This document shows positions 1-64,000 of a stretch of 64,000 nucleotides of DNA, in pieces (position 1 is the first letter of the stretch; every line of letters starts with the position of its first letter). Both the position numbers and the translations under genes were made by a program. This stretch comes from Candidatus Protistibacter heckmannii (GTDB lineage Bacteria; Pseudomonadota; Gammaproteobacteria; Burkholderiales; Burkholderiaceae): assembly GCA_025050535.1 (NCBI GenBank), contig JALBVF010000003.1, forward strand, positions 62,001-126,000, read 5' to 3'. The notes below the pieces were generated by a model. It did no database searches and was not told the origin of the DNA. It saw only the letters and a program-made list of their open reading frames with translations.

Positions 1-252
1 CGCCCCGACTCTTCCGCCAGTCTGCAGAGCGTTGCCGTCAAACCCGTATTGACCTGCGCAAACTCGGCGACATCCACCGGCCGGTTGACGCCGGCGAGAT
101 GGCAGATCGCATCCACCTGGGCGATGGCCCACTCGAGCTCACGGATATCCGACGTCCGCACAAACTCCAGGGGCTCGACCTTCTTCTCCCGAAGATTCAT
201 CGAAAGATTCTTGCCGATAAAACCCGCCGCTCCGGTGATCAATATGCTCATC
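1..252 (-). CDS. fnlB: FnlB/CapF-like UDP-sugar reductase, N-terminal part (runs off window)
   Basis: Only the first 84 codons are present; the gene continues past base 1. The start ATG at 252 opens a Rossmann fold of the extended SDR type (GAAGFIG at residues 7-13, later CHLAGVNRP). The AGVNRP pattern and the position four bases after the stop of the FnlA-type gene match the CapF/WbjC/FnlB family, which reduces the 4-keto sugar made by FnlA on the way to UDP-N-acetyl-L-fucosamine. The third enzyme (FnlC/WbjD, a 2-epimerase) would be expected beyond the window edge. Cytoplasmic nucleotide-sugar enzyme. The family call rests on the N-terminus and the neighbour; the cupin C-terminal domain of CapF cannot be seen here. 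Confidence 0.75.
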
Positions 253-256
253 GGAG

Positions 257-1291
257 CTAGTCCACAGGTTGAGCGGACTGGCCTCCCAACAGATCCCGGA
301 CATAATCCAGCTTAAGCAGCAGCGCCTTCATAGCGGGCACGTCCAGGCGCGTCGTGTTGTGGGAGTTGTAGTCGGAGCTCTCGGTGATTTTCGCCTCGCC
401 TTCCTCGACAAACTTTCCGTAGTTCAAGTCCCGCATGTCTGGAGGCACACGATAGTAGTCGCCCAGATCCTCCGCGCAGGCCATCTCTTCTCTGCTGAGC
501 AGAGTTTCGTACACCTTCTCGCCGTGCCGGGTCCCGATGACGTGCACGGGATGATCCGGTTTGGAGAACAGGTCGGTCATGGCCCTGGCCAGCGTATCGA
601 TCGTGGCCGCGGGCGCCTTCTGGACAAAAATCTCCCCATTGCGGCCATGCTCGAACGCATAGAGCACCAGATCGACCGCATCCCCCAACGTCATCATGAA
701 CCGCGTCATCTGCGGATCCGTGATCGTGATCGGCTTCCCAGCGGCAAGCAGCTCCACAAACAGCGGGATCACGGAACCGCGCGAGGCCATCACATTACCG
801 TAACGGGTCGCGCATACGACCGTCCCGGTGTCGGCCAAGGAACGCGACTTGGCCACGACCAGCTTCTCCATCATCGCCTTGGAGATGCCCATAGCATTGA
901 TCGGATAGACGGCCTTGTCGGTGCTCAGACAAATGACGCGCTTGACGCCGCTTTGCACCGCTGCCTCGATCACATTCTCCGTGCCGAGGATATTGGTCTT
1001 CACCGCCTCCAGCGGATAAAACTCGCAAGACGGCACTTGCTTGAGCGCCGCGGCGTGAAAGACAAAATCCACGCCCGACATCGCGCCACGAACGCTGGCC
1101 AGATTCCTGACATCGCCCAGATAGAAGCGCAGCTTCGGATGGTTGAACATCTTCCGCATGTCGTCCTGCTTTTTTTCGTCGCGGCTGAAGATGCGGATCT
1201 CCCGCACGCCGGTGCTCAAAAAGCGTTTCAACACGGCGTGGCCGAATGAACCCGTGCCTCCGGTAATCAACAATACGGCGCCATCGAACAT
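257..1291 (-). CDS. fnlA: UDP-GlcNAc 4,6-dehydratase/5-epimerase, FnlA/WbjB/CapE type
   Basis: 344 residues, the usual length of the family. The NAD(P)-binding motif TGGTGSFG is at residues 10-17. The catalytic region STDKAV at 123-128 is followed by Met134 and Lys138 where most SDRs have Tyr-x3-Lys; Met at this place is typical of the CapE/WbjB branch and separates it from PseB/FlaA1. The enzyme makes the 4-keto, 5-epimerised sugar from UDP-GlcNAc, the first step to UDP-L-FucNAc. It lies directly upstream of the fnlB-like gene, 4 bp apart, and 15 bp after the methyltransferase gene. Cytoplasmic. Identification is strong by sequence and context; the exact stereochemistry is inferred. Confidence 0.85.
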   Translation of the reverse strand: MFDGAVLLITGGTGSFGHAVLKRFLSTGVREIRIFSRDEKKQDDMRKMFNHPKLRFYLGDVRNLASVRGAMSGVDFVFHAAALKQVPSCEFYPLEAVKTNILGTENVIEAAVQSGVKRVICLSTDKAVYPINAMGISKAMMEKLVVAKSRSLADTGTVVCATRYGNVMASRGSVIPLFVELLAAGKPITITDPQMTRFMMTLGDAVDLVLYAFEHGRNGEIFVQKAPAATIDTLARAMTDLFSKPDHPVHVIGTRHGEKVYETLLSREEMACAEDLGDYYRVPPDMRDLNYGKFVEEGEAKITESSDYNSHNTTRLDVPAMKALLLKLDYVRDLLGGQSAQPVD

Positions 1292-1306
1292 GTTTATCTC
1301 AGCGGT

Positions 1307-2131
1307 CTATTTGGCTTTTGAGGCTTGGTTGGAAAACGTCCTGGACATCGCGTTGCAAAAGGCGATGTCCTGTGGCGGATCGCACTCTCCGGTTTTTTTC
1401 AGGACGAGGAGATACTCATAAAAATGCGGCGGGGGCAGTTCCTTGCCTTGGTCATCGGAAAAATCTCCGCGCCGCTCGAAAAACAGCCGCTTCTCAACGG
1501 CGAATCCAAATCTGTCGATGTGCTTCAACAGCGCAACGACATCGGTGAAGTAATTGGGATGGCCCTTGCCGCGCGCACCGGCTTCCGCTTCCAGTGCCTT
1601 GATGTCATCGGGACGATAATTGTCGTTCTTCCCCGTGATCAATATCTTGCCGCCATCTGCGGTGACGCGATGCATTTCAACCAGCGCCTCCGTCTGGTAC
1701 ATGGCGTCGAATGCCGCAAAGCAGACGACGCGTTCAAACGCGCCCGACGGCAGGGGGAGAGCTTCACTGGGCGAAACATAGAAACGGACATTGGGCGCCG
1801 TGCAGGCTTCCTGCGCCGCGCGAATCATCTGCTCTGATATGTCGACCGCGGCGACTTCGGCCGCCATGGCGCTGAGCGTCGGCAAACTCCGGCCAAAGCC
1901 ACATCCCAGCTCGAGCACATGATCATCGGCTTGGATATCCAGCAAGCTGATGATGGAAAGATACAAGGCATCAGCCGTAGTCTTGACGTCGCCGACAGGC
2001 GTGACAGATTTGCACACGCCCGAGGCGTTGGCTTCGGCAACCCTGGCCTTCCAATAATTTACATAATTTTCATTCCAGTACTTAACTCGCGCCAAATCAT
2101 CACTGGTGCCAAGCTCGGTCTTTTTGGACAT
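1307..2131 (-). CDS. Class I SAM-dependent methyltransferase
   Basis: 274 residues from the ATG at 2131. I prefer this start over one at 2152 because AGGAAGG lies six bases upstream of 2131, while the longer form has no spaced ribosome site. Motif I, LELGCGFGRS, is at residues 73-82 and is followed by an acidic residue in AVDIS, as in Methyltransf_11/25 proteins. A later stretch, DGGKILITGKND, fits the post-motif III strand. The gene sits between a DUF115-like gene and fnlA in the polysaccharide block, so the likely substrate is a sugar or glycan hydroxyl or amino group. The acceptor cannot be deduced from the sequence. Cytoplasmic, no membrane segment seen. Confidence 0.75.
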   Translation of the reverse strand: MSKKTELGTSDDLARVKYWNENYVNYWKARVAEANASGVCKSVTPVGDVKTTADALYLSIISLLDIQADDHVLELGCGFGRSLPTLSAMAAEVAAVDISEQMIRAAQEACTAPNVRFYVSPSEALPLPSGAFERVVCFAAFDAMYQTEALVEMHRVTADGGKILITGKNDNYRPDDIKALEAEAGARGKGHPNYFTDVVALLKHIDRFGFAVEKRLFFERRGDFSDDQGKELPPPHFYEYLLVLKKTGECDPPQDIAFCNAMSRTFSNQASKAK

Positions 2132-2162
2132 CAATCGCCTTCCTGAACTCATCTCCGATCAT

Positions 2163-2975
2163 TCAATATATATTGTAGTACCCTTGCTTGGCCAAATATG
2201 CCAAATCGTGGCCATCAATAATGTCCAGATTCTCCTTATATTCCATGGGGCGCCCGGTATATTCTGAATAAGAGACCGTCTTCATCAGATTGGACTGCAC
2301 CCCATCAGGGACCAATAAAGTGAGATCCATTCTCTCCTGGCATCTCTCGAAAATATCGCCTCCGTAGGGCGACTCGTCTTCATACACCGGCTGTCCCAGA
2401 CCTTTCTCGAAAAAATGGGAGCCATATCTGGGCGTAAACGCGTAATCGCATCCCACCAATATCGCATTGGTGAATCCGAAATATGCCGCCATTCCCAGCA
2501 TGGCATACAGGCCGCCCTGCATGAAGCTGAATTCACCATCCAAAGCGGTCTTCTGGAAATCCCAGGTGCGGCTGCCGAAGTGATGCGTGTAATACACGTT
2601 CTCGCCACGCATATTCAGGCAATTCGACAGACTAGTGAAAAAACGGGTTTTCGGATTCTCCCCGATTTTTCTTCTGAACAGGTCGCCAATATAGTTGCGA
2701 TACCAGGCGCCATAATATTTCCGGTACCGATAAAACAGGAAGGCCGCCGGCAAGTGGTAATAAAGGCAGTTCAACTTGCCGAAATCCATGTGGAAGAAGC
2801 ATGAATTGCAGCTGATCGAAACCCTGTCGCTGAATCGGTCCAGATCCATGCTCTTGAGCGAAGCGCCGTTGCCGAAGATGTAGCAGCTTTCCCCTTGGTG
2901 ACGCCCCTTGAACGCGGCGTTCCGCTTGAGCTGCGGCTGCGCCAAACGCCATAGAATTTTGTCCTTTAACTGCAT
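2163..2975 (-). CDS. DUF115/GT42-like protein, possible nonulosonate (sialyl-type) transferase
   Basis: 270 residues, no signal peptide. Near the N-terminus is YIFGNGASLK (32-41) followed by a Ser-Cys-Asn pattern in VSISCNSCFF. A GxGxSL loop in this place is shared by GT42 sialyltransferases, by DUF115/MptE-like proteins and by Maf flagellin glycosyltransferases that handle pseudaminic or legionaminic acid. A second conserved-looking stretch is LVGCDYAFTPRYG near residue 175. Its neighbours are a PtmA-like SDR and a CMP-nonulosonate synthetase, which supports a role in transferring an activated nonulosonic acid. That role is inference. An alternative is a sugar-modifying protein of unknown reaction. 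The gene ends 31 bp before the methyltransferase start. Confidence 0.5.
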   Translation of the reverse strand: MQLKDKILWRLAQPQLKRNAAFKGRHQGESCYIFGNGASLKSMDLDRFSDRVSISCNSCFFHMDFGKLNCLYYHLPAAFLFYRYRKYYGAWYRNYIGDLFRRKIGENPKTRFFTSLSNCLNMRGENVYYTHHFGSRTWDFQKTALDGEFSFMQGGLYAMLGMAAYFGFTNAILVGCDYAFTPRYGSHFFEKGLGQPVYEDESPYGGDIFERCQERMDLTLLVPDGVQSNLMKTVSYSEYTGRPMEYKENLDIIDGHDLAYLAKQGYYNIY

Positions 2976-2981
2976 GCTCCC

Positions 2982-3809
2982 TCACCAGGCATTCAATCCG
3001 CCGTCAATCATCAGATTTTGTCCAGTGACATAGCTGGATGCATCCGAGGCCAAAAAAACCAGGGCCCCCACCATCTCATCCGCCTGCGCCATGCGCGCCA
3101 TCGGAATGCGGCTCGAGTATTTCTTGCTGAACACGTCGTTCTGCCCGCTTTCCACTCCGCCGGGCGTCAAGGTATTGACGCGCACCCCTTTATCTCCCCA
3201 GTGCGTCGCCCAGTACCGGGTCAAGCCCACAACCCCGGCTTTCGAAGCGCTGTAGACGGGCGGCGTGTTGATCGCCTGCCCCAGATACTGCGAGCCCTCA
3301 TAGATCCGGGAATCCGGCCCCAGCACGCCATAGATGGAAGCGGTCTGGATGATCGAACCCTTGCCCCTTGCCGCCATCCTGGTCCCCACCGCCTGCGCCA
3401 CCAGAAACATGCCGTCCAGATTGACGGCCATGATTTCGCGCCAGACGTCCAAGGGGAACGACTCGGGCGGAGTGAAGAATTTTGAGAGGTCAGCGCCCTT
3501 GCTCGCGGCGTTGTTGTGCAACACGTCGATGGGCCCCAACGCGGCTTCCACCCAGTTCACCATCTCCAGAACCGAAGCCGGATCAGAGACGTCGCAGGCG
3601 ACGCCAATCGCCTCCGTCCCATGGGTGGCGTGCAGCTGGGCTGCAACCTCCTGCCCCCGCTCCTCGCTCACGTCAACCACCGCCACCTTTGCGCCAAAAT
3701 CGGCAAGGCCGGCGCAAAATCGTTGCCCCAGAATCCCCGCCCCGCCAGTCACCACGGCGACCTTTCCGCCGAGATCGAACAGCTTACGGTATTTGCCGGC
3801 ATTCAACAT
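2982..3809 (-). CDS. Short-chain dehydrogenase, PtmA-like
   Basis: 275 residues from the ATG at 3809. TAGGG lies about six bases upstream of it; a second ATG at 3815 directly abuts this site. Classical SDR layout: TGGAGILG at 21-28, NNAAS near 99, Ser158, Tyr186 and Lys190 (YSASK), and a C-terminal YVTGQNLMIDGG. The long insert between the Ser and the Tyr, containing IYEGSQYLG, resembles Campylobacter PtmA, an oxidoreductase of the flagellar legionaminic acid locus. It follows a PtmB-like cytidylyltransferase, the same pairing as ptmA-ptmB. The substrate is not defined by the sequence; action on an amino-sugar precursor of a nonulosonic acid is the best guess. Confidence 0.7.
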   Translation of the reverse strand: MLNAGKYRKLFDLGGKVAVVTGGAGILGQRFCAGLADFGAKVAVVDVSEERGQEVAAQLHATHGTEAIGVACDVSDPASVLEMVNWVEAALGPIDVLHNNAASKGADLSKFFTPPESFPLDVWREIMAVNLDGMFLVAQAVGTRMAARGKGSIIQTASIYGVLGPDSRIYEGSQYLGQAINTPPVYSASKAGVVGLTRYWATHWGDKGVRVNTLTPGGVESGQNDVFSKKYSSRIPMARMAQADEMVGALVFLASDASSYVTGQNLMIDGGLNAW

Positions 3810-3849
3810 ATTCATCCCTATTTTGTTTCGGCACCCAGACAAGCCCGCA

Positions 3850-4566
3850 TCATAAAACCCGCGCCGAACCAGCGGACGCAACCTTGCCCGCGAGCGCCTC
3901 GCCAATCACCAGATCCATGGCGGTGTCGATGTCCAGAGCCCTTTCCATTGGGATCTGCACCGCGCGCACCCTGCCATCGAAAAGACGGTCGGCGGTCATG
4001 ATGAAATCAGCCTTCGCCACATAAGCCACCGTCGTCACATCATAGAGCTCGGGCGCATCCTGACGACGATGATATACACCTTCCACCGCCAGCCTGACCA
4101 AGCCATCGGCCTCTCGCCTGACCATATTGAAATAGGGATTGCGTTCCGCCTCGCGCACAGTCAACACGACATCCGGCGCATAGGTCAGGAAGGCATCCAG
4201 ACAGCAATCGATGTCGGCTGCGATCCGCAAGGGCGAGGTGGGCGGCAGGCTCAGGAAAATATCCACCTTCTCGCCCGCATCTCTCAGAAATTGAATGGCA
4301 TGACGCCACGCAAGCCATTCGGGCGTTTGATCGCCGGCCAGCTCCTTGGGGCGGAGAAACGGAACCTGGGCGCCCGCTGCGCGCGCCGCCTCTGCGATTT
4401 CGGGATCGTCGGTGGAAACCACTACCTTGCGCACCCGCGGCAGCGACAAACCCAATTCAACCGCATGCGTGATCAGCGGCTTCCCTGCAATGGGCAGCAG
4501 GTTTTTACGGGGCAGCCCTTTCGAGCCTCCCCGCGCGAACACAAAAGCCACAATGTTTGTGTTCAC
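3850..4566 (-). CDS. CMP-nonulosonate (acylneuraminate) cytidylyltransferase, PtmB-like
   Basis: 238 residues. Start is a GTG at 4566 with GGAG five bases upstream. The nucleotide-binding motif ARGGSKGLPRKN occupies residues 11-22, as in NeuA, LegF and PseF. Further family marks are STDDPEIA near residue 51, LPPTSPLR near 107 and a C-terminal DIDTAMDL. It should activate a 2-keto-3-deoxy nonulosonic acid or similar acid with CTP. This is the second such enzyme in the window; the first lies in the Leg operon part at 16858-17580. The two differ clearly in sequence, so a second activated acid is possible. It lies between a Gfo/Idh gene (18 bp gap) and the PtmA-like SDR. Confidence 0.8.
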   Translation of the reverse strand: MNTNIVAFVFARGGSKGLPRKNLLPIAGKPLITHAVELGLSLPRVRKVVVSTDDPEIAEAARAAGAQVPFLRPKELAGDQTPEWLAWRHAIQFLRDAGEKVDIFLSLPPTSPLRIAADIDCCLDAFLTYAPDVVLTVREAERNPYFNMVRREADGLVRLAVEGVYHRRQDAPELYDVTTVAYVAKADFIMTADRLFDGRVRAVQIPMERALDIDTAMDLVIGEALAGKVASAGSARVL

Positions 4567-4584
4567 ACGGACTCCATCTCTGCA

Positions 4585-5517
4585 TCAAGGTTGATCACTG
4601 TCGCCGCGCCTCACCATCCATGTTTTGTGGGCGGCCGCATCCTCCGCCGCATCGATTAGGCGCAGGACGTCCAGGCCTTCTTCCAGGGAACACAACATGT
4701 TCTTTTCCCCCGCCTGCACGGCCATGTGCATGTTGATATAGGTTTGATCGCGCCCCGAGGAAAAGACCTCGATGTCCTCATTGACCGTCAATATATTCCG
4801 GATCAGATCGGCTTCGATGGTGTACCGCGCGGTATTGATCAGGAAGAACCTGCGGGTCAGCCGATCCAGATAGTTCAGCTGCACCGACACCACGGGGCAT
4901 CGCGGCGTGGCCAGCAACAGCGCGAAGACGTCGTCGCTATCGATCTCGAGCGGGCTGTATTGCCCTCCGATCGCCGCCACCCGATTCCAGCCACCCAGCA
5001 TCCAGGTCAGGTAATCCAGTTCATGACTCAGATCGCGCAAGGCGCCGCCGCCCAGTCCCGCGCTGGCCGAATAGGATTTCCGGTAGTCGGTGGCGGGACG
5101 CCAATGCGGCAGATATTGCCCGACATAGGCCTGCACCGACAAAACACGCTCCCCCTCCAGCAGGGCCTTGATCCTTTGCGTGATCGGGTGGAAGCGCAGA
5201 TTATAGGCGACGACGATGTTGCGAAACGCATTTTCCGGCAGGATCTCAAGGCGGCTGAATATCGGCTTTTCGACCAGCACGGTCCCCGTATATCCCAGGC
5301 CAGCGAGCGCCGACAAGGCGCCATGATGTTCGCTGGTGGCATTGGCGATCACGACATAGTCTGGATTCTGCTCGTCCAGCGCCTGCCCCAGGTCCGCATA
5401 CACGGCCGGAAAATCAATCTTCCGCCAGCTCACCACGGACACGCTGGCGCCAAGACTCTCTGTCACTTTGGCATGCAAAGCACCAATCGAGCCATAGCCG
5501 ACAATCAAGACCTTCAT
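4585..5517 (-). CDS. Gfo/Idh/MocA family NAD(P)-dependent oxidoreductase
   Basis: 310 residues. GYGSIG at 7-12 binds the dinucleotide, and EKP at 83-85 is the hallmark Lys-containing motif of the family. A later GGALRDLSHELDYLTWML holds the His and Asp expected near the active site. Such enzymes oxidise or reduce a ring hydroxyl of free or nucleotide-bound sugars. It is shorter than many members (about 350 residues) but has both domains. It lies between a GT4 glycosyltransferase and the PtmB-like gene, so it may serve that second activated sugar. The substrate is unknown. A second member of the family is at 10975-12063 and is not closely similar. Confidence 0.75.
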   Translation of the reverse strand: MKVLIVGYGSIGALHAKVTESLGASVSVVSWRKIDFPAVYADLGQALDEQNPDYVVIANATSEHHGALSALAGLGYTGTVLVEKPIFSRLEILPENAFRNIVVAYNLRFHPITQRIKALLEGERVLSVQAYVGQYLPHWRPATDYRKSYSASAGLGGGALRDLSHELDYLTWMLGGWNRVAAIGGQYSPLEIDSDDVFALLLATPRCPVVSVQLNYLDRLTRRFFLINTARYTIEADLIRNILTVNEDIEVFSSGRDQTYINMHMAVQAGEKNMLCSLEEGLDVLRLIDAAEDAAAHKTWMVRRGDSDQP

Positions 5518-5529
5518 GCGTGTCTCGGC

Positions 5530-6708
5530 TTAGTCATGTTGAAAAAATTTCCTTTCGGCGCTACCAAAAGATTGCCCCTGGGCGACGCGTGCCAGAAAGG
5601 AAAACGTTTCGGCCGAGCATTGCCGCCACGAATACCTTTTCGCCCTATCCGCCACCGCCTGTGCCAATTGTGTACGCAAAGCCGGCGAAGCCAACAGTTT
5701 ACGCAAGGCGGAGGCGATGTCCTCCGGATTCTCCGGGTCAAAATACACACCGGCGTCTCCCAGGACCTCGGGCATGGGACCGCGGTTGGAGCTGGCCGTC
5801 GGCAACCCGGCCGACATGCCTTCGAGCAAGATGATAGGGAGATTCTCGCAGCTCGACGCATAGAGAAACACATCCGCATGTGCATAGTGCGCCGGCAAAT
5901 CCTGATACGCCACGGCGCCATGGTAGATCACCCCATCGCCGTCGAGCCTCAGCGCCTCCAGCGTCTTCTTGAGACGTGTCAGCGCGGGCGGATAAGCCGG
6001 ACCGACAAGGCCCAGCCGGATCGGCAATCCTTCGTCCCGCAGCATCGCCACCGCCCTGGCCACCTTATTCTGGTGCTTGTACACATCAACGATGGAGACA
6101 TACAAAATCCGGATCGGGTTTTCCATTGCATATTGCGCCATGTCCTGCTGTACGCGAGGCGGGTGGGAAAACCTGGGGGCTATTCCATGAGGAATGATCG
6201 CGGTGAGCGCTCCAGTACCGCCAATGGACTTCAGCACAGTCTCTCTTGCGTATTGCGTCAGAAAAATAATGCCGTCGCTTCCGCGGAAGGTGCGTCCTTG
6301 CGTCAACCGGAGAAGCATCAGCTTCAAGGTCATCCAGGACCATCCGAAACGGCGCATCTCGCGCCATTCGAAGGGCAGAAGATTCTGACTGATGCTGACA
6401 ACCGGCCGGAAGGTCCCGGCATACGATCCGCCGGGAACCAGCAGCACATCGCACGCCGCCTGCCGCGCCAACCGGGAGAGCCGTCGATATTGCCACCACG
6501 ATCTGCGCAACAACCCCAGGTCCAGTTCGGGTTGCGCGGCCTTGACCAGCCACGGTTGATCGGCGAGCCGCGCAAGCGTCGCGCTGCCGCCCCAGACCAC
6601 CACCCGGGAGAATCCATCAGACTCCGGCCGCGCGGCCGCCAACAGCTCGGCAAGATGCGTCAAGCCGCCGCCGGCGCGGATATTGGATGCGTCAATGCCC
6701 AGGATCAT
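5530..6708 (-). CDS. Glycosyltransferase family 4 (GT-B)
   Basis: 392 residues. The glycine-rich N-terminal acceptor domain begins with ILGIDASNIRAGGGLTHL. The C-terminal donor domain holds ILYVSIVDVYKHQNK, then YASSCENLPIILLEGMSAG, which carries the conserved EGMSAGLP motif of GT4 enzymes, and FDPENPEDIA near the end. These retaining enzymes build the repeat unit on undecaprenyl phosphate at the inner face of the cytoplasmic membrane. The start ATG overlaps the stop of the upstream GT2 gene (ATGA), so the two are probably translated together. Donor and acceptor sugars cannot be told from the sequence. Confidence 0.85.
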   Translation of the reverse strand: MILGIDASNIRAGGGLTHLAELLAAARPESDGFSRVVVWGGSATLARLADQPWLVKAAQPELDLGLLRRSWWQYRRLSRLARQAACDVLLVPGGSYAGTFRPVVSISQNLLPFEWREMRRFGWSWMTLKLMLLRLTQGRTFRGSDGIIFLTQYARETVLKSIGGTGALTAIIPHGIAPRFSHPPRVQQDMAQYAMENPIRILYVSIVDVYKHQNKVARAVAMLRDEGLPIRLGLVGPAYPPALTRLKKTLEALRLDGDGVIYHGAVAYQDLPAHYAHADVFLYASSCENLPIILLEGMSAGLPTASSNRGPMPEVLGDAGVYFDPENPEDIASALRKLLASPALRTQLAQAVADRAKRYSWRQCSAETFSFLARVAQGQSFGSAERKFFQHD

Positions 6709-7634
6709 GGCGCACCACCATCGGCTTCGGAACGCCGCGCCGAACCGTGCAGCACCTCACGGACCAGCGACAAGAGAATCCAAGCCAACGCCTTGGCCTT
6801 CCACCGCAACGGCGCCTTGTTCCATAGATAAGGCGCCAGACTGCGCCTTGCATCCCGATGGTGGCCAAGCGTGAGAAAGGCCTGCCCCTGGGCCAGCCCG
6901 ATCCAATTGAATCCCAGCTCCGCATCCGCCGCGGCAAAATCCGCCGCGTGACGCATGCGGATCGCGGCCGTCGTGCTCAACTGCCGCTTGGCATTGCTGG
7001 TGTTCCCACCGCCCACCCAGTAGTACCCAAGCGTTTGGTCAAGCCGTACAAATTTCGCGGCGCGATGCGTCAATCTGATCCAGGCATCGTAATCTTCGAT
7101 CGCGACGAGCTCGCTCTCTTCGGACAGCCCTCCAATTTCCGTCAGACATGCGCGGCGGACAAGCACGCTGGAATTGTTAAGTGCATTTCCATGGGCAATC
7201 AGGTCTCTGGCCGCGGGCTCGCGCAATGCACGCGTTCGCGCAAGCCGACGCCTCGACATCGTCCCCCGGCCATCAGCCAGGAACAGATCGTGATACACCA
7301 CGTCGGCGCCGCGGTCCAACATCGCCATGGATGCTTCGAGCTTGGTGGGCGCCCACCAGTCGTCCGAGTCGAGAAAAGCGACGAATTCGCCCTGCGCTTC
7401 GCGGACACCCAGATTTCTTGAGGCGGCGATGATTCCCTGGTTGTGGATTTTCAGCAGACGGACCCGCGGATCCATGCAGGCCCGCACGACTGCATCGGTA
7501 TCGTCCGATGAATGATTGTCGACGACCAAGACTTCCCATGCGCCCAATGTCTGCGCGCGCACGGAATCCAATGCGCGCTGCAAATCCGCCGCGCGATTGT
7601 AGGTTGGAATGACAACGGAAACTCTTGGACGCAT
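6705..7634 (-). CDS. Glycosyltransferase family 2 (GT-A)
   Basis: 309 residues. The N-terminus, RVSVVIPTYNRAADLQRAL, is the GT2 nucleotide-binding strand, VVDNHSSDDT follows near residue 47, and LDSDDWW near 91 is the metal-binding DxD region. The C-terminal third is variable and shows no clear transmembrane helix. It is an inverting transferase for polysaccharide repeat-unit assembly; donor unknown. Its stop overlaps the start of the GT4 gene. A 56-bp gap separates it from the upstream epimerase-like gene. Confidence 0.85.
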   Translation of the reverse strand: MRPRVSVVIPTYNRAADLQRALDSVRAQTLGAWEVLVVDNHSSDDTDAVVRACMDPRVRLLKIHNQGIIAASRNLGVREAQGEFVAFLDSDDWWAPTKLEASMAMLDRGADVVYHDLFLADGRGTMSRRRLARTRALREPAARDLIAHGNALNNSSVLVRRACLTEIGGLSEESELVAIEDYDAWIRLTHRAAKFVRLDQTLGYYWVGGGNTSNAKRQLSTTAAIRMRHAADFAAADAELGFNWIGLAQGQAFLTLGHHRDARRSLAPYLWNKAPLRWKAKALAWILLSLVREVLHGSARRSEADGGAP

Positions 7635-7690
7635 GACCTCGGTGTCGTCAACTCTTGTGAGCCGAGCCTGCTTGCCCTTGCACGATTTGT

Positions 7691-8650
7691 TTATCGCTCA
7701 TGATTTCGGTAATGATCGAGGCAGAAACGAATCAAGGTATCCAGTTCCTTGTCGATCAAGTCCTTTGGACTGGTCTGGAATCCCAATGCCGAAAATTTCT
7801 CGCAGCGATAGTTCAGATCCAGGGTGGCGGACGCATTCGGATCCAGCTTGCGCTGAATATCCGGCTCACTGCCCAGGGCGATCTTGACTCTGCCCGCGAT
7901 TCTCTGCGCCATCTCCAATACGGTGGGCGCCCAGGACCCACCGATATTGAACAGCCCATCGGAAAGCTTCTCCGATGGCGCCTCGAGGAGATGGGTCAAC
8001 GCCCCGCAGACATACTCGATGGGCACGAAATCCCGGCGTTGCATGCCGGACGATTGAAGCACTATGCCACCATGCTCGACGGCCTGCCTGCACAGATCGT
8101 TGGTCAGCAGCATCCAGCAATTGACCGCCGGATGTGCGGGCGCGCCAAACGCATTGGAGAGGCGCACTGAAATGCCTTCAATCTCCCGCCCAAGATGCGC
8201 GGTGCGCACCGCATCCTCTCCGGCCCGATGACTGGTGGCGTAGGGATGCACCGGCATGGCGCAGCTTGTTTCCGTGATCGTTCCATGCAGCGGACTGCCG
8301 TAGACATGCGCGCTCGAAAGATAGAGCAGCCTTCGCACCCCGGACCGGGACGCGGCCCTCACCAGTCGCGCCGTCGCGGCGGCATTGAACTCGTATGCGA
8401 GCACGAGATCCGCCGCGCAATCCTGGGCATTGAGGCCAGCAAGATGCGCAACCACATCCACGCCCTCGCACAGCGCCTCCAGCGCCACGTCGGATTGCCA
8501 ATCGACCTGCGCGACACGCGCCCCCGGCAGCCAAGGCGCCGCCTCGTAACTGCGCGAGGCAAGACAGACTTCATGCTCCGTCGAAGCCGACAGGTATTGC
8601 CCCAGACGTCCGCCAAGGAAGCCAAATCCACCGGTGATCAATATCCGCAT
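7691..8650 (-). CDS. Extended SDR (NAD-dependent epimerase/dehydratase) with Tyr-x3-His
   Basis: 319 residues. Rossmann motif GGFGFLG at 7-13, SSAHVYG at 112-118 and Tyr137. The usual catalytic Lys four residues after Tyr is replaced by His141 (YATSH). The remainder of the fold, including LSNAFGAP and the C-terminal FNIGG stretch, looks intact, so this is probably a real variant and not decay. The gene follows the RmlC-like epimerase and CDP-glucose 4,6-dehydratase genes, so the simplest role is 4-ketoreduction of a CDP-6-deoxy-4-ketohexose, perhaps after C-methylation. This is inferred from the neighbourhood only. Confidence 0.7.
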   Translation of the reverse strand: MRILITGGFGFLGGRLGQYLSASTEHEVCLASRSYEAAPWLPGARVAQVDWQSDVALEALCEGVDVVAHLAGLNAQDCAADLVLAYEFNAAATARLVRAASRSGVRRLLYLSSAHVYGSPLHGTITETSCAMPVHPYATSHRAGEDAVRTAHLGREIEGISVRLSNAFGAPAHPAVNCWMLLTNDLCRQAVEHGGIVLQSSGMQRRDFVPIEYVCGALTHLLEAPSEKLSDGLFNIGGSWAPTVLEMAQRIAGRVKIALGSEPDIQRKLDPNASATLDLNYRCEKFSALGFQTSPKDLIDKELDTLIRFCLDHYRNHER

Positions 8651-8656
8651 GCGCGC

Positions 8657-9106
8657 CTATCGATGTTGAATCTGCCAATCGTATGGAATGGACGCATCGA
8701 ATGCCGGCTTGCGTTCGATCTCCGCGGGATCATGCGACAGCGTGGCGCAGTTGGCGACAATGGAAGCCTCGGTGCCGATCCCTTTCCAGCCGTTCCAGAC
8801 CAGCGGCGGCACCGTCAACAGGAAATAATTCTCCGGCGACATGAAATATTCGTCCACCTGCCCGAAGGTCTTGCTTTCAGGCCGATCGTCGAACAGCACG
8901 CATTTGATGGCGCCGTGCACCACCGCGTAATTGAGCGTCATGCGTTTATGCAGATGCCATGCCTTGATGGCGCTGGGATAGGTGCAGGAGAAATAAACCT
9001 CCCCGAAGCGGGAAAATGCCGGCGAATCCTCGCGCAGCATATGCATGACCTTTCCCCGCTCATCGAAAATCTGGCGCAGTGGCGTAACGATCACTCCATC
9101 GATCAT
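8657..9106 (-). CDS. RmlC-like (dTDP-4-dehydrorhamnose 3,5-epimerase family) sugar epimerase
   Basis: 149 residues, somewhat shorter than the 180 or so of RmlC. The cupin-type core shows FGEVYFSCTYPSAIKAWH with His51 and His53 (WHLHK), equivalent in position to the catalytic His region of RmlC, and VPPLVWNGW in the second half. Known relatives epimerise C3 and/or C5 of nucleotide-linked 4-keto-6-deoxy sugars. Its start overlaps the stop of the CDP-glucose 4,6-dehydratase gene (ATGA), so it probably acts on CDP-4-keto-6-deoxyglucose or a C-methylated derivative. Whether one or two positions are epimerised cannot be said. Confidence 0.7.
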   Translation of the reverse strand: MIDGVIVTPLRQIFDERGKVMHMLREDSPAFSRFGEVYFSCTYPSAIKAWHLHKRMTLNYAVVHGAIKCVLFDDRPESKTFGQVDEYFMSPENYFLLTVPPLVWNGWKGIGTEASIVANCATLSHDPAEIERKPAFDASIPYDWQIQHR

Positions 9107-10170
9107 GGCAGCTCCGGGAAATAGTCATGAATTTGCGCGCGCGTGACCTCTTCCACATCTTTTCCGCCAAGGTAGGCCGCATACCAATGCGCGGTTGCAT
9201 CCAATGTCTTGTCCACCGGCCAGCGCGGAGACCATCCGAGCTGCTGATGCGCCTTGTCGCAGTTCAATTGCAGAAGCTGCGCCTCGTGCTGCACATGCGC
9301 CGGTTGCTCGACCTGAATGCTCCCCCGGCCGAGACTCGCCACGATGGCCCGGGCCACATCCTCGACCGTGCGCACCTCGATGCTGGAAGGGCCAAAGTTC
9401 CATGCGCTATCAAACGCCTGCGGCCGCGCGTGCAGATTCGCTGCCAAAAGCACATAGCCGGAGAGGGGCTCCAGCACGTGCTGCCAGGGACGGGTCGCTT
9501 TGGGATTGCGCAGCACAATCGGCATTCCCGCCTCGATGGCGCGAATGCAGTCGGGAATGATGCGATCCGCCGCCCAATCCCCTCCCCCGATCACATTGCC
9601 GGCCCGGGTCGACGCCGCACCCAGGCCATCCGGGTCCTGCAGGTAAGAGCGGGCATAGGCAGAGAAGACGACTTCGGCCGCTCCCTTGGATGCGCTGTAG
9701 GGATCACGCCCTCCCAGTCTGTCGTTTTCACGATAGCCCCAAACCCATTCCACGTTCTCGTAGCATTTGTCCGAGGTGATGTAGACCAGCGAGCGAACCG
9801 ATGCGCAATGACGCACCGCCTCGAGAAGATGCACCGACCCCATCACATTCGCCTGAAACGTTCCGACGGGATCTTGATAAGAGCGCTTGACCAGCGCCTG
9901 CGCCGCAAGATGGAAGACGTATTCCGGTTGAAAATCCAGCAGCGCCTTTTTCAAGCCCGCCGCGTCGGCGATGTCGCCGACGATATGGTGGATGCGCGGC
10001 GCGAGCTTCAGCAATTCGAAATGACTTGGCCCCGGTTCGGGCGCAAACGCGTAGCCCATCACATCGGCTCCCACCTCCTTGAGCAGGAAGGTCATCCACG
10101 ATCCCTTGAAGCCGGTATGGCCTGTGATGAAGACGCGCTTCCCCGCAAACGAGGCGAGCGCATCCCGCAT
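9103..10170 (-). CDS. rfbG: CDP-glucose 4,6-dehydratase
   Basis: 355 residues from the ATG at 10170, two bases after the stop of rfbF; an in-frame GTG at 10185 would overlap rfbF. The N-terminus KRVFITGHTGFKGSWM contains the family's TGxTGFKG signature. Further marks are VFHLAAQALVKRSY, YITSDKCYEN (Thr-Ser-Asp-Lys in place of the usual SSSS) and YSASKGAAE with the catalytic Tyr-x3-Lys. ATRPWQHVLEP near the centre is typical of RfbG. It converts CDP-D-glucose to CDP-4-keto-6-deoxy-D-glucose. It directly follows the CDP-glucose synthase gene. No homologue of the 3-dehydrase RfbH or its reductase was found next to it, so a 3-deoxy sugar is not indicated. Confidence 0.92.
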   Translation of the reverse strand: MRDALASFAGKRVFITGHTGFKGSWMTFLLKEVGADVMGYAFAPEPGPSHFELLKLAPRIHHIVGDIADAAGLKKALLDFQPEYVFHLAAQALVKRSYQDPVGTFQANVMGSVHLLEAVRHCASVRSLVYITSDKCYENVEWVWGYRENDRLGGRDPYSASKGAAEVVFSAYARSYLQDPDGLGAASTRAGNVIGGGDWAADRIIPDCIRAIEAGMPIVLRNPKATRPWQHVLEPLSGYVLLAANLHARPQAFDSAWNFGPSSIEVRTVEDVARAIVASLGRGSIQVEQPAHVQHEAQLLQLNCDKAHQQLGWSPRWPVDKTLDATAHWYAAYLGGKDVEEVTRAQIHDYFPELP

Positions 10171-10172
10171 GC

Positions 10173-10952
10173 TCAACGCACCCACGGCGCACTCCCCTTG
10201 GCGTATATGGCATTCAACAATTGATATTCCCGGCTTGTATCCATCGGCTGCCAGAATCCATCATGCTGATACATGGCGAGTTGCCGGTCGGCGACCAGTC
10301 TGGCCATCGGCTCTTGTTCGAACATCAGGTCTTCCCGGTCGTCCAGGTAGTTGAACAGCCCGCGGCTGCACACGAAGAAGCCGCCGGAGATCCGGCCCGC
10401 AGTCGCCTGCGGCTTTTCATTGAACTCGGAAATGACGCCATCGTCGCCGGCGACCAGCTCGCCGAACCGACCCGGCGGACGCACGCCGGTCACGGTCAAG
10501 GTCTTGCCGTGCGCCTTGTGAAAAGCAAGCAGCTTGTCGATGTCCACGTTGCCGACGCCGTCGCCGTAGGTGAGCATGAAATGCTCATCGTTGCCGATGT
10601 AGTTCCTGATCCTGCGCACCCGCGCGCCGGTCATCGCATTCAAGCCGGTTTCGGCGAGCGTCACCCGCCAATCGGATTCGTCATGATCGTTGTGGAATTG
10701 CAGGTCACTGGAACGGCTCAGCGAAATGGTGAAATCCTTGGTGTGGGCTTCGTAGTTCAGGAAAAAATCTTTGATGACCTGGCTCTTGTATCCCAGGCAC
10801 AGCACGAACTCCTTGTGGCCGAAGCTGGCGTAGCGCTTCATGATGTGCCAGAGGATCGGATACCTGCCGATCGGAATCATCGGCTTGGGGATTTCATCGG
10901 CCACATCGCGGATGCGGGTGCCAAAGCCGCCGCACAGAATCACCACTTTCAA
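10173..10952 (-). CDS. rfbF: Glucose-1-phosphate cytidylyltransferase
   Basis: 259 residues, the standard length. The N-terminal MKVVILCGGFGTRIRD is the nucleotidyltransferase signature with the GGxGTR loop, followed by KPMIPIG. The centre holds FMLTYGDGVGNVDI with the metal-binding Asp, and VTGVRPPGRFGEL, which is characteristic of RfbF. The C-terminus has the DGFWQPMDTSREY stretch. It makes CDP-glucose from glucose-1-phosphate and CTP and feeds the adjacent RfbG. It lies 22 bp downstream of a Gfo/Idh gene. Cytoplasmic. Identification is very secure. Confidence 0.95.
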   Translation of the reverse strand: MKVVILCGGFGTRIRDVADEIPKPMIPIGRYPILWHIMKRYASFGHKEFVLCLGYKSQVIKDFFLNYEAHTKDFTISLSRSSDLQFHNDHDESDWRVTLAETGLNAMTGARVRRIRNYIGNDEHFMLTYGDGVGNVDIDKLLAFHKAHGKTLTVTGVRPPGRFGELVAGDDGVISEFNEKPQATAGRISGGFFVCSRGLFNYLDDREDLMFEQEPMARLVADRQLAMYQHDGFWQPMDTSREYQLLNAIYAKGSAPWVR

Positions 10953-10974
10953 GATACCACCTCCATTGCCGCCT

Positions 10975-12063
10975 TCAGTCGCGCAGTATCAGCGCTTCCG
11001 ACATGGCGAGTTCGTTCAATGCATACTGCAGATCGGCGTCGGCCACTCCCGCAGTCAATTTTTCTGCCAACCAAGGAGTCAGCGCCTGCCTGTATCGCGC
11101 CTTAACCTGATCCGCGATCCGGCAGGCGGCGAGCGCAATCCCGATATCCAACCGCGCACGCAGCGGCATATCCATATCGTCCCCGACGCGCCCCAGAAAT
11201 ACACCAAGCATGCGGGCGAGCGGCCTTTCGGCGCTATCCCACAATGGATCGGCAACTATAGCCTCTCCACCACGCCTGAGAACCCCGGGCTCTGACGAGA
11301 AATCCAGGGACAACGGCCCTTTGTCGGTGTCAAGTTCGACAACGCGCCGCCTCGTCTCTCCATTCCTGATCATCGTCAGGCTGCACGGCACTCCCGCCCA
11401 CCGCAACGTCACTTCGACATGCGCTCCGCCTTTGTAGACCGCCACATCCGTACATTCACCTTGCTGCGATCCGAGCAGAAATCCCAGTATCGACACACAG
11501 TGCGGCAGCCAGTCCATAAAAACCGGCAGCGCCGGATCGAATCGCTTGTTCTCCCCATGGCGCCGCTCCGCCACGGGATCCTCGAATCTGATGCGCACCT
11601 CGCGCGCGGGCCCGGCTTGCGAAAGCGCCTGCGACAGCGCTTCGACATAACGCGCGAACAGGAAGACATTGGCCGCGTAAAACGACGCCTGCTTCTCCCT
11701 CGCCAACGCCGTCAAGGCCCGCAGCGCGGCCTCCGAGAGTGCAACGGGCTTCTCCGACAAGACCGCGGCGCCATACTCCAACGCCCACTCGATGGTGGGC
11801 ACATGATCCTTCGCCGCGTTGACCACGATGACCGCGGCGGACCGGCCCTCTACCAACTGCGGCCAATCCTCAGTCACGCGCACGTGGTCCGCCGCCTTGC
11901 GCCCCGCCAACCATGCGGCCATGCCAGATGCGTTCCTGGGAGACCGGACGACAATGCTGGCGCCCTCGGGTGCGATATTCAGCAACACGCCGACCATGAC
12001 CTGCGCCCAGCGTCCACCGCCAATCACAATGATCTGGTCCGGACCTGAGGGCTGCACCATCAT
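10975..12063 (-). CDS. Gfo/Idh/MocA-type oxidoreductase (divergent)
   Basis: 362 residues. The N-terminus IIVIGGGRWAQVMVGVL is a GxGxxxxx Rossmann loop, and AVLSEKPVALSE near residue 95 provides the EKP motif. The rest fits the alpha/beta catalytic domain of the family, though the C-terminal 100 residues are divergent. The start ATG at 12063 overlaps the stop of the C-methyltransferase gene, and rfbF follows. The context suggests oxidation or reduction of a CDP-linked sugar in a branched-sugar route, but the substrate is not defined. Alternatives include a dehydrogenase for an amino acid or organic acid substituent. Confidence 0.65.
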   Translation of the reverse strand: MMVQPSGPDQIIVIGGGRWAQVMVGVLLNIAPEGASIVVRSPRNASGMAAWLAGRKAADHVRVTEDWPQLVEGRSAAVIVVNAAKDHVPTIEWALEYGAAVLSEKPVALSEAALRALTALAREKQASFYAANVFLFARYVEALSQALSQAGPAREVRIRFEDPVAERRHGENKRFDPALPVFMDWLPHCVSILGFLLGSQQGECTDVAVYKGGAHVEVTLRWAGVPCSLTMIRNGETRRRVVELDTDKGPLSLDFSSEPGVLRRGGEAIVADPLWDSAERPLARMLGVFLGRVGDDMDMPLRARLDIGIALAACRIADQVKARYRQALTPWLAEKLTAGVADADLQYALNELAMSEALILRD

Positions 12064-13301
12064 CAGTCCGCGGGGAAATCCGCCGTGCTCAGAATGTCCA
12101 CGATCTGCCCTTTGTAGCCGTGCTCAGTCATATAGCTTCGGATTTCTTTCGGAATATGCCAAGCCAGATTGAGCAAGGGCAAGGTTTGATCGGGGTAGCT
12201 GAACAAGGCCTCATCGGACTTGATGGGGATCCGCGTGCTGGGCAAATAGTGGCCGATCTTCAAAGAGTCCGGTTTCTCATGGACAGCGGAAATCGTCTTT
12301 TCGTCGATACCGAGAAGCTTGACCAGGATGGCGGCGCGCCCCGGGAAAGCCTTGGCGCGCAACGCGCCGTATTTGCTGGTCAGCTCGGCAAGCTCTTCGC
12401 TCTTTCTGACACGCCAGCGGCCGATATTCGCGCTCATTGTCGCAAAGCGCTCCGCGAAGGCGGCTTCCCGATCACGGATTTCCTGCACGTTCTCCGGGTC
12501 GCGGCGCATGTCGGGAGGGCTGATGAACACCCGGATGTTCCCGCCGTACCGAGAGGGGAATTCCACTTCCGAAATCCCCATGCCCAGGGAGCGCGCCATC
12601 CACTCGAACGAGCTGTAGCTATAGGTGCGGGGGTGTTCGTGATAGAAGGTATCGAACTGATTGGTCGCCAGTACCGAGCCCAGATAGTGATTCTCGATGA
12701 CGAGCACAGTCTTTGGACCCGCCAATATCTTCAATGAGGTAAGCACCTCGCACAGGTTCTCGATATGCGCGAAGACATTGGTGAGGGTGATGAAATCCGG
12801 TTTGCCCTGGGACTCGATGATCTGCTCCGCCACTGTCGGCGAAAGAAAATCGTTGATCACAAAATGCTTCTTCTCGCTGGCGTCCGCCGCCGCGCCCGTC
12901 GGCTCGATGCCGCATGTTAGCGCGCCACGCTGGCGGAAGAAATCCAGCAGGCTGCCGTCATTGCAGCCGACATCCAGAACAGTCTTCCCCGCCAGGGATC
13001 CGAAGCGGTTCTCGCAGGATTCGGCCAGACTGGCCATCCCATTCAGGACGTCCACAGTAAAACGTGAACGGTAGTGATAGGTCTTTGGAAACAGATCATG
13101 CTTGGGCACCTGAAACCGCTGATGCGCGGTCAGGCACGTCTTGCAAAACAAGATCTCGATCGGATATTCACGGCAGACCCGAGAATTTCCGACCTCGACC
13201 AGGTCGTCACACATCGGATGCAATCCGAGGTTCAATACGGATTCAAGCTGGTCGTTACCGCAGACTTCGCACGACTTAATTTCATTGAATTGGGTTTGCA
13301 T
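12063..13301 (-). CDS. Sugar C-methyltransferase (TylC3/NovU type)
   Basis: 412 residues, the usual length. The N-terminal zinc-binding module has CEVC at 11-14 and CKTC near 53-56. The SAM-binding core has VLDVGCNDGSLLDFF. The active-site region FDTFYHEHPRTYSYSSF carries the Tyr-His-Glu-His pattern of TylC3-like enzymes, which methylate carbon 3 (or 5) of nucleotide-linked 4-keto-6-deoxy sugars after forming an enolate. The C-terminal domain (GNIRVFI, then KLLGIDEK and YSYPDQTLPLLN-like features) is present. It starts the group with Gfo/Idh, rfbF and rfbG, so the substrate is probably a CDP-sugar. Family known; CDP linkage inferred. Confidence 0.85.
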   Translation of the reverse strand: MQTQFNEIKSCEVCGNDQLESVLNLGLHPMCDDLVEVGNSRVCREYPIEILFCKTCLTAHQRFQVPKHDLFPKTYHYRSRFTVDVLNGMASLAESCENRFGSLAGKTVLDVGCNDGSLLDFFRQRGALTCGIEPTGAAADASEKKHFVINDFLSPTVAEQIIESQGKPDFITLTNVFAHIENLCEVLTSLKILAGPKTVLVIENHYLGSVLATNQFDTFYHEHPRTYSYSSFEWMARSLGMGISEVEFPSRYGGNIRVFISPPDMRRDPENVQEIRDREAAFAERFATMSANIGRWRVRKSEELAELTSKYGALRAKAFPGRAAILVKLLGIDEKTISAVHEKPDSLKIGHYLPSTRIPIKSDEALFSYPDQTLPLLNLAWHIPKEIRSYMTEHGYKGQIVDILSTADFPAD

Positions 13302-13312
13302 AATATTTCCGC

Positions 13313-14344
13313 TTAATGCGCGAGGCCCTGGGATGGCGACAGGCGCATGATCAACCTTTTAGCCTTTCTCACGAAATACAAAAATAAGGATAGATAGGAG
13401 TTGGGATAAACGGCATTCGCCGCCAACAGCCTGAACGGCTTTATATAGGCCACGCCCGACACCTCGCGACGCAATATCATGTAGACCAGATCCGGGATGA
13501 AGTACCGCAAGGCAAAATTCCGACACTCCAGATAACGCCACAGGGACATGCCATTTCCCCGGTATTCGTCGAGCGCCTCGATCAATCTCACGCTGCGCAC
13601 CAGGGGATACATCGGAGCCCATTCTCTCGCGCCGGAAAGGCAGACGCTGAGAGGCTTACTCTGAAAATAGGCCCGCGACCCTGAAAACGCTTTGGCGAAT
13701 ATTTTAACGTGCGGAAAGGTATTATCAAAATACGCAAAAGTCCGCATATCCTTGATTGCCTTCGCATTTAAGACCCCGGCATTTTCCAGCCATTTCTCCC
13801 GCCTGAACACCGACAAAAACATTCCCCCGAGAAAATCAAAGGATATTTTGGGGTCGATAAGGTCAAAAAAGGCCAGCTCGCCGTCTTTCTTCCTGGTCGA
13901 AAAGGGCTGCATATCCGACGGCAGATTCGACACGTCGAAAGGCTGCGGATGCGACAGCACAAACTCCGTCGTCAGGTGGAATGAATTGACATAGAAAAAA
14001 TCCACATGGGGATGCTTTTCAATCAATTCCAAGAGCGTTTTCAAGGCCTCCGGCATCAACAGGTCGTCGTCTCCGACAAGCCAGGCAAATTCGCCGGTCG
14101 CCATGTCGACGACCTTGAGAAAATTCGCCGGGATCCCTAGGTTTTCCTGATTGCGTTCATAGCGGAGAGGGACCAGCTGCTTGGCCTCTTCCACGATTTG
14201 CGCGGTGTCGTCGGAAGAGCCATTGTCGGATATGCATACCTCGACACCGGAATGCTGCATAATTCCTGACGATGCGATGGACCGCAGGCAATTCCGCAGA
14301 TGTCTTGCCCGGTTGTAGGTGGGAATGCAGATGGACAGTCTCAT
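13313..14344 (-). CDS. Glycosyltransferase family 2 (GT-A)
   Basis: 343 residues. RLSICIPTYNRARHLRNCL at the N-terminus and ISDNGSSDDTAQIV near residue 40 are the GT2 nucleotide-binding strands, and WLVGDDDLLMPEAL near 90 is the DxD motif. The C-terminal region has a basic, partly hydrophobic tail. The gene overlaps the upstream GT-B-like gene by four bases and precedes the C-methyltransferase gene by 11 bp. It probably adds one sugar of the repeat unit; donor unknown. Confidence 0.82.
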   Translation of the reverse strand: MRLSICIPTYNRARHLRNCLRSIASSGIMQHSGVEVCISDNGSSDDTAQIVEEAKQLVPLRYERNQENLGIPANFLKVVDMATGEFAWLVGDDDLLMPEALKTLLELIEKHPHVDFFYVNSFHLTTEFVLSHPQPFDVSNLPSDMQPFSTRKKDGELAFFDLIDPKISFDFLGGMFLSVFRREKWLENAGVLNAKAIKDMRTFAYFDNTFPHVKIFAKAFSGSRAYFQSKPLSVCLSGAREWAPMYPLVRSVRLIEALDEYRGNGMSLWRYLECRNFALRYFIPDLVYMILRREVSGVAYIKPFRLLAANAVYPNSYLSLFLYFVRKAKRLIMRLSPSQGLAH

Positions 14345-15558
14345 GCCGGGACGCTCCGCGCCGCCTGACTGTGTTCACGCAGATAATTGGTGAACGCCTC
14401 CCAGGGCTGGCTTTCCGTTGATTCCGGGCTTCGCAGATAGTCGTCGATATAGGCCTTGTACTTCTCCTGATCGACGCGCGGTCGCCGACACGCGTCGCTG
14501 ATATCGGACTCCATATAGAGGAGCGGGGCGCCCAATGCGCGCGCCATCGCCTTGATATGCGGCCCCTTGAACGAGGCATTCAGCGCCTTGTTGGTCAACG
14601 AGATAACTGGGGTGCCATTCATCGCCGCAAAGCCAAGCGCCGTCGACCCATGTGCCAATATCAATTCGGTGTTCATCGTCAGCGCCTGGGTCCGGGAGAA
14701 AACAACTTCTCGCCCCCCAAAATTCTCGGCGTAGTTTGGGATGGCTTTCCCGTCCGGATGAGCGGCGACGACGATACGGCGGCCCGTCACCTTCTCCGCG
14801 GTGAGGAAGCAGCGATTCAGAAGCGCATAGTAGACATCGGGCCGTATCGGATCCGGGAGACCCAATAAGGAATAGTCCTTTGCCTGCGCAATACAGTCAT
14901 CAATAAACAAGAGATACGGCGCCTCTGCGCCCGTGCGCGCGCCTGAAGGCGAGGCGCGCTTCTCCGACCAGAATTGATGGAAATCATCCGCGGCAATCTG
15001 TATTTCCGACAATCGGGCAACTGCAGGCGGTCCGCCCGCTTTTTTCCCCGCGACCAGCGCGATATCGGGCAATGGCAGGCTCTCCTGCGCTTGCCGCGCA
15101 GAAGCCAACAACCTGTTCAAGGTCTTTAAGACGACGCTGATCGGATTGATCGCCAAATAGTGCATGACGAGCTCTTTCGCGGAAAGATGGGGGCACCAGC
15201 CCGCCCTCTTCTCCACGCTCAACACGCCCAAGGTCGTCAGCAGCGCGCGGATCGTTCTTTTTTCATCGCCCGGGAGGATGTAATCAATGGCATAACCCGG
15301 CTGCAGAAAGCGGAGCTGCGCCTCCAGACTCTGCAGAGAGTCGATCTCGATGACGTGTTCATATGCGTTCCGCCGATACACCAGGCTCGCATAGAAGGGA
15401 TTGAGCCAGCGGTTGCAGTCCAGCACCGTGACATTGAAGAACCGGCTTAGGTGAGCGATGCCGGTGCGCTCATAGTTCTGATCGTTAAAAGGGATGCCGA
15501 GCAGCACAACCACTGTGATCTCGCGCGCATCCACTGCTACTGCGTCACCGCTCTTCAT
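14341..15558 (-). CDS. Uncharacterised GT-B-like surface-polysaccharide protein
   Basis: About 405 residues from the ATG at 15558, eight bases after the stop of the aminotransferase gene; an earlier in-frame start at 15642 would overlap that gene deeply. The C-terminal half carries ILAHGSTALGFAAMNGTPVISL, a pattern of the donor-binding half of several GT-B enzymes in which a His-Gly-Ser-Thr loop precedes a Gly-rich helix. The N-terminal domain begins with ITVVVLLGIPF. I do not recognise the family. Its place after the nonulosonate genes and a transaminase makes a glycosyltransferase using CMP-nonulosonate a reasonable guess, but no diagnostic motif proves it. Confidence 0.5.
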   Translation of the reverse strand: MKSGDAVAVDAREITVVVLLGIPFNDQNYERTGIAHLSRFFNVTVLDCNRWLNPFYASLVYRRNAYEHVIEIDSLQSLEAQLRFLQPGYAIDYILPGDEKRTIRALLTTLGVLSVEKRAGWCPHLSAKELVMHYLAINPISVVLKTLNRLLASARQAQESLPLPDIALVAGKKAGGPPAVARLSEIQIAADDFHQFWSEKRASPSGARTGAEAPYLLFIDDCIAQAKDYSLLGLPDPIRPDVYYALLNRCFLTAEKVTGRRIVVAAHPDGKAIPNYAENFGGREVVFSRTQALTMNTELILAHGSTALGFAAMNGTPVISLTNKALNASFKGPHIKAMARALGAPLLYMESDISDACRRPRVDQEKYKAYIDDYLRSPESTESQPWEAFTNYLREHSQAARSVPA

Positions 15559-15565
15559 TGGTCGC

Positions 15566-16861
15566 TCAATTGACCTTGCGGAAAACAGGCTTGATAGCCG
15601 GCCCGACAAGATAATGCTCGACGCCCCGTTCAAGCGCCGCACGGTATATCGGCAAGGCCTTTTCCAGGGCCTGCGCCGTCAGGGCCAACTCCTCCTCGCC
15701 ATGGCGATAGGAGATCGCGATCCATGGCATCAACACGCCATTGCGCACCATTTCCTGGGAAAACAGCGTACGCAAGGGCAGCGAGCTCACTCCGGACGCG
15801 TCCAGTGTGAGATAGTAGGGCGAGCACGCGATGCCTCCCGCCTTGAAGCTATGCGAGACGCCATGTTCCTCGGCCTTTTCGCGCAGCAGCGCGATCAGCT
15901 TCGCGCCATAGTCCCAAAGGTGCTCGACGACGGGGTGCTCGCGCATGAACTTCATCGTGGCGACGAAGGCGCCCAGCCCCGACATTTCCGCACCGTGCGT
16001 CGTGGAGAGCAGAAAGACTCTTTCGCGTCCCTCAAATTCGATCGACCCAAGTTCCATGATCTCCCTGCGGCCGGCGACACAGGAAACCGAGAATCCGTTC
16101 GCCATAGCTTTCCCGAACGTGCAGAGGTCGGGCTTGATGCCATACAGATGCTGAGCGCCCTTCAGATGCCAGCGAAAGCCGGTGATCATTTCGTCGACTA
16201 CGAAGACCACGCCGTGCTTTTTGCACAGCGCCTGCACCCCTTCAAGGAAACCCTCCTTGGGGTTTTCCACGGTCGCGGCCTCCATGGCCACGCAGGCGAA
16301 CTGATCCGGATACTCGGCGAACAACGCCTCCAGCGAGGACAGGTCGTTGTAGTTGAACAGCTTGGTATGCGCCAGCGTGTCGTCCGGAATGCCTCGCGTC
16401 AGAACGGTGGAGCCGATAAACCAATCGTCATAGGAGAGGAAAGGCTGGTCGGAGCATCTCGCCACCAGGGTCCTGCCGGTGTATGCGCGCGACAGCTTGA
16501 CCGCCGCCGAGACCGAGGTGGAGCCGTTCTTGGTGAACTTCACCATGTCGATGGCGTCGATCAGATCGATCAGAGTTTCTGCCGCCTCGAGCTCGATCGT
16601 GGACGCACGCGTCAGGTTGTTGCCGTGTTCGATCTCCCGCAGGGCGCCGGCGTTGACTTCGGGCTCGGCGTAACCGATGTTGACCGCGCGCAACGCCATG
16701 CCGTAGTCCAGATAGCGATTGCCCTCAGGGTCGAATACGTAGACGCTCTTTCCCATGGAAAGAATCTGCGGTGCGTTCTGGGGAAACTGGTCAAAGCCCC
16801 GCGAGTAGGTGTGCGCGCCGCCCGGGATGGCCCTGAGAAGCCGCTGCTGGTAATCGCTCAT
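15566..16861 (-). CDS. Class III aminotransferase, glutamate-1-semialdehyde aminomutase-like
   Basis: 431 residues from the ATG at 16861, which overlaps the stop of the cytidylyltransferase gene (ATGA). PLP-binding features: NGSTSVSAAVKLSRAYTGR near 112-130, VVDEMITGF at 221-229 with the ring-binding Asp223, and Lys251 in FGKAMANGF for the internal aldimine. The N-terminal PGGAHTYSRG resembles the HemL PGGVNSPVR motif but is not identical, so it is not expected to be the heme enzyme. In sugar clusters such HemL-like enzymes are often annotated but rarely assigned. It could make an amino group on a sugar or an amino-acid or amino-alcohol substituent. Function open. Confidence 0.75.
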   Translation of the reverse strand: MSDYQQRLLRAIPGGAHTYSRGFDQFPQNAPQILSMGKSVYVFDPEGNRYLDYGMALRAVNIGYAEPEVNAGALREIEHGNNLTRASTIELEAAETLIDLIDAIDMVKFTKNGSTSVSAAVKLSRAYTGRTLVARCSDQPFLSYDDWFIGSTVLTRGIPDDTLAHTKLFNYNDLSSLEALFAEYPDQFACVAMEAATVENPKEGFLEGVQALCKKHGVVFVVDEMITGFRWHLKGAQHLYGIKPDLCTFGKAMANGFSVSCVAGRREIMELGSIEFEGRERVFLLSTTHGAEMSGLGAFVATMKFMREHPVVEHLWDYGAKLIALLREKAEEHGVSHSFKAGGIACSPYYLTLDASGVSSLPLRTLFSQEMVRNGVLMPWIAISYRHGEEELALTAQALEKALPIYRAALERGVEHYLVGPAIKPVFRKVN

Positions 16862-17580
16862 TTCAATATTCCTTTGATCTGTGCATCCATCAGTGCATCG
16901 GCGATGACGAAATCGGCAATGCCGTCGATTTCGATGGCCTTGTATTTGTCCACCACCCAGGGGGCCGTCTTGTCGTGATAGAAGCTGCGGTGCCATCTGA
17001 AGGTCTCGACACGGCTCGCATAAATGGAGCCCTCGAGAAAATAGTAGTCCTCCTTCAGATCCTGTCTGCGCAGTCCCGTCGGCTGAATGCCGCTCATCGG
17101 CTTCAGAAAGGCGCCGTCCAGCACATACAGGAATGAGGGATGGGAGGTGTCGACCTGCGCAACCCCGACGACGCTCTCCACGTCGGGATTGGATTCGAGC
17201 AACGCGAGGGCCCCCGAGATATCAGAGGTCTCACGCAGTGGCGAGGTCGGCTCCAACAGGACAAGGTATTCGTACACCTCTCCGGCCTGCTTCAGGGAAT
17301 CGAGCGTATGCAGGATCACGTCGGTACTGGATGCGGTGTCGCCCGACAGCTCCGGAGGCCGCATGAAGGGAACCGTGGCGCCGTAGTCCTTCGCAATCGA
17401 CGCAATCTCTTCGCTATCGGTGCTGACCACCACTTTGTCGACATAGCCGCAACCAAAGCCTTTCTCGATGCTCCATGCAATCAAAGGTTTGCCGCACATT
17501 CTGCGAATATTTTTCCCCTGGAGCCCCTTGGAGCCCGCCCGTGCAGGGACGATGGCCAGAACACGCTTGTTATTGATCAT
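16858..17580 (-). CDS. legF: CMP-legionaminate (nonulosonate) cytidylyltransferase, LegF-like
   Basis: 240 residues. The N-terminus VLAIVPARAGSKGLQGKNIR is the CMP-sialate synthetase signature, followed by KPLIAWSIE, STDSEEIA and LEPTSPLRE. The C-terminal IEIDGIADFVIADALM carries the acidic metal-binding pair. It should couple CTP to the 9-carbon acid made by the LegI-like synthase. It lies 20 bp after the PtmE-like gene and overlaps the transaminase gene by four bases. Legionaminic acid rather than sialic or pseudaminic acid is inferred from the LegB/LegC/LegG set upstream; the protein alone does not settle the substrate. Confidence 0.85.
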   Translation of the reverse strand: MINNKRVLAIVPARAGSKGLQGKNIRRMCGKPLIAWSIEKGFGCGYVDKVVVSTDSEEIASIAKDYGATVPFMRPPELSGDTASSTDVILHTLDSLKQAGEVYEYLVLLEPTSPLRETSDISGALALLESNPDVESVVGVAQVDTSHPSFLYVLDGAFLKPMSGIQPTGLRRQDLKEDYYFLEGSIYASRVETFRWHRSFYHDKTAPWVVDKYKAIEIDGIADFVIADALMDAQIKGILK

Positions 17581-17600
17581 TGATATGCGAAACGCCTTCG

Positions 17601-18680
17601 TCAGGAAAGTGTGCCGAAATTATTGGCTTGCCGATAATCTTCAGGCCGACCGACATCCAGCCATGGCTCGTGCATTGGATAGGCGATGGTGCGTTCCGCT
17701 CCCTGTTGCAAGCGGCCGAACAGCGTGGGCATGTCGCACGCCTCTCCCGCTTTCAACACGGCCAATGCCGAAGGCTCAAGCACATAGATGCCCGCGTTGA
17801 TATGCGTTCGGTTGATCGGCTTCTCCTCGAAGTCGACGATATCGACTCCGCTCGTGCGGACGACGCCGAACGGATGCTGCCACTCATGCAGACGCACGGC
17901 CATCGTCGCCAGCGCACCGTGCCGGCAATGGAAATCCAGGAGGTCGGCGTAGCGGATGTCGGTGAGGACATCCCCGTTCGACACCAGGAACGGCTCCGTG
18001 GGGACTGGATTCATCAGGCTGATGGCGCCGGCCGTGCCCAGCGGCGACTCTTCGTGCAGATATTCGATCCGCACTTGCCAGCGCGCGCCGTCCCCGAAAT
18101 ACTCTTCGATCATGTGGCCGAGATAATGAACCGCCAGCACAAAATGCCGGAAGCCCTCTGCCTTGGCCTGCTCGATGATGTGCTCCAGCATCGGCTTGTC
18201 GCCGACGGGCAGCATCGGTTTCGGGCAGTTCTCCGTATGCGGCCGCAGACGCATCCCTTTCCCGCCGCACATGATCACCATCATGTTGGACCGCTCCGGG
18301 GCCGTCATCAGATTACCCCAGATGTGCAGCCCCACGACACGCTGCTCCTTGTCCACGACCGGGAGCTGACTGATCTTGTTCGCCTGCATGAGCTGAACGA
18401 TCGCTTCGCGGCCAAGCTGCGGCGGAACCACAAATGGGTCCCGCTGTATGATGGGCGCCAGGGAACTGTTCATATCGAGCCCGCGCAGCAGGCCCCTGCG
18501 GATGTCCCCGTCGGTCACCGTCCCCAGCAGCACTCCGCCGGGGCCGACCACAAGCGCGACCTGCAGCGAACTCTCGTCAAGATTGCGGATAGCCTGCTGC
18601 ATGGTCGCATCCGCCGGCAGCAAGGCGCGCCGCCATGTCTCGTCGGACGGTGAAATGGGAGTGTTGGATCTGCTCGACAT
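17601..18680 (-). CDS. ptmE: CBS-pair sugar-1-phosphate nucleotidyltransferase, PtmE-like
   Basis: 359 residues with two parts. Residues about 15-120 form a pair of CBS motifs (GGVLLGTVTDGDIRRGLL and LPVVDKEQRVVGLH). From about 130 comes an NTP-transferase domain with MVIMCGGKGMRLRPHT, KPMLPVGDKPM and VSNGDVLTD. This layout is that of Campylobacter PtmE/LegE, a glucosamine-1-phosphate guanylyltransferase that starts the GDP-sugar route to legionaminic acid. It lies between legG-like and legF-like genes. The GDP preference is known for the family member and only inferred here. No clear PtmF (GlmS-like) gene was seen in the window. Confidence 0.8.
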   Translation of the reverse strand: MSSRSNTPISPSDETWRRALLPADATMQQAIRNLDESSLQVALVVGPGGVLLGTVTDGDIRRGLLRGLDMNSSLAPIIQRDPFVVPPQLGREAIVQLMQANKISQLPVVDKEQRVVGLHIWGNLMTAPERSNMMVIMCGGKGMRLRPHTENCPKPMLPVGDKPMLEHIIEQAKAEGFRHFVLAVHYLGHMIEEYFGDGARWQVRIEYLHEESPLGTAGAISLMNPVPTEPFLVSNGDVLTDIRYADLLDFHCRHGALATMAVRLHEWQHPFGVVRTSGVDIVDFEEKPINRTHINAGIYVLEPSALAVLKAGEACDMPTLFGRLQQGAERTIAYPMHEPWLDVGRPEDYRQANNFGTLS

Positions 18681-18687
18681 GCTTGGA

Positions 18688-19845
18688 TCAGGCTAAATCG
18701 TAAAAGGATTTCTTTAATAGCGCTTCCAGGGAAACGCTGCGCAGGGCTGCCACAATTTTCTCGCTAGCCCCGCCATCGCCATAGGGATTGCGGACCGTGG
18801 CGAGCATGGACTGGAACGACGGCGAATATAGCCTTTCGATGGCATCTCCGATCGCAACCCTCTCCGGAAGGCAGTCGATCACGCTCTCGGCCTTGAGCCG
18901 GCCCTTTTGGCGATCGCCAATATTCACGGTCCCCTTGAAGAAGCTGGGCGCTTCGGCCAAGCCGCTGGATGAATTGCCCACGATGCCGTCCACGAACTGC
19001 ATGCACGACAAATACCGCAGCTGCCCCAAGGAGACGAACATGTGCGCATTCTCATGCGCCGCGGAAAATTGCTCGAGCATCTGCATCATCACCCTGCTGT
19101 CGGTATCCGCATTGGGCATTGTGAAGATCAATTGCGTGTCTTCCAGCTGCGCCAAGGCTGCGAGAAGTTCTTCCATCTGATGTGCCGCCGATCCCGCTTC
19201 CAAGGTCACGGGATGAAATGTGATCAGCAGGTTCTTCTTGCCGAAGCTGAAGCCAAGCGAATCCTCCAGGGCGGCCCGCTCCATCAACGCCAGGTGCTTG
19301 ATATTGTCGACGCCCATGCCGCCGACCAGATAGACCTTCTCCGGCTGCTCGCCCATCTGCACCACTCTGCGCCGATACTCTTCTGCCGCGACGAAATGCA
19401 AGTGCGACATCTTGGTGATGGAGTGACGGATCGCCTCGTCAAAGGCCCCCTCCGTAGTTTCCCCTCCATGCAGATGCACCACCGGGATCCGTGCGATCAA
19501 GGCTGCCGCGACCGCCGAAAATATTTCAAAACGATCGCCAAGCACCAGCAGGAGATCGGGCCGCAGCTGTTCAAATGCATCCCCGAACCCGATCATTCCC
19601 AGACTCATCGATTTCGTGACGCCGGAGGGCGTGTCCGAACTCAGCAGCATCTCCACTTTGCGATGTATCGGCAGTCCGTCCGCCTCGATTTCCCGGAAGG
19701 TCAGGCCAAACTCCGGCGCCAGATGCATGCCGGTGACGACGACTTGAAGTTCCAGCTCCTCGGACGCCGCGATGGCGAGCATGACCCTGCGCAACAAGCC
19801 ATATTCAGCCCGGCTGCCGGTGACGACGCAGATCTTTCGGGTCAT
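18688..19845 (-). CDS. legG: Hydrolysing NDP-sugar 2-epimerase, LegG/NeuC family
   Basis: 385 residues. The N-terminus KICVVTGSRAEYGLLRRVM is typical of NeuC/LegG/NnaA. Further marks are LVLGDRFEIFSAVAAALI, HLHGGETTEGAFDEAIRHS, and a C-terminal GNSSSGLAEAPSFFKGTVNIGDRQKGR that binds the nucleotide. The enzyme inverts C2 and removes the nucleotide, giving a free 2,4-diacetamido-2,4,6-trideoxymannose in the legionaminic acid route. It lies 19 bp after the NeuB/LegI-like gene and 7 bp before ptmE. Assignment to LegG rather than NeuC rests on the surrounding LegB and LegC genes. Confidence 0.87.
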   Translation of the reverse strand: MTRKICVVTGSRAEYGLLRRVMLAIAASEELELQVVVTGMHLAPEFGLTFREIEADGLPIHRKVEMLLSSDTPSGVTKSMSLGMIGFGDAFEQLRPDLLLVLGDRFEIFSAVAAALIARIPVVHLHGGETTEGAFDEAIRHSITKMSHLHFVAAEEYRRRVVQMGEQPEKVYLVGGMGVDNIKHLALMERAALEDSLGFSFGKKNLLITFHPVTLEAGSAAHQMEELLAALAQLEDTQLIFTMPNADTDSRVMMQMLEQFSAAHENAHMFVSLGQLRYLSCMQFVDGIVGNSSSGLAEAPSFFKGTVNIGDRQKGRLKAESVIDCLPERVAIGDAIERLYSPSFQSMLATVRNPYGDGGASEKIVAALRSVSLEALLKKSFYDLA

Positions 19846-19864
19846 GGCGCGACACTCATGTTAG

Positions 19865-20866
19865 TCATAGCTCAATCAGCTCGTCTGGCAGGAAATCGCG
19901 CTTGGCCTGCTGCCCACACACCTCATCCCAGCGCATCGGAGACAGGCCGCTGCCCGGCCGCTTCACCGCAAGGTTTTCCGGGCCGAAGCGTTCGCCGGCG
20001 CGGATCGGCTTTACGGCGACCAGGGACTTCCTGGCAATCGGCTTGTTCTTTGCCTCGCTCGCGCTCGGACGCTTGACGCCATCCCCCAGCGCCTGCTCGA
20101 TATTCCGGATCGCCTTGACCATGGATTTCAACTCGTCCGGTTCGAGGCTGGCCTTGTGGTCGGGGCCGGGAAGCTCCCTGTCCATGGTGAAGTGCTTTTC
20201 GATGACGCACGCGCCAAGCGCAATGGCGGCGGCCGCAACTTCAATGCCCTGCGTGTGATCCGAATACCCGACCTTCACGCCAAATGCATCCCTGATCGCC
20301 GTCATCGCCCGCAGGTTCACGTCGGCCATCGGCGTGGGGTATTCCGTATTGCAATGAAGCACCGTGATGTCGGCGCGCGAAAGTCCTGCGCATTCCAATG
20401 CGTCGATCGCCGCTTCGATCTCGCCCAGCGTCGCCATCCCGGTCGAAAGGATGACGGGTTTTCGGTAGGCGCCGACATGCCGCAAATAGGGAAGGTTGGT
20501 GATCTCGCCGGAAGGAATCTTGAATTGCTCGATGCCCAGCTGGACCAACAGGTCGACGCTTTGCTCATCGAACCCGGTCGAGAAAAATGCAATGCCCTTC
20601 GATTTCGCGCGGGCGATCAGGGCCTCATGCATTTCGCGCGTGAGTTCAAGCTTGCGCAACATCTCATTCTGCGAGTCGTTCCCGCCCGCATTCTTGTTCT
20701 GATAGTCGGCCTTGGCGGCATAACGGGTGGCCAGGCGATCGGCGCTGAATGTCTGGAATTTGACCATGTCGGCGCCCGCATCCGCCGCGACATCCACCAG
20801 CCGGTATGCCATCTCCATGTCGCCGTTGTGATTCACGCCGGCTTCGGCAATGATGAGCGTTTTCAT
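19865..20866 (-). CDS. legI: Legionaminate/sialate synthase, LegI/NeuB family
   Basis: 333 residues. N-terminal TLIIAEAGVNHNGDMEMAY is the NeuB signature with the metal/PEP site region. The TIM barrel continues with VKFQTFSADRLAT and KIPSGEITNLPYL, LHCNTEYPTP and GYSDHTQGIEV. The C-terminal 65 residues form an SAF (antifreeze-like) domain beginning near ARKSLVAVKPIRAGE. It condenses phosphoenolpyruvate with a 6-deoxy-mannosamine derivative to a nonulosonic acid. The start overlaps the stop of the acetyltransferase gene (ATGA). Strong family identification; exact sugar from context. Confidence 0.9.
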   Translation of the reverse strand: MKTLIIAEAGVNHNGDMEMAYRLVDVAADAGADMVKFQTFSADRLATRYAAKADYQNKNAGGNDSQNEMLRKLELTREMHEALIARAKSKGIAFFSTGFDEQSVDLLVQLGIEQFKIPSGEITNLPYLRHVGAYRKPVILSTGMATLGEIEAAIDALECAGLSRADITVLHCNTEYPTPMADVNLRAMTAIRDAFGVKVGYSDHTQGIEVAAAAIALGACVIEKHFTMDRELPGPDHKASLEPDELKSMVKAIRNIEQALGDGVKRPSASEAKNKPIARKSLVAVKPIRAGERFGPENLAVKRPGSGLSPMRWDEVCGQQAKRDFLPDELIEL

Positions 20867-21495
20867 TTCGGCCTCGCGCTATCCGGCATCCAACTTCCAT
20901 CGTGGCAATCCGCCAGCACGTTTTGCCCCATGCCGATCACGCAGCGGCGGCCAATTTCTGCGCCCTGCTGGATCACGGCCCCACTGCCGACGAAGCTACC
21001 TTCCCCGACTTTCGCCCCCCCGTTGACGGTGGCGGCGGTGGCGATATGGCAGTGATCGGCGACCACCGCATCGTGCTCCACCAACGCCATGCTGTTGAGG
21101 ATGCAGTTGCGTCCGACGATGGCGCCGGCGTTGATGGCCGCGCCGTGCATGACGATGGTTCCCGGGCCCAGCGACGCATGCGGAGAAACATAAGCGCGGG
21201 GTGAAACAAGGACCGGCAGCTCCCAGCCGCCGGACTCCAGTCGTTGGAACAATTGCATGCGGATGTCCGGCGTCTTGATCTGCCCCACTCCCACGATGGC
21301 ATGGCGCGCCTTCGCGCCCATTGCTTCGAGCTCGGCATCTGAGCCCACCACCGGATAGCCCAACACGCTTGACCCGATCTCGGCCACCGTGCCCAACAGC
21401 CCGGTCACATCGAATCGGCCCTCCTGTTCAATCACGTCAATGCAGGACCTGGCATGGCCGCCCGCACCAACGAGGAGAATCGGAAGCATGGTCAT
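20863..21495 (-). CDS. legH: NeuD/PglD-type sugar N- or O-acetyltransferase, LegH-like
   Basis: 210 residues. The N-terminal Rossmann-like part begins ILLVGAGGHARSCIDVI; the C-terminal half is a left-handed beta-helix of hexapeptide repeats (for example AAINAGAIVGRNCIL, GEGSFVGSGAVIQQGA). VEHDAVV contains the catalytic His of PglD/NeuD enzymes. In the Leg route LegH acetylates the 4-amino group made by LegC, and this gene sits exactly between legC and legI, overlapping each by four bases. An O-acetylating NeuD role is the alternative. Two possible starts (21495 and 21489) are two codons apart. Confidence 0.8.
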   Translation of the reverse strand: MTMLPILLVGAGGHARSCIDVIEQEGRFDVTGLLGTVAEIGSSVLGYPVVGSDAELEAMGAKARHAIVGVGQIKTPDIRMQLFQRLESGGWELPVLVSPRAYVSPHASLGPGTIVMHGAAINAGAIVGRNCILNSMALVEHDAVVADHCHIATAATVNGGAKVGEGSFVGSGAVIQQGAEIGRRCVIGMGQNVLADCHDGSWMPDSARPK

Positions 21496-22688
21496 GATGC
21501 GGACTGTCCCAACGCCGCGCTGCTTGGCAGATTGATCAGCCTGCTTTCAAGCGATTCCGCCGTGGTCAACGGCATCCGAGGGCTGGCTGCATAGGGCTTC
21601 AGGCGGTGCATCAATGTCCAGGTGGGGCGCGTCATCAGCCCCGCGTCATTGGTGGCCGCCAGGATTTCGTCGCGCAAAACACGGTCCGGATTCGCCAGCA
21701 GCATGGTCTGCAGCCAGTAGTTGGCATGACATCCCGGCGGCTCCTCGACGATGCGGATATCCGGAATCCCTGTGAAGGCGTCCCGGTAGCGCGTGAACAG
21801 ACGGCGCTTGGATTCGATGAAATCAGGCAGCTGCTCCATCTGCGCGCAACCGAGCGCCGCATTGATGTTGGGCAGCCGATAATTGAAGCCGATCTCGTCG
21901 TGATGATATTCCCAGCGATGTGCGAGCTTGGCCGTGGTCGTCAGATGCTTGGCGTGCTTCGCGAGCTCGGTGTCATTGAACAGGATCGCCCCGCCGCCGC
22001 CCGTGGTGATGGTCTTGTTGCCGTTGAAGCTCAAGGTTCCCATCAGGCCGAACGTGCCGGTGTGACGGCCTTCGACCGTACTGCCCAGCGATTCCGCGGC
22101 ATCTTCCACCAGGACGAGATTGAAGTCCCTGGCCACCGCCAGAACGCCTTCGATGTCGACGGGGTGGCCAAATGCATGCATGGGCACCAACGCACGAATC
22201 CGGCGGCCGGTCGTTTTGTTGAAGCAGGCCCCGCTACGCTGCTCCGTCGTTTCGCTCAAATACACACGCAGCGCATGCGGATCCACCCCCAAGGTACGCT
22301 CTTCACTGTCCACGAAATGAGGAACGGCGGCGCAATAGGCAATGGCATTGGTGGTCGCGATAAACGTCAGGGCTGGGACCAGGACTTCATCCCCCGCCTC
22401 AACGCCTGCCAGGAGCAGGGCGACATGCAAGGCCGCCGTGCCATTGACCACCGCCACGGCATTCTGCGCGCCGGTATAGGCGGCCAGATCGGCCTCGAAA
22501 CGATCCACGTATCTTCCCACCGAGGAAACAAACGTGGAATCCAGGCAGTCCTTCAGATACTCCCACTCCCGGCCGCTGAATTGAGGATCGTGCAAGGCGA
22601 CCTGCTTGTCGCCGACGACACGGCGAATGGCATCGACCACTTGCGCGGCGAGCGCACTCTGAGCGTGGGGGGCTTGGACGGTGTTCAC
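21492..22688 (-). CDS. legC: PLP aminotransferase, LegC family
   Basis: 398 residues from a GTG at 22688 that overlaps the legB stop (GTGA); no ATG fits, and a longer frame would run deep into legB. DegT/DnrJ/EryC1 fold: NGTAALHVALLLAGV at 82-96, VEDAAESLGS at 194-203 and the PLP lysine Lys225 in SFNGNKTITTGGGG. The N-terminal HDPQFSGREWEYLKDCLDS resembles LegC proteins. It transfers an amino group to C4 of the NDP-4-keto-6-deoxy-GlcNAc made by LegB. No ribosome site is evident before the GTG, so translation is probably coupled to legB. Confidence 0.85.
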   Translation of the reverse strand: MNTVQAPHAQSALAAQVVDAIRRVVGDKQVALHDPQFSGREWEYLKDCLDSTFVSSVGRYVDRFEADLAAYTGAQNAVAVVNGTAALHVALLLAGVEAGDEVLVPALTFIATTNAIAYCAAVPHFVDSEERTLGVDPHALRVYLSETTEQRSGACFNKTTGRRIRALVPMHAFGHPVDIEGVLAVARDFNLVLVEDAAESLGSTVEGRHTGTFGLMGTLSFNGNKTITTGGGGAILFNDTELAKHAKHLTTTAKLAHRWEYHHDEIGFNYRLPNINAALGCAQMEQLPDFIESKRRLFTRYRDAFTGIPDIRIVEEPPGCHANYWLQTMLLANPDRVLRDEILAATNDAGLMTRPTWTLMHRLKPYAASPRMPLTTAESLESRLINLPSSAALGQSAS

Positions 22689-23680
22689 AGGTTGTAGATA
22701 TCCGTTTTGTACATAGCGAGATTCGCCGGATCCTGAAACCAGCTCGCGGTCTCGGCAATGCCTTTTCGGAATCCGTCGAGTCCGCTGAACCGGGGTTGCC
22801 AATTCAGCAAGGCGCGGGCCTTGGTGTTCTCCGCCCACAGGCGCTCGACCTCGCTCTTCTCGGGCCGCATGCGCTGGTCGTCTGTCAGGATATCGATTTC
22901 AACGCCCATGACTTCCGCGATCGTGCGCGCGGTGTCACCAATGGATATCTCGTAGTTGCTGCCGACGTTGATCACTTCGCCCACGCCGCGGTCCGACTCC
23001 AGCAAGGCCATGAAGCCCGCCACGGTATCCGCCACGAAGTTGAAATCGCGTGTCGGGTGAACCGCGCCGAGCTTGATCTGCCGCTTGCCGCTGGCGATCT
23101 GGGTGATGATGGTGGGAATCACTGCGCGCGCCGATTGCCTGGGCCCGTATGTATTGAACGGCCGCAGGATGGCCACCGGCGTGCCAAAGGCGGCGTAGTA
23201 GGAATAGGCGATGGAATCCGCGCCGATCTTGCTGGCCGAATATGGTGATTGCCCGAGCAGTGGATGCCCTTCCGTGATCGGCACGAAGCGGGCGGTGCCG
23301 TAGACCTCGCTGGTCGAGGTATGCACGACCTTCTGCACACCCAGATCGCGGGCAGCCTGGACGACGTTGAGAGTTCCCTTGACGTTCGTGTCGATATAGG
23401 TGTCGGGCGAGTGATAGGAATACGGAATGGCGATCAACGCGGCAAGATGCAGCACCGCATCACAGCCTTGCATCGCGGTGCGCACCCCATTCGGATCCCG
23501 GATATCGCCGGCGAACACCTCAAACCGTCCCTTGACATCCGACGCGCAGGCATCGAGCCAACCCCATGAATTGAAGGAGTTATAGAGCACGAATGCGCGT
23601 ACGTCATGGCCCGCCCGGACCATGGCCTCAGTGAGGTGAGAGCCGATAAATCCGTCGGCGCCGGTGATCAGTACTTTCAT
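22685..23680 (-). CDS. legB: NDP-N-acetylglucosamine 4,6-dehydratase, LegB family
   Basis: 331 residues. Rossmann loop GADGFIGSHL at 7-16, TSTSEVYGTARFVPI with the Thr and Glu of the dehydratase triad region, and YSASKIGADSIA with Tyr-x3-Lys. NTYGPRQSARAVIPTII and HPTRDFNFVADTVAGF are typical of LegB. The reaction gives the 4-keto-6-deoxy sugar from UDP- or GDP-GlcNAc; the PtmE-like gene favours GDP. It opens the run legB-legC-legH-legI-legG-ptmE-legF, with the upstream TIGR04372-like gene ending 10 bp before it. Confidence 0.88.
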   Translation of the reverse strand: MKVLITGADGFIGSHLTEAMVRAGHDVRAFVLYNSFNSWGWLDACASDVKGRFEVFAGDIRDPNGVRTAMQGCDAVLHLAALIAIPYSYHSPDTYIDTNVKGTLNVVQAARDLGVQKVVHTSTSEVYGTARFVPITEGHPLLGQSPYSASKIGADSIAYSYYAAFGTPVAILRPFNTYGPRQSARAVIPTIITQIASGKRQIKLGAVHPTRDFNFVADTVAGFMALLESDRGVGEVINVGSNYEISIGDTARTIAEVMGVEIDILTDDQRMRPEKSEVERLWAENTKARALLNWQPRFSGLDGFRKGIAETASWFQDPANLAMYKTDIYNL

Positions 23681-23690
23681 AATAGCGATT

Positions 23691-24971
23691 TTAATTCAGT
23701 AAGGCCTTGTTTTGGCGAAGGAAGTCGGCCCCGAATCGGGACCGGATCTCACCGTGAAGGGCATTTCGAGGGAATATCTCCCAAAATCTTCGCTGCAGCG
23801 CTTCGTCCTCGTCCGTCGTCTGCCAGGTTCCACGCTGACGCGCCTCCATTTCCAGCACCACAGCCGCCACTTCCTGCGGCGTGCTCTCGATGAGGTCCAC
23901 ATCGATGCCCAATCCATCCTCCCGGCTGGACATGCCATGCCCAGCGCCGGACGCGAAGATTTCCTGAAAGGTCATCAGGCGGCCTTCCTTGCGCAAACGC
24001 AGCTTCTTGGTCGTCGCCAGAAACTTGGGGCTAAAGGTCGCGATGATCCCGACCGGGACATGATCGACATAGACGATCGGACGCCGGAAGATAAACGGCA
24101 CAGCGTCGAAGCCCGTCCCGTTCGAGATGCAGAACGCGCAATGCGCGCCCAGATAGATGTCCATGAAATCGCTGCGCAGGCCTTTGGCCGCATAGTCGAT
24201 CACCATCGGATTTGGATCCGATATGCGCATGGCTTCATTTACCGCCGCGCCCATGCGCACCACGTAGTATCCGCGCTTGGTCAGCTCCTCTGCGGCGAGC
24301 ACGTAGTTTTGGATGTCGCAATTGCGATAGTCGTGGTAGGACCAATTCCACCAGGGCAGCGCATTGCGCAGATAGCCGTCGTCACGCACGTTCAGGCAGA
24401 CGAAAGGCGCGCCTTGCGGAATGCTGATGGCTCGCAGGCCTTCTTGGCCGCGGGCCTCCTCGGCGGGCAGGAAGCTCAGGTGAGGGGCCGAGATATCGAG
24501 CAGGTTATGGACGTCGCGGTCGTTGCAGGTGGTCCCCGCGATGACATGCGCCCGCCCACCGGGTATCCAGCCATTGACCTTGGCGGTCGGCGCCATCAGC
24601 CAGGCAGGCCAGATGTGCATGACCCGCGCCCACATCTTCGCGAGCTGGCGATTGCTCACCGGCCAGTTGTGGTACCAGATGTCGATATGCGAAACCTTCG
24701 GCGTGTTGATCCCCGCATCCTTTTCGCAAAGATACAGCTCAGTGTTGCCGGCAAAGTGGCCGAGGCGTTCGCTCACCAGCATGCCGATCCGGATCAGCAC
24801 CAGCGGACGCGCCGCGCGCATCGCCAGCACGAACAGCAGCCCCAATGGGAGGAAGAGGCAGGTTTGAAACTTGAGCCAGGCTTTGACGGCGGCGGGCTTC
24901 ACATATGCCCAATTCCCCTTGAGCAGATGCGTCACCACGATTCCGAGCTTTTGTAATGCTTGTCGACTCAT
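23691..24971 (-). CDS. TIGR04372-like glycosyltransferase, copy 2
   Basis: About 426 residues from the ATG at 24971, with GAGGA just upstream; a longer form would need TTG. One hydrophobic stretch lies near residues 30-60 (TCLFLPLGLLFVLAM). Conserved blocks shared with the next gene are IRIG...RLGHFAGNTELYL, FVCLNVRDDGYL, WSYHDYRNC, DYAAKGLRSDFMDIYLGAHCAFCISNGTG (two parts) and IFRRPIVYVDHV. I place it in the TIGR04372 glycosyltransferase family, whose members occur in surface-polysaccharide clusters. Donor unknown. It follows its paralogue by 19 bp and precedes legB. Confidence 0.7.
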   Translation of the reverse strand: MSRQALQKLGIVVTHLLKGNWAYVKPAAVKAWLKFQTCLFLPLGLLFVLAMRAARPLVLIRIGMLVSERLGHFAGNTELYLCEKDAGINTPKVSHIDIWYHNWPVSNRQLAKMWARVMHIWPAWLMAPTAKVNGWIPGGRAHVIAGTTCNDRDVHNLLDISAPHLSFLPAEEARGQEGLRAISIPQGAPFVCLNVRDDGYLRNALPWWNWSYHDYRNCDIQNYVLAAEELTKRGYYVVRMGAAVNEAMRISDPNPMVIDYAAKGLRSDFMDIYLGAHCAFCISNGTGFDAVPFIFRRPIVYVDHVPVGIIATFSPKFLATTKKLRLRKEGRLMTFQEIFASGAGHGMSSREDGLGIDVDLIESTPQEVAAVVLEMEARQRGTWQTTDEDEALQRRFWEIFPRNALHGEIRSRFGADFLRQNKALLN

Positions 24972-24989
24972 GCGTCCTCGTGCTTCCAA

Positions 24990-26282
24990 TCAGTTGTCCA
25001 GCCAGGATTGGTGGCGGCGAAGAAAATCCGCGCCGATGCGCGAACGGATTTCGCCATGCAGCTCATTTTTCGGGAACACATCCCAAAACCTGCGCTGCCG
25101 AGCCTCGTCTTCTTCACTGCCTTGCCATTTTCCGCTGAAGCGCGCTTCCATTTCCATCACTGCGGCCGCGGTCGCCTCGGGCTCGCTTTCCCGCAATTCG
25201 ATACCCGCCTCTTCATAATCCTTCGCGCGCAGGAAATAGCCTGCCCCAGACGCAAAAATCTCGGCGAAGCGCATGGGCCGGTTTTCCCGCTTGAGCCAAT
25301 GCGTTTTGGTCGTCGCAAGGAAGCGGGGGCTGAATGTGTTGATGATGCCCAACGCCACATGATCGATATAGACGATCGGGCGCCGGAAAATATAGGGCAA
25401 GGCATCGAAGCCTGTTCCATTCGAGATGCAGAACGCACAGTTGGCGCCCAAATAGATGTCCATGAACTCGCTGCGCATGCCATTGGTTGCATAGTCGATG
25501 ATCATGGGGTGCGAGCCGGGCATGGGTTCGCGTACCAGCGCCCCCATCCGCACGACGAAATACCCCAGCGCGGCCAATTGCTCCGCGGCCAGTACGTAGT
25601 TGCCGATGCTGCAATTGCGATAGTCGTGATACGACCAATCCGCCTTGGCGGAAACCTGGGCGCTCTGGTCGGCCAGATAAGCGTCATCGCGCACGTTCAG
25701 GCAAACAAATCGGGCATTCTCCGGAATGCCCATGGCGCGCAAGCCGGCCTGGCCACGACGCTCCTCGTCATCCGAGAATTGCAGATGCGCCGGGAAGCGG
25801 TCCAGCAGGTCGTGAATATCGCGATCATGACTCGTATTGCTTCCAATCCGATGCCGCGCCGCATCCGGCAGCCGGTTGCTCCAGGCCAGCGTCTGCTCGA
25901 GGAGCCAGCGCGGTCCGATGTGCAGCGCGCGCTTCCACATGCGTGCCAACTCATGATTGCAAGGCGGGCATGGGTGATACCAAAGATCCAGAAACCTGCC
26001 GCTGGGGCGATTGATCCCGGCGTCGAGCTCGCACAGGTATAGCTCCATGTTCCCGGCAAAATGCCCCAGACGCCAATTCACGATCCGCTCGATGCGGATC
26101 AAGCACAAGGGCTTGAGCAGGCGCATGCCGACCGCCAAGGGCAAGCCTAGCAAGAATCCCAGCAACGTCAATGGCAAGCGCAATACGATGGGCCAGGCGA
26201 GCCTGATCTTGCGGTTTAACTCCGCTCGCCCGCCTGTGCTTATTTGCGCCAGCTGGCGCCTTGTGAACGCGAGGATAGTCAT
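24990..26282 (-). CDS. TIGR04372-like glycosyltransferase, copy 1
   Basis: 430 residues. Like the neighbouring copy it has an N-terminal hydrophobic stretch (VLRLPLTLLGFLLGLPLAVG), RIERIVNWRLGHFAGNMELYL, FVCLNVRDDAYL, WSYHDYRNCSIGNYV, DYATNGMRSEFMDIYLGANC and CISNGTGFDALPYIFRRPIVYIDHV. The two proteins align along their whole length with the same blocks in the same order, so they arose by tandem duplication. Different sequences in the first 100 residues suggest different acceptors. It starts just after the damaged ABC transporter gene (5 bp). Confidence 0.7.
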   Translation of the reverse strand: MTILAFTRRQLAQISTGGRAELNRKIRLAWPIVLRLPLTLLGFLLGLPLAVGMRLLKPLCLIRIERIVNWRLGHFAGNMELYLCELDAGINRPSGRFLDLWYHPCPPCNHELARMWKRALHIGPRWLLEQTLAWSNRLPDAARHRIGSNTSHDRDIHDLLDRFPAHLQFSDDEERRGQAGLRAMGIPENARFVCLNVRDDAYLADQSAQVSAKADWSYHDYRNCSIGNYVLAAEQLAALGYFVVRMGALVREPMPGSHPMIIDYATNGMRSEFMDIYLGANCAFCISNGTGFDALPYIFRRPIVYIDHVALGIINTFSPRFLATTKTHWLKRENRPMRFAEIFASGAGYFLRAKDYEEAGIELRESEPEATAAAVMEMEARFSGKWQGSEEDEARQRRFWDVFPKNELHGEIRSRIGADFLRRHQSWLDN

Positions 26283-26287
26283 GCCAA

Positions 26288-28095
26288 CTAGTTCAATCGG
26301 GCCAGGTCTCGGAAACTCTGGCTGTTACGCAGGAGTTCGTCGTATGTACCTTTGGCGACGATCTTGCCGTTGGCCAGTTCGATGATCATGTCGCAAGTCT
26401 GCACGGTTGAGATCCTGTGCGCCACCAAGACGATGGTCAGCTTGCTGTCCAGGTTGGAAATGGTACGCATCACCGAGTGTTCGGTGGAGTTGTCCAGAGC
26501 ACTCGTCGCTTCATCGAAGATCAACAGATTGGCCTGCTTGTAGAGCGCCCGGGCGATTCCGATGCGCTGCCTCTGCCCGCCACTCAGCCGGATTCCGCGC
26601 TCACCGACTATCGCGGAATATTGCTCAGGCATGCTTTCGATATGGTCTGCAATCTGTGCCTGTTCCGCGGCCATGCGCACCCGTCGCATGTCGATCTCCG
26701 CTCTCGGCACGCCAAACGCGATGTTTTCTGCCAGCGTCGAGTCCGACAAGTAGATCATCTGCGGCACATGAGCAATGTTCTTTTGCCAAGCGCGGCGGGA
26801 TTGCTCGGTAATTTCCCGATCATCCACGGTCATGCTCCCCTGCGTCGGGGCCAGCAATCCCATCAGGATATTGAGCATGGTGCTTTTGCCACTGCCCGTG
26901 CTTCCCACCACGCCGATCCGCATTCCCCTGGAAATGCTAAGGTCGGCGCCGCTCAATACCCAAGGCTTGTCCTGCCCATAACGGAACGACACGCCATCCA
27001 GGCGTAGCTGCCGATCGAAGGGCAGCGGAGACACGTCATACGATTCCTTGGAAATCGGTTGATCCAACATTTCCAGCACGCTCGACAGCGACGCTTGGCT
27101 GGAAATCAGGTTGACGAAGTTGCCATACGATTGCTGGAGCAAGGGCAAAAGACGTTGCGCCCCGACAGCCAACGCGCCGATCACCGGCAGGGCCGCGCCC
27201 ACGCCGCCTGTACGGCGGCTCAAGGCAAAAGTCAGTGTAGCGATCAGGACGACGCCCAGTGTCTCCATGACGAAGCGCGGCCCCTGGCTGACAAACACAT
27301 TTTCGCAAGTGACCACCCGCAGCTTCTGTGCGGACCGGCTGTAGATTTCACTATAAATCGCGCCTGCGTGCCGTCCAGAAGAACGTCCAGGATCGCGCCC
27401 AGTCCTTCCTGCAGGGACTTTTGCACCTTGGGAAGTTCCTCGGAGATCAGCTCTCCATTGATTCGCATCCTCTTGCGGCTGACGCGAATAATCAGGCCAT
27501 AGCAGGCGCCGAAGAAAAGCGCCGTCAAGACCGTGACAACTGGGTCTATCACGAGGAGCACGCACAGGATCACGAGAAACAGGATGATCGAGCTGATCAA
27601 GTTCACGATGGAAAGCAGCAGGCTGGAGGTGATGCCGACTTTCTGCGTGATGTTCGCGATGATGTCGCTGCTGTTTCTGGCGATATGCACTTCGAAAGGC
27701 TGATGCAGCGTGCGGCGGAACACCTCGATGCCGATGTCAGTGCCCGCCGCATTGCCCAGTTGCGTCGTCACCCAAAGAAGCAGGAGACGCAGTGCGCCGC
27801 TGATCAAGGTTGCGCCAATGAATGCGATCGTAATCGCCAACATGGCCGCATCAGTAGAATGTATGTCCAACACGCCCAACACCTCTTTCATGATGGGCTT
27901 GACTAGCAACAAGTCCGGCTGCGTGAATATCCCCACGAACGGAACGATTGAGCCGAGACTGAAAATCTCCGCGACCGAGCAAACCAGGCTCAATGCAAGA
28001 AGTAGGCGAAATTGTGAACGACGGCGCGAACTGATGTGGTGATAAAGCTTTCCGAGACTGGTCACCAAGCTTTCGCGGGTGGACTCAAACTGCAT
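26288..28095 (-). pseudogene. MsbA/PglK-type ABC flippase gene with a one-base frameshift
   Basis: Reading from ATG 28095, a membrane domain with several helices runs to LDGTQARF near 27358, then the frame is lost. The other frame resumes directly with YSEIYSRSAQKL and continues through the rest of the membrane domain and a complete nucleotide-binding domain: Walker A GSTGSGKST, signature LSGGQRQR, Walker B LLIFDEATSALD and H-loop VAHRIS, ending at 26288. Adding one base to the AAA at 27355-27357 (plus strand) restores ARF-YSEIYSRS. The intact product would be about 600 residues, the usual size of a lipid-linked oligosaccharide flippase. It could be a true frameshift or a base-call error, since everything else is undamaged. 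Confidence 0.8.
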
Positions 28096-29368
28096 TTTTA
28101 CTTCCTATATGTTGCGGTCGGTCCATGGTAAGAGTCTGCGAATAAAGCGCGAGGAATATCACAATATTTGTTGTTTTTAGCAGGGAAGTGTAATGCCAGA
28201 GGGTAATAAAACCAACCGATACGGCGGCCACATAAGGCAGTTTTTCTCGACGCCAATCTCCATCTTTTGATGCGATCCATAAAATTATTGGGAATATGAG
28301 AATGGAATAAAAAACGATCGTCGAAAATAATCCGTACTCAAAGAAAATTTTGATTGTTCCTATTTCTACGGTGGCCATATTTGATAGGCCAAGTGATCCA
28401 TGCCCGAAGAATAAAGCCATCATATCTTCCCAGAGATATCCGGTTCGGAAATCCAAGATGTTCCCCCAATCCCCTCCAGATCTTGAGACCCTTATTTTCC
28501 AGGCATTGATAATTCCGATTGGGATAAGCTTAAATAAGAACGCAAGATAAATTCCGATTATCAGAATTTTGATGAGAATGATTATTTTCAGGATAAATCT
28601 GATTTTCGATTTTGCAATCAAGATGCCTATCATTCCGAATATGAGGCCGCCGACAGCGGCGGCAATAATGTTGCTTGCCGTCAGGGATAAGATCAGGCCC
28701 AAGGAGGTGATAAGCGCGAGAAGATAATTGATCCCGCTTCCCGCGCCCTCGCGAAGCAAGAAGAAAAGCCAAAAAATGGAGAGCACGGCCATCGCCATTC
28801 CGGTGTCTTCCGGATTCAACCCAAACAATCCATTCGGCCTATAGAAATTTGCGGATTTCCCATAGGCGTCGAAATTGGCCCTCAAGGCTTTCTGAATTGA
28901 ATAGGCAGTCTCATAGCCGTTGTCAAAGAAGGCGGTATTCAGCAGCAGGAATTCGACGATCAGGAATACCGACAAAGCAACGCTGATTATCCGCATCCAA
29001 AGAATCAACAGTTCTTCCGGTATATCCTTGAACAGATAGGCAAGGAACGGCATGAAACCTAGGAAATAAAGCGGCAGAAAAGCGTTTGCTGGTGAATCCA
29101 GCACAAAAGACGTCAGCGCCCAAATCGACAGCAAGGCCAGGTTCAGCATCAGCAGATGCGGAAGCGGGTACGGCAGAAATAGCTTGCCCCTCAGGGCGAG
29201 AGACAAGCCATAAATGGCCATCATCCCCAAGGTCAACGCCGCCCCCCAATAAATTGAGGCGGCGGGCAGCGTCGGGGCCATGAGCAAGACCACGACACCG
29301 CGCAGTGTCACCAGCAGCAGAATAGCCAAGGCAACATAACAACGAATCGCCGCATCCTTTTCTGGCAT
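28085..29368 (-). CDS. Wzy-like polysaccharide polymerase / O-antigen ligase-type membrane protein
   Basis: 427 residues, almost entirely hydrophobic, with roughly ten to twelve membrane helices. A longer soluble loop carries GYETAYSIQKALRANFDAYG and the segment RPNGLFGLNPEDTGMAM, and another has ISRSGGDWGNILDFRTGYLW-like residues with FFGHGSLG, features common in Wzy and WaaL loops. Sequence conservation in these proteins is low, so polymerase versus ligase cannot be decided; next to wzz a polymerase is more likely. The central part (about 28150-28700) is visibly richer in A and T than neighbouring genes, a common mark of transferred polymerase genes. The stop overlaps the start of the flippase gene. 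Confidence 0.7.
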   Translation of the reverse strand: MPEKDAAIRCYVALAILLLVTLRGVVVLLMAPTLPAASIYWGAALTLGMMAIYGLSLALRGKLFLPYPLPHLLMLNLALLSIWALTSFVLDSPANAFLPLYFLGFMPFLAYLFKDIPEELLILWMRIISVALSVFLIVEFLLLNTAFFDNGYETAYSIQKALRANFDAYGKSANFYRPNGLFGLNPEDTGMAMAVLSIFWLFFLLREGAGSGINYLLALITSLGLILSLTASNIIAAAVGGLIFGMIGILIAKSKIRFILKIIILIKILIIGIYLAFLFKLIPIGIINAWKIRVSRSGGDWGNILDFRTGYLWEDMMALFFGHGSLGLSNMATVEIGTIKIFFEYGLFSTIVFYSILIFPIILWIASKDGDWRREKLPYVAAVSVGFITLWHYTSLLKTTNIVIFLALYSQTLTMDRPQHIGSKNAV

Positions 29369-29388
29369 GGCCTCACCCGGTCATATAA

Positions 29389-30240
29389 CTAGGCGGTAAC
29401 GCCGTCGCCTTGCTGCCGTAGATATAGTCCCCGGGTGATGGCGGCGAGCAAGCCAATCATCAGCCCAACGGAGATGCCAAGGGCGATGCATATTCCCGGG
29501 CGCGGAAATGCAGGCCTGTCCGACGAGTAAATTGGGCTGAGCAGACGCGTTGGACGCGCCGCCGCCGAACTGACCACATTCTCCATTCTACGGATATCTT
29601 CCAACTGGCTGCGCATTTCATCACGCATGCTAAGATAGACGGCCGATGTAATCCAGGACTTGTCGGTGCGCACCAGAAGAGCCTTGTTCTCCTCATAGGC
29701 CTTTTTCAATTCATCGGCTGTCTTTTTCGCCTCCTCCACCAAAGGCTTCACCAGTTCCGCCTGACGGATCTTGACCAAATTGAAAATAGCCTGGGCGCAG
29801 GTCGCGGCGATCTCCTTGGAAGATCTGCGGAACCGGATTTCGACGATATTCGCTGTATTCTTCATCACGCCGAAGAGCAAAGAGGGGATGAGATCCTCGG
29901 CAGCGCTGCCGCTGGGCGACACTGCGCAATTGCGCAGCGCATCTTCCGAATACGCAGTCGGCGTCTTCAGCCATCCGACGACGACCGCGGCCTCTTCCAC
30001 GTTCACACCGAATGGATTATTCGTTTCGTTGTCGCTTATCTTATTGATGCTGATTTGCGCCACCTGGATTTGAGCGCTTGCCTCATATTGCTTCTGTGCA
30101 GTGGCAAGCAAGCCCAGCGCAATGACAAGGCCTATCAGGGTGCAGATACCGATCAGCCGCCAACTCTCCCGGCAAAAATCGGCCAATTGAAAAATGCCGT
30201 ATTTCCCGATCTTCCTAGCCTGCGGTGATTGATCAACCAT
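29389..30240 (-). CDS. wzz: Wzz-type chain-length determinant protein
   Basis: 283 residues with the classic layout: a cytoplasmic N-terminus, membrane helix 1 at about 31-50 (LIGICTLIGLVIALGLLATA), a periplasmic domain with long helices (EEAKKTADELKKAYEENKALL), and membrane helix 2 near 250-268 (ICIALGISVGLMIGLLAAI) after a Pro-rich PAFPRPG. No kinase domain follows, so it is the Wzz rather than the fused Wzc form. It controls chain length of the polymer made by the Wzy-like protein 20 bp downstream. The gene is preceded by a 46-bp gap. Confidence 0.85.
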   Translation of the reverse strand: MVDQSPQARKIGKYGIFQLADFCRESWRLIGICTLIGLVIALGLLATAQKQYEASAQIQVAQISINKISDNETNNPFGVNVEEAAVVVGWLKTPTAYSEDALRNCAVSPSGSAAEDLIPSLLFGVMKNTANIVEIRFRRSSKEIAATCAQAIFNLVKIRQAELVKPLVEEAKKTADELKKAYEENKALLVRTDKSWITSAVYLSMRDEMRSQLEDIRRMENVVSSAAARPTRLLSPIYSSDRPAFPRPGICIALGISVGLMIGLLAAITRGLYLRQQGDGVTA

Positions 30241-30286
30241 TTTTGCTCCCGAGTAAAATGCTACGCATCGCCCATGGTGACGGGGC

Positions 30287-31090
30287 TTATTCGGCGCTTT
30301 CTAATTGCCGGATGATCGTCGCGAGTCGCGCCCCGTCCGCATCCAACAGCTGTCTCCAGCCGTCTGCCGCCGTATTCTCCGGCCGCTCGCCAGGATAATC
30401 GATTTGCGATTGCCGCCAGCTTTCCATCGATCCGATATCCCGATGGAATCCCAAGTGGCTGACGGCGTAAATCTTTCCAAGAAAATGCGGAATCACTTGA
30501 GTGCTCAAATCGATGAAGCCACCGCCAATCGAGGCTATGAATTCAACGATTTCTTTTTCAAAAATGTAAACTGCTGCATTGGCGAGATTCCCGGGAGGGT
30601 TCTGCACTTTCTCATGGAAAGCCTGAACAACGTGCTCTCGACTCAGCTCGACAATGCCGCCCGATTTGGGATCGTCCGCGAGAAAAGTCATCATCGTCAT
30701 GGCGCAATGCGGCGGACGCTGCGCATGCTCCCTCATCAGCCATTCCGCGTCGAAGTCGGTCAGGTTATCGGCGTGCGCAACGAGCACGGGACCTGCCTCG
30801 AAGAGCTGCCTATGCCGCAACACCGTGCCAGCCGTGCCTAGCAGGTTCTGCTCGTGCATCAGGCTCACCTTGCCGCGATAAGAAGACCCGGCAAGGTATT
30901 GCTCTACCAGCTCGCTGAAATAATGCGTATTGACCACGATCCGATCAAAATCCGCCTGCGCAAGCTTATCCAGCCAGTATTCCAACAACGGGCGCCCTCG
31001 GATCGGTGCAAGGCATTTCGGTACATAATCCGTCAGCGGTCTGAGTCGTGTACCCAGACCAGCCGCCAGCAAGAGCGCCGTTTTAGTCAT
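30287..31090 (-). CDS. Sugar-1-phosphate nucleotidyltransferase (HddC/MurU-like)
   Basis: 267 residues. N-terminal ALLLAAGLGTRLRPLTDYVPK is the NTP-transferase signature, followed by KCLAPIRGRPLLEYW. VLVAHADNLTDFDAEWL has the metal-binding Asp, and NAAVYIFEKEIVEFI follows near residue 170. It shares features with D-glycero-D-manno-heptose-1-phosphate guanylyltransferase (HddC) and MurU. The gene overlaps the cytidylyltransferase-PfkB fusion gene by eight bases, and a GmhA-like isomerase lies upstream in the same block, so activation of a heptose-like sugar phosphate is plausible. Base specificity cannot be read off. Confidence 0.75.
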   Translation of the reverse strand: MTKTALLLAAGLGTRLRPLTDYVPKCLAPIRGRPLLEYWLDKLAQADFDRIVVNTHYFSELVEQYLAGSSYRGKVSLMHEQNLLGTAGTVLRHRQLFEAGPVLVAHADNLTDFDAEWLMREHAQRPPHCAMTMMTFLADDPKSGGIVELSREHVVQAFHEKVQNPPGNLANAAVYIFEKEIVEFIASIGGGFIDLSTQVIPHFLGKIYAVSHLGFHRDIGSMESWRQSQIDYPGERPENTAADGWRQLLDADGARLATIIRQLESAE

Positions 31091-32555
31091 CGAGTTGTGC
31101 TTCGATTTCGGCGGGCGACAAGGGCGTATTGCCGACGCGGCCCACCTGGCAGGCCGCCGCCAACGAGCCCAGGTACATGCTCTGCCACAGGCTGCTGCCC
31201 GCCACCAGGGCCATGGATGCGCAGGTGAGGAACGAATCGCCCGCTCCTGCGGTGTCCTTGGGGACCGTATTGAATGCGGGCAATCGGTCTGTCACCCATT
31301 CCCCGTCGACGCCCATTTCCAGCTTGTGCCCCAAGAGCCCCTCCGCCCCCAGGGTAATCACGACATTCTGCGCCGCGGCGCGCTGGTGCAACTGCTCGGC
31401 CAGCACCACCATGCCCGAATTGAAATCGCGCAGCGCCAGCCGGGCCTCCCGCTCGGTGGGAGTGATCAGCAGCATGTCCTTGAAGCGTGCGATGTCGCCG
31501 ACCTGCGAGGAAGACTGGCTGTCCGCCACCATGGGAATGCCAAGCCGTTTGCAGTGCACGCAAATTGCGTCCACCAGGTCTTGAGGCAAGCAGCCATAGT
31601 TGAAGTCGGAGAAGATCAGGAGATCGATCTCCTGCAACTTCTCCAGCAGCTCAGCCAGGAGATGGTCGCTGAGGGCCTTCGAGATGCCGTGCTGACGCAG
31701 GTGGCTCACCCGAAGCAAAGTCTTTCCGCTGGCGCGATAACGCATCTTCAGCGTGGTGGGCCTGCTCTCATCGACGAAAATATGGGTGTCGACGCCATAC
31801 TTATGCAGTGCGCCAAGCGCGTAGTCCCTTGTCTCGTCCGCGCCCGCGATGGAAAAGAATTGGACTTGCGCACCCAGGCCTCGGGCATGCGCGGCCACGA
31901 TACCGGCCCCGCCGATAAATTTGTCGCTGGCGATGGGCGAGACGACGATCGAGGGATCCTCTTGGGACATGCCCAGAGGCTCGCAGGCGATGTATTCATC
32001 CACGATCAGATCGCCGATCACCGCCACGTGCATCTGTGAGAACTTTCGCAGATGCACATGCAGCGAATCCAGCTTGAACCCATGGCGCTGCGGGAAATCG
32101 GAAGGCCGTTGTATCACCGAACGCGTCAGCTCGTCGGCCTCATGGGTGATCAGTTCAAGTGACGAGAAACGCGTTTCACCCGCCCCGAACAGCAGCTTGC
32201 CGCCGTAGGATTCGACGATGTTCCTTTCAGCGTTGTCCCTGTCCTCGAACTCCTTACCCTTGACCACGACGTCGGGCTTGAGCCTCTCGATCCAATCCTT
32301 GGTGGACTCCTTGAGGATGAAGGCATAGTCCACGAAGCTGATGGAGTTGACGCTCTCAAGCCGCATCTCGGCGGACAAGATCACGCCGCGGGAATTATTG
32401 TCGTTCACCCCGACGGCGAGAAAATCGCCGCATTCAGAGGCGAACTTGAGTAGGCGCAGATGCCCTGGATGAACGATGTTGAAGTTGCCGGAAACGAAGA
32501 CGATGCGGCGTTTGTCTCCTGCAAGACGCCGAATATCCTGAGCAGTGGAATTCAT
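31083..32555 (-). CDS. Fusion: cytidylyltransferase-like domain plus PfkB sugar kinase (HldE-like, reversed order)
   Basis: 490 residues from the ATG at 32555, five bases after the upstream stop. Residues about 15-145 are a nucleotidyltransferase of the HxGH type (GNFNIVHPGHLRLL, with HPGH at 29-32, and VVKGKEFEDRDNAE). From about 160 on is a ribokinase/PfkB domain: VAVIGDLIVDEYI, GGAGIVAAHARGLGA, and DTAGAGDSFLTCAS with the catalytic Asp. In HldE the kinase comes first and the adenylyltransferase second; here the order is swapped. It could phosphorylate and activate a heptose, or a related sugar or polyol. It overlaps the nucleotidyltransferase gene, giving two activating enzymes side by side. 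Confidence 0.8.
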   Translation of the reverse strand: MNSTAQDIRRLAGDKRRIVFVSGNFNIVHPGHLRLLKFASECGDFLAVGVNDNNSRGVILSAEMRLESVNSISFVDYAFILKESTKDWIERLKPDVVVKGKEFEDRDNAERNIVESYGGKLLFGAGETRFSSLELITHEADELTRSVIQRPSDFPQRHGFKLDSLHVHLRKFSQMHVAVIGDLIVDEYIACEPLGMSQEDPSIVVSPIASDKFIGGAGIVAAHARGLGAQVQFFSIAGADETRDYALGALHKYGVDTHIFVDESRPTTLKMRYRASGKTLLRVSHLRQHGISKALSDHLLAELLEKLQEIDLLIFSDFNYGCLPQDLVDAICVHCKRLGIPMVADSQSSSQVGDIARFKDMLLITPTEREARLALRDFNSGMVVLAEQLHQRAAAQNVVITLGAEGLLGHKLEMGVDGEWVTDRLPAFNTVPKDTAGAGDSFLTCASMALVAGSSLWQSMYLGSLAAACQVGRVGNTPLSPAEIEAQLDD

Positions 32556-32560
32556 GAGGT

Positions 32561-33325
32561 TCAGCCAAGCAAACGGATGGCGAACTCCATGCTGATCCGG
32601 GATTCTGCGCCAGTATGCGGGATGCCGGCGTGCAGCAGGCGGATATTGAAGACGATGGCCTCGCCCGGCGCCGTGTCGACACAAACCAGATCAAGGTCCG
32701 CCGGGTCGACGTCCAGCACGGGCTTCGGCCGGCCGTGCCGCACCTCGGCGTGATTCGGCCAATCCTTCAGATGCGAATCGTCCATGACGGCCAATCCGCT
32801 CATCCCTGGTTCGACGTTGACCGCAATCCAGACTTTGATCAGCCCGGTCTGCTGCGCCTCGGTCATATTGTTCGTGTACTGGTAGAACCAGGTATCGGCA
32901 TGCGCGCCGGACACGTCGCCGGCCTGACCCGGCCTGACGATGCGCCAATATATTTCAGGATGGCCAAGTCCCTCGATGTCGGCCACCTCGAACGGCCCCA
33001 AGGCATCTTCCAGCGCTTTGAACAAGGACATCGACTGGATTTTCTGGACTTCCTCCTTGGAGAAAAGCCTGGAATCCTTATTCCACACCGAGGCGTGATC
33101 GACGAGCTCGCAGATCTCGTGATAACGCTCGGTGGGCGTCGCGCGGAACACTTCCAGCATATCCGGCCGAACAGATTCAAGCCGTGCAAGCCATTTCGCC
33201 CGGATCAGCGCCTTTAGCGCATCGAGGTCCTCCGGCAAAAAACCAAGTCCCCGGAAATAGCCCGGCGAGATGTTCAGCTTGTTCAGTGAAGCGTTGACGC
33301 GAGGGGAAGAGGACTTGGCTTGCAT
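32561..33325 (-). CDS. Fe(II)/2-oxoglutarate dioxygenase-like protein (PhyH-type motif)
   Basis: 254 residues. A facial triad can be seen as His142 and Asp144 (GAHADTW) with His232 (LLHAGIP), followed by Arg243 (ESRIS), the spacing expected for a 2-oxoglutarate-binding Arg. WIAVNVEPGMSGLAVMDDSH between them resembles the PhyH core strand, and APGEAIVFN precedes the distal His. Such enzymes hydroxylate, epimerise or desaturate small molecules; some act on sugars or lipid-linked glycans. It lies between the radical SAM gene (14 bp) and the fusion kinase gene. The substrate is unknown; the iron-site reading is from sequence only. Confidence 0.65.
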   Translation of the reverse strand: MQAKSSSPRVNASLNKLNISPGYFRGLGFLPEDLDALKALIRAKWLARLESVRPDMLEVFRATPTERYHEICELVDHASVWNKDSRLFSKEEVQKIQSMSLFKALEDALGPFEVADIEGLGHPEIYWRIVRPGQAGDVSGAHADTWFYQYTNNMTEAQQTGLIKVWIAVNVEPGMSGLAVMDDSHLKDWPNHAEVRHGRPKPVLDVDPADLDLVCVDTAPGEAIVFNIRLLHAGIPHTGAESRISMEFAIRLLG

Positions 33326-33339
33326 GGGCGAAGGTGCGT

Positions 33340-34464
33340 TCAGGCGAAGTTGATATGTTGCGGCCGGATCTTCCCGGACAGACTCGGCAGCTGCACCTTG
33401 CCCTTTTGATAGGAGTCCATGAACTCATTGACCTTGTGCTGAAGGCAGAGCGAGCCACACATCTTCTGCGCGTTGAAATCCGGGCCGGCCAAGTAGTTCA
33501 TCACTTCCCAATACCGATCGGAGGCCCAGATGTCGCGGAAGCGCTCTTCGCAGATATTGCCGATGTGGAATTTCTTGTAGCGCTCATTGAACAGCATGCC
33601 GCACGGCGCCACAAGGCCCGAGCCGGAAAGCTGGATCATGAACGGGGGGCCGTAGCAGCGTTGATAGCTGCGTTGGCCGGTCGCCTCGATCTTGGACCAC
33701 TTCACCTCGACCTTGTATTCGTCGTCGGACATCGCCTCGGCCTGATGCAGCAGGTCGTACAGTTGGCTGTATTTGCCGTAATCTACACCCAGGTCGCCGT
33801 CTTCGTTGTCCGAGCAGTGCTTGATGATCAGGTAATCCGGCCGCAGCTCCTTGCCGAGCCGCGCCAAGGGCAGAATCTGGTCGGCGTACTCGGGCATCAA
33901 GACCATCTGCAAGCCGATCGTCACCGAAAGATTGTCGCGCTTCTTGATGGCGACCATGTCGCGGATGTTCTGGCAGACGCGATCGAAATAATCGGGCTTG
34001 ACGCCCATGATCTCGCCGTAGCGCTCTTTCTCGCCCGCGGAAATATTGATACGCAGATAGGTCAGCGAGGGCAGCACCTCCTCGAGCTTGCGCTTGGTCA
34101 GCACAAAGCCGTTCGTGCCGCAGGCCATGGACAAGCCGACCTCATGCCCCTTCTTGCAGGCGTCGACGAACACCGGAGAGATGGCGCTCTCCCCGTCGGA
34201 AACGAAGCTGATGCCCTTGACCCCGATTTCCGCGCAGTCATCCAGGAGGTCATAAATCACTTCCTTGGTGATCGACTTGCGGTCGTTCTCCTGGAGCATG
34301 GCGTAGCAATAGTGGCAGCCGTAGTTGCAGGCGCGGGTCAACGCCATGTCGATGGTGATCGGCGCGATACGTTCGCCGCGTTCCCAAGCGGCGATCCGGT
34401 CCTGGTGCCATGCGATCTTGGTGCCGTCGAGAATCAGTTCCGCGTGATCGGTCATTCCAGTCAT
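33340..34464 (-). CDS. Radical SAM protein with SPASM-like C-terminus
   Basis: 374 residues. Start ATG at 34464 has GGAG six bases upstream. The cluster-binding motif CNYGCHYC is at residues 46-53 (Cys46, Cys50, Cys53). After the barrel come further cysteines in SYQRCYGPPFM, LVAPCGMLFNE, IGNICEERFRDIW and KMCGSLCLQH, a spacing that suggests a SPASM/twitch domain with auxiliary iron-sulfur clusters. SPASM enzymes modify peptides, but related ones act on sugars and nucleotide sugars (for example aminoglycoside and deoxyamino sugar epimerases or dehydratases). It lies inside the sugar block between a 2OG-oxygenase-like gene and an unknown gene. Substrate not known. Confidence 0.8.
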   Translation of the reverse strand: MTGMTDHAELILDGTKIAWHQDRIAAWERGERIAPITIDMALTRACNYGCHYCYAMLQENDRKSITKEVIYDLLDDCAEIGVKGISFVSDGESAISPVFVDACKKGHEVGLSMACGTNGFVLTKRKLEEVLPSLTYLRINISAGEKERYGEIMGVKPDYFDRVCQNIRDMVAIKKRDNLSVTIGLQMVLMPEYADQILPLARLGKELRPDYLIIKHCSDNEDGDLGVDYGKYSQLYDLLHQAEAMSDDEYKVEVKWSKIEATGQRSYQRCYGPPFMIQLSGSGLVAPCGMLFNERYKKFHIGNICEERFRDIWASDRYWEVMNYLAGPDFNAQKMCGSLCLQHKVNEFMDSYQKGKVQLPSLSGKIRPQHINFA

Positions 34465-34473
34465 TTGAATCTC

Positions 34474-35154
34474 CTACAACCTTCGAATTCGATTGAGATC
34501 TTTCATCTCGGTGACGAACACCTCAAGGCGCTCTCCGGTCTGCGTGCGCAGGAAGCACTCGAAGTCCATCAGCATCTTGGGCTTGACGCCGATCGGCAAG
34601 GTTTCTGAAAATCGCACGTCGATCCGTTCGTACTTGTCGATGTCGACCACCACGATGGCGTCCTGCTCCACCCCGGCTCTGGTCAAAAACATGCCCAGAA
34701 GCCCGCGCACCGTCGCCATCTTGTCCTTGCGCTCTCTGGCCACCCAGGCGGGAGTCGGGCCACGGTCTTCGAAATTCCAGTCGCCCGGCTTTAGTGGGGG
34801 CAGCGGCGCGGCGCGGTACAGGGCGCGCAGCAGCGCTTCGGCCAAGGCCATTTCCGGCCCCATGGCCTTGGGAATGCCAATGCCGGCTGGCCGTCTCAGC
34901 AGGCCTTTGGCGGTCAGCGCGTTGGCGGCATAGATGGCGGCATGCTCCGTCGCCTCCCGCAGCGTGAAGCCGATCATCGCCTCGCCGACTGCGTCCAACA
35001 CCGCTTTTTCTTTTTCGCTGGAAGAACCGCTGAAGGCGACGCCCGCAATCTTGCTCTCCGACAGACTCACCGAAACCGAGCGGCCGTCCAGACTGACGGA
35101 AAGCTCGGAGATTGGAGCCGTATCGGCGCGCAAGGCCATACCGGAAACTGTCAT
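34474..35154 (-). CDS. Unknown protein, 226 residues
   Basis: I do not recognise this protein. It is soluble with no signal peptide, membrane helix or cysteine pairs of note. The N-terminal 95 residues contain KIAGVAFSGSSSEKEKAVLDAV and GEAMIGFTLREATEHAAIYA, vaguely like the IscU/NifU or TSCPD strand-turn-helix pattern but without the metal-binding cysteines; this is a weak impression. The C-terminal half includes FEDRGPTPAWVARERKDKMATV and a strand-rich tail (IVVVDIDKYERIDVRF). It lies 9 bp before the radical SAM gene and 1 bp after the 102-residue gene, so the three may act together, for example as an accessory or partner protein. Confidence 0.6.
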   Translation of the reverse strand: MTVSGMALRADTAPISELSVSLDGRSVSVSLSESKIAGVAFSGSSSEKEKAVLDAVGEAMIGFTLREATEHAAIYAANALTAKGLLRRPAGIGIPKAMGPEMALAEALLRALYRAAPLPPLKPGDWNFEDRGPTPAWVARERKDKMATVRGLLGMFLTRAGVEQDAIVVVDIDKYERIDVRFSETLPIGVKPKMLMDFECFLRTQTGERLEVFVTEMKDLNRIRRL

Positions 35155-35155
35155 A

Positions 35156-35464
35156 TCAACCGCCGATTTCTGAGATGCTCAATACGATCGCAGCACCTTC
35201 CAGGCGCATAGAAACCGAAGCCAGGCCGGCCAGTCCTTCCTTTAATTCGGGAAAGCGGGCCGGGTCGAGTGTGCTCTGCTGAATCTGAATATCGAAAGCA
35301 TTTTGTCCGAATGCCTCCGCGGACTCAGCCATGTTAATAAGGCTTTTTAATGGATCGGGGTCGGGCACCCACATTTCGAGGAAACCACCGTCGTTGTTGT
35401 GGCCGCGCAGTTGAGTGAGCAAAGCCCCTTCAAAATGGCTTACCAAATCCTCGTAAATCAACAT
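35156..35464 (-). CDS. Unknown small protein, 102 residues
   Basis: A small acidic soluble protein with no cysteine and no signal peptide; I do not recognise it. The start ATG at 35464 has a strong ribosome site (GGAGG, about seven bases upstream). Visible features are an aromatic turn GGFLEMWVPDPDPLK in the first third and a C-terminal beta-like SVSMRLEGAAIVLSISEIGG. It begins a sub-group with the 226-residue protein and the radical SAM gene after a 91-bp A/T-rich gap. It could be a carrier, a chaperone or a regulator; nothing in it proves any of these. Confidence 0.55.
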   Translation of the reverse strand: MLIYEDLVSHFEGALLTQLRGHNNDGGFLEMWVPDPDPLKSLINMAESAEAFGQNAFDIQIQQSTLDPARFPELKEGLAGLASVSMRLEGAAIVLSISEIGG

Positions 35465-35555
35465 GTCGATCCTCCGTGGCTTACCTGAAAAACGGTAAAA
35501 CCGGCATTAATACAATATAAATAGTTAATCGGCATCAATAATACCGAGTATATCT
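35465..35555 (-). promoter_or_regulatory. A/T-rich gap with possible internal promoter
   Basis: This 91-bp gap is the largest between intact genes in the 42-kb block and is strikingly A/T-rich. On the minus strand it reads TATATT (plus-strand 35514-35519) as a possible -10, with TTGATG farther upstream at imperfect spacing, then an inverted CGGTTTTACCG and the GGAGG site of the 102-residue gene. It could be an internal promoter giving separate expression of the radical SAM group. The evidence is only composition and weak hexamers. Confidence 0.3.
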
Positions 35556-36617
35556 TCAAAAAGGCCCGGTAAACCAATCACCCGGCACATCATGGGGGTG
35601 TCTTCTCTGGCTCGAAAAAGCCTCGGTGGGGAACGATACGCCCAGCATTCCCATGATTTTCTCTGCGATATGTTCGGCGCGGGGATACAGATCCTTGGTC
35701 AAGCCGAAACTGGTCGGCTCAGGGATGTCGGGCATGGTCACGCGGGCTGGAGCGGACTTGAGTGACGACCAGCAGCGCTCGGTCACCCTGGCGACCACTT
35801 CGCCGGCAACGGAGCCGGTCAGCGCGCCGGTGTCCAAGGCCAGAATCCGGCCGGTCTTCTCGACCGAGGCCATGACTGCGTCCCAGTCCAGAGGACTGAT
35901 CGTGAGCAGGTCCACGACCTCGCAGCGAATGCCATGTTTCTTGAGGAAATCGGCCGCGTGAATCGCTTCGACCGTCATATAACCCATCGAGACAATCGTG
36001 ACGTCGCCGCCTTCTCGGCGGATCTTCGCCTTGCCCAGCGGCAGCGCCTGGGCCGCCTCGTCGACGCCGCCCACGGTGTTGTGCAGCCAGCGGTGTTCCA
36101 GGAAGACGACTGGATCCGGATCATCGATCGCGGCGAGCAGCATGCCCTTTGCATCCGCAGCCGTCGTCGGCATCAGCACCTTGAGCCCCGGAACGTGCGC
36201 AAACCAAGCATGCAGCGACTGGGAGTGCGTGGGGCCCTGGCCCCAGCCGCGCCCCAGCACCAGGCGGATCACGATCGATGCCGACTTCTTGCCGCCGAAC
36301 ATGAAATGCCATTTCGCCGCGTTGTTCACGAGCTGATCCATGGCCAGCAGGAAAAAGTCCAGGCGTTGATGCACCATGACGGGCTTGTAGCCCTGCAGAG
36401 CCGCGCCGATCGCCACGCCGGTCATAGCGTTTTCCGAGGTGGGCATGTCGAAGGCGCGATCCGCGCCGAATTGCTTCTGCAATCCCTTGGTCGTGCCGAA
36501 GATTTCCTTCGGATCGCCGACACCCAGGCCGAAGCAGATCACCTTGTCGTCGCGCTCCATAGCTTGCCGCAGCGCTTCGTTGACGGCATTCGCAAAGGTC
36601 AATTGACGCGCTGCCAT
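35556..36617 (-). CDS. Thiamine-diphosphate E1 beta-type subunit (transketolase-like)
   Basis: 353 residues from the ATG at 36617, overlapping the alpha-subunit stop; a GTG one codon earlier is also possible. Family features: LTFANAVNEALRQAMERDD at the N-terminus, a Glu-rich active-site region with MPTSENAMTGVAIGAALQG, VLMPTTAADAKGMLLAAIDD, and the C-terminal transketolase domain VVDLLTISPLDWDAVMASVEKTGR. It pairs with the alpha subunit next door in an alpha2beta2 enzyme like pyruvate or acetoin dehydrogenase E1. No E2 or E3 gene accompanies it, so the acyl or acyloin product probably goes to another acceptor, perhaps a sugar. The subunit identity is firm; the reaction is open. Confidence 0.85.
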   Translation of the reverse strand: MAARQLTFANAVNEALRQAMERDDKVICFGLGVGDPKEIFGTTKGLQKQFGADRAFDMPTSENAMTGVAIGAALQGYKPVMVHQRLDFFLLAMDQLVNNAAKWHFMFGGKKSASIVIRLVLGRGWGQGPTHSQSLHAWFAHVPGLKVLMPTTAADAKGMLLAAIDDPDPVVFLEHRWLHNTVGGVDEAAQALPLGKAKIRREGGDVTIVSMGYMTVEAIHAADFLKKHGIRCEVVDLLTISPLDWDAVMASVEKTGRILALDTGALTGSVAGEVVARVTERCWSSLKSAPARVTMPDIPEPTSFGLTKDLYPRAEHIAEKIMGMLGVSFPTEAFSSQRRHPHDVPGDWFTGPF

Positions 36618-37585
36618 CACACCGCCGCCTTGTAGACAAAATCACCCCGGGTCGACTCCGCGGGGAAGGGAGAACGCTCGGCGAAGTCAAAGGCACCGTC
36701 GATCTCGAGTTTGATCTCGGCATCCATTGCCGCCTCCGCCACCTCGTTCAACCGGCCAGCACCTCGCAGCTGCGCCGAGAAGACCGCAATCGGATCACGC
36801 TCGCGCCAGCGCAGAAATTCCGCTTCCTCGCGATAGCCAATGTCATTGTCGTAGTTCGGGCCGCAATGCTCACGCCAGCGGTAGGTCGAGAACTCCACGA
36901 ACTGAGGGCCCTTGCCGGCACGAATGTTCGCAATGACTTTGCTCGTCGTATCCAACACCGCCAATACGTCGTTTCCGTCCGCATAGGTGGACTCGAGACC
37001 GAGCTCCGCGGCCATGCGATGGATCACCCGGCCACCGGGCTGTCGCACCGATAGGGGCGAATACACGGAATACAGATTGTTTTCGCAGACAAAAAGCACC
37101 GGCAGCTTTCTGACCACGGCAAAATTCACCGCCTCGTAGAACACGCCCTCTTCGGTCGCGCCATCGCCGAGAAACACGCAGCTCACGCGGTCATCGCCGC
37201 CAAGGTGGATCGCCAGGCCCAAGCCGACGCCCACCGGGATGGTGCTGCCGACGATCGCCGTGCTGCCTTCGAAGCCGACGTCCAGGTCGATCAGATGCAT
37301 CGAACCACCACGGCCACGCGAGCATCCGGTCTCCTTGCCATAGATCTCGGCGATCATCGCATTGAGATTGCCGCCCTTGGCCAAGTAGTGCGCATGCGCC
37401 CGATGGGTGCTGACGGCCAGATCCGTCTTGTTCAGCGCGCAGCCAACGCCCACCGCCGCCGCCTCCTGCCCGATCGACAAATGGGTCGGGCAACGCATCT
37501 TGCCTTGCGGATAACGCGCGGCGATTTCCTCTTCCACCGCCCGGATGCGCTTCATCTGGCGCAACAACTGAATCTGATCGACCAT
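36617..37585 (-). CDS. Thiamine-diphosphate E1 alpha-type subunit
   Basis: 322 residues from the ATG at 37585, which lies after the stop of the upstream aminotransferase; a longer TTG form would overlap. The thiamine diphosphate motif runs from GDG at 140-142 to NN at 169-170 (LGDGATEEG ... VCENN), and the phosphorylation-loop region has YGKETGCSRGRGGSMH. The N-terminal QMKRIRAVEEEIAARYPQGKM is typical of E1 alpha. Together with the beta subunit it should decarboxylate a 2-oxo acid and hand on the activated aldehyde. Two-subunit E1-like pairs without E2/E3 are known to attach two-carbon branches to sugars in avilamycin biosynthesis (AviB1/AviB2), a possible parallel. Confidence 0.85.
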   Translation of the reverse strand: MVDQIQLLRQMKRIRAVEEEIAARYPQGKMRCPTHLSIGQEAAAVGVGCALNKTDLAVSTHRAHAHYLAKGGNLNAMIAEIYGKETGCSRGRGGSMHLIDLDVGFEGSTAIVGSTIPVGVGLGLAIHLGGDDRVSCVFLGDGATEEGVFYEAVNFAVVRKLPVLFVCENNLYSVYSPLSVRQPGGRVIHRMAAELGLESTYADGNDVLAVLDTTSKVIANIRAGKGPQFVEFSTYRWREHCGPNYDNDIGYREEAEFLRWRERDPIAVFSAQLRGAGRLNEVAEAAMDAEIKLEIDGAFDFAERSPFPAESTRGDFVYKAAV

Positions 37586-37595
37586 GACCGGGGCT

Positions 37596-38720
37596 TCAGG
37601 ACTTGAAGAAATCAACGATGGAAGCGATGACCTGCGCGATCTCGCCGGCTTCCAGCTCAGGATAAATCGGCAGGCTGATCATCTGCTTGGCGAGCCGCTC
37701 CGTGACCTGAAAATCGCCTTCGCGGTAACCAAGGTCCTTGGCCGCCTGCTGCAGGTGGATGGGGATCGGATAATGCACCCGCGACTCCACGCCCAGCGAC
37801 AGCATGTGCTGCATCAGCTCGTCGCGGCGCGGCGTGATGATGACGAAGTTGTGATAAACGCTTTCTTCTTCCGGCCTGTCTTCCGGCGTCTGCACCAGAT
37901 GCTTCAAGCCCGCGCGGTACATGCCGGCGATCTCGCGGCACCGGCTGTTCCACGCATCCAGGCGCGCCAGCTTGACGGAGGCGAACGCAGCCTGCAGCGA
38001 ATCGAGGCGTGAATTGAATCCCCAGATCTCGCACTCATCGCGGTTGCGCAGGCCGTGGTTGCGCAGCTTCAGCAAGCTAGCATATAGCGATTCGTTGTCG
38101 GTGGTGATCAAACCGCCGTCGCCATATAGACCAAGATTCTTGAGTGGATGCAGGCTGAAGCAGCCTAGGTCTCCGAGGGCGCCGGAACGCTTCGCGCCGA
38201 GCCTGGCGCCGATCGCCTGCGCAGCGTCCTCGACGATATGCAGGCCATGCTTCTTGGCGATCGCCGCGATGCGATCCATCTGCGCGACCCGGCCGGTCAG
38301 ATGCACCGGGATGATCGCCTTCGTGCGCGGCGTGATCGCGGCTTCGATCAGGGCGGGATCGATATTGAAGTCTTCGGTCACATCGACGAAGACCGGCTTG
38401 GCGCCCGCGGCGACGACGGTCCAAGCGGTGGCGATGAAAGAGTTCGGCGCGGTGATGACCTCATCGCCCGGACCCACGCCCAACGCCTTGAGCGCAAGGA
38501 AAATCGCGTCCGATCCGTCGGCGACGCCCAAGGCGTAGCGGGTGCCGCAATACGCGGCGGCCGCCTCCTCGAAGCGGCGCAATTCGTCGCCCATGATGTA
38601 CATGCCGCTTTCGCCCACGCGGTCCAGGGCCGCATGCAGTTCGTCGCGCACCGCGCGATACTGCCGGTCCAGGCTGACGAAAGGAACGCGGCGCACGGCC
38701 GTGGCGTTGAGAGCATTCAT
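37596..38720 (-). CDS. DegT/DnrJ/EryC1 aminotransferase, copy 2
   Basis: 374 residues. GSDAIFLALKALGVGPGDEV at 69-88, VEDAAQAIGA at 163-172 with Asp165 for the PLP ring, and Lys194 in HPLKNLGLYGDGG for the Schiff base. These enzymes aminate 3- or 4-keto nucleotide sugars. It overlaps the stop of its paralogue by four bases (ATGA) and is followed by the E1 alpha gene. Two such enzymes in tandem suggest two amino groups on one sugar, or two different sugars. The two proteins share the same motifs but differ clearly at the N-terminus. Confidence 0.82.
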   Translation of the reverse strand: MNALNATAVRRVPFVSLDRQYRAVRDELHAALDRVGESGMYIMGDELRRFEEAAAAYCGTRYALGVADGSDAIFLALKALGVGPGDEVITAPNSFIATAWTVVAAGAKPVFVDVTEDFNIDPALIEAAITPRTKAIIPVHLTGRVAQMDRIAAIAKKHGLHIVEDAAQAIGARLGAKRSGALGDLGCFSLHPLKNLGLYGDGGLITTDNESLYASLLKLRNHGLRNRDECEIWGFNSRLDSLQAAFASVKLARLDAWNSRCREIAGMYRAGLKHLVQTPEDRPEEESVYHNFVIITPRRDELMQHMLSLGVESRVHYPIPIHLQQAAKDLGYREGDFQVTERLAKQMISLPIYPELEAGEIAQVIASIVDFFKS

Positions 38721-39865
38721 TTGTAGAACTCCCGAACTGCCTCGACGACGAGCTCGCGGTCGGCGGCGGACACAAACTCATGCACGGGCAGGGAAAGCAC
38801 GCTGTCCGTGATGGCTTCGGCGACGGGGAAGCCCCCCTTCTTGTAGCCATAGGCCTTGGCGGCGGGCTGCAGGTGCATGGGGATGGGGTAATGAACCTTT
38901 GCATCGATCCCCTTCGAGATCAGGAATTGCGCCAACTCATCCCGGCGCTGTGCCCGGATGCAGTAGATGTGGAACACCTGGCGCACGTTCGGATCGCGCT
39001 GCGGCACGGTTATCTGCGGGATTTCACTCAGCGCCTTGTCGAAGAAGCTCGCGTTGGCGATGCGCGATTCGGTGATGTGGTCGATCTTCTTGAGCAGATG
39101 GTGAGCCACCACCGCCTGCACGGTGTCCAGACGCGAGTTGTAAGCGAACACTGCACACTCGTCGCGGTTGAGCAAACCATGGTTGCGCAGCAGGCGCAGA
39201 TCGGCCGCCAGCTTATCGGAATTGGTGGTGATCACCCCGCCGTCGCCCCAGACGTTGAGATTCTTCAGCGGATGCATGCTGAAGCAGCCTGTATCGCCGA
39301 ACGAACCCGCCGATTTGCCATCAAGCGTGGCCTTGATCGCATGGCAGGCGTCCTCGACGACAAACAACCCGCGGCGCTTGGCGATATCGTTGATCTCGTG
39401 CATGCGGCATGGCTTTCCGGACCAATGGACCGGCAGGATCGCCTTGGTGCGCGACGTCACCGCGGCTTCGATCTTGCAGGGGTCGATGTTGTAGTCCTGC
39501 CCGACGTCGGCGAACACCGGGCGGGCGCCCGCAGTGACGATGGCGCCGATGGTCGCATAGAAGGTGTATGGCGTGGTGATGACCTCGTCACCCTCTTTGA
39601 TGCCCAACGCCTTCAAGCTGAGAAACAACGCATCCGTGCCGCTGCCTACACCAATCGCATGCTTGGTCTGCGTGATCCGCGCATAATCGCGTTCGAATTC
39701 GTCGACCGCCCGGCCCAGGGTGAAATCGCCGCGGATCACGACTTCCTTGATCTTCGCGAGGATCTCGTCGCGATCGGCGAATTGCTGCTCCAGATAGTTG
39801 TGATTGATCGGTAGCACATTTGTGCGATCGTACTGCTCAGGCAAGAAGTTCTTGAGGGAATCCAT
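38717..39865 (-). CDS. DegT/DnrJ/EryC1 aminotransferase, copy 1
   Basis: 382 residues. VGSGTDALFLSLKALGIKEGDE near 73-94, VEDACHAIKA at 170-179 and Lys201 in HPLKNLNVWGDGG. The first 45 residues, with NVLPINHNYLEQQFADRDE, form an extra N-terminal arm absent from the second copy. Expected to aminate a keto group on a nucleotide sugar with glutamate as donor. It follows an epimerase/dehydratase-like gene by 19 bp. The substrate could be the 4-keto sugar made by one of the two SDR proteins upstream. Confidence 0.82.
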   Translation of the reverse strand: MDSLKNFLPEQYDRTNVLPINHNYLEQQFADRDEILAKIKEVVIRGDFTLGRAVDEFERDYARITQTKHAIGVGSGTDALFLSLKALGIKEGDEVITTPYTFYATIGAIVTAGARPVFADVGQDYNIDPCKIEAAVTSRTKAILPVHWSGKPCRMHEINDIAKRRGLFVVEDACHAIKATLDGKSAGSFGDTGCFSMHPLKNLNVWGDGGVITTNSDKLAADLRLLRNHGLLNRDECAVFAYNSRLDTVQAVVAHHLLKKIDHITESRIANASFFDKALSEIPQITVPQRDPNVRQVFHIYCIRAQRRDELAQFLISKGIDAKVHYPIPMHLQPAAKAYGYKKGGFPVAEAITDSVLSLPVHEFVSAADRELVVEAVREFYK

Positions 39866-39884
39866 GGAGATCTAATAGTGTGGA

Positions 39885-40877
39885 TCAGGGGCGGTGGATA
39901 TAGTCCAAAGGCAAGGCGCATATCTTATCCCAGTGCCTGTCGACCCAGGCGATGCTTTGACCCAGCCCGGATTCGAGACTCACTTCGTCACGCCAGCCCA
40001 GTTCATTCCGGGACTTGGCCGCGCTCATCAGATATGCCTGATCTTTGCCGGGCCGGTCGCCCGCGACTTCGACAAAATCGGAAAACGCCACGCCCAATTC
40101 GACGCACAGCGTTTCGACCAGCTGACGGATCGATACGAAGCTGTCCGGCGAGAAATGGTAAACCTCTCCGGGGCGCCCTTTTTCCAGCATCAAGGCAATG
40201 CCGCGCGCCACGTCCTGGGCATGGATGAAGGCACGCACCGAAGTGCCACCGCCATGCAGCTGCAGCTTTCGGCCGGAGCGCGCATAGATGATCGTCCGCG
40301 GCACGATGCGGTAGAGCTGCTGATGCGGGCCGTAGAAATTGGCGAAACGCCCCAGCACCACCGGAAATCCGTAGTTGCGGTGAAAGGCCATCACGCTCAT
40401 GTCGATGGCCGAGTGCGAAACCGCATACGGCGTGCTGGGCCGATAGGGCTGATCCTCGCCGATGAGTTGCTCATGGCTGCCGTAGACCTCCGGCGTGGAG
40501 ATCCGCACATACTTCTTCAGCCAACTCTGCTTGCGCAGGAAAGCGTGCAGCTTCACCTTGGCGACGATATTGGTCTCGTACCACTGCTCGGGCGCCGCCC
40601 AGCTTTCTGCGACCATGCCCTGGCCCGCGAAGTCGACCACATAGTCTGGGCAGAAGGCCGAAAGCTCGGCGCAGACTTTGTCGAGCTCGGTGCGGATATC
40701 GGCCCTGACGAAGCGGAAATCAGCCGCTCGCGGATGCCCCGCATAGGGAAGAAAGACGGCGTCGGGTTCAGCCGACCGGCTCAGGCCAAGCACCGTGTGT
40801 CCGGCGTCCAACGCATGGCTGACAAAGACGGAGCCCGCAAACGAGTTGCTGGCCAGCACCACAATCCTGGAATTCAT
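39885..40877 (-). CDS. Extended SDR (NDP-sugar dehydratase/epimerase-like) with Tyr-x3-His and unusual glycine loop
   Basis: 330 residues. Overall similar to dTDP-glucose 4,6-dehydratases: STPEVYGS with Thr128-Pro-Glu130, GRFANFYGPHQQLYRIVP and TSVRAFIHAQDVARG. Two key places differ. The N-terminal nucleotide loop is ASNSFAGS (9-16) instead of GxxGFxG, and Tyr151 is followed four residues later by His155 rather than Lys (YAVSH). The protein is otherwise full length, so it may be a branch with altered chemistry. It follows the SIS isomerase by 3 bp and precedes the aminotransferase pair. A role in making a keto sugar for amination is the simplest guess. Confidence 0.7.
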   Translation of the reverse strand: MNSRIVVLASNSFAGSVFVSHALDAGHTVLGLSRSAEPDAVFLPYAGHPRAADFRFVRADIRTELDKVCAELSAFCPDYVVDFAGQGMVAESWAAPEQWYETNIVAKVKLHAFLRKQSWLKKYVRISTPEVYGSHEQLIGEDQPYRPSTPYAVSHSAIDMSVMAFHRNYGFPVVLGRFANFYGPHQQLYRIVPRTIIYARSGRKLQLHGGGTSVRAFIHAQDVARGIALMLEKGRPGEVYHFSPDSFVSIRQLVETLCVELGVAFSDFVEVAGDRPGKDQAYLMSAAKSRNELGWRDEVSLESGLGQSIAWVDRHWDKICALPLDYIHRP

Positions 40878-40880
40878 GTA

Positions 40881-41462
40881 TCAGTTGCCCGCCTGCGGAG
40901 GGTTGGCCCACAGCCATTGCATCAGCATATGGCCGACGATCACTTGCATGTCTTCCGAGATCTGCATGTCGTCGACGGCGAAGTGAATCGGGATATCGAC
41001 GAGATCGCAGCATTTCCCGCCCGAGTAGCCCAGGATCGCAAAGGTCTTGACGCCCATGTCCTTGGCCGTTTCCAGGGCCTTGACGACATTGGGCGAGTTG
41101 CCGCTTCCCGAGAGCACGCCCAGCAGATCGCCGGGCCTTGCATAGACCTTGACCTGCTCGGCGAAGATCTCGCTGTAGCCAAGGTCGTTGCCCAGGCAGG
41201 TCAGGATCGCAGAATTCGCGGCCAGCGAATGCACCCGCAGGCCCGGAAACTTGCCCTTGGCGATACCATACAGATAGTCGTTGGCCAGATGCGTCGCATT
41301 GCCAGCGCTGCCGCCGTTGCCGCACAGCAGGAGTTGATTGCCCGACGCCCAGACGTCACGGAACGACTGCGCCAGCCTCAGAATGGCGCCGTGGTCCGTG
41401 AGATCGATCGTGCGCTTGAGGCGCTCAGCGTAATCCTGGAAAAACTCCTCTCCACGCAGCAT
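40881..41462 (-). CDS. SIS-domain isomerase, GmhA-like (sedoheptulose-7-phosphate isomerase family)
   Basis: 193 residues from the ATG at 41462, which shares a base with the upstream stop (TAATG). The SIS fold shows LLLCGNGGSAGNATHLANDYL near residue 44, characteristic of GmhA, then LGVLSGSGNSPNVVKALETA with the phosphosugar-binding Ser-rich loop, and ends with a helix of aromatic residues. GmhA converts sedoheptulose-7-phosphate to D-glycero-D-manno-heptose-7-phosphate. With the PfkB/cytidylyltransferase fusion and nucleotidyltransferase farther down this suggests a heptose-type route. A second isomerase for core LPS heptose would be expected elsewhere in the genome. Confidence 0.8.
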   Translation of the reverse strand: MLRGEEFFQDYAERLKRTIDLTDHGAILRLAQSFRDVWASGNQLLLCGNGGSAGNATHLANDYLYGIAKGKFPGLRVHSLAANSAILTCLGNDLGYSEIFAEQVKVYARPGDLLGVLSGSGNSPNVVKALETAKDMGVKTFAILGYSGGKCCDLVDIPIHFAVDDMQISEDMQVIVGHMLMQWLWANPPQAGN

Positions 41463-42400
41463 TACGCCAACCCTCGATGCTGCATCCATTTGAGGTTGTA
41501 GTAGCGCGGCTCATCGGCCAACTGACCGGAATTAACCGCGGCGATGATTTCGCGGATCGCGTCCTCCACCTTCTTCTTGGGCTTGAAGCCAGTCGCCAGG
41601 AGCTTGTCCGAATTCACGCGATAGGAACGCGGATCGTTGGAAGACGTCACGACGATTTCAGCGGGAAGGTGCTTGCTGACAGTTTGAGCGATGTCCAGAA
41701 TCGAAATATTTTCGAAGCCGGCGTTGTAAATCCCCGTCACGTCGGGCCTGTCGAGCAGGAACAGATAAAGATCCGTGATGTCGTCGATATGGATATTCGG
41801 CCGCACCTGGGCGCCGCCGAAGACGGTGATTTTCTTATTGGCCAGCGCCTGCATGGTCAGCATGTTGACCGAGACGTCCAGACGCATGCGGGGCGAATAA
41901 CCGCACACCGTCGCCGGACGGACGATTTGCACGACCATCTGATCCATATAGCTGAGCAGCACGCGCTCGGCGATCATCTTGGTTTTGTTGTATTCAGAGA
42001 TCGGCGTGAGCTCCAGATCTTCCGTGACCTGAGGCTCTTCCTTCACGCCGTAGACACTGCCGGAAGACGCGTAGATAAACCGCTTGATGCCGTGACGGAC
42101 GCATTTTTCCGCCAGCTGCATCGTACCCAAGGCGCTGACTTCCCAAGTCAGCTTGGGATTGAGATCGCCACACGGATCGTTCGCCACCGACGCCAGGTGA
42201 ATCACCGCATCCACACCATCCAGGTCGGCCGCACTGACGTCGCGCACATCGCCTTCCTTGACAGTCAATGCCGGATGTTGAGGCAGATAGTTGCCAAACC
42301 AAATCGTGTCGAGAGCCAGAACCTGATGGCCACGAGCCAGCAACTTGGGAACCAGCACGGTTCCCTTATAACCACATGCACCAGTAACGAGAATCTTCAT
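41462..42400 (-). CDS. NAD-dependent epimerase/dehydratase, first gene of the polysaccharide block
   Basis: 312 residues from the ATG at 42400. A longer frame exists but would extend through the promoter-like region. GACGYKG at 7-13 binds NAD, ASSGSVYGVK holds the catalytic Ser, and EYNKTKMIAE gives Tyr-x3-Lys. PATVCGYSPRMRLDVSVNML and RPNIHIDDITDLYLFLL are usual in UDP-glucose 4-epimerase-like proteins. No ribosome site is obvious in the A/T-rich leader. It is likely a sugar-nucleotide epimerase or dehydratase; the substrate is unknown. The TAATG junction couples it to the GmhA-like gene. Confidence 0.75.
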   Translation of the reverse strand: MKILVTGACGYKGTVLVPKLLARGHQVLALDTIWFGNYLPQHPALTVKEGDVRDVSAADLDGVDAVIHLASVANDPCGDLNPKLTWEVSALGTMQLAEKCVRHGIKRFIYASSGSVYGVKEEPQVTEDLELTPISEYNKTKMIAERVLLSYMDQMVVQIVRPATVCGYSPRMRLDVSVNMLTMQALANKKITVFGGAQVRPNIHIDDITDLYLFLLDRPDVTGIYNAGFENISILDIAQTVSKHLPAEIVVTSSNDPRSYRVNSDKLLATGFKPKKKVEDAIREIIAAVNSGQLADEPRYYNLKWMQHRGLA

Positions 42401-42442
42401 ATTATGTTGACAAAATAAAATGGCAAACGGATAAAACCAAAA

Positions 42443-42448
42443 ATTATA
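42443..42448 (-). promoter_or_regulatory. Predicted -10 element upstream of the polysaccharide block
   Basis: On the minus strand a perfect TATAAT lies 43 bases before the first ATG (42400). The sequence 17 bases upstream, TATGGA, is a poor -35. The stretch between it and the ATG is A/T-rich without a gene. The whole gap 42401-42598 holds no other feature that I can see. It could drive the 42-kb block; if so the leader would be about 35 bases. Confidence 0.45.
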
Positions 42449-42598
42449 ACGACTGCAAGCGCCTCTCCATAGTGCATTTTGAGAAATTGGGGGCATCGTA
42501 GGCAACCAAGTCCTGCGCACGGCGATCCGGCTCAAATCCAGCCAAGCGACCGTTTTAGCTGTCGCGACAAGGATTAATCCTCCTCGAAGTCCGACACA

Positions 42599-43540
42599 TT
42601 AGCAGATTTGCCCAGGCATTCTGACTTGCCCGCGCCCGCCGCTTATGGCTGCTGTCCTGGACAGTATCACCTGCTCCGAAATCCACGCATACGTCTTCCG
42701 GATCCCGTCCTCCAGCTTCTCGCTGGGACGCCAGCCCAGCTTTTCCTAGATCAGGAGGTTGTCGGAATTGCGGCCGCGCTCGCCTTCCAACCCCGGGATA
42801 TTGTTTTTCCGGATCGTCTTGCCGGCGACCCTCGCCACCATGTCCACAAGTTTGTTGATGCTGATGATCTCGTCCGAGCCGATATTCACGGACCCCATGA
42901 AGTCGGAGCGCATCAGCCGCATCACGCCCTCGAGGCATTCGTCGACATACAGAAAGGAGCGGGTCTGCAGGCCGTCGCCCCAGATATCCACCTGCCCCCA
43001 TTCGCCGCCGACGCCACCTTGCGGCAGATCGCCGCGGGCGCCTTCTCGCGTCCGCCGACCCAGGTGCCCTCCGGACCGAAGATGTTGTGAAAGCGCGCGA
43101 TCCTGGACTGGAAATCATAGTTTCTGGCGAAGGCCATATAGAGCTGTTCACTGAACAGCTTTTCCCAGCCGTACTCACTGTCCGGGTGCGCGGGATACGC
43201 GCTGTCCTCGGCGCAGGCAGGCTTCGAGCACATTGATGTTGATCAGCGCCGAGTTGTGCATGATGTCGGCGGCGTTCTCGCCCGTGAACACGAAGCCGGC
43301 GCCGCCCATGTCGGCGGCGAGCTGATAGATCTCGGTGAATTTCTGATCGATGACGTCCCGGCACAACGCCGGATCACGCAAGTCCCCCATGACGAAATCA
43401 TCCGCCTGGGTTTCGGCATATTCGGGGTATTTCAGATCGACCGCCCGAACCCAAAAGCCCTCGCGCTTGAGCCGCTTGACCAGATGACCGCCGATAAAGC
43501 CGCCGCCGCCCAACACCAACGCCGTCTTCCTGTCTCTCAT
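42599..43540 (-). pseudogene. Decayed GDP-mannose 3,5-epimerase-like gene
   Basis: Three frames on the minus strand together encode most of a GDP-mannose-3,5-epimerase-type SDR. The first (from ATG 43540) has LVLGGGGFIGGHL and AADMGGAGFVFTGENA to NVLEAC. Near 43215 a deletion removes the segment that should hold the catalytic Ser and shifts frame to YPAHPDSEYGWEKLF and NIFGPEGTWVGGREKAP. Near 43010 a second shift leads to VDIWGDGLQTRSFLYVDEC and GVMRL. A TAG at 42746-42748 interrupts the line before EKLGWRPSEKLEDGIRKTYAW, with the old stop near 42599. The start region lies 20 bp from an IS630 end. No functional product is expected. Confidence 0.85.
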
Positions 43541-43559
43541 GCGCTACCTTCTTCCGTAG

Positions 43560-43587
43560 TTATTTATCCGGCATTGAAACAATGAAC
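43560..43587 (+). repeat. Left terminal inverted repeat of the IS630-like element
   Basis: Reads TTATTTATCCGGCATTGAAA and continues to GAAC at 43587. Aligned with the reverse complement of 44585-44612 it differs at about five of 28 positions. Confidence 0.75.
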
Positions 43588-44555
43588 TCAAGCAGCATAC
43601 CGAACCGGCGCATGTTCGAAGTAGCTCTTGACGCGCTCGGGCTGTCGCTAAACGCTGAGCAGATGCTGGCGCGAGGCCTTAACCAGTTGCAGCTTCGAGC
43701 GATCTGGAGCGAGTTTGGTGCCGACCTGCTTCAGGTCGGCATTGGCCATTTCGTTGGGGCTCAGTTCGGGGCTGTAGCTGGGCAAGTAGAAGACTTCGAT
43801 CTCGTGCTTGTGCTCGGCCGGCATCCTTGACCAGCCGGCGCAGGAAATCGATCAGGATGTCGGCGCTCAACGCTCCGTCGAAGGCCTGCCAGCGCATCTG
43901 GCCCTTGTTGGTGACGGTGGAGATCACCGACAAGCCGTGGCGCTTGTTGTTCACGCGAATCACGGGCGTCTGGCCTTGCGGGGCGTAGCTGTGCCCGCGC
44001 ACGTCGTCGCGGCGCACGCCGGTCTCGTCGCCCCAGTGAATTTCGGCCCCCTCAGCCTTGGCGAAGGCGGCGATCACCGGGTAGTCCTCGTCGAGCCACT
44101 TTTTCACCGCCGCCGGCGACTGCTCGTAGGCCTTCTTCATGGGCTTTTTCGGCGTGAAGCCCCAACGCTCCAGATACAGGCCCATCGTGCGAACGGCCAG
44201 CTTGATGCCGTATCGGTTAAGGATCAACTCGGCAACTGCCTGGCGGCTCCACAGCGCGTAGATCATCTTCAACTGGTCGGGCGTGCGGTCAGCGGATCAG
44301 CCGCTGAACCTCGCGCTCCTGCTCCGCCGTCAGCGTTCTGCCCGTACCCTGCGGGCGCCCGGGGCGCTCAACGTCGAGGGCCTTCCACCCGCCCGCGCGA
44401 TACGCCTTCACCGCCGCAATGAGCGTCGTGCGCGACATCTCGCATTGCGCCGCCGTGTCCTTCAGGCTCACGCCATCCAGCCGCATTTTCACCGCACGTC
44501 GACGCCGTTCGTTCAGGGCGGCTACCGGCAGCGTTCTCGAGTCGATTTTGTCCAT
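43588..44555 (-). pseudogene. IS630-type transposase, multiply damaged
   Basis: From ATG 44555 a helix-turn-helix region is read (LNERRRRAVKMRLDGVSLKD, then CEMSRTTLIAAVKAYRAGGW) to VQRLIR and a TGA near 44286. The frame resumes one base off at DRTPDQLKMIYALWSRQAV and continues through WGDETGVRRDD, which carries the first catalytic Asp. After FLRRLVKDAGR the usual segment with LDN and the second Asp is missing, and the reading shifts to EHKHEIEVFYLPSYSPELSPNE with the final Glu. A TAG lies at 43648-43650. The first shift could be programmed, as in some IS630 members, but the missing DDE segment means the enzyme cannot be active. Confidence 0.8.
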
Positions 44556-44584
44556 GCAACATCCGACTCTATATCACTCAATAA

Positions 44585-44612
44585 GTTCAGTGTTTAAGTG
44601 CCGCATAAATAA
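44585..44612 (-). repeat. Right terminal inverted repeat of the IS630-like element
   Basis: Reverse complement begins TTATTTATGCGGCACTTAAA and ends GAAC, matching the left repeat at about 23 of 28 positions. Confidence 0.75.
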
Positions 44613-44684
44613 TCAGAACGAGCCCGCGGCGGTGCGCTCCCGCCGCCACACACCAGCAGTTTCACTTCACATCCGGATCCACCC

Positions 44685-45428
44685 ATGAAGCTTTTCCGCT
44701 CGCTCATGCTCGCCGCACTGGGCCTGCCCTCCCTGCCCCTTCCCGTCTTCGCACAGGCCGCCTGGACGTCCAAGCCGCTGCATCTGATCGTGCCCTATTC
44801 GCCGGGCGGCGGCGCGAGCGGCGTGATCGCGGCCACGGCCTTGGCCCAGGCCGATCCCGACTGCTACACCGTGCTCTACGACGCCTCGACCTTCGCCGTG
44901 AACCCGGCCCTGCGCAAGCAGCCCTTCGATCCGGCGCGCGACCTGATCCCGGCGTCGCTGGCGGTGACAGTGCCCAATATCCTCGTGGTCGCGCCCAACG
45001 CGCCCTACCGCAGCTTCGCGGAATTTATCGACTACGCGCGCAAGAACCCCGGCAAGACGACCTTCGCCTCCTACGGCTCGGGCCTGACCTATGTGACGAC
45101 CGGCAATCTGCGCGTGCTGGCTGTCACCTCCTCCAAGCGCATGACGGCGCTGCCTGAGGTGCCCACCATCTCCGAGAGCGGCTTCAAGGGCTTCGAGGTG
45201 CTGGAGTGGAACGGCTTCTTCCTGCCGAAGAACGCGCCGCGCGAGATCGTGCAGAAGCTGTCGAAGGAAATCCAGGCGGCCGCGAAGGACGCCGACACGC
45301 TCAAGCGCCTGCGTCAGCTCAACGTCGACCCTGTGGGCGGCACGCCGGAGGAGTTCGCGGACTTCCTGCATGCGGAGATGACGCGCTGGACGGCGCTGGT
45401 GAAGTCGAACAAGATCACGGCGGATTGA
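44685..45428 (+). pseudogene. Bug/TctC-type periplasmic receptor with two internal deletions
   Basis: 247 residues against about 320 for the family. A signal peptide (MKLFRSLMLAALGLPSLPLP, cut after VFAQA) is followed by LHLIVPYSPGGGASGVIA. Here the usual segment for the first ligand loop is missing, and the text jumps to ALAQADPDCYTVLYD. A second gap occurs after TTFASYGSGLTYV, where the segment with the hinge and second-domain loop should be, before GNLRVLAVTSSKRMTALPEV. The C-terminal third is intact. Both deletions keep the reading frame. Bug proteins bind carboxylic acids for tripartite transport; this copy lacks much of the binding site and is unlikely to work. Confidence 0.75.
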
Positions 45429-45556
45429 TCGGGCCGGCCGGTGCGGACCGCCCGGCGCAGTCAGCGTGCGCGGTCTGCTTGCATAGCCCGCTTGTGCGGC
45501 CGGCCTGATGCGGGCCGGTTGAAGCGCCGCCGGCGCGTGCCCGGCGACAGTGCGGA

Positions 45557-46351
45557 TCAGGGCGGCTGATCCGCCGCTGGCTTCGCCACCTTGGCGGCGG
45601 GGCCCTTCTTGGCGGCCTTTCTGGCCGCACCCTTTTTCGCTGTACTCTTCGCCGCGCTCTTGACGGCGCCCTTTGCTGCATTCTTTGCCGCGGGCTTCGC
45701 GCCGGCGGACTGCGCGGCCCGGGAAATCTGTTCGAACTGCCCCTGCAGCAGATCCCACCAGGCGGCGGCCGGATTGGGCGAGACGTATTGGGAGAAGTCC
45801 GGCATCTTCGCGGAGGACTTTCCCGCGGCCTTCGTGCCGGTCTTGGGCTTGGCCTTCGCCTTGGCGGCGGGCGGCTCGGGTTCGGCCTCAGGCTCCACGT
45901 CGGGTTCAGGCTTGCACTCGGTCTTGACGGCGAAGGGGCCGGCCGCGAACGCGGCGGCGAAGGGTGAAATGGGTGAGACGGGATCGTCCGCCGGTTCGGC
46001 GGCGGGCGCGGGCTTGGCCGCGGCAGCGGCGGCAGTCTGCTGACCCATCTGCCCGGCGGCGGCGCCGAAGGACTGCACGGCGGCGAGCGTGGCGCGCTGC
46101 ATCTCCAGCGCCTGGATGGTGGAGTGCAGCATTTTCATGTTCAGCGTCAGCCAGGACTCCACCGCCTTCATGTCGGTGATGTGCTTGTCGAGCTCGTCCA
46201 AGTCCATCGTGGGCATCATGACCTGCAGACCCGGCATCAGCCCCGCCGCGCCAGGCATGCCCGCGCCGACGTTGGCCGCGCTGGGAATGCTGGCCCAGAA
46301 CTTCTTCATCAGGTCGAGGCCTTCTTCGATATTGGGCATCTTGGTGAACAT
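45557..46351 (-). CDS. phaM: PhaM-like polyhydroxyalkanoate granule protein
   Basis: 264 residues from the ATG at 46351, with GGAG six bases upstream. The N-terminus PNIEEGLDLMKKFWASIP and the helical DLDELDKHITDMKAVESWLTL match PhaM of Cupriavidus. The middle is Ala/Pro-rich and acidic, and the last 60 residues are Lys/Ala-rich with repeated AAK and AKK units (for example AAKNAAKGAVKSAAKS), a histone-like DNA-binding tail. PhaM activates the PHB synthase PhaC and tethers granules to the nucleoid. The gene lies 37 bp downstream of the FAH-family gene. Identification is good from layout and N-terminus. Confidence 0.8.
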   Translation of the reverse strand: MFTKMPNIEEGLDLMKKFWASIPSAANVGAGMPGAAGLMPGLQVMMPTMDLDELDKHITDMKAVESWLTLNMKMLHSTIQALEMQRATLAAVQSFGAAAGQMGQQTAAAAAAKPAPAAEPADDPVSPISPFAAAFAAGPFAVKTECKPEPDVEPEAEPEPPAAKAKAKPKTGTKAAGKSSAKMPDFSQYVSPNPAAAWWDLLQGQFEQISRAAQSAGAKPAAKNAAKGAVKSAAKSTAKKGAARKAAKKGPAAKVAKPAADQPP

Positions 46352-46388
46352 GCTGGGCTCCGAGAGTGGCGGCGGCCTTCGGGCGATC

Positions 46389-47369
46389 TTAAGCCTTTTG
46401 CGCGAGCTTTTGGTCGATGGAGCCGAAAACACTCGCGCCGCCGTCCTTGATCTCGATACGCACAGTGTCGCCGAACTTCATGAAGCCGGTCTGGGCGGCG
46501 CCCGCATCGATCATCTCCTGCGCGCGCTGCTCGGCGATGCAGGCATAGCCCTTGGCGCGGTCCTTGTTGGAGATGGCGCCGGAGCCGACGATGCTGCCCG
46601 CGCCAATGTTGCGCGTCTTGGCGATGTGCGCGATGAGCCGCGCGAAGTCGAAGACCATGTCGGTGCCGCAGTCGGGCTTGCCGACGAGCTTGCCGTTCCA
46701 GTGCACGAGCATGGGCAGGTGAACCTTGCAGTCGCGCCAGTTCGCGCCGAGCTCGTCGGGCGTGACGGCCACGGGCGAGAAGGCGGTGGCGGCCTTGCTC
46801 TGGAAGAAGCCGAAGCCCTTGGCCAGTTCGGCGGGGATGAGGTTGCGCAGCGAGACGTCGTTGACGAGCATGAGCAGGCGGATGGACTGGGCGGCATCCT
46901 CGGCGCTGGAGCCCATGGGCAAGTCGCCGGTGACGACGACCACTTCGGCCTCGAAGTCCACGCCCCATTCCTCGGAGAGCGCGAGGATGTCGTCGCAGGG
47001 GCCGATGAGGTCGTCGCTGGCGCCCTGGTACATCAGCGGGTCGGTCCAGAATTCGGGCGGCATGTCGGCGCCGCGCGCCTTGCGCACGAGCTCGACGTGG
47101 TTCACATAGGCGGAGCCGTCGGCCCACTGGTGGGCGCGCGGCAGCGGCGCCATGCAGGCCTTGGGATCGAAGGGGAAGGCGTGGCGCGCCGCGCCGTTGT
47201 TCAGCGAAAGAGAGATGTCCTCGAGCTGGGGCGCGAAGAAGTCCCAGTCGTCGAGCGCCGCCTGCAGCGTGGGGGCGACGCCGGTGGCGTAGACCGCCTG
47301 GGTCAGGTCGCGGGAGACGACGGCGAGTTGGCCGTCGCGGGAACCGTCCTTGAGACTTGCGAGTTTCAT
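46389..47369 (-). CDS. Fumarylacetoacetate hydrolase family protein
   Basis: 326 residues from the ATG at 47369 (MKLASLKDGSRDGQL), with AAGGCAGG just upstream; the longer frame is unlikely. Family features: an N-terminal FAH_N-like domain, then DDILALSEEWGVDFEAEVVVV with the metal-binding Glu-x-Glu pair, NDVSLRNLIPAEL, and RNIGAGSIVGSGAISNKD in the C-terminal domain. Members cleave C-C bonds in aromatic acid breakdown or decarboxylate oxaloacetate. The adjacent PhaM-like gene does not define the substrate. It may be annotated as fumarylacetoacetase or 2-keto-4-pentenoate hydratase-like. Confidence 0.82.
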   Translation of the reverse strand: MKLASLKDGSRDGQLAVVSRDLTQAVYATGVAPTLQAALDDWDFFAPQLEDISLSLNNGAARHAFPFDPKACMAPLPRAHQWADGSAYVNHVELVRKARGADMPPEFWTDPLMYQGASDDLIGPCDDILALSEEWGVDFEAEVVVVTGDLPMGSSAEDAAQSIRLLMLVNDVSLRNLIPAELAKGFGFFQSKAATAFSPVAVTPDELGANWRDCKVHLPMLVHWNGKLVGKPDCGTDMVFDFARLIAHIAKTRNIGAGSIVGSGAISNKDRAKGYACIAEQRAQEMIDAGAAQTGFMKFGDTVRIEIKDGGASVFGSIDQKLAQKA

Positions 47370-47465
47370 CCTGCCTTGCTTTCTGCTGATGATTATTGAA
47401 ATTGACCGGCCCGAGGATACCGGGAAATCTCCTCGGCAGTCGAGTTCCGTTTCTACACTCGCCGC

Positions 47466-48401
47466 ATGCCCACGCCGCCTCTCATGCTGCCGGTTCCGCC
47501 GCATGTCCGTTTTCCGGTCGGCCCCCGCCTGCCGCGCTTCGCCCTGTTGCTACTGTTTGCGCTGGCGGGACATCTGGCGCTGTTCTGGGTGCTGTACGCG
47601 AGCCGGCGCACGGAGCCGCCGCCGCCCGTGGAGACCCTGGTCGAGACTGAACTGATCAAGCCGCGTCTGGTGCAGGCGGCGCCGCCGAAATCGGCGCCCA
47701 GGCCGCTGCCCCGGTCCGCGCCGAGACCGGCGCCGGCGGCGCCCCTGGCGACTCCCTCGACGAGCCAGACGGACGACGCCGCGCTGACCGCCTCTGCTTC
47801 CGGCACCCCGGACGCCGGCCCGCCCGCCGCGCCCCAGCCGGTGGAGGCCAAGGGCGAGAAATTCTCTCTGCCGCCTTCGGCGCAGGTGGTCTACGACTCC
47901 TTCGTCAACGGCATGCAGAGCCAGTCCGGACACATCGTCTTGGACGCAGGCAAGGAGACTTACCGGCTGAGCGTGGAGATTCCGCTGCCCTTCGTGGGCA
48001 CCTTCGCCTACCACAGCCAGAGCGGCTACGACGGCTACGGACTGGCGCCGCTGCGCTACGAGGAGGCGCGCAGCAAGCGCAAGTCGGTGACATTCTCGTG
48101 GGTGAGCACTGTCGCGCCGGGGGAGCAGGACCGCTTCAGCGTGGTGATGCAGCTCGCCGGCCTGGTGGGTGCGAACCCGGACCGCTACCAGCCGGGCGCG
48201 ACGCTGGAATTCTCGATCACCGACAGCGACAGCGTGGAGACCTGGAAGGTGCAGGCGGCCGGGGAAGACCTTGTCGAGACCAGGGGCGGGCTGCTTCCGG
48301 CGCGGCGTTTCGTGCGCCTGCCTCGGCGCGATGGCGACGAGCGCCGCCTCGAAATCTGGCTCGCGCCCGGCCTGGGCTGGCTGCCGGCCAAGCTGCGCTA
48401 G
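47466..48401 (+). CDS. DUF3108-domain envelope protein
   Basis: 311 residues. One N-terminal membrane anchor (RFALLLLFALAGHLALFWVLY, about 24-44) is followed by a Pro/Ala-rich spacer (residues 50-115) and a C-terminal beta-rich domain with VYDSFVNGMQSQSGHIVLDA, YHSQSGYDGYGLAPLRYEEA and LEIWLAPGLGWLPAKLR, typical of DUF3108. The layout is TonB-like: anchor, stiff linker, periplasmic domain. The function is unknown. It is divergent from the FAH gene, with 96 bp between their starts that should hold both promoters. Confidence 0.75.
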   Translation: MPTPPLMLPVPPHVRFPVGPRLPRFALLLLFALAGHLALFWVLYASRRTEPPPPVETLVETELIKPRLVQAAPPKSAPRPLPRSAPRPAPAAPLATPSTSQTDDAALTASASGTPDAGPPAAPQPVEAKGEKFSLPPSAQVVYDSFVNGMQSQSGHIVLDAGKETYRLSVEIPLPFVGTFAYHSQSGYDGYGLAPLRYEEARSKRKSVTFSWVSTVAPGEQDRFSVVMQLAGLVGANPDRYQPGATLEFSITDSDSVETWKVQAAGEDLVETRGGLLPARRFVRLPRRDGDERRLEIWLAPGLGWLPAKLR

Positions 48402-48602
48402 ACCGAGCCAAACGGCATAGTGCTGGAGCTTGTGTTAAAGGAACGCCAGACCCCCTGAGGCTTCGCCAAAGCCCCTTTCCCCGGCCCCCTTGAAGCTACG
48501 CCCGCCGCCCCACTTGCCGGCTAAGGCAATTGCGCAAAAAGGCCGTAATCCTGGTGACAGGGAGCAGCACGGCAGCGCAGGCACATCTCAAGGGAGTCCG
48601 CC

Positions 48603-48861
48603 ATGCACATGATCTACAACAGCCCGAATTACTGCGTGGTCGAGTTCGGCCCGCAGCAGGGTGTGGGCGCGCTCTCGGCGGGCGGCTATGAAATCGTCGA
48701 CAAGACCCTGGGCCCGGGAGATCTTCCTGGGCGGCGACCTGACCAAGCATTTCCGCGCCAACGTCCATGAGCTGATCGACAGCGAACCCACTCAGGATGA
48801 GATCTAGGATTTCCTCGGCCAGTTCGGCAGCCTGATGCACCAGCCGGTCGTGATGCACTGA
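48603..48861 (+). pseudogene. DUF3567 family gene, frameshifted with an internal stop
   Basis: The plus strand reads MHMIYNSPNYCVVEFGPQQG and ALSAGGYEIVDKTLGPG, then changes frame to EIFLGGDLTKHFRANVHELI, reaches a TAG after TQDEI, and continues DFLGQFGSLMHQPVVMH to a TGA at 48859-48861. These blocks match the small (about 85 residues) DUF3567 proteins of betaproteobacteria. GGAG lies about nine bases before the ATG, so only the body is damaged. Two lesions in so short a gene make a single sequencing error unlikely. The preceding gap (48402-48602) holds nothing I can identify. Confidence 0.75.
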
Positions 48862-48909
48862 GCCGCGGGGCGCGGGCCTCGGTGGCCCTTTCCGTCCGCT
48901 ACGGCGCGC

Positions 48910-49302
48910 TCAGCACTGTTCCCAGGTCAGGCCCTCGAAACGCCAGCCGTTGAGGGTGTTGCGGCGGTGTCCGGCGTACAGATCGCCCTCGAATCCATTG
49001 AGCACGTTGTAGACGCGGGTGAAGTCCACGGCTTCCAGCGCTTCGCCCGCGGCGGTGGAACGGCTGCCGCTTCGGCAGATGAGCAGCGCGGGGCGGTCGC
49101 CGGCGAAGCCGGCCAGACGCCGCACATCGGCGACGAAGTGCGGGTTGATCTCCCAGTCCGGGCCGTCGTTCCAGGCGACGTGCGTGGAGCCCACCGGATG
49201 GCCGACGAAGAGGTATTCCATTTCGCTGCGGCAATCGATGAACACGGCGCTGGGCGTGGCCCGCAGGAATTCGTGGGCTTGCTTGGTGCTGAAGTGTTCC
49301 AT
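48910..49302 (-). CDS. Single-domain rhodanese (sulfurtransferase-like) protein
   Basis: 130 residues from the ATG at 49302. The fold runs [22 protein letters not shown] with the usual HxxGS motif, and the active-site loop CRSGSRS begins with Cys76. No signal peptide, so cytoplasmic. Small rhodaneses carry sulfane sulfur to acceptors such as thiol or cyanide. It is divergent from metH, with 134 bp between the starts. The C-terminal FEGLTWEQC adds a second Cys at the end. Confidence 0.85.
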
Positions 49303-49388
49303 GGCGGTCGCGGATCGGGCGGAGAGGGAAGGCCGGCGCACCCTGGGGCGGCCGGTTCGGAACGATTATAGGCTGTAAAATACGCGGT

Positions 49389-49409
49389 CCCGCGCAGCCT
49401 GTGCGCGGG
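49389..49409 (+). other. Leader hairpin before metH
   Basis: CCCGCGCA and TGCGCGGG form an eight-base stem around GCCTG, between a TAAAAT sequence (49375-49380, possible -10) and the metH start. It has no T tract. It does not match a cobalamin or SAH riboswitch that I know, so its role is unclear. Confidence 0.3.
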
Positions 49410-49436
49410 CCAGCAACCACGCACTGCGAGGCATCC

Positions 49437-50494
49437 ATGATTCCCTACACCCGCGCCCAGTCCCTGCCCGGACTGCTGCAAGACCGAATCCTAGTCCTGG
49501 ATGGCGCGATGGGCACCATGATCCAGCGCTACAAGCTCGACGAGGCGCAGTACCGCGGCAAGGGCGCCGACGCCGAGGGCAGGATCTTCGCGCGCTTCGC
49601 GGACCACCCGGTGGACGTGAAGGGCAACAACGACCTGCTGGTCCTCACCCAGCCCGGCGTGATCCAGGAGATCCACGAGCAGTACCTGGCGTCCGGCGCG
49701 GACATCATCGAGACCAATACCTTCGGCGCGACCACCGTGGCCCAGGCGGACTACCGCATGGAGGGCTTGGCGGCGGAGATGAACCTCGCCGCCGCGCGCC
49801 TGGCGTGCGCCGCCGCCGAAAAATACAGCACGCCGGAGAAGCCGCGCTTCGTGGCCGGCGCCATGGGCCCCACGCCCAAGACCGCGAGCATCTCGCCCGA
49901 CGTCAACGACCCGGGCGCGCGCAACGTGAGCTTCGACGAACTACGCGAGGCCTATTACGAGCAGGCCAAGGCGCTTCTCGAGGGCGGCTCGGACGTGCTG
50001 CTGGCGGAAACCATTTTCGACACGCTCAACGCTAAGGCGGCGCTGTTCGCTATCGATCAGCTCTTCGAGGACAGCGGCGAGCGCGTGCCCGTGATGATCT
50101 CTGGCACGGTGACCGATGCCTCGGGCCGCATCCTCTCGGGCCAGACGGTGGAGGCTTTCTGGAATTCGCTGCGCCATGCGCGGCCGATCACCTTCGGCCT
50201 GAACTGCGCGCTGGGCGCGGCGCTGATGCGGCCCTATATCTCGGAGCTGGCGCGCGTGGCCAACGTGGCGGTGTCCTGCTATCCGAACGCCGGCCTGCCC
50301 AATCCGATGAGCGACACCGGCTTTGACGAAACGCCCAAGCAGACCTCGGCCCTGGTGGGCGGCTTCGCCACCGATGGGCTGGTGAATCTGGTGGGCGGCT
50401 GCTGCGGCACGACGCCCGACCATATCGCCGCGATCGCCCAGGCCGTGAAGACCAAGAAGCCGCGCGTGTGGCCGAATCAATACAAGGAAGCGGC

Positions 50495-50498
<4 letters not shown>
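49437..50498 (+). CDS. metH: Methionine synthase, homocysteine-binding part (split MetH)
   Basis: 353 residues from the ATG at 49437. It holds only the homocysteine methyltransferase barrel: [46 protein letters not shown], and the zinc ligands in [11 protein letters not shown] and [11 protein letters not shown]. The cobalamin and folate parts are in the next gene, which overlaps by four bases (ATGA). In many bacteria these form one protein of about 1230 residues; a two-gene arrangement is usual in several betaproteobacteria. The product needs the partner to make methionine from homocysteine. Confidence 0.92.
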
Positions 50499-53242
<2,744 letters not shown>

Positions 53243-53266
53243 TGCGCTGGGCGGCGCCCCACCTGA

Positions 53267-53292
53267 AGCGGCCCCTTTCAGGCCGCTTTTTT
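53267..53292 (+). terminator. Rho-independent terminator after metH
   Basis: AGCGGCC and GGCCGCT form a seven-base stem with a CCTTTCA loop, followed by TTTTTT. Placed 25 bases after the metH stop. Confidence 0.85.
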
Positions 53293-53332
53293 ATTGGACT
53301 GGTCTGAACTCCGTCTCGCGCCGAAACAAGGC

Positions 53333-53638
53333 CTACTGTCCCCAAACCACCGGCTGATCCTTCTTCAAGGACTTGCGCAGCAGCTCCAGAAACGGAAACG
53401 CCCGCTGTGACAGATACAGCAGGTCCTCCGTCGGCTCGGCCTTGGGATCCGTCGTCCCGGGACCGAGTCGATCGATCTCGATCGCTTTTTCCAGGCGCGC
53501 TATCGCCTCCGGAAACTGCGCCTGCATGAGGATGTCGCGCGGCTCCAGCTTGCGGCCGATGATGCCGAAGAGCCGGTCGGCCAGATCGTCTAGCATCATC
53601 ACGTCGGCGGCGGCTTTGCTATGGAAGGTGTAAAGCAT
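53333..53638 (-). CDS. DUF1840 family protein
   Basis: 101 residues. The N-terminus MLYTFHSKAAADVMMLDDLA is characteristic of DUF1840, a small cytoplasmic family of betaproteobacteria with no assigned role. The second half is helical (PEAIARLEKAIEID) and ends with hydrophobic FLELLRKSLKKDQPVVWG. The gene converges on metH; the two stops are 90 bp apart with the metH terminator between. Confidence 0.75.
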   Translation of the reverse strand: MLYTFHSKAAADVMMLDDLADRLFGIIGRKLEPRDILMQAQFPEAIARLEKAIEIDRLGPGTTDPKAEPTEDLLYLSQRAFPFLELLRKSLKKDQPVVWGQ

Positions 53639-53874
53639 GGCTTGCCTTGAGGTCTCGTCATTTCAATTTCTACAATTCTATTGCGACAAAGCGCTGCCAG
53701 GAGCGGCGCCCGAGCGAACAGAACTTTTTCTTTTCTGTCAGGCCACGCTCCGGCACCTCGTGCAATAGCCTGATTTTCCGCATCCGGCAGACTGCGCACC
53801 TCCCCGCCGCATAAGCTTCGCATCTCTGGCGCCTGCTCTGACGGCGTCGTTGGAACCTAAACCAGGAGTTATCG
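53639..53874. other. Intergenic region, no gene seen
   Basis: This 236-bp gap lies between two divergent genes (DUF1840 and a small secreted protein) and should hold both promoters. No convincing hexamers, RNA gene or repeat is visible. AGGAG occurs about 11 bases before the ATG at 53875. Confidence 0.5.
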
Positions 53875-54171
53875 ATGCGCAAAACCGCTCTTCTCGCTTT
53901 GCTCTTTTCCGCCGGCATCGCCGCCACGTCCAACGCCAATGCGGAAGTCCCATCAAAGGTGCATCCGTTCATGGCGAAACAAAGTTTCTGCTCGAAGCAG
54001 AAGATGATTGATTACAGCCAAGCTATACGCACGGCTGTCTCCAAGTTCGGCCCGGATATCCTGTTCGTCCAGACGACTGGTCTAAGCAAGGGAGACGCCG
54101 CCATTCTGGAAAAAGCAAATGTCATGCTGCACATGTACATGGCTTGTGTGAATGGCTTTGCTTATCGATAA
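53875..54171 (+). CDS. Small secreted protein of unknown function
   Basis: 98 residues. A clear signal peptide (MRKTALLALLFSAGIAATSN then ANA-E, cut after Ala23) leaves a mature protein of about 75 residues. It has two cysteines, in SFCSKQKMID and MYMACVNGF, that could form a disulfide. The mature part is helical and has no membrane segment. I do not recognise the family. It has its own upstream region and a hairpin terminator, so it is probably transcribed alone. Periplasmic location is inferred from the signal peptide. Confidence 0.65.
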   Translation: MRKTALLALLFSAGIAATSNANAEVPSKVHPFMAKQSFCSKQKMIDYSQAIRTAVSKFGPDILFVQTTGLSKGDAAILEKANVMLHMYMACVNGFAYR

Positions 54172-54182
54172 GCAGCTGCACA

Positions 54183-54211
54183 GGCAAACTCTGCAATGAG
54201 TTTGCCTCTTT
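54183..54211 (+). terminator. Rho-independent terminator after the small secreted protein gene
   Basis: GGCAAACTC and GAGTTTGCC form a perfect nine-base stem with a TGCAAT loop, followed by TCTTT. Confidence 0.75.
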
Positions 54212-54271
54212 GCGGTCCCGCACTCGCGGATTGCAGCCTTGGGCAAGGCGCCAACTGATAAAATCCACCCC

Positions 54272-56041
54272 ATGCTGCCTTCTCAACATTCCCTGCTCCG
54301 CGGCCTGATCGCTCAGGCCGCCAAGGCCCTCGCTCCCGAGGGCGCCACGATTCCCGAAGTCACCCTCGAGCGCCCCAAGGTGGCCGCCCACGGCGACCTC
54401 TCCTGCAATATCGCCATGCAGATGGCCAAACCCCTGCGCGCCAATCTGCGCGAGCTGGCGCAGAAGCTGGCCGAAGCCCTGCTGGGCGACGCCGGTCTCA
54501 AGCATCTGCTCGCCGGCGTGGACATCGCCGGCCCCGGCTTCCTGAACCTCAAGCTGACCGACGCCGCCCGCCAGGAGGCCGTGCGCGCGGTGCTGGCCGA
54601 GGGCGCGGAATTCGGCCGTAGCAAGGCCGCCGAGGGCAAGCAGGTGATGCTCGAATTCGTCTCGGCCAATCCCACCGGCCCGCTGCACGTCGGCCACGGC
54701 CGCCAGGCCGCCCTGGGCGACGCGCTCTCCAACCTGATGGCGGCGCAAGGCTGGAAGGTGCACCGCGAGTTCTATTACAACGACGCCGGCATGCAGATCG
54801 GCAATCTGGCGCTGTCCGTGCAGGCCCGCGCCTGCGGCCTCGCCCCGGGCCAGGACGGCTGGCCCGAGGCCGCCTACAACGGCGACTACATCAACGATAT
54901 CGCCGCCGACTTCCTCGCGCGCAAGACGGTCTCCGCCGCCGACGGCGCGCCGGTCGCCGGTTCGGGCGACGTGGAGGACATCGACGGCATCCGCCACTTC
55001 GCCGTGGTCTATCTGCGCCATGAGCAGGACCTCGACCTGCAGGCCTTCGGCGTGCGCTTTGACCAGTACTACCTCGAGTCCTCGCTCTACACTGAGGGCA
55101 AGGTCGAGGAAGTGGTCGCGGCCCTCGCTGCCGCCGGCAAGTCCTACGAGCAGGACGGCGCGCTCTGGCTGCGCAGCACCGAATACGGCGACGACAAGGA
55201 CCGCGTGATGCGCAAGTCCGACGGCGGCTACACCTACTTCGTCCCCGACGTCGCCTACCACCTGAGCAAGTGGCACCGCGGCTTCACCAAGGTGATCAAC
55301 ATCCAGGGCAGCGACCACCACGGCACCATCGCCCGCGTGCGCGCCGGCCTGCAGGGCCTAGGCGCCAGAATTCCGCAGGGCTATCCCGACTACGTGCTGC
55401 ACAAGATGGTCACGGTGATGAAGAACGGCGAGGAGGTGAAGATCTCCAAGCGCGCCGGCTCCTACGTGACGCTGCGCGACCTGATCGAATGGTCCAACGA
55501 ACGCGAAGGCGAAGCGGCTGGCGAGAGCGCTGGCGAAAACGCGGCCAAGACCGCCAGCCCCGCCGAACTCACGCGCGGCCGCGACGCGGTGCGCTTCTTC
55601 CTGATCTCGCGCAAGGCCGACACCGAATTCGTCTTCGACGTGGACCTCGCCCGCAAGCAAAGCGACGACAACCCGGTCTACTACGTCCAGTACGCCCATG
55701 CCCGCATCTGTTCGATACTCAACCAATGGGGCGGCGACGCGGCCGCGCTGGCCGGCGCCGACGTCTCGCCGCTGACCGGCCCGGCGGCCGGCAACCTGCT
55801 GCGCCGCCTGGCCGAATTCCCGCAGATGCTGGCCGACGCCGCCGCCGAGCTGGCGCCGCACGCCGTGGCCTTCTACCTGCGCGACCTCGCCGGCGACTTC
55901 CACACCTTCTACAACGCCGAGCGCGTGCTCGTCGACGACGAAGCCCTCAAGACCGCCCGCCTCGCCCTGCTGGCCGCGACGCGCCAGGTCCTGCGGAACG
56001 GTTTGACCGTGCTGGGTATCTCAGCCCCGGAACGCATGTAA
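54272..56041 (+). CDS. argS: Arginyl-tRNA synthetase
   Basis: 589 residues from the ATG at 54272. The N-terminal additional domain is followed by [17 protein letters not shown] with HVGH at 139-142 (the HIGH motif) and, further on, KISKRAG at 390-396 in place of KMSK, as is common in ArgRS. The tail [11 protein letters not shown]-like segment ([16 protein letters not shown]) and the C-terminal anticodon domain ending ISAPERM are present. An Ala/Glu-rich insert ([20 protein letters not shown]) lies after the KISKR motif. Class I synthetase charging tRNA-Arg in the cytoplasm. The SPOR and dsbA genes follow on the same strand. Confidence 0.96.
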
Positions 56042-56057
56042 GCTAGCGGTTTGAAAA

Positions 56058-56079
56058 CGCCGGGCGAAAACGCCCGGCG
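56058..56079 (+). repeat. Perfect hairpin between argS and the SPOR gene
   Basis: CGCCGGGCG, AAAA loop, CGCCCGGCG: a nine-base perfect stem with a tetraloop. On the plus strand it has no T tract; read on the minus strand it is followed by TTTTC. It may adjust expression between argS and the downstream pair. Confidence 0.55.
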
Positions 56080-56105
56080 ACCCAGAAGCAAAACAGGATC
56101 CGACC

Positions 56106-56744
56106 GTGACCACAGGACAAACCAAGAAAGCGGTACGCAACCCTCTGCGCCGCCCGATCCGTCTCTCCCGCCAGCGCGGCAACACCATCCTGGGCCTGAT
56201 CACAGGCCTGATCCTGGGCCTGGGCATCGCAGTGGTGGTGGCGCTCTACGTGAACAAGGCCCCGGTGCCCACGGCGGTCAAGGGCAAGGAAGCCGGGCCG
56301 TCGGCCGAGCAGACCAAGCCCGCCGCGCCGGCCGAACCGACCGATCCCAACCAGCCTCTCTACGGCGGTAAGAACGACGCCCAGCAGACCGCCACCGCGG
56401 CCCCCGCGGCGCCGGCCAAGGAAGAGAGCAAAGCAGAAAAACAGGTGGTGCGGCCGGGTTCCGACCTGATCGCCGACATCGCCGCCAACGAAGCTCAGAG
56501 CGGCGGCAAGACCGTTTTCCTGCTGCAGGTGGGGGCTTACACCACCGTCAGAGACGCCGAGCAGCAGAAGGCGCGGCTGGCCATGCAGGGCTTCGAAGCC
56601 AAGGTGAGCGAACGCGACAACGGCGGCACCAAGTTCTACCGCGTCCGCATCGGCCCGTTCGCCAAGATGGAAGAAGCCGAAAAGGCCCGCGAGAAACTTC
56701 GCGCCACCGGCATCGACGCGGCCGTCATCAAAACCAGTAAATAA
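56106..56744 (+). CDS. SPOR-domain membrane protein (FtsN-like)
   Basis: 212 residues. Start is GTG at 56106 with AGGA seven bases upstream. A basic N-terminus is followed by one membrane helix (TILGLITGLILGLGIAVVVAL, about 22-42), a Pro/Ala-rich periplasmic linker, and a C-terminal SPOR domain (about 136-210: FLLQVGAYTTVRDAEQQKAR, FYRVRIGPFAKMEEAEKARE). The SPOR domain binds denuded peptidoglycan at division sites. FtsN has the same layout, but the catalytic E-domain helices are not evident, so FtsN-like is safer. It precedes dsbA by 15 bp and is likely co-transcribed. Confidence 0.85.
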   Translation: MTTGQTKKAVRNPLRRPIRLSRQRGNTILGLITGLILGLGIAVVVALYVNKAPVPTAVKGKEAGPSAEQTKPAAPAEPTDPNQPLYGGKNDAQQTATAAPAAPAKEESKAEKQVVRPGSDLIADIAANEAQSGGKTVFLLQVGAYTTVRDAEQQKARLAMQGFEAKVSERDNGGTKFYRVRIGPFAKMEEAEKAREKLRATGIDAAVIKTSK

Positions 56745-56759
56745 GGGCAGGAAACAAAC

Positions 56760-57422
56760 ATGAATCGCTCGATGTTCTTGCGGGCCTCGCTGCGCGCGGC
56801 CTCCGCACTCGCACTCGCCGGCGCCGCCGGCTTCCCCTTGCAGGCTCTGGCGGCCAATCCCGCCGAGGGCAAGGACTTCCTCACGGTCAAGCCGCCCCAG
56901 CCGGTCGACGGCCAGGGCAAGATCGTGGTCACCGAATTCTTCTGGTATGGCTGCCCGCACTGCTTCGAGCTCGAGCCCAGCATCGTCGCCTGGGGCAAGA
57001 AGCAGTCCAAGGACGTGAGCTTCCAGCTCGTCCCGGTCTCGTTCAACGACACCACGCTGCCGCACAGCCAGATCTATTACGCGCTCGAGACGCTGGGCAA
57101 GCTCGAGGAGCTGCACGACAAGGTGTTCAACGCCATCCACGTCCAGCGCAAGCGCCTGCTCAAGGAAGACGAGATCGCCGACTGGATGGCCTCGCAAGGC
57201 GTGGACCACGCCAAGTTCCTGGCTGCCTTCAAGTCCTTCTCGGCCAACTCCAAGTCGCGCGGCGCCAACAAGATGGCCGACGACTACCGCCTCGACGGCG
57301 TGCCCGCCATCGCGGTCAACGGCAAGTACCTCACCTCGCCCTCGATCGCCGGCTCCTCCGAGCGCGTGCTGCAGACCTTGGACTTCCTGATCGCGCAGGA
57401 GCGCGGCGCCAAGAAGAAGTAG
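56760..57422 (+). CDS. dsbA: Thiol:disulfide interchange protein DsbA
   Basis: 220 residues. Signal peptide (FLRASLRAASALALAGAAG, cut near LQALA-A) then a thioredoxin-fold domain with the catalytic Cys65-Pro-His-Cys68 in FFWYGCPHCFEL. The helical insert and the cis-Pro loop GVPAIAVNGKYL are present. It introduces disulfides into periplasmic proteins. A strong terminator follows, so the argS-SPOR-dsbA group ends here. Confidence 0.95.
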   Translation: MNRSMFLRASLRAASALALAGAAGFPLQALAANPAEGKDFLTVKPPQPVDGQGKIVVTEFFWYGCPHCFELEPSIVAWGKKQSKDVSFQLVPVSFNDTTLPHSQIYYALETLGKLEELHDKVFNAIHVQRKRLLKEDEIADWMASQGVDHAKFLAAFKSFSANSKSRGANKMADDYRLDGVPAIAVNGKYLTSPSIAGSSERVLQTLDFLIAQERGAKKK

Positions 57423-57467
57423 GCGCAAACCCAAGGGCCTGGAAAATGGTCTAGGCTGAGCGCGAGC

Positions 57468-57494
57468 GGCCGCCCCTTGGGGCGGCCGTTTTTA
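57468..57494 (+). terminator. Rho-independent terminator after dsbA
   Basis: CGGCCGCCCC and GGGGCGGCCG around TT form a long GC stem, followed by TTTTT. 45 bases after the dsbA stop. Confidence 0.85.
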
Positions 57495-57685
57495 TTGCGG
57501 GAAGCCCGTGCGCGCCAGCCCGCGCGGACCGGCGGCGGCGATGAAGGCGCGTCCGGACGACCGCATCTCAGCCCGATCCGCCTCTCCCGCCGTTCATCCC
57601 GCGAATCGCGCATTTCGTCGCATCGCCGTTGGCCCCGGCTCCGGCTTGACAGATACTTGCGTCACTCAATCAAGGAGGAGGCAAG

Positions 57686-58404
57686 ATGGAATCCAATCTG
57701 GACACCGGCGCGGGCGCCGCCGGGCCGCTGCTGGAGCTGAGCGGCATCGAACGGGAGTTCGCCCTGGGCGAGACCCGAATCCGCGCGCTGCACGGCATCG
57801 ACCTGGCGATCGTGCGCGGCGAATTCCTCGCGATCTGGGGCCCCTCGGGCAGCGGCAAGTCCACGCTGCTCAACATCCTCGGCCTGATCGACGCGGCCGA
57901 CCGCGGCACCCTCAAGTTCGAAGGCGAGGACGTGGGCAAGCTCTCCGACGACGCGCTCTCGGACTGCCGCAACCGCAAGATCGGCTTCGTCTTCCAGAAC
58001 TTCAACCTAGTGCCCGTGCTCAGCGCGCTAGAGAACGTCATGCTGCCGCTTCAGGTGCAGGGCGTGAACGCGGCCGAATGCAAGCGCCGCGCGCAGACCT
58101 GGCTCGAGCACGTGGGCCTGGGCGCCTTCAGCGCCTTCCGCCACGACCGCCTGAGCGTCAGCGCGTGGCCATCGCCCGCGCCCTGGTCGGCGCGCCGCGC
58201 CTGCTCATCGCCGACGAGCCCACCGCTAACCTCGACACCCAGACCAGCCACGAAGTCATCGACCTGATCGAAGCGCTCAACCGAGAAACCGGCGAGACCT
58301 GCGTGTTCACCACCCATGATCCCCGCCTGCTCGCGCGCGTGCCCCGGCAACTGCGCCTGCAAGACGGCCTGATCTCCGAAGGCACTTATAAGGAACGCGC
58401 ATGA
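57686..58404 (+). pseudogene. LolD/MacB-type ABC ATPase gene lacking its signature motif
   Basis: From ATG 57686 (AGGAGG just upstream) a normal ATPase is read: LSGIEREFALGETRIRALHG, Walker A GPSGSGKST and Q-loop FVFQNFNLVPVL to FRHDRLS. Here the frame breaks. The next frame resumes with QRVAIARALVGAPRLLIADE and TANLDTQTSHEVI (Walker B and D-loop) to the stop at 58404. The text is explained by a 10-base deletion near 58156 that removes GGQ of LSGGQ and shifts the frame. The ATPase cannot form its ATP sandwich. It is the first of four damaged genes that together look like a lipoprotein or outer-membrane export system. Confidence 0.82.
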
Positions 58405-59048
58405 AACTCGCATGGCGAAATCTCTGGCGCAACCGGCGCCGCAGCCTGGTGACCATCCTCAGAATGGCCTTCAGCTTCTGCGCTGTGGCCCTGTTCGCGG
58501 GCTACACCAAGGCCATCTATTCCGGCCTGAGCAATTCGGCGATCCACGCCGAGCTCATCGGCCATCTCACCGTCAACGAGATCGACAAGATCCAGGCCGT
58601 GGTGGCGCAGGCCATGCCTGGCGCGCGGGTGATGCCGTGCATGAGCGCCTCGGGCCTGATCTCCAACGGCCGAACCAGCACCATCTTCATCGCCAGCGGC
58701 ATCGCTCCGGCGGACATGGCCGCCCTGCGCAGCCCCTTCCACGACGCGCTTGGCGGCCTGAGCGAGGCGCGTCCGCAGGGCGTCACCATCGGCCAGGGCA
58801 TGGACGACATCCTGGGCTTTCACACGGGTTACAACGCCTCCATGCTCGCCAGCATGATCCACGGCCAGGCCAACGCCGCCGACGTCGACATCGGCGCCAC
58901 GGCCAACACCGTGAGCGTGCCGATGTACATCGTCTTCGACTCCGGCAAGACCTTCGTCGCCGCGGTAGTGCTGGCCGTGGGCGCCGCCTTTATCCCGGCC
59001 CACCGCGCGGCGCGCCATCCGATCATCGAATCCCTGGGGCACGTATGA
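58401..59048 (+). pseudogene. FtsX/LolC-type ABC permease with the middle deleted
   Basis: 215 residues where about 400 are usual. The N-terminus (MKLAWRNLWRNRRRSLVTIL) with the first membrane helix, and the C-terminal end (AAVVLAVGAAFIPAHRAARH then PIIESLGHV) are typical of MacB/LolC permeases. The periplasmic domain is only partly represented, and the helices two and three that should lie before the last helix are missing; the join occurs near PMYIVFDSG. The frame is kept. The start overlaps the ATPase stop (ATGA). A single pair of helices cannot form a working permease. Confidence 0.7.
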
Positions 59049-59770
59049 ACACCTTGCGCACCTTCAAAAACGCAGTCATGGCGGCCGGCCTGACCATGGT
59101 CACGGTCCTTCCCGCTGCCCAGGCGGCCGAGCCCGACGCGATGCAGCTGCTTAAGAGATCGGACCAGGCGCGCGGCGGTGGCTATGCCGGCCTGGTCTGG
59201 GAAATCCAGGTGACCAACACCGGCAGCGGCGCCGAGGACCAGCCCAACCAGAAGCTGTGCATCAAGGCGGTGGACACCGCCAGCGTGGCCGAAGTGCTAG
59301 ACCCGCCCAACACCAAGGGCTCGTGCATGCTGCAGGTGGACCGCAACATGTGGATGACCAAGCACGGCCTGAAAAAGCCGGTGGCCATCGGCGACATCGC
59401 CGCCACCAACTACGCCAAGGACTACAGCGCCAAGTATCTGCGCCAGGAAGACGTCGGCGGCGAGCCCTGCCACGTGCTTGATCTCTCCGTCAACAACCGC
59501 CAGACCACCTACGACCGCATCACCTACTGGGTCTTGGCCAAGCGCGGACTGGCGGTCAAGGCGGAATTCCTCTCGCTCTCGTGCAAGAAGCTCAAGTCCG
59601 CCGACTTCGAATACGGCAACAGCATCGTCGCCAACGGCAAGACCATTCCCTTCGTCAGCAAGATGACGATCGCCGACGCGCTCACCGACGCCCGCACCAC
59701 GCTGCAATACACCCGCATCAAGGTGCAGGCCGTGCCGGCTTCGGAATTCGACGTGGGCAATCTGCAATGA
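59045..59770 (+). CDS. LolA-like outer-membrane lipoprotein-sorting family protein, probably with a small deletion
   Basis: 241 residues from the ATG at 59045 (overlaps the permease stop). A signal peptide (AVMAAGLTMVTVLPAAQA then AEP) is followed by MQLLKRSDQARGGGYAG and beta-strand-rich blocks: EVLDPPNTKGSCMLQVDRNM, GGEPCHVLDLSVNNRQTTYD and FVSKMTIADALTD. Members of this family work with LolCDE-like ABC systems. Compared with the pattern I know, about 15-17 residues seem missing between KKPVAI and GDIAATNYAKDY, in frame. The gene might still yield a protein, but its partners are broken. Confidence 0.6.
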   Translation: MNTLRTFKNAVMAAGLTMVTVLPAAQAAEPDAMQLLKRSDQARGGGYAGLVWEIQVTNTGSGAEDQPNQKLCIKAVDTASVAEVLDPPNTKGSCMLQVDRNMWMTKHGLKKPVAIGDIAATNYAKDYSAKYLRQEDVGGEPCHVLDLSVNNRQTTYDRITYWVLAKRGLAVKAEFLSLSCKKLKSADFEYGNSIVANGKTIPFVSKMTIADALTDARTTLQYTRIKVQAVPASEFDVGNLQ

Positions 59771-60222
59771 AGCAGGCCGCTGCGCAAGCCTTGCAGAGGC
59801 CGGCCGCGCTGGCCATGCCGGCGGCGCTCGCGGCGCGGGCGGAGGACGCCGCGCCGGTGCCCGAGGCCAAGTCCGGCATGGGCGCCGAAGAGAACGCCGC
59901 TGAAAATGCCACCGCGACCGCAAGTGCGGACACCTCGGCCGACGACGGCGCCGACTCCGAACAAGGCCTGCGCTATTCCGCCTCGCTCGAGACCTGGTTC
60001 TACGGCAACTGGACCCAGCGCGCGAGCGGCAGCCTGCTCAACCCCGACAACCGCATCGCGCGCCCGCCCGGCGGCCAGGCCCTGCTCTACGTGGAAAAGA
60101 ATTTCGTGCCGCGCCTCACCGGCTTCCTGGCGCTGACGCGCACTTTCGGCGGCGCAGCCACGGAATACGGCGCGCTGGTGTGCACGCTGCTGACTGTGGG
60201 GGTGAAGTTCTTCGCCTTCTGA
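59767..60222 (+). pseudogene. Remnant of an outer-membrane beta-barrel protein
   Basis: 151 codons from the ATG at 59767 (overlap with the preceding stop). The N-terminus is Ala-rich like a degraded signal peptide, followed by an acidic spacer and LRYSASLETWFYGNWTQRAS and GQALLYVEKNFVPRLTGFLA. The end, LLTVGVKFFAF, is a typical last strand with terminal Phe. Outer-membrane partners of such ABC clusters are usually several hundred residues, so the middle of the barrel has probably been lost after TRTFGG. The reading is an inference from length and the two ends. Confidence 0.5.
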
Positions 60223-60236
60223 ACGAAGGCGAAGAA

Positions 60237-61294
60237 TCAGTCGGGAGCGAAGCGTATCACGCCATCGGCGTCGGTCTCGCGCCTGAGCTTTCCCTCGAGC
60301 CAGAGGCAGTTCAGATTCGCCAGAGCCTCGCCCATGGCGAAGGTCATCTGGTGCATGTCGAGCGCGCGCTTGAACATGATGGTGACGATGTCGCGCGCGG
60401 TGCAGGGCTTGGAGCGGCAGGCGTCGAGCGTTTTCGCCAGGCGCTCGGCATGGTGGTCATGCAGCTGGCGGATTTGGGTGTGCACGCCCTTGAAGGGCTT
60501 GCCGTGCGAGGGCAGCACCAGCGTGTCCTCGGCGACGTCGTGATACTTGCCCAGCGATTCCAGATACAGCCCCACCGGATTCGATTCCGGCTCCAGCTCG
60601 AACACGCTGACGTTGGTGGAGATGCGCGGCAGCACCATGTCGCCGGAAATCATCACGCGTGCGTCCTCGCAATACAGGCTCAGATGCTAGGGCGAATGGC
60701 CAAAGCCGGTGATGATGCGCCAGCTCCGCTCGCCGATGGCGAGCAGGTCGCGGTCGCGCACGCGGCAGTACTGGCCCGGCACCTGCGGCACCAGGCGCGT
60801 GTAGCAGCAGGCGCGCTTGCGGATTTCCTCCAGGCCTTCGGTCAAGCCATGGCTCGAGTAATAGCGCACGCCCGCGTCGACGCCTCCCATGCTGGACATG
60901 CCGGGGTTGGTCAGCATGCGGCCGAAGGTGTATTCACCTAGACTGGTCCACAGGCGCACCTTCCAAGTGTCGCAGAGCCAATGGGCCAGGCCCAGATGGT
61001 CGGGGTGATAGTGCGTGGCGATCACGCGCAGGACCGGCAGACCTTCAAGTTCGTGCTCGAACACCCCCCCTGCCAGCGCTCACGCGTGTCGGCGCTGTCG
61101 ATGCCTCAGTCGACGATGGTCCAGCTGTCTTTCCCTTCGAGCTTGTCTCGCAGCAGCCAGAGATTGATATGATCCAGTGCAAAAGGCGGCGGTATGCGCA
61201 GCCAGTAGACGCCGGGGGCGACCTGGAATTTCTTGGCGGCTTCGGGAAGGGAGTCTCCGAGCGGATAGTGCAGTTGGCTTTCTAGTGCATTCAT
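60237..61294 (-). pseudogene. Metallo-beta-lactamase-fold hydrolase gene with two stops and a frameshift
   Basis: From ATG 61294: [20 protein letters not shown] and HINLWLLRDKLEGKDSWTIV then D-stop (TGA near 61106) followed by GIDSADTRERWQ. A run of seven G near 61065 shifts the frame to VFEHELEGLPVLRVIATHYH with the zinc motif HYHPDHLG. After TGFGHSP a TAG (about 60688) precedes HLSLYCEDARVMISGDMVLP, and the rest continues to 60237 with LPSHGKPFKGVH. The protein would be about 350 residues, a glyoxalase II-like hydrolase fused to a C-terminal helical domain. With three lesions it is a true pseudogene. Confidence 0.85.
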
Positions 61295-61330
61295 AGCCGC
61301 AAGCTTAACAAAAAGTACGAGTGTTCGCCG

Positions 61331-63121
61331 ATGAGAGACTTTCCCAAGCTGCTGTCCTCGCAGATCGCCTACGACATCGCGCGCAATCTGCTCGACGGCT
61401 TCGACAAGCATTACCGCATCTTCCGCGCCGCGAACCAACAGGCGAAGACGCTCTTCGAGCATGGCGACTGGCCGGCGCTGGCCGCGCTGCAGCGCGACCG
61501 CATCGCCTTCTACGACGACCGCGTGCGCGAGGCCGAGATCCTGCTGCAGGAGGAATACGACGCCGAGAATCTCGACGACAGCGTCTGGCAGCAGACCAGG
61601 CTGCACTACATCGGCCTGCTGACCACCCACCATCAGCTCGAACTCGCGGAGACCTTCTTCAATTCGGTGTACACGCGGCTTCTGCACCGCGCCTACTTCC
61701 ACAACGACTTCATCTTCGTGAGGCCGACGATCGCCACCGAATACATCGAGAACGACGAACCGCCGACGATGCCCACCTACCGCGCCTATTATCCGGTCGA
61801 CCGCGACGGCCTCGTCCAGACCATGCACCGCGTGATCGGCAGCTTCCAGTTCCAGCGCGAATTCGCTGACCTGGACCGCGACACCGCCTACGTGCTGCGC
61901 GCCATCAACGACGAACTGGGCGATTTCCGTGTGCTGCCCAATTTCCAGGTGCACGTGCTCTCCTCGCTGTTCTTCCGCAACCAGACGGCCTTCATCATCG
62001 GCCGCGCCGTCAACGGCGACCGCACCATTCCGCTCGCCATCCCGGTCAAGCAAGACGCGCGGGGCAAGCTCCATCTCGACGCCGCCCTGCTCAGCACCGA
62101 ACAGGTCCAGGTGCTGTTCAGCTTCACGCATTCGTACTTCCTGGTGGACATGGACGTACCCTCGGCCTACGTCACCTTCCTGCGCACGCTGATGCCGCGC
62201 AAGCCGCGCGCCGAGATCTACACCTCCATCGGCCTGAAGAAGCACGGCAAGAACCTCTTCTACCGCGACCTCCTCCACCATCTCCAGAATTCGAGCGGCC
62301 GCTTCCGCATCGCGCCCGGCATCAAGGGCCTGGTGATGCTGGTGTTCGGCCTGCCGAGCTTTCCCTACGTCTTCAAGGTGATCAAGGATTACTTCCCGCC
62401 GCCCAAGGAGACGACGCGCGAGCTGATCAAGAGAAAATACCAGCTGGTCAAGGGCAACGACCGCGTGGGCCGCATGGCCGACACGCTGGAGTTCTCGCAG
62501 GTGGCCTTCCCGCTCTCGCGCTTCGACGACGAGCTGCTCGCCGAGCTGCGCAAGCATGCGCTGTCGATGATCGAATTCGACTGCGACGGCATGGGCGGCG
62601 AGGAGATTGTCATCCGCCACCCCTACATCGAGCGGCGCATGATCCCGCTCAACATCTGGCTACGCGAAAGCGCCGACGAGAAGGTCGAGCACGGCGTGAT
62701 CGAATACGGCAACGCCATCAAGGATCTGGTCGCGGCCAACATCTTCCCGGGCGACATGCTGTACAAGAATTTCGGCGTGATGCGCTACGGCCGCATGGTC
62801 TTCTACGACTACGACGAGATCGAATACCTGACCGACTGCAATATCCGCGAGGTGCCGCCGCCGCGCAACGAAGAGGACGAACTCTCCGGAGAACCCTGGT
62901 ACAACATGGCTCCGCACGACATATTCCCCGAGACTTACCGGAGTTTTCTCCTCGGCGACGAGCGCATGAGAAAATACTTTCTCATGCACCACGCCGATTT
63001 CTTCGATCCCGCCATGTGGCAAGCCCACAAGGACAAGCTCATGGCAGGGCAGGTGCCCGACATTTATTCCTACGATCCCAGGCTGCGGTTCGCCCGCCGC
63101 TATGCGACCGTCCCCGTATGA
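61331..63121 (+). CDS. aceK: Isocitrate dehydrogenase kinase/phosphatase
   Basis: 596 residues, full family length. The regulatory N-terminal half includes [20 protein letters not shown] and [20 protein letters not shown]. The kinase domain has the ATP loop [20 protein letters not shown] with [14 protein letters not shown], and the catalytic region [20 protein letters not shown] followed by [14 protein letters not shown], which contains the DxDE metal site. AceK switches isocitrate dehydrogenase off and on by phosphorylation, controlling flow to the glyoxylate shunt. It lies upstream of a carbonic anhydrase gene (7 bp gap). Confidence 0.96.
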
Positions 63122-63128
63122 GCAAGCC

Positions 63129-63785
63129 ATGAACAAATCCAGCCTCGAGCATCTGTTCCAGAACAACCGCGACTGGGTCGCGGAAGTCACCGTCACCGAT
63201 CCCGAATATTTCTCGCGCCTCGCCGACCAGCAGGCGCCGCGCTACTTCTGGATCGGCTGCTCCGATTCGCGCGTGCCCGCCAACCAGATCACCGGCCTGG
63301 CGCCGGGCGAGGTCTTCGTCCACCGCAACGTCGCCAACGTCGTCGTGCACTCCGATCTGAACTGCCTCTCGGTGCTGCAGTTCGCGGTGGACGTGCTCGA
63401 GGTCGAGCATGTGATGGTCGTGGGCCACTACGGCTGCGGCGGCGTGCAGGCGGCAATGAACGGCGTACGCGTGGGCCTGGCCGACAACTGGCTCAAGCAT
63501 GTGCAGGACGTGCGCGACAAGCACGGCGCCTATCTGGGCAGCGTGCTCGACGCGCGCGAGCGCCACGACCGGCTATGCGAGCTCAACGCCATCGAGCAGG
63601 TGGTCAACATCTGCCACACCACCATCGTGCAGGACGCCTGGGAGCGCGGCCAGTCGCTGGAAATCCACGGCTTCGTCTATGGCCTCAAGGACGGCATGCT
63701 GCGCGACCTGGACATGAACGTCACCGGCATGAGCCAGCTCGCCGAGCGCTACGACGCGGCGCGCAAGCGCATCGGCGCGCTCTGA
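63129..63785 (+). CDS. can: Beta-class carbonic anhydrase
   Basis: 218 residues from the ATG at 63129. Zinc ligands and acid pair: CSDSR with Cys44, Asp46 and Arg48, then HYGCGGV with His100 and Cys103. EVFVHRNVAN and GVRVGLADNWLKHVQDVRDK are typical of the Can/CynT branch. It interconverts carbon dioxide and bicarbonate in the cytoplasm. It probably shares a transcript with aceK, and a strong hairpin terminator follows. Confidence 0.94.
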   Translation: MNKSSLEHLFQNNRDWVAEVTVTDPEYFSRLADQQAPRYFWIGCSDSRVPANQITGLAPGEVFVHRNVANVVVHSDLNCLSVLQFAVDVLEVEHVMVVGHYGCGGVQAAMNGVRVGLADNWLKHVQDVRDKHGAYLGSVLDARERHDRLCELNAIEQVVNICHTTIVQDAWERGQSLEIHGFVYGLKDGMLRDLDMNVTGMSQLAERYDAARKRIGAL

Positions 63786-63800
63786 GCCGGCATCGGCCGC

Positions 63801-63832
63801 GCGCCGCCCGCGGGCGGCGTGCATTTCTTTTT
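63801..63832 (+). terminator. Rho-independent terminator after the carbonic anhydrase gene
   Basis: A perfect 18-base palindrome CGCCGCCCGCGGGCGGCG (63802-63819) is followed by ATTTCTTTTT. The T stretch is slightly broken. The rest of the gap to 63962 shows no gene; it should hold the promoter of the next one. Confidence 0.7.
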
Positions 63833-63962
63833 GCTTTGTCGCAGGAAAGACAGTCTTTTTCCGCGCATGCTGGCATCATCTCCTGCATCGGCTTGCGGCA
63901 CCCCGCGATTTGAACCAGAATCGGAATCCGCCAAAGAACAAAGGCAATCCGGAGACACCGCC

Positions 63963-64000
63963 ATGTCAGTGAGAGAAACTCCCGGCCTGGATTTCTGGCT
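63963..64000 (+). CDS. Start of an unidentified gene (cut by window end)
   Basis: The last 38 bases read ATG and then SVRETPGLDFWL, preceded by GGAGA at good spacing. Too little is present to name the product. Confidence 0.5.
   Translation, partial: MSVRETPGLDFW

Follow-up and report, generated by a model that had tools for sequence, protein, structure and literature searches.

A six-gene set predicted to make a CDP-activated, C-methyl-branched 6-deoxyhexose in Candidatus Protistibacter heckmannii

The window, a stretch of 64,000 nucleotides from Candidatus Protistibacter heckmannii, carries inside a surface-polysaccharide locus a near-contiguous block of six minus-strand genes, running from 13301 to 7691 in the order M-O-RfbF-RfbG-E-S (Table 1). 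A sequence-only reading had placed rfbF, rfbG, a C-methyltransferase, an RmlC-like protein and an SDR here. All five are present at exactly the limits claimed, while the conserved oxidoreductase gene O had been overlooked. The absence of RfbH, also claimed, is borne out for the whole genome by family searches, on which all genome-wide statements here are based: there is no NF011936 match at E 1e-100. In the window, neither Gmd nor Fcl is found within nine genes on either side of M. Glycosyltransferase genes of the GT2 type flank the block, and at another locus (L114) such genes likewise lie just upstream of M and just downstream of S. A gene of about 340 codons precedes M in many long cassettes.

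Table 1. Genes of the block and its immediate neighbours, in window positions
Feature	Positions	Strand	Length (aa)	Family match
GT2 glycosyltransferase immediately upstream of M	13313..14344	-		PF00535
M, sugar C-methyltransferase, SAM-dependent, zinc-binding N-terminal domain	12063..13301	-	412	PF08421, PF13489, PF08484
O, Gfo/Idh/MocA oxidoreductase, candidate ketoreductase	10975..12063	-	362	PF01408 (39.3 bits, cut-off 24)
RfbF, glucose-1-phosphate cytidylyltransferase (TTG start as listed)	10173..10952	-	259	TIGR02623
RfbG, CDP-glucose 4,6-dehydratase	9103..10185	-	360	TIGR02622
E, RmlC-like cupin lacking the RmlC catalytic residue set	8657..9106	-	149	PF00908 (38.4 bits, cut-off 27)
S, extended SDR, YxxxH replacing YxxxK	7691..8650	-	319	PF01370 (121.7 bits)
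GT2 glycosyltransferase immediately downstream of S	6705..7634	-		PF00535

The three family domains of M lie in one chain, all above cut-off, and M is the sole PF08484 protein of the genome. Its predicted structure (pLDDT 93.9) matches that of MtmC (4rv9) over the full length (VIA Z 44.5, rmsd 2.3, 399 residues), and those of KijD1 and TcaB9 with VIA Z 43-44. M also keeps the five catalytic residues of the solved sugar 3-C-methyltransferases, Y75, H179, Y220, E222 and H223 (Y76, H181, Y222, E224 and H225 in TcaB9 numbering), and these are invariant in 66 members of its clade. Fold, domains and catalytic residues are thus shared with TylC3/MtmC, KijD1 and TcaB9, which are 23-26% identical to M and have dTDP-sugars as substrates. 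In a phylogenetic tree the clade of M is separate from that of the vinelose-type methyltransferases, each with a support of 100/100. The branching order among the dTDP enzymes was disregarded because KijD1 joins on a very long branch; a Streptomyces finlayi sequence was likewise too long-branched to be informative.

RfbG scores well above the TIGR02622 equivalog cut-off (471.7 vs 278.45 bits), has intact catalytic motifs (TSDK at 137, YSASK at 163) and is the single true RfbG of the genome. RfbF lies narrowly above the cut-off of the NCBIfam equivalog TIGR02623 (304.2 vs 300.25 bits). The two are predicted to be the enzymes that act on CTP and CDP-glucose. The start of O overlaps the end of the M gene, and its motifs, EKP at 104 and DxxxH at 184, are invariant in 18 homologues. 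At 60 of 82 M-clade loci the gene immediately after M encodes O itself or a divergent Gfo/Idh counterpart, O', whose Pfam match is marginal (23.3 of 24 bits) or nil.

The remaining two proteins do not conform to their families. E falls far below the cut-off of the RmlC equivalog TIGR01221 (20.7 of 155.75 bits) and retains only H62 of the RmlC catalytic set of His, Tyr, Asp, Lys and Arg. In E. coli RmlC numbering the changes are R59K, K72A, H119N, Y132A and Y138H, and D169 is absent. As a control, the RmlC genes of vinelose-type loci were inspected; R59, H62, K72, H119, Y132 and D169 are kept in 36 of 36 and Y138 in 29 of 36. E was consequently rejected as an RmlC epimerase, its catalytic residues differing from those of RmlC, and the 3- or 5-epimerisation implied by the earlier label "epimerase" is unsupported. 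S, read earlier as an SDR, has YATSH at 137 where YxxxK is expected, and a lysine at this position is found in none of 12 homologues either. Because both proteins depart in this way from their models, it is unsafe to read the pair as "epimerase plus reductase". O is the better candidate for the ketoreductase.

The combination of rfbG with a C-methyltransferase is common and far above chance. Among 398 Pseudomonadota genomes, a C-methyltransferase domain lies no more than 8 kb away at 48 of 99 rfbG loci, on the same strand in 48 of 48 cases, against a background of 0.34 matches to this domain per genome; coincidence is thereby made very improbable. A C-methyltransferase within this distance and no RfbH is the state of 44 of the 99 loci, RfbH alone that of 26, and both occur in 4. 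A second scan covered the neighbourhoods of 82 M-clade loci found by M only. They come from many phyla and adjoin RfbG in 60 and RfbF in 62 cases, but seldom RmlB (4), RmlA (1), Gmd (2) or RfbH (2). The arrangement proposed in the sequence-only reading, a CDP-glucose dehydratase set with a C-methyltransferase and without RfbH, is therefore a recurrent one. The complete six-gene set (M, O or O', RfbF, RfbG, E and S) was found in about ten other genomes, among them those of Nitrospirota, Polaromonas, Legionellaceae, Marinimicrobia, Bacteroidota and Synechococcus. At 30 loci there is a short cassette with RfbG, M and O' but neither E nor S. At one Legionellaceae locus of the M clade (L180), M lies beside Gmd and Fcl with no RfbG, indicating that members of the clade can differ in the nucleotide they use.

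Taken with the annotation of each gene, these observations indicate that the probable product of the six genes is a CDP-activated 6-deoxyhexose with a C-methyl branch, destined for the surface polysaccharide of the surrounding locus. RfbF would supply CDP-glucose, which RfbG would convert into CDP-4-keto-6-deoxyglucose. M would then transfer the methyl group of SAM to a carbon adjoining the 4-keto group, most likely C3, and O, being coupled translationally to M, would reduce the ketone. E and S may bring about one more change: an isomerisation, an epimerisation or a second redox step. Since RfbH is absent, no 3-deoxygenation is expected. The gene families, their order, the conserved linkage and the intact catalytic residues of M, RfbG and O are observed; we infer that M uses a CDP-sugar, where and in which configuration it places the methyl group, and what O, E and S each do.

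As to the position of the methyl group, SgcA3 of the C-1027 cluster, a C5-type enzyme, has the same five catalytic residues as M and the C3 enzymes, so that the assignment of C3 stays provisional. M could accordingly be a 5-C-methyltransferase of the NovU/SgcA3 type, yielding a 5-C-methyl (gem-dimethyl, noviose-like) rather than a 3-C-methyl CDP-sugar, and the novobiocin-type set (synthase, dehydratase, RmlC-like protein, C-methyltransferase and SDR), alike in outline, counts for this. However, M is about equally distant from SgcA3 (24% identity) and from the C3 enzymes (25-26%), and similarity therefore does not favour C5. Moreover, L180, with its Gmd, Fcl and M, is similar to the Coxiella locus for virenose, a 3-C-methyl sugar, and in the literature that we found the known LPS sugars with a C-methyl branch are 3-C-methyl. 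On balance, C5 methylation seems unlikely. The methyl group might also land on C4 or C2, if E were a 3,4-ketoisomerase like FdtA or QdtA that moves the ketone to C3. The loss of the RmlC residues from E and its HxHK stretch are consistent with this, as are a profile match to FdtA (2pa7; E 0.022 over the whole length) and a fold match to QdtA (Z 12.5 over 128 residues). Yet RmlC-type epimerases surpass these matches in sequence (1e-5 to 1e-4) as well as in fold (Z 14-15), and the best fold match is 3ejk (Z 19.9), a protein without an assigned activity. These fold comparisons rest on a model of E (pLDDT 67.8) that is too weak to decide its reaction, and H51 is not invariant across the E family. 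A ketoisomerase role for E is rather unlikely.

Other readings concern the carrier and the contribution of E and S. The genome also encodes RmlA (515 bits) and RmlB (463 bits), on other contigs, so dTDP-4-keto-6-deoxyglucose would be available to M; RfbF and RfbG might then feed a separate, plain CDP-6-deoxysugar. According to the sequence-only reading, dTDP-sugars are the best-known substrates of sugar C-methyltransferases. This is true of the characterised enzymes, including those solved structurally, but the CDP case is an old one, known from CDP-vinelose, and the CDP gene pattern is already present in annotation. The only PF08484 protein of the genome is encoded right alongside RfbF and RfbG, and it is this linkage that recurs across phyla, whereas linkage to RmlA/RmlB does not. 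Use of the dTDP-sugar by M is accordingly improbable. It may lastly be supposed that E and S, both devoid of canonical catalytic residues, are decayed or non-catalytic, in which case the genes would yield the simple product expected of a short cassette with RfbF, RfbG, M and O', as the 30 loci without E or S might suggest. Against this, the E homologues of other phyla are 58-83% identical to the window copy, so that E ranks with the better-conserved members of the cassette, and S is present in 13 of the 15 loci that have E. Such conservation and joint travel argue for a conserved function, and decay is very improbable. A more far-reaching possibility is an undescribed CDP pathway, spread over many phyla, in which the non-epimerase cupin E and the lysine-less SDR S move the ketone or rearrange the ring before the Gfo/Idh enzyme finishes, the resulting C-methyl sugar being different from vinelose, virenose and evalose. 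We put this forward only tentatively.

If the preferred reading of a CDP-activated C-methyl sugar is true, C-methylation of CDP-sugars, long known only as chemistry, would become a rule that can be read from genes. As C-methyltransferases are more frequent than RfbH at the rfbG loci of Pseudomonadota, many loci annotated for 3,6-dideoxyhexoses probably make methyl-branched sugars instead. It would also provide a testable operon for CDP-vinelose in the well-studied Azotobacter vinelandii, as well as another, distinct cassette in which analogy is no guide to the cupin and the SDR.

The gene set has precedents in CDP-vinelose and in an annotation in Sinorhizobium meliloti. CDP-vinelose is a CDP-linked C-methyl 6-deoxyhexose, reportedly described in A. 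vinelandii in the 1960s. One genome, almost certainly that of this species, holds a single RfbF-RfbG-RmlC-C-methyltransferase operon (L199) with matching tailoring genes. Like the window, it combines RfbF, RfbG, a PF00908 protein, a three-domain C-methyltransferase and an SDR, with no RfbH in the operon. It differs in its RmlC, which retains every catalytic residue, in its SDR, which reads YNLSK, and in its further genes, which encode acyltransferase, O-methyltransferase and PhyH proteins, whereas a Gfo/Idh gene is absent from the operon. Its C-methyltransferase belongs to the other, vinelose-type clade, which makes the Azotobacter case a parallel rather than the same enzyme. Filing the window as a vinelose operon was rejected on this separation in the tree; nor is E a canonical RmlC.

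The CDP-3,6-dideoxyhexose pathways of the abequose, tyvelose and yersiniose type share RfbF and RfbG with the window but need RfbH, which its genome lacks. A literature search for CDP-glucose together with C-methyltransferase turned up only the S. meliloti annotation and papers on virenose. This 6-deoxy-3-C-methyl hexose of the Coxiella burnetii O-polysaccharide is proposed to arise by a GDP route with a TylCIII-like methyltransferase, CBU0691, and without RfbF/RfbG (PMC3204966, PMC3539893), whereas the window has RfbF/RfbG and is predicted to use CDP. The S. meliloti genes SMb21416-SMb21418 are given as ddhA, ddhB and an NDP-hexose 3-C-methyltransferase, a putative CDP set (PMC4053727). Known by annotation only, they place a cytidylyltransferase, a CDP-glucose dehydratase and a C-methyltransferase side by side, as here, the last being about 27% identical to M.

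On the minus strand, six nearly contiguous genes occur in the order M (sugar C-methyltransferase), O (Gfo/Idh/MocA oxidoreductase), RfbF (glucose-1-phosphate cytidylyltransferase, whose match to the family is narrow), RfbG (CDP-glucose 4,6-dehydratase), E (RmlC-like cupin) and S (extended SDR). M and O have a single base, 12063, in common; the overlap is 13 bases between RfbF and RfbG and 4 between RfbG and E, and the remaining gaps are 22 and 6 bases. Five of these genes had been named in the sequence-only reading and stand, whereas O had been overlooked. The genome encodes one RfbG and one PF08484 protein, M itself, and a family search of it found no RfbH, the marker of CDP-3,6-dideoxyhexose pathways. 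Because RmlA (515 bits) and RmlB (463 bits), both above cut-off, are encoded on other contigs, dTDP-4-keto-6-deoxyglucose should also be available in the cell. Functional statements throughout rest on sequence, gene order and predicted structure.

Sugar-related features in and around the cassette
Feature	Positions	Strand
Cassette, M to S	13301-7691	minus
Glycosyltransferase gene flanking cassette	13313-14344	
Glycosyltransferase gene flanking cassette	6705-7634	
Second sugar gene set (NeuA to LegB)	16858-23680	minus
Genes beyond the glycosyltransferases	2982-5517	minus
Another Gfo/Idh protein	4585-5517	minus
Second NeuA-like cytidylyltransferase	3850-4566	minus
SDR	2982-3905	minus

Upstream of the cassette, the second set reads as NeuA, a CBS-domain nucleotidyltransferase, NeuC, NeuB, NeuD, an aminotransferase and LegB, which suggests a nonulosonic acid of the legionaminic type. 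In loci L114 and L121, too, LegB is found close to the cassette. The three genes beyond the glycosyltransferases are perhaps for a further CMP-sugar.

A survey of 398 Pseudomonadota genomes yielded 99 rfbG loci. A PF08484 C-methyltransferase lies within 8 kb, without RfbH, in 44 of them; RfbH only is found in 26, both in 4 and neither in 25, some of the latter sitting at contig ends. The neighbouring C-methyltransferase is on the strand of rfbG in 48/48 cases, the background frequency of PF08484 is only 0.34 matches per genome, and two spacing classes stand out sharply, with the methyltransferase directly after RfbG (17 loci) or with room for one gene between them (23 loci). The pattern is therefore a common type of rfbG locus, which bears out what had been noticed from the window's sequence. 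On annotated plasmids the intervening gene is RmlC, as in Desulfolutivibrio (RfbF, RfbG, RmlC, C-methyltransferase, acyltransferase, SDR).

All three domains typical of sugar C-methyltransferases are present in M. Its score against PF08484 is only 52 bits, compared with about 200 for most C-methyltransferases near rfbG. Its structure model (pLDDT 93.9, built from 66 homologues) superimposes on MtmC (4rv9) with Z 44.5 and rmsd 2.3 over 399 residues, and KijD1 and TcaB9 also match over the whole chain; with the next, unrelated methyltransferases Z drops to 17. The TcaB9 residues Y76, H181, Y222, E224 and H225, chosen as the mutants named in titles of TcaB9 structure entries, correspond to Y75, H179, Y220, E222 and H223 of M, which are invariant in the 66 homologues. 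All five are equally there in SgcA3 of the C-1027 cluster, a C5-type methyltransferase, and so cannot decide between C3 and C5 for M.

The query for a scan of genome contigs was an alignment of M with the two sequences closest to it. Of 136 confirmed relatives, 80 were taken as loci, giving a set of 82 with the window included and two genomes counted twice. They come from Pseudomonadota, Nitrospirota, Acidobacteria, Myxococcota, Bacteroidota, Cyanobacteria, Actinomycetota, Planctomycetes, Campylobacterota and others; for those recovered from metagenome bins, truncation or misbinning is possible. Within nine genes of the M-type gene, gene calls being simple open reading frames, RfbG is found in 60/82 loci and RfbF in 62/82; RmlB occurs in four, RmlA in one, Gmd in two and RfbH in two. 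In the tree, M's clade and that of the vinelose-type loci (RfbF/RfbG loci with a C-methyltransferase, resembling the Azotobacter vinelandii operon described below) are each set apart by a branch with 100/100 support. One member inside M's clade, from a Legionellaceae genome bin (L180), follows Gmd, Fcl and a 253-aa gene in a row, an arrangement similar to the Coxiella locus that has been proposed for GDP-virenose (PMC3539893, PMC3204966). Since virenose is a 3-C-methyl sugar, the likeness may be taken as a hint of C3 methylation in M's clade. It also suggests that the nucleotide may have changed within the clade.

Two Helicobacter loci (L184, L186) differ from the rest of the clade in gene combination, having an RfbH-like protein (487-490 bits) and an RmlC-like protein beside the clade member. 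On a 45 kb Legionella adelaidensis plasmid with O-antigen genes (L207), a C-methyltransferase 30% identical to M is next to a Gfo/Idh gene, and some 3.4 kb past the methyltransferase come RfbF and RfbG. A third methyltransferase type (e.g. L200:10801-11967), which lacks the zinc domain and covers PF08484 only in its C-terminal part, comes after C-methyltransferase genes at several loci, and four genomes have such a low-scoring match near both RfbG and RfbH.

Directly after M and on the same strand, O is found in 18 of the 82 loci and a divergent counterpart, O', in 42; O' occupies O's position in L124 and L149. O matches PF01408 above cut-off, and the Gfo/Idh motifs EKP and DxxxH are present in it; O' gives a marginal Pfam match and has EKP. 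O is the favoured candidate for the ketoreductase of the cassette. The complete set of M, O or O', RfbF, RfbG, E and S is present in 11/82 loci, among them the window, and two further loci have all but a detected RfbG; RfbF, RfbG and E do not come in the same order in every locus. E is highly conserved, its homologues being 58-83% identical to the window copy, yet it retains only one of seven RmlC residues checked (H62). The RmlC proteins of vinelose-type loci (n=36) keep all seven, except that Y138 is replaced by Phe in seven proteins. In profile searches with E, the E-values are 1e-5 to 1e-4 for RmlC-type epimerases and 0.022 for FdtA; the best fold match to its model, a weak one (pLDDT 67.8), is 3ejk (Z 19.9), followed by epimerases (14-15) and after them by QdtA (12.5). 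S has YATSH at the site of the SDR YxxxK motif, and the catalytic lysine is absent in all 12 aligned S members.

C-methyl sugars are known from lipopolysaccharides: 3-C-methyl-D-mannose occurs in Helicobacter pylori (PMC12961483, PMC9912281) and, going by a title cited in PMC5644692, 3-C-methyl-D-rhamnose in Phyllobacterium trifolii. The gene pattern is already annotated in S. meliloti (PMC4053727). Our literature search found no description of M's clade with a Gfo/Idh partner or of the six-gene cassette with its non-canonical cupin and SDR, and no mention of vinelose.

Azotobacter vinelandii yielded vinelose (6-deoxy-3-C-methyl-2-O-methyl-L-talose) in the form of a CDP derivative bearing an acyl group. 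One genome compared here (G490), with three nitrogenase reductase genes, is almost certainly that of A. vinelandii. Its one RfbG and one PF08484 protein lie in a single operon: RfbF, RfbG, RmlC, C-methyltransferase, hexapeptide acyltransferase and SDR, then a rhamnosyl O-methyltransferase family protein (PF04989), PhyH and a TylF-like O-methyltransferase. The activities predicted from these sequences are those that CDP-vinelose calls for, and we propose that the operon makes this sugar. The precedent shows C-methylation on CDP not to be new as chemistry. The two gene sets differ in that the A. vinelandii operon encodes an RmlC with all the residues checked and an SDR reading YNLSK, whereas in the window E keeps one residue of the seven and S has YATSH.
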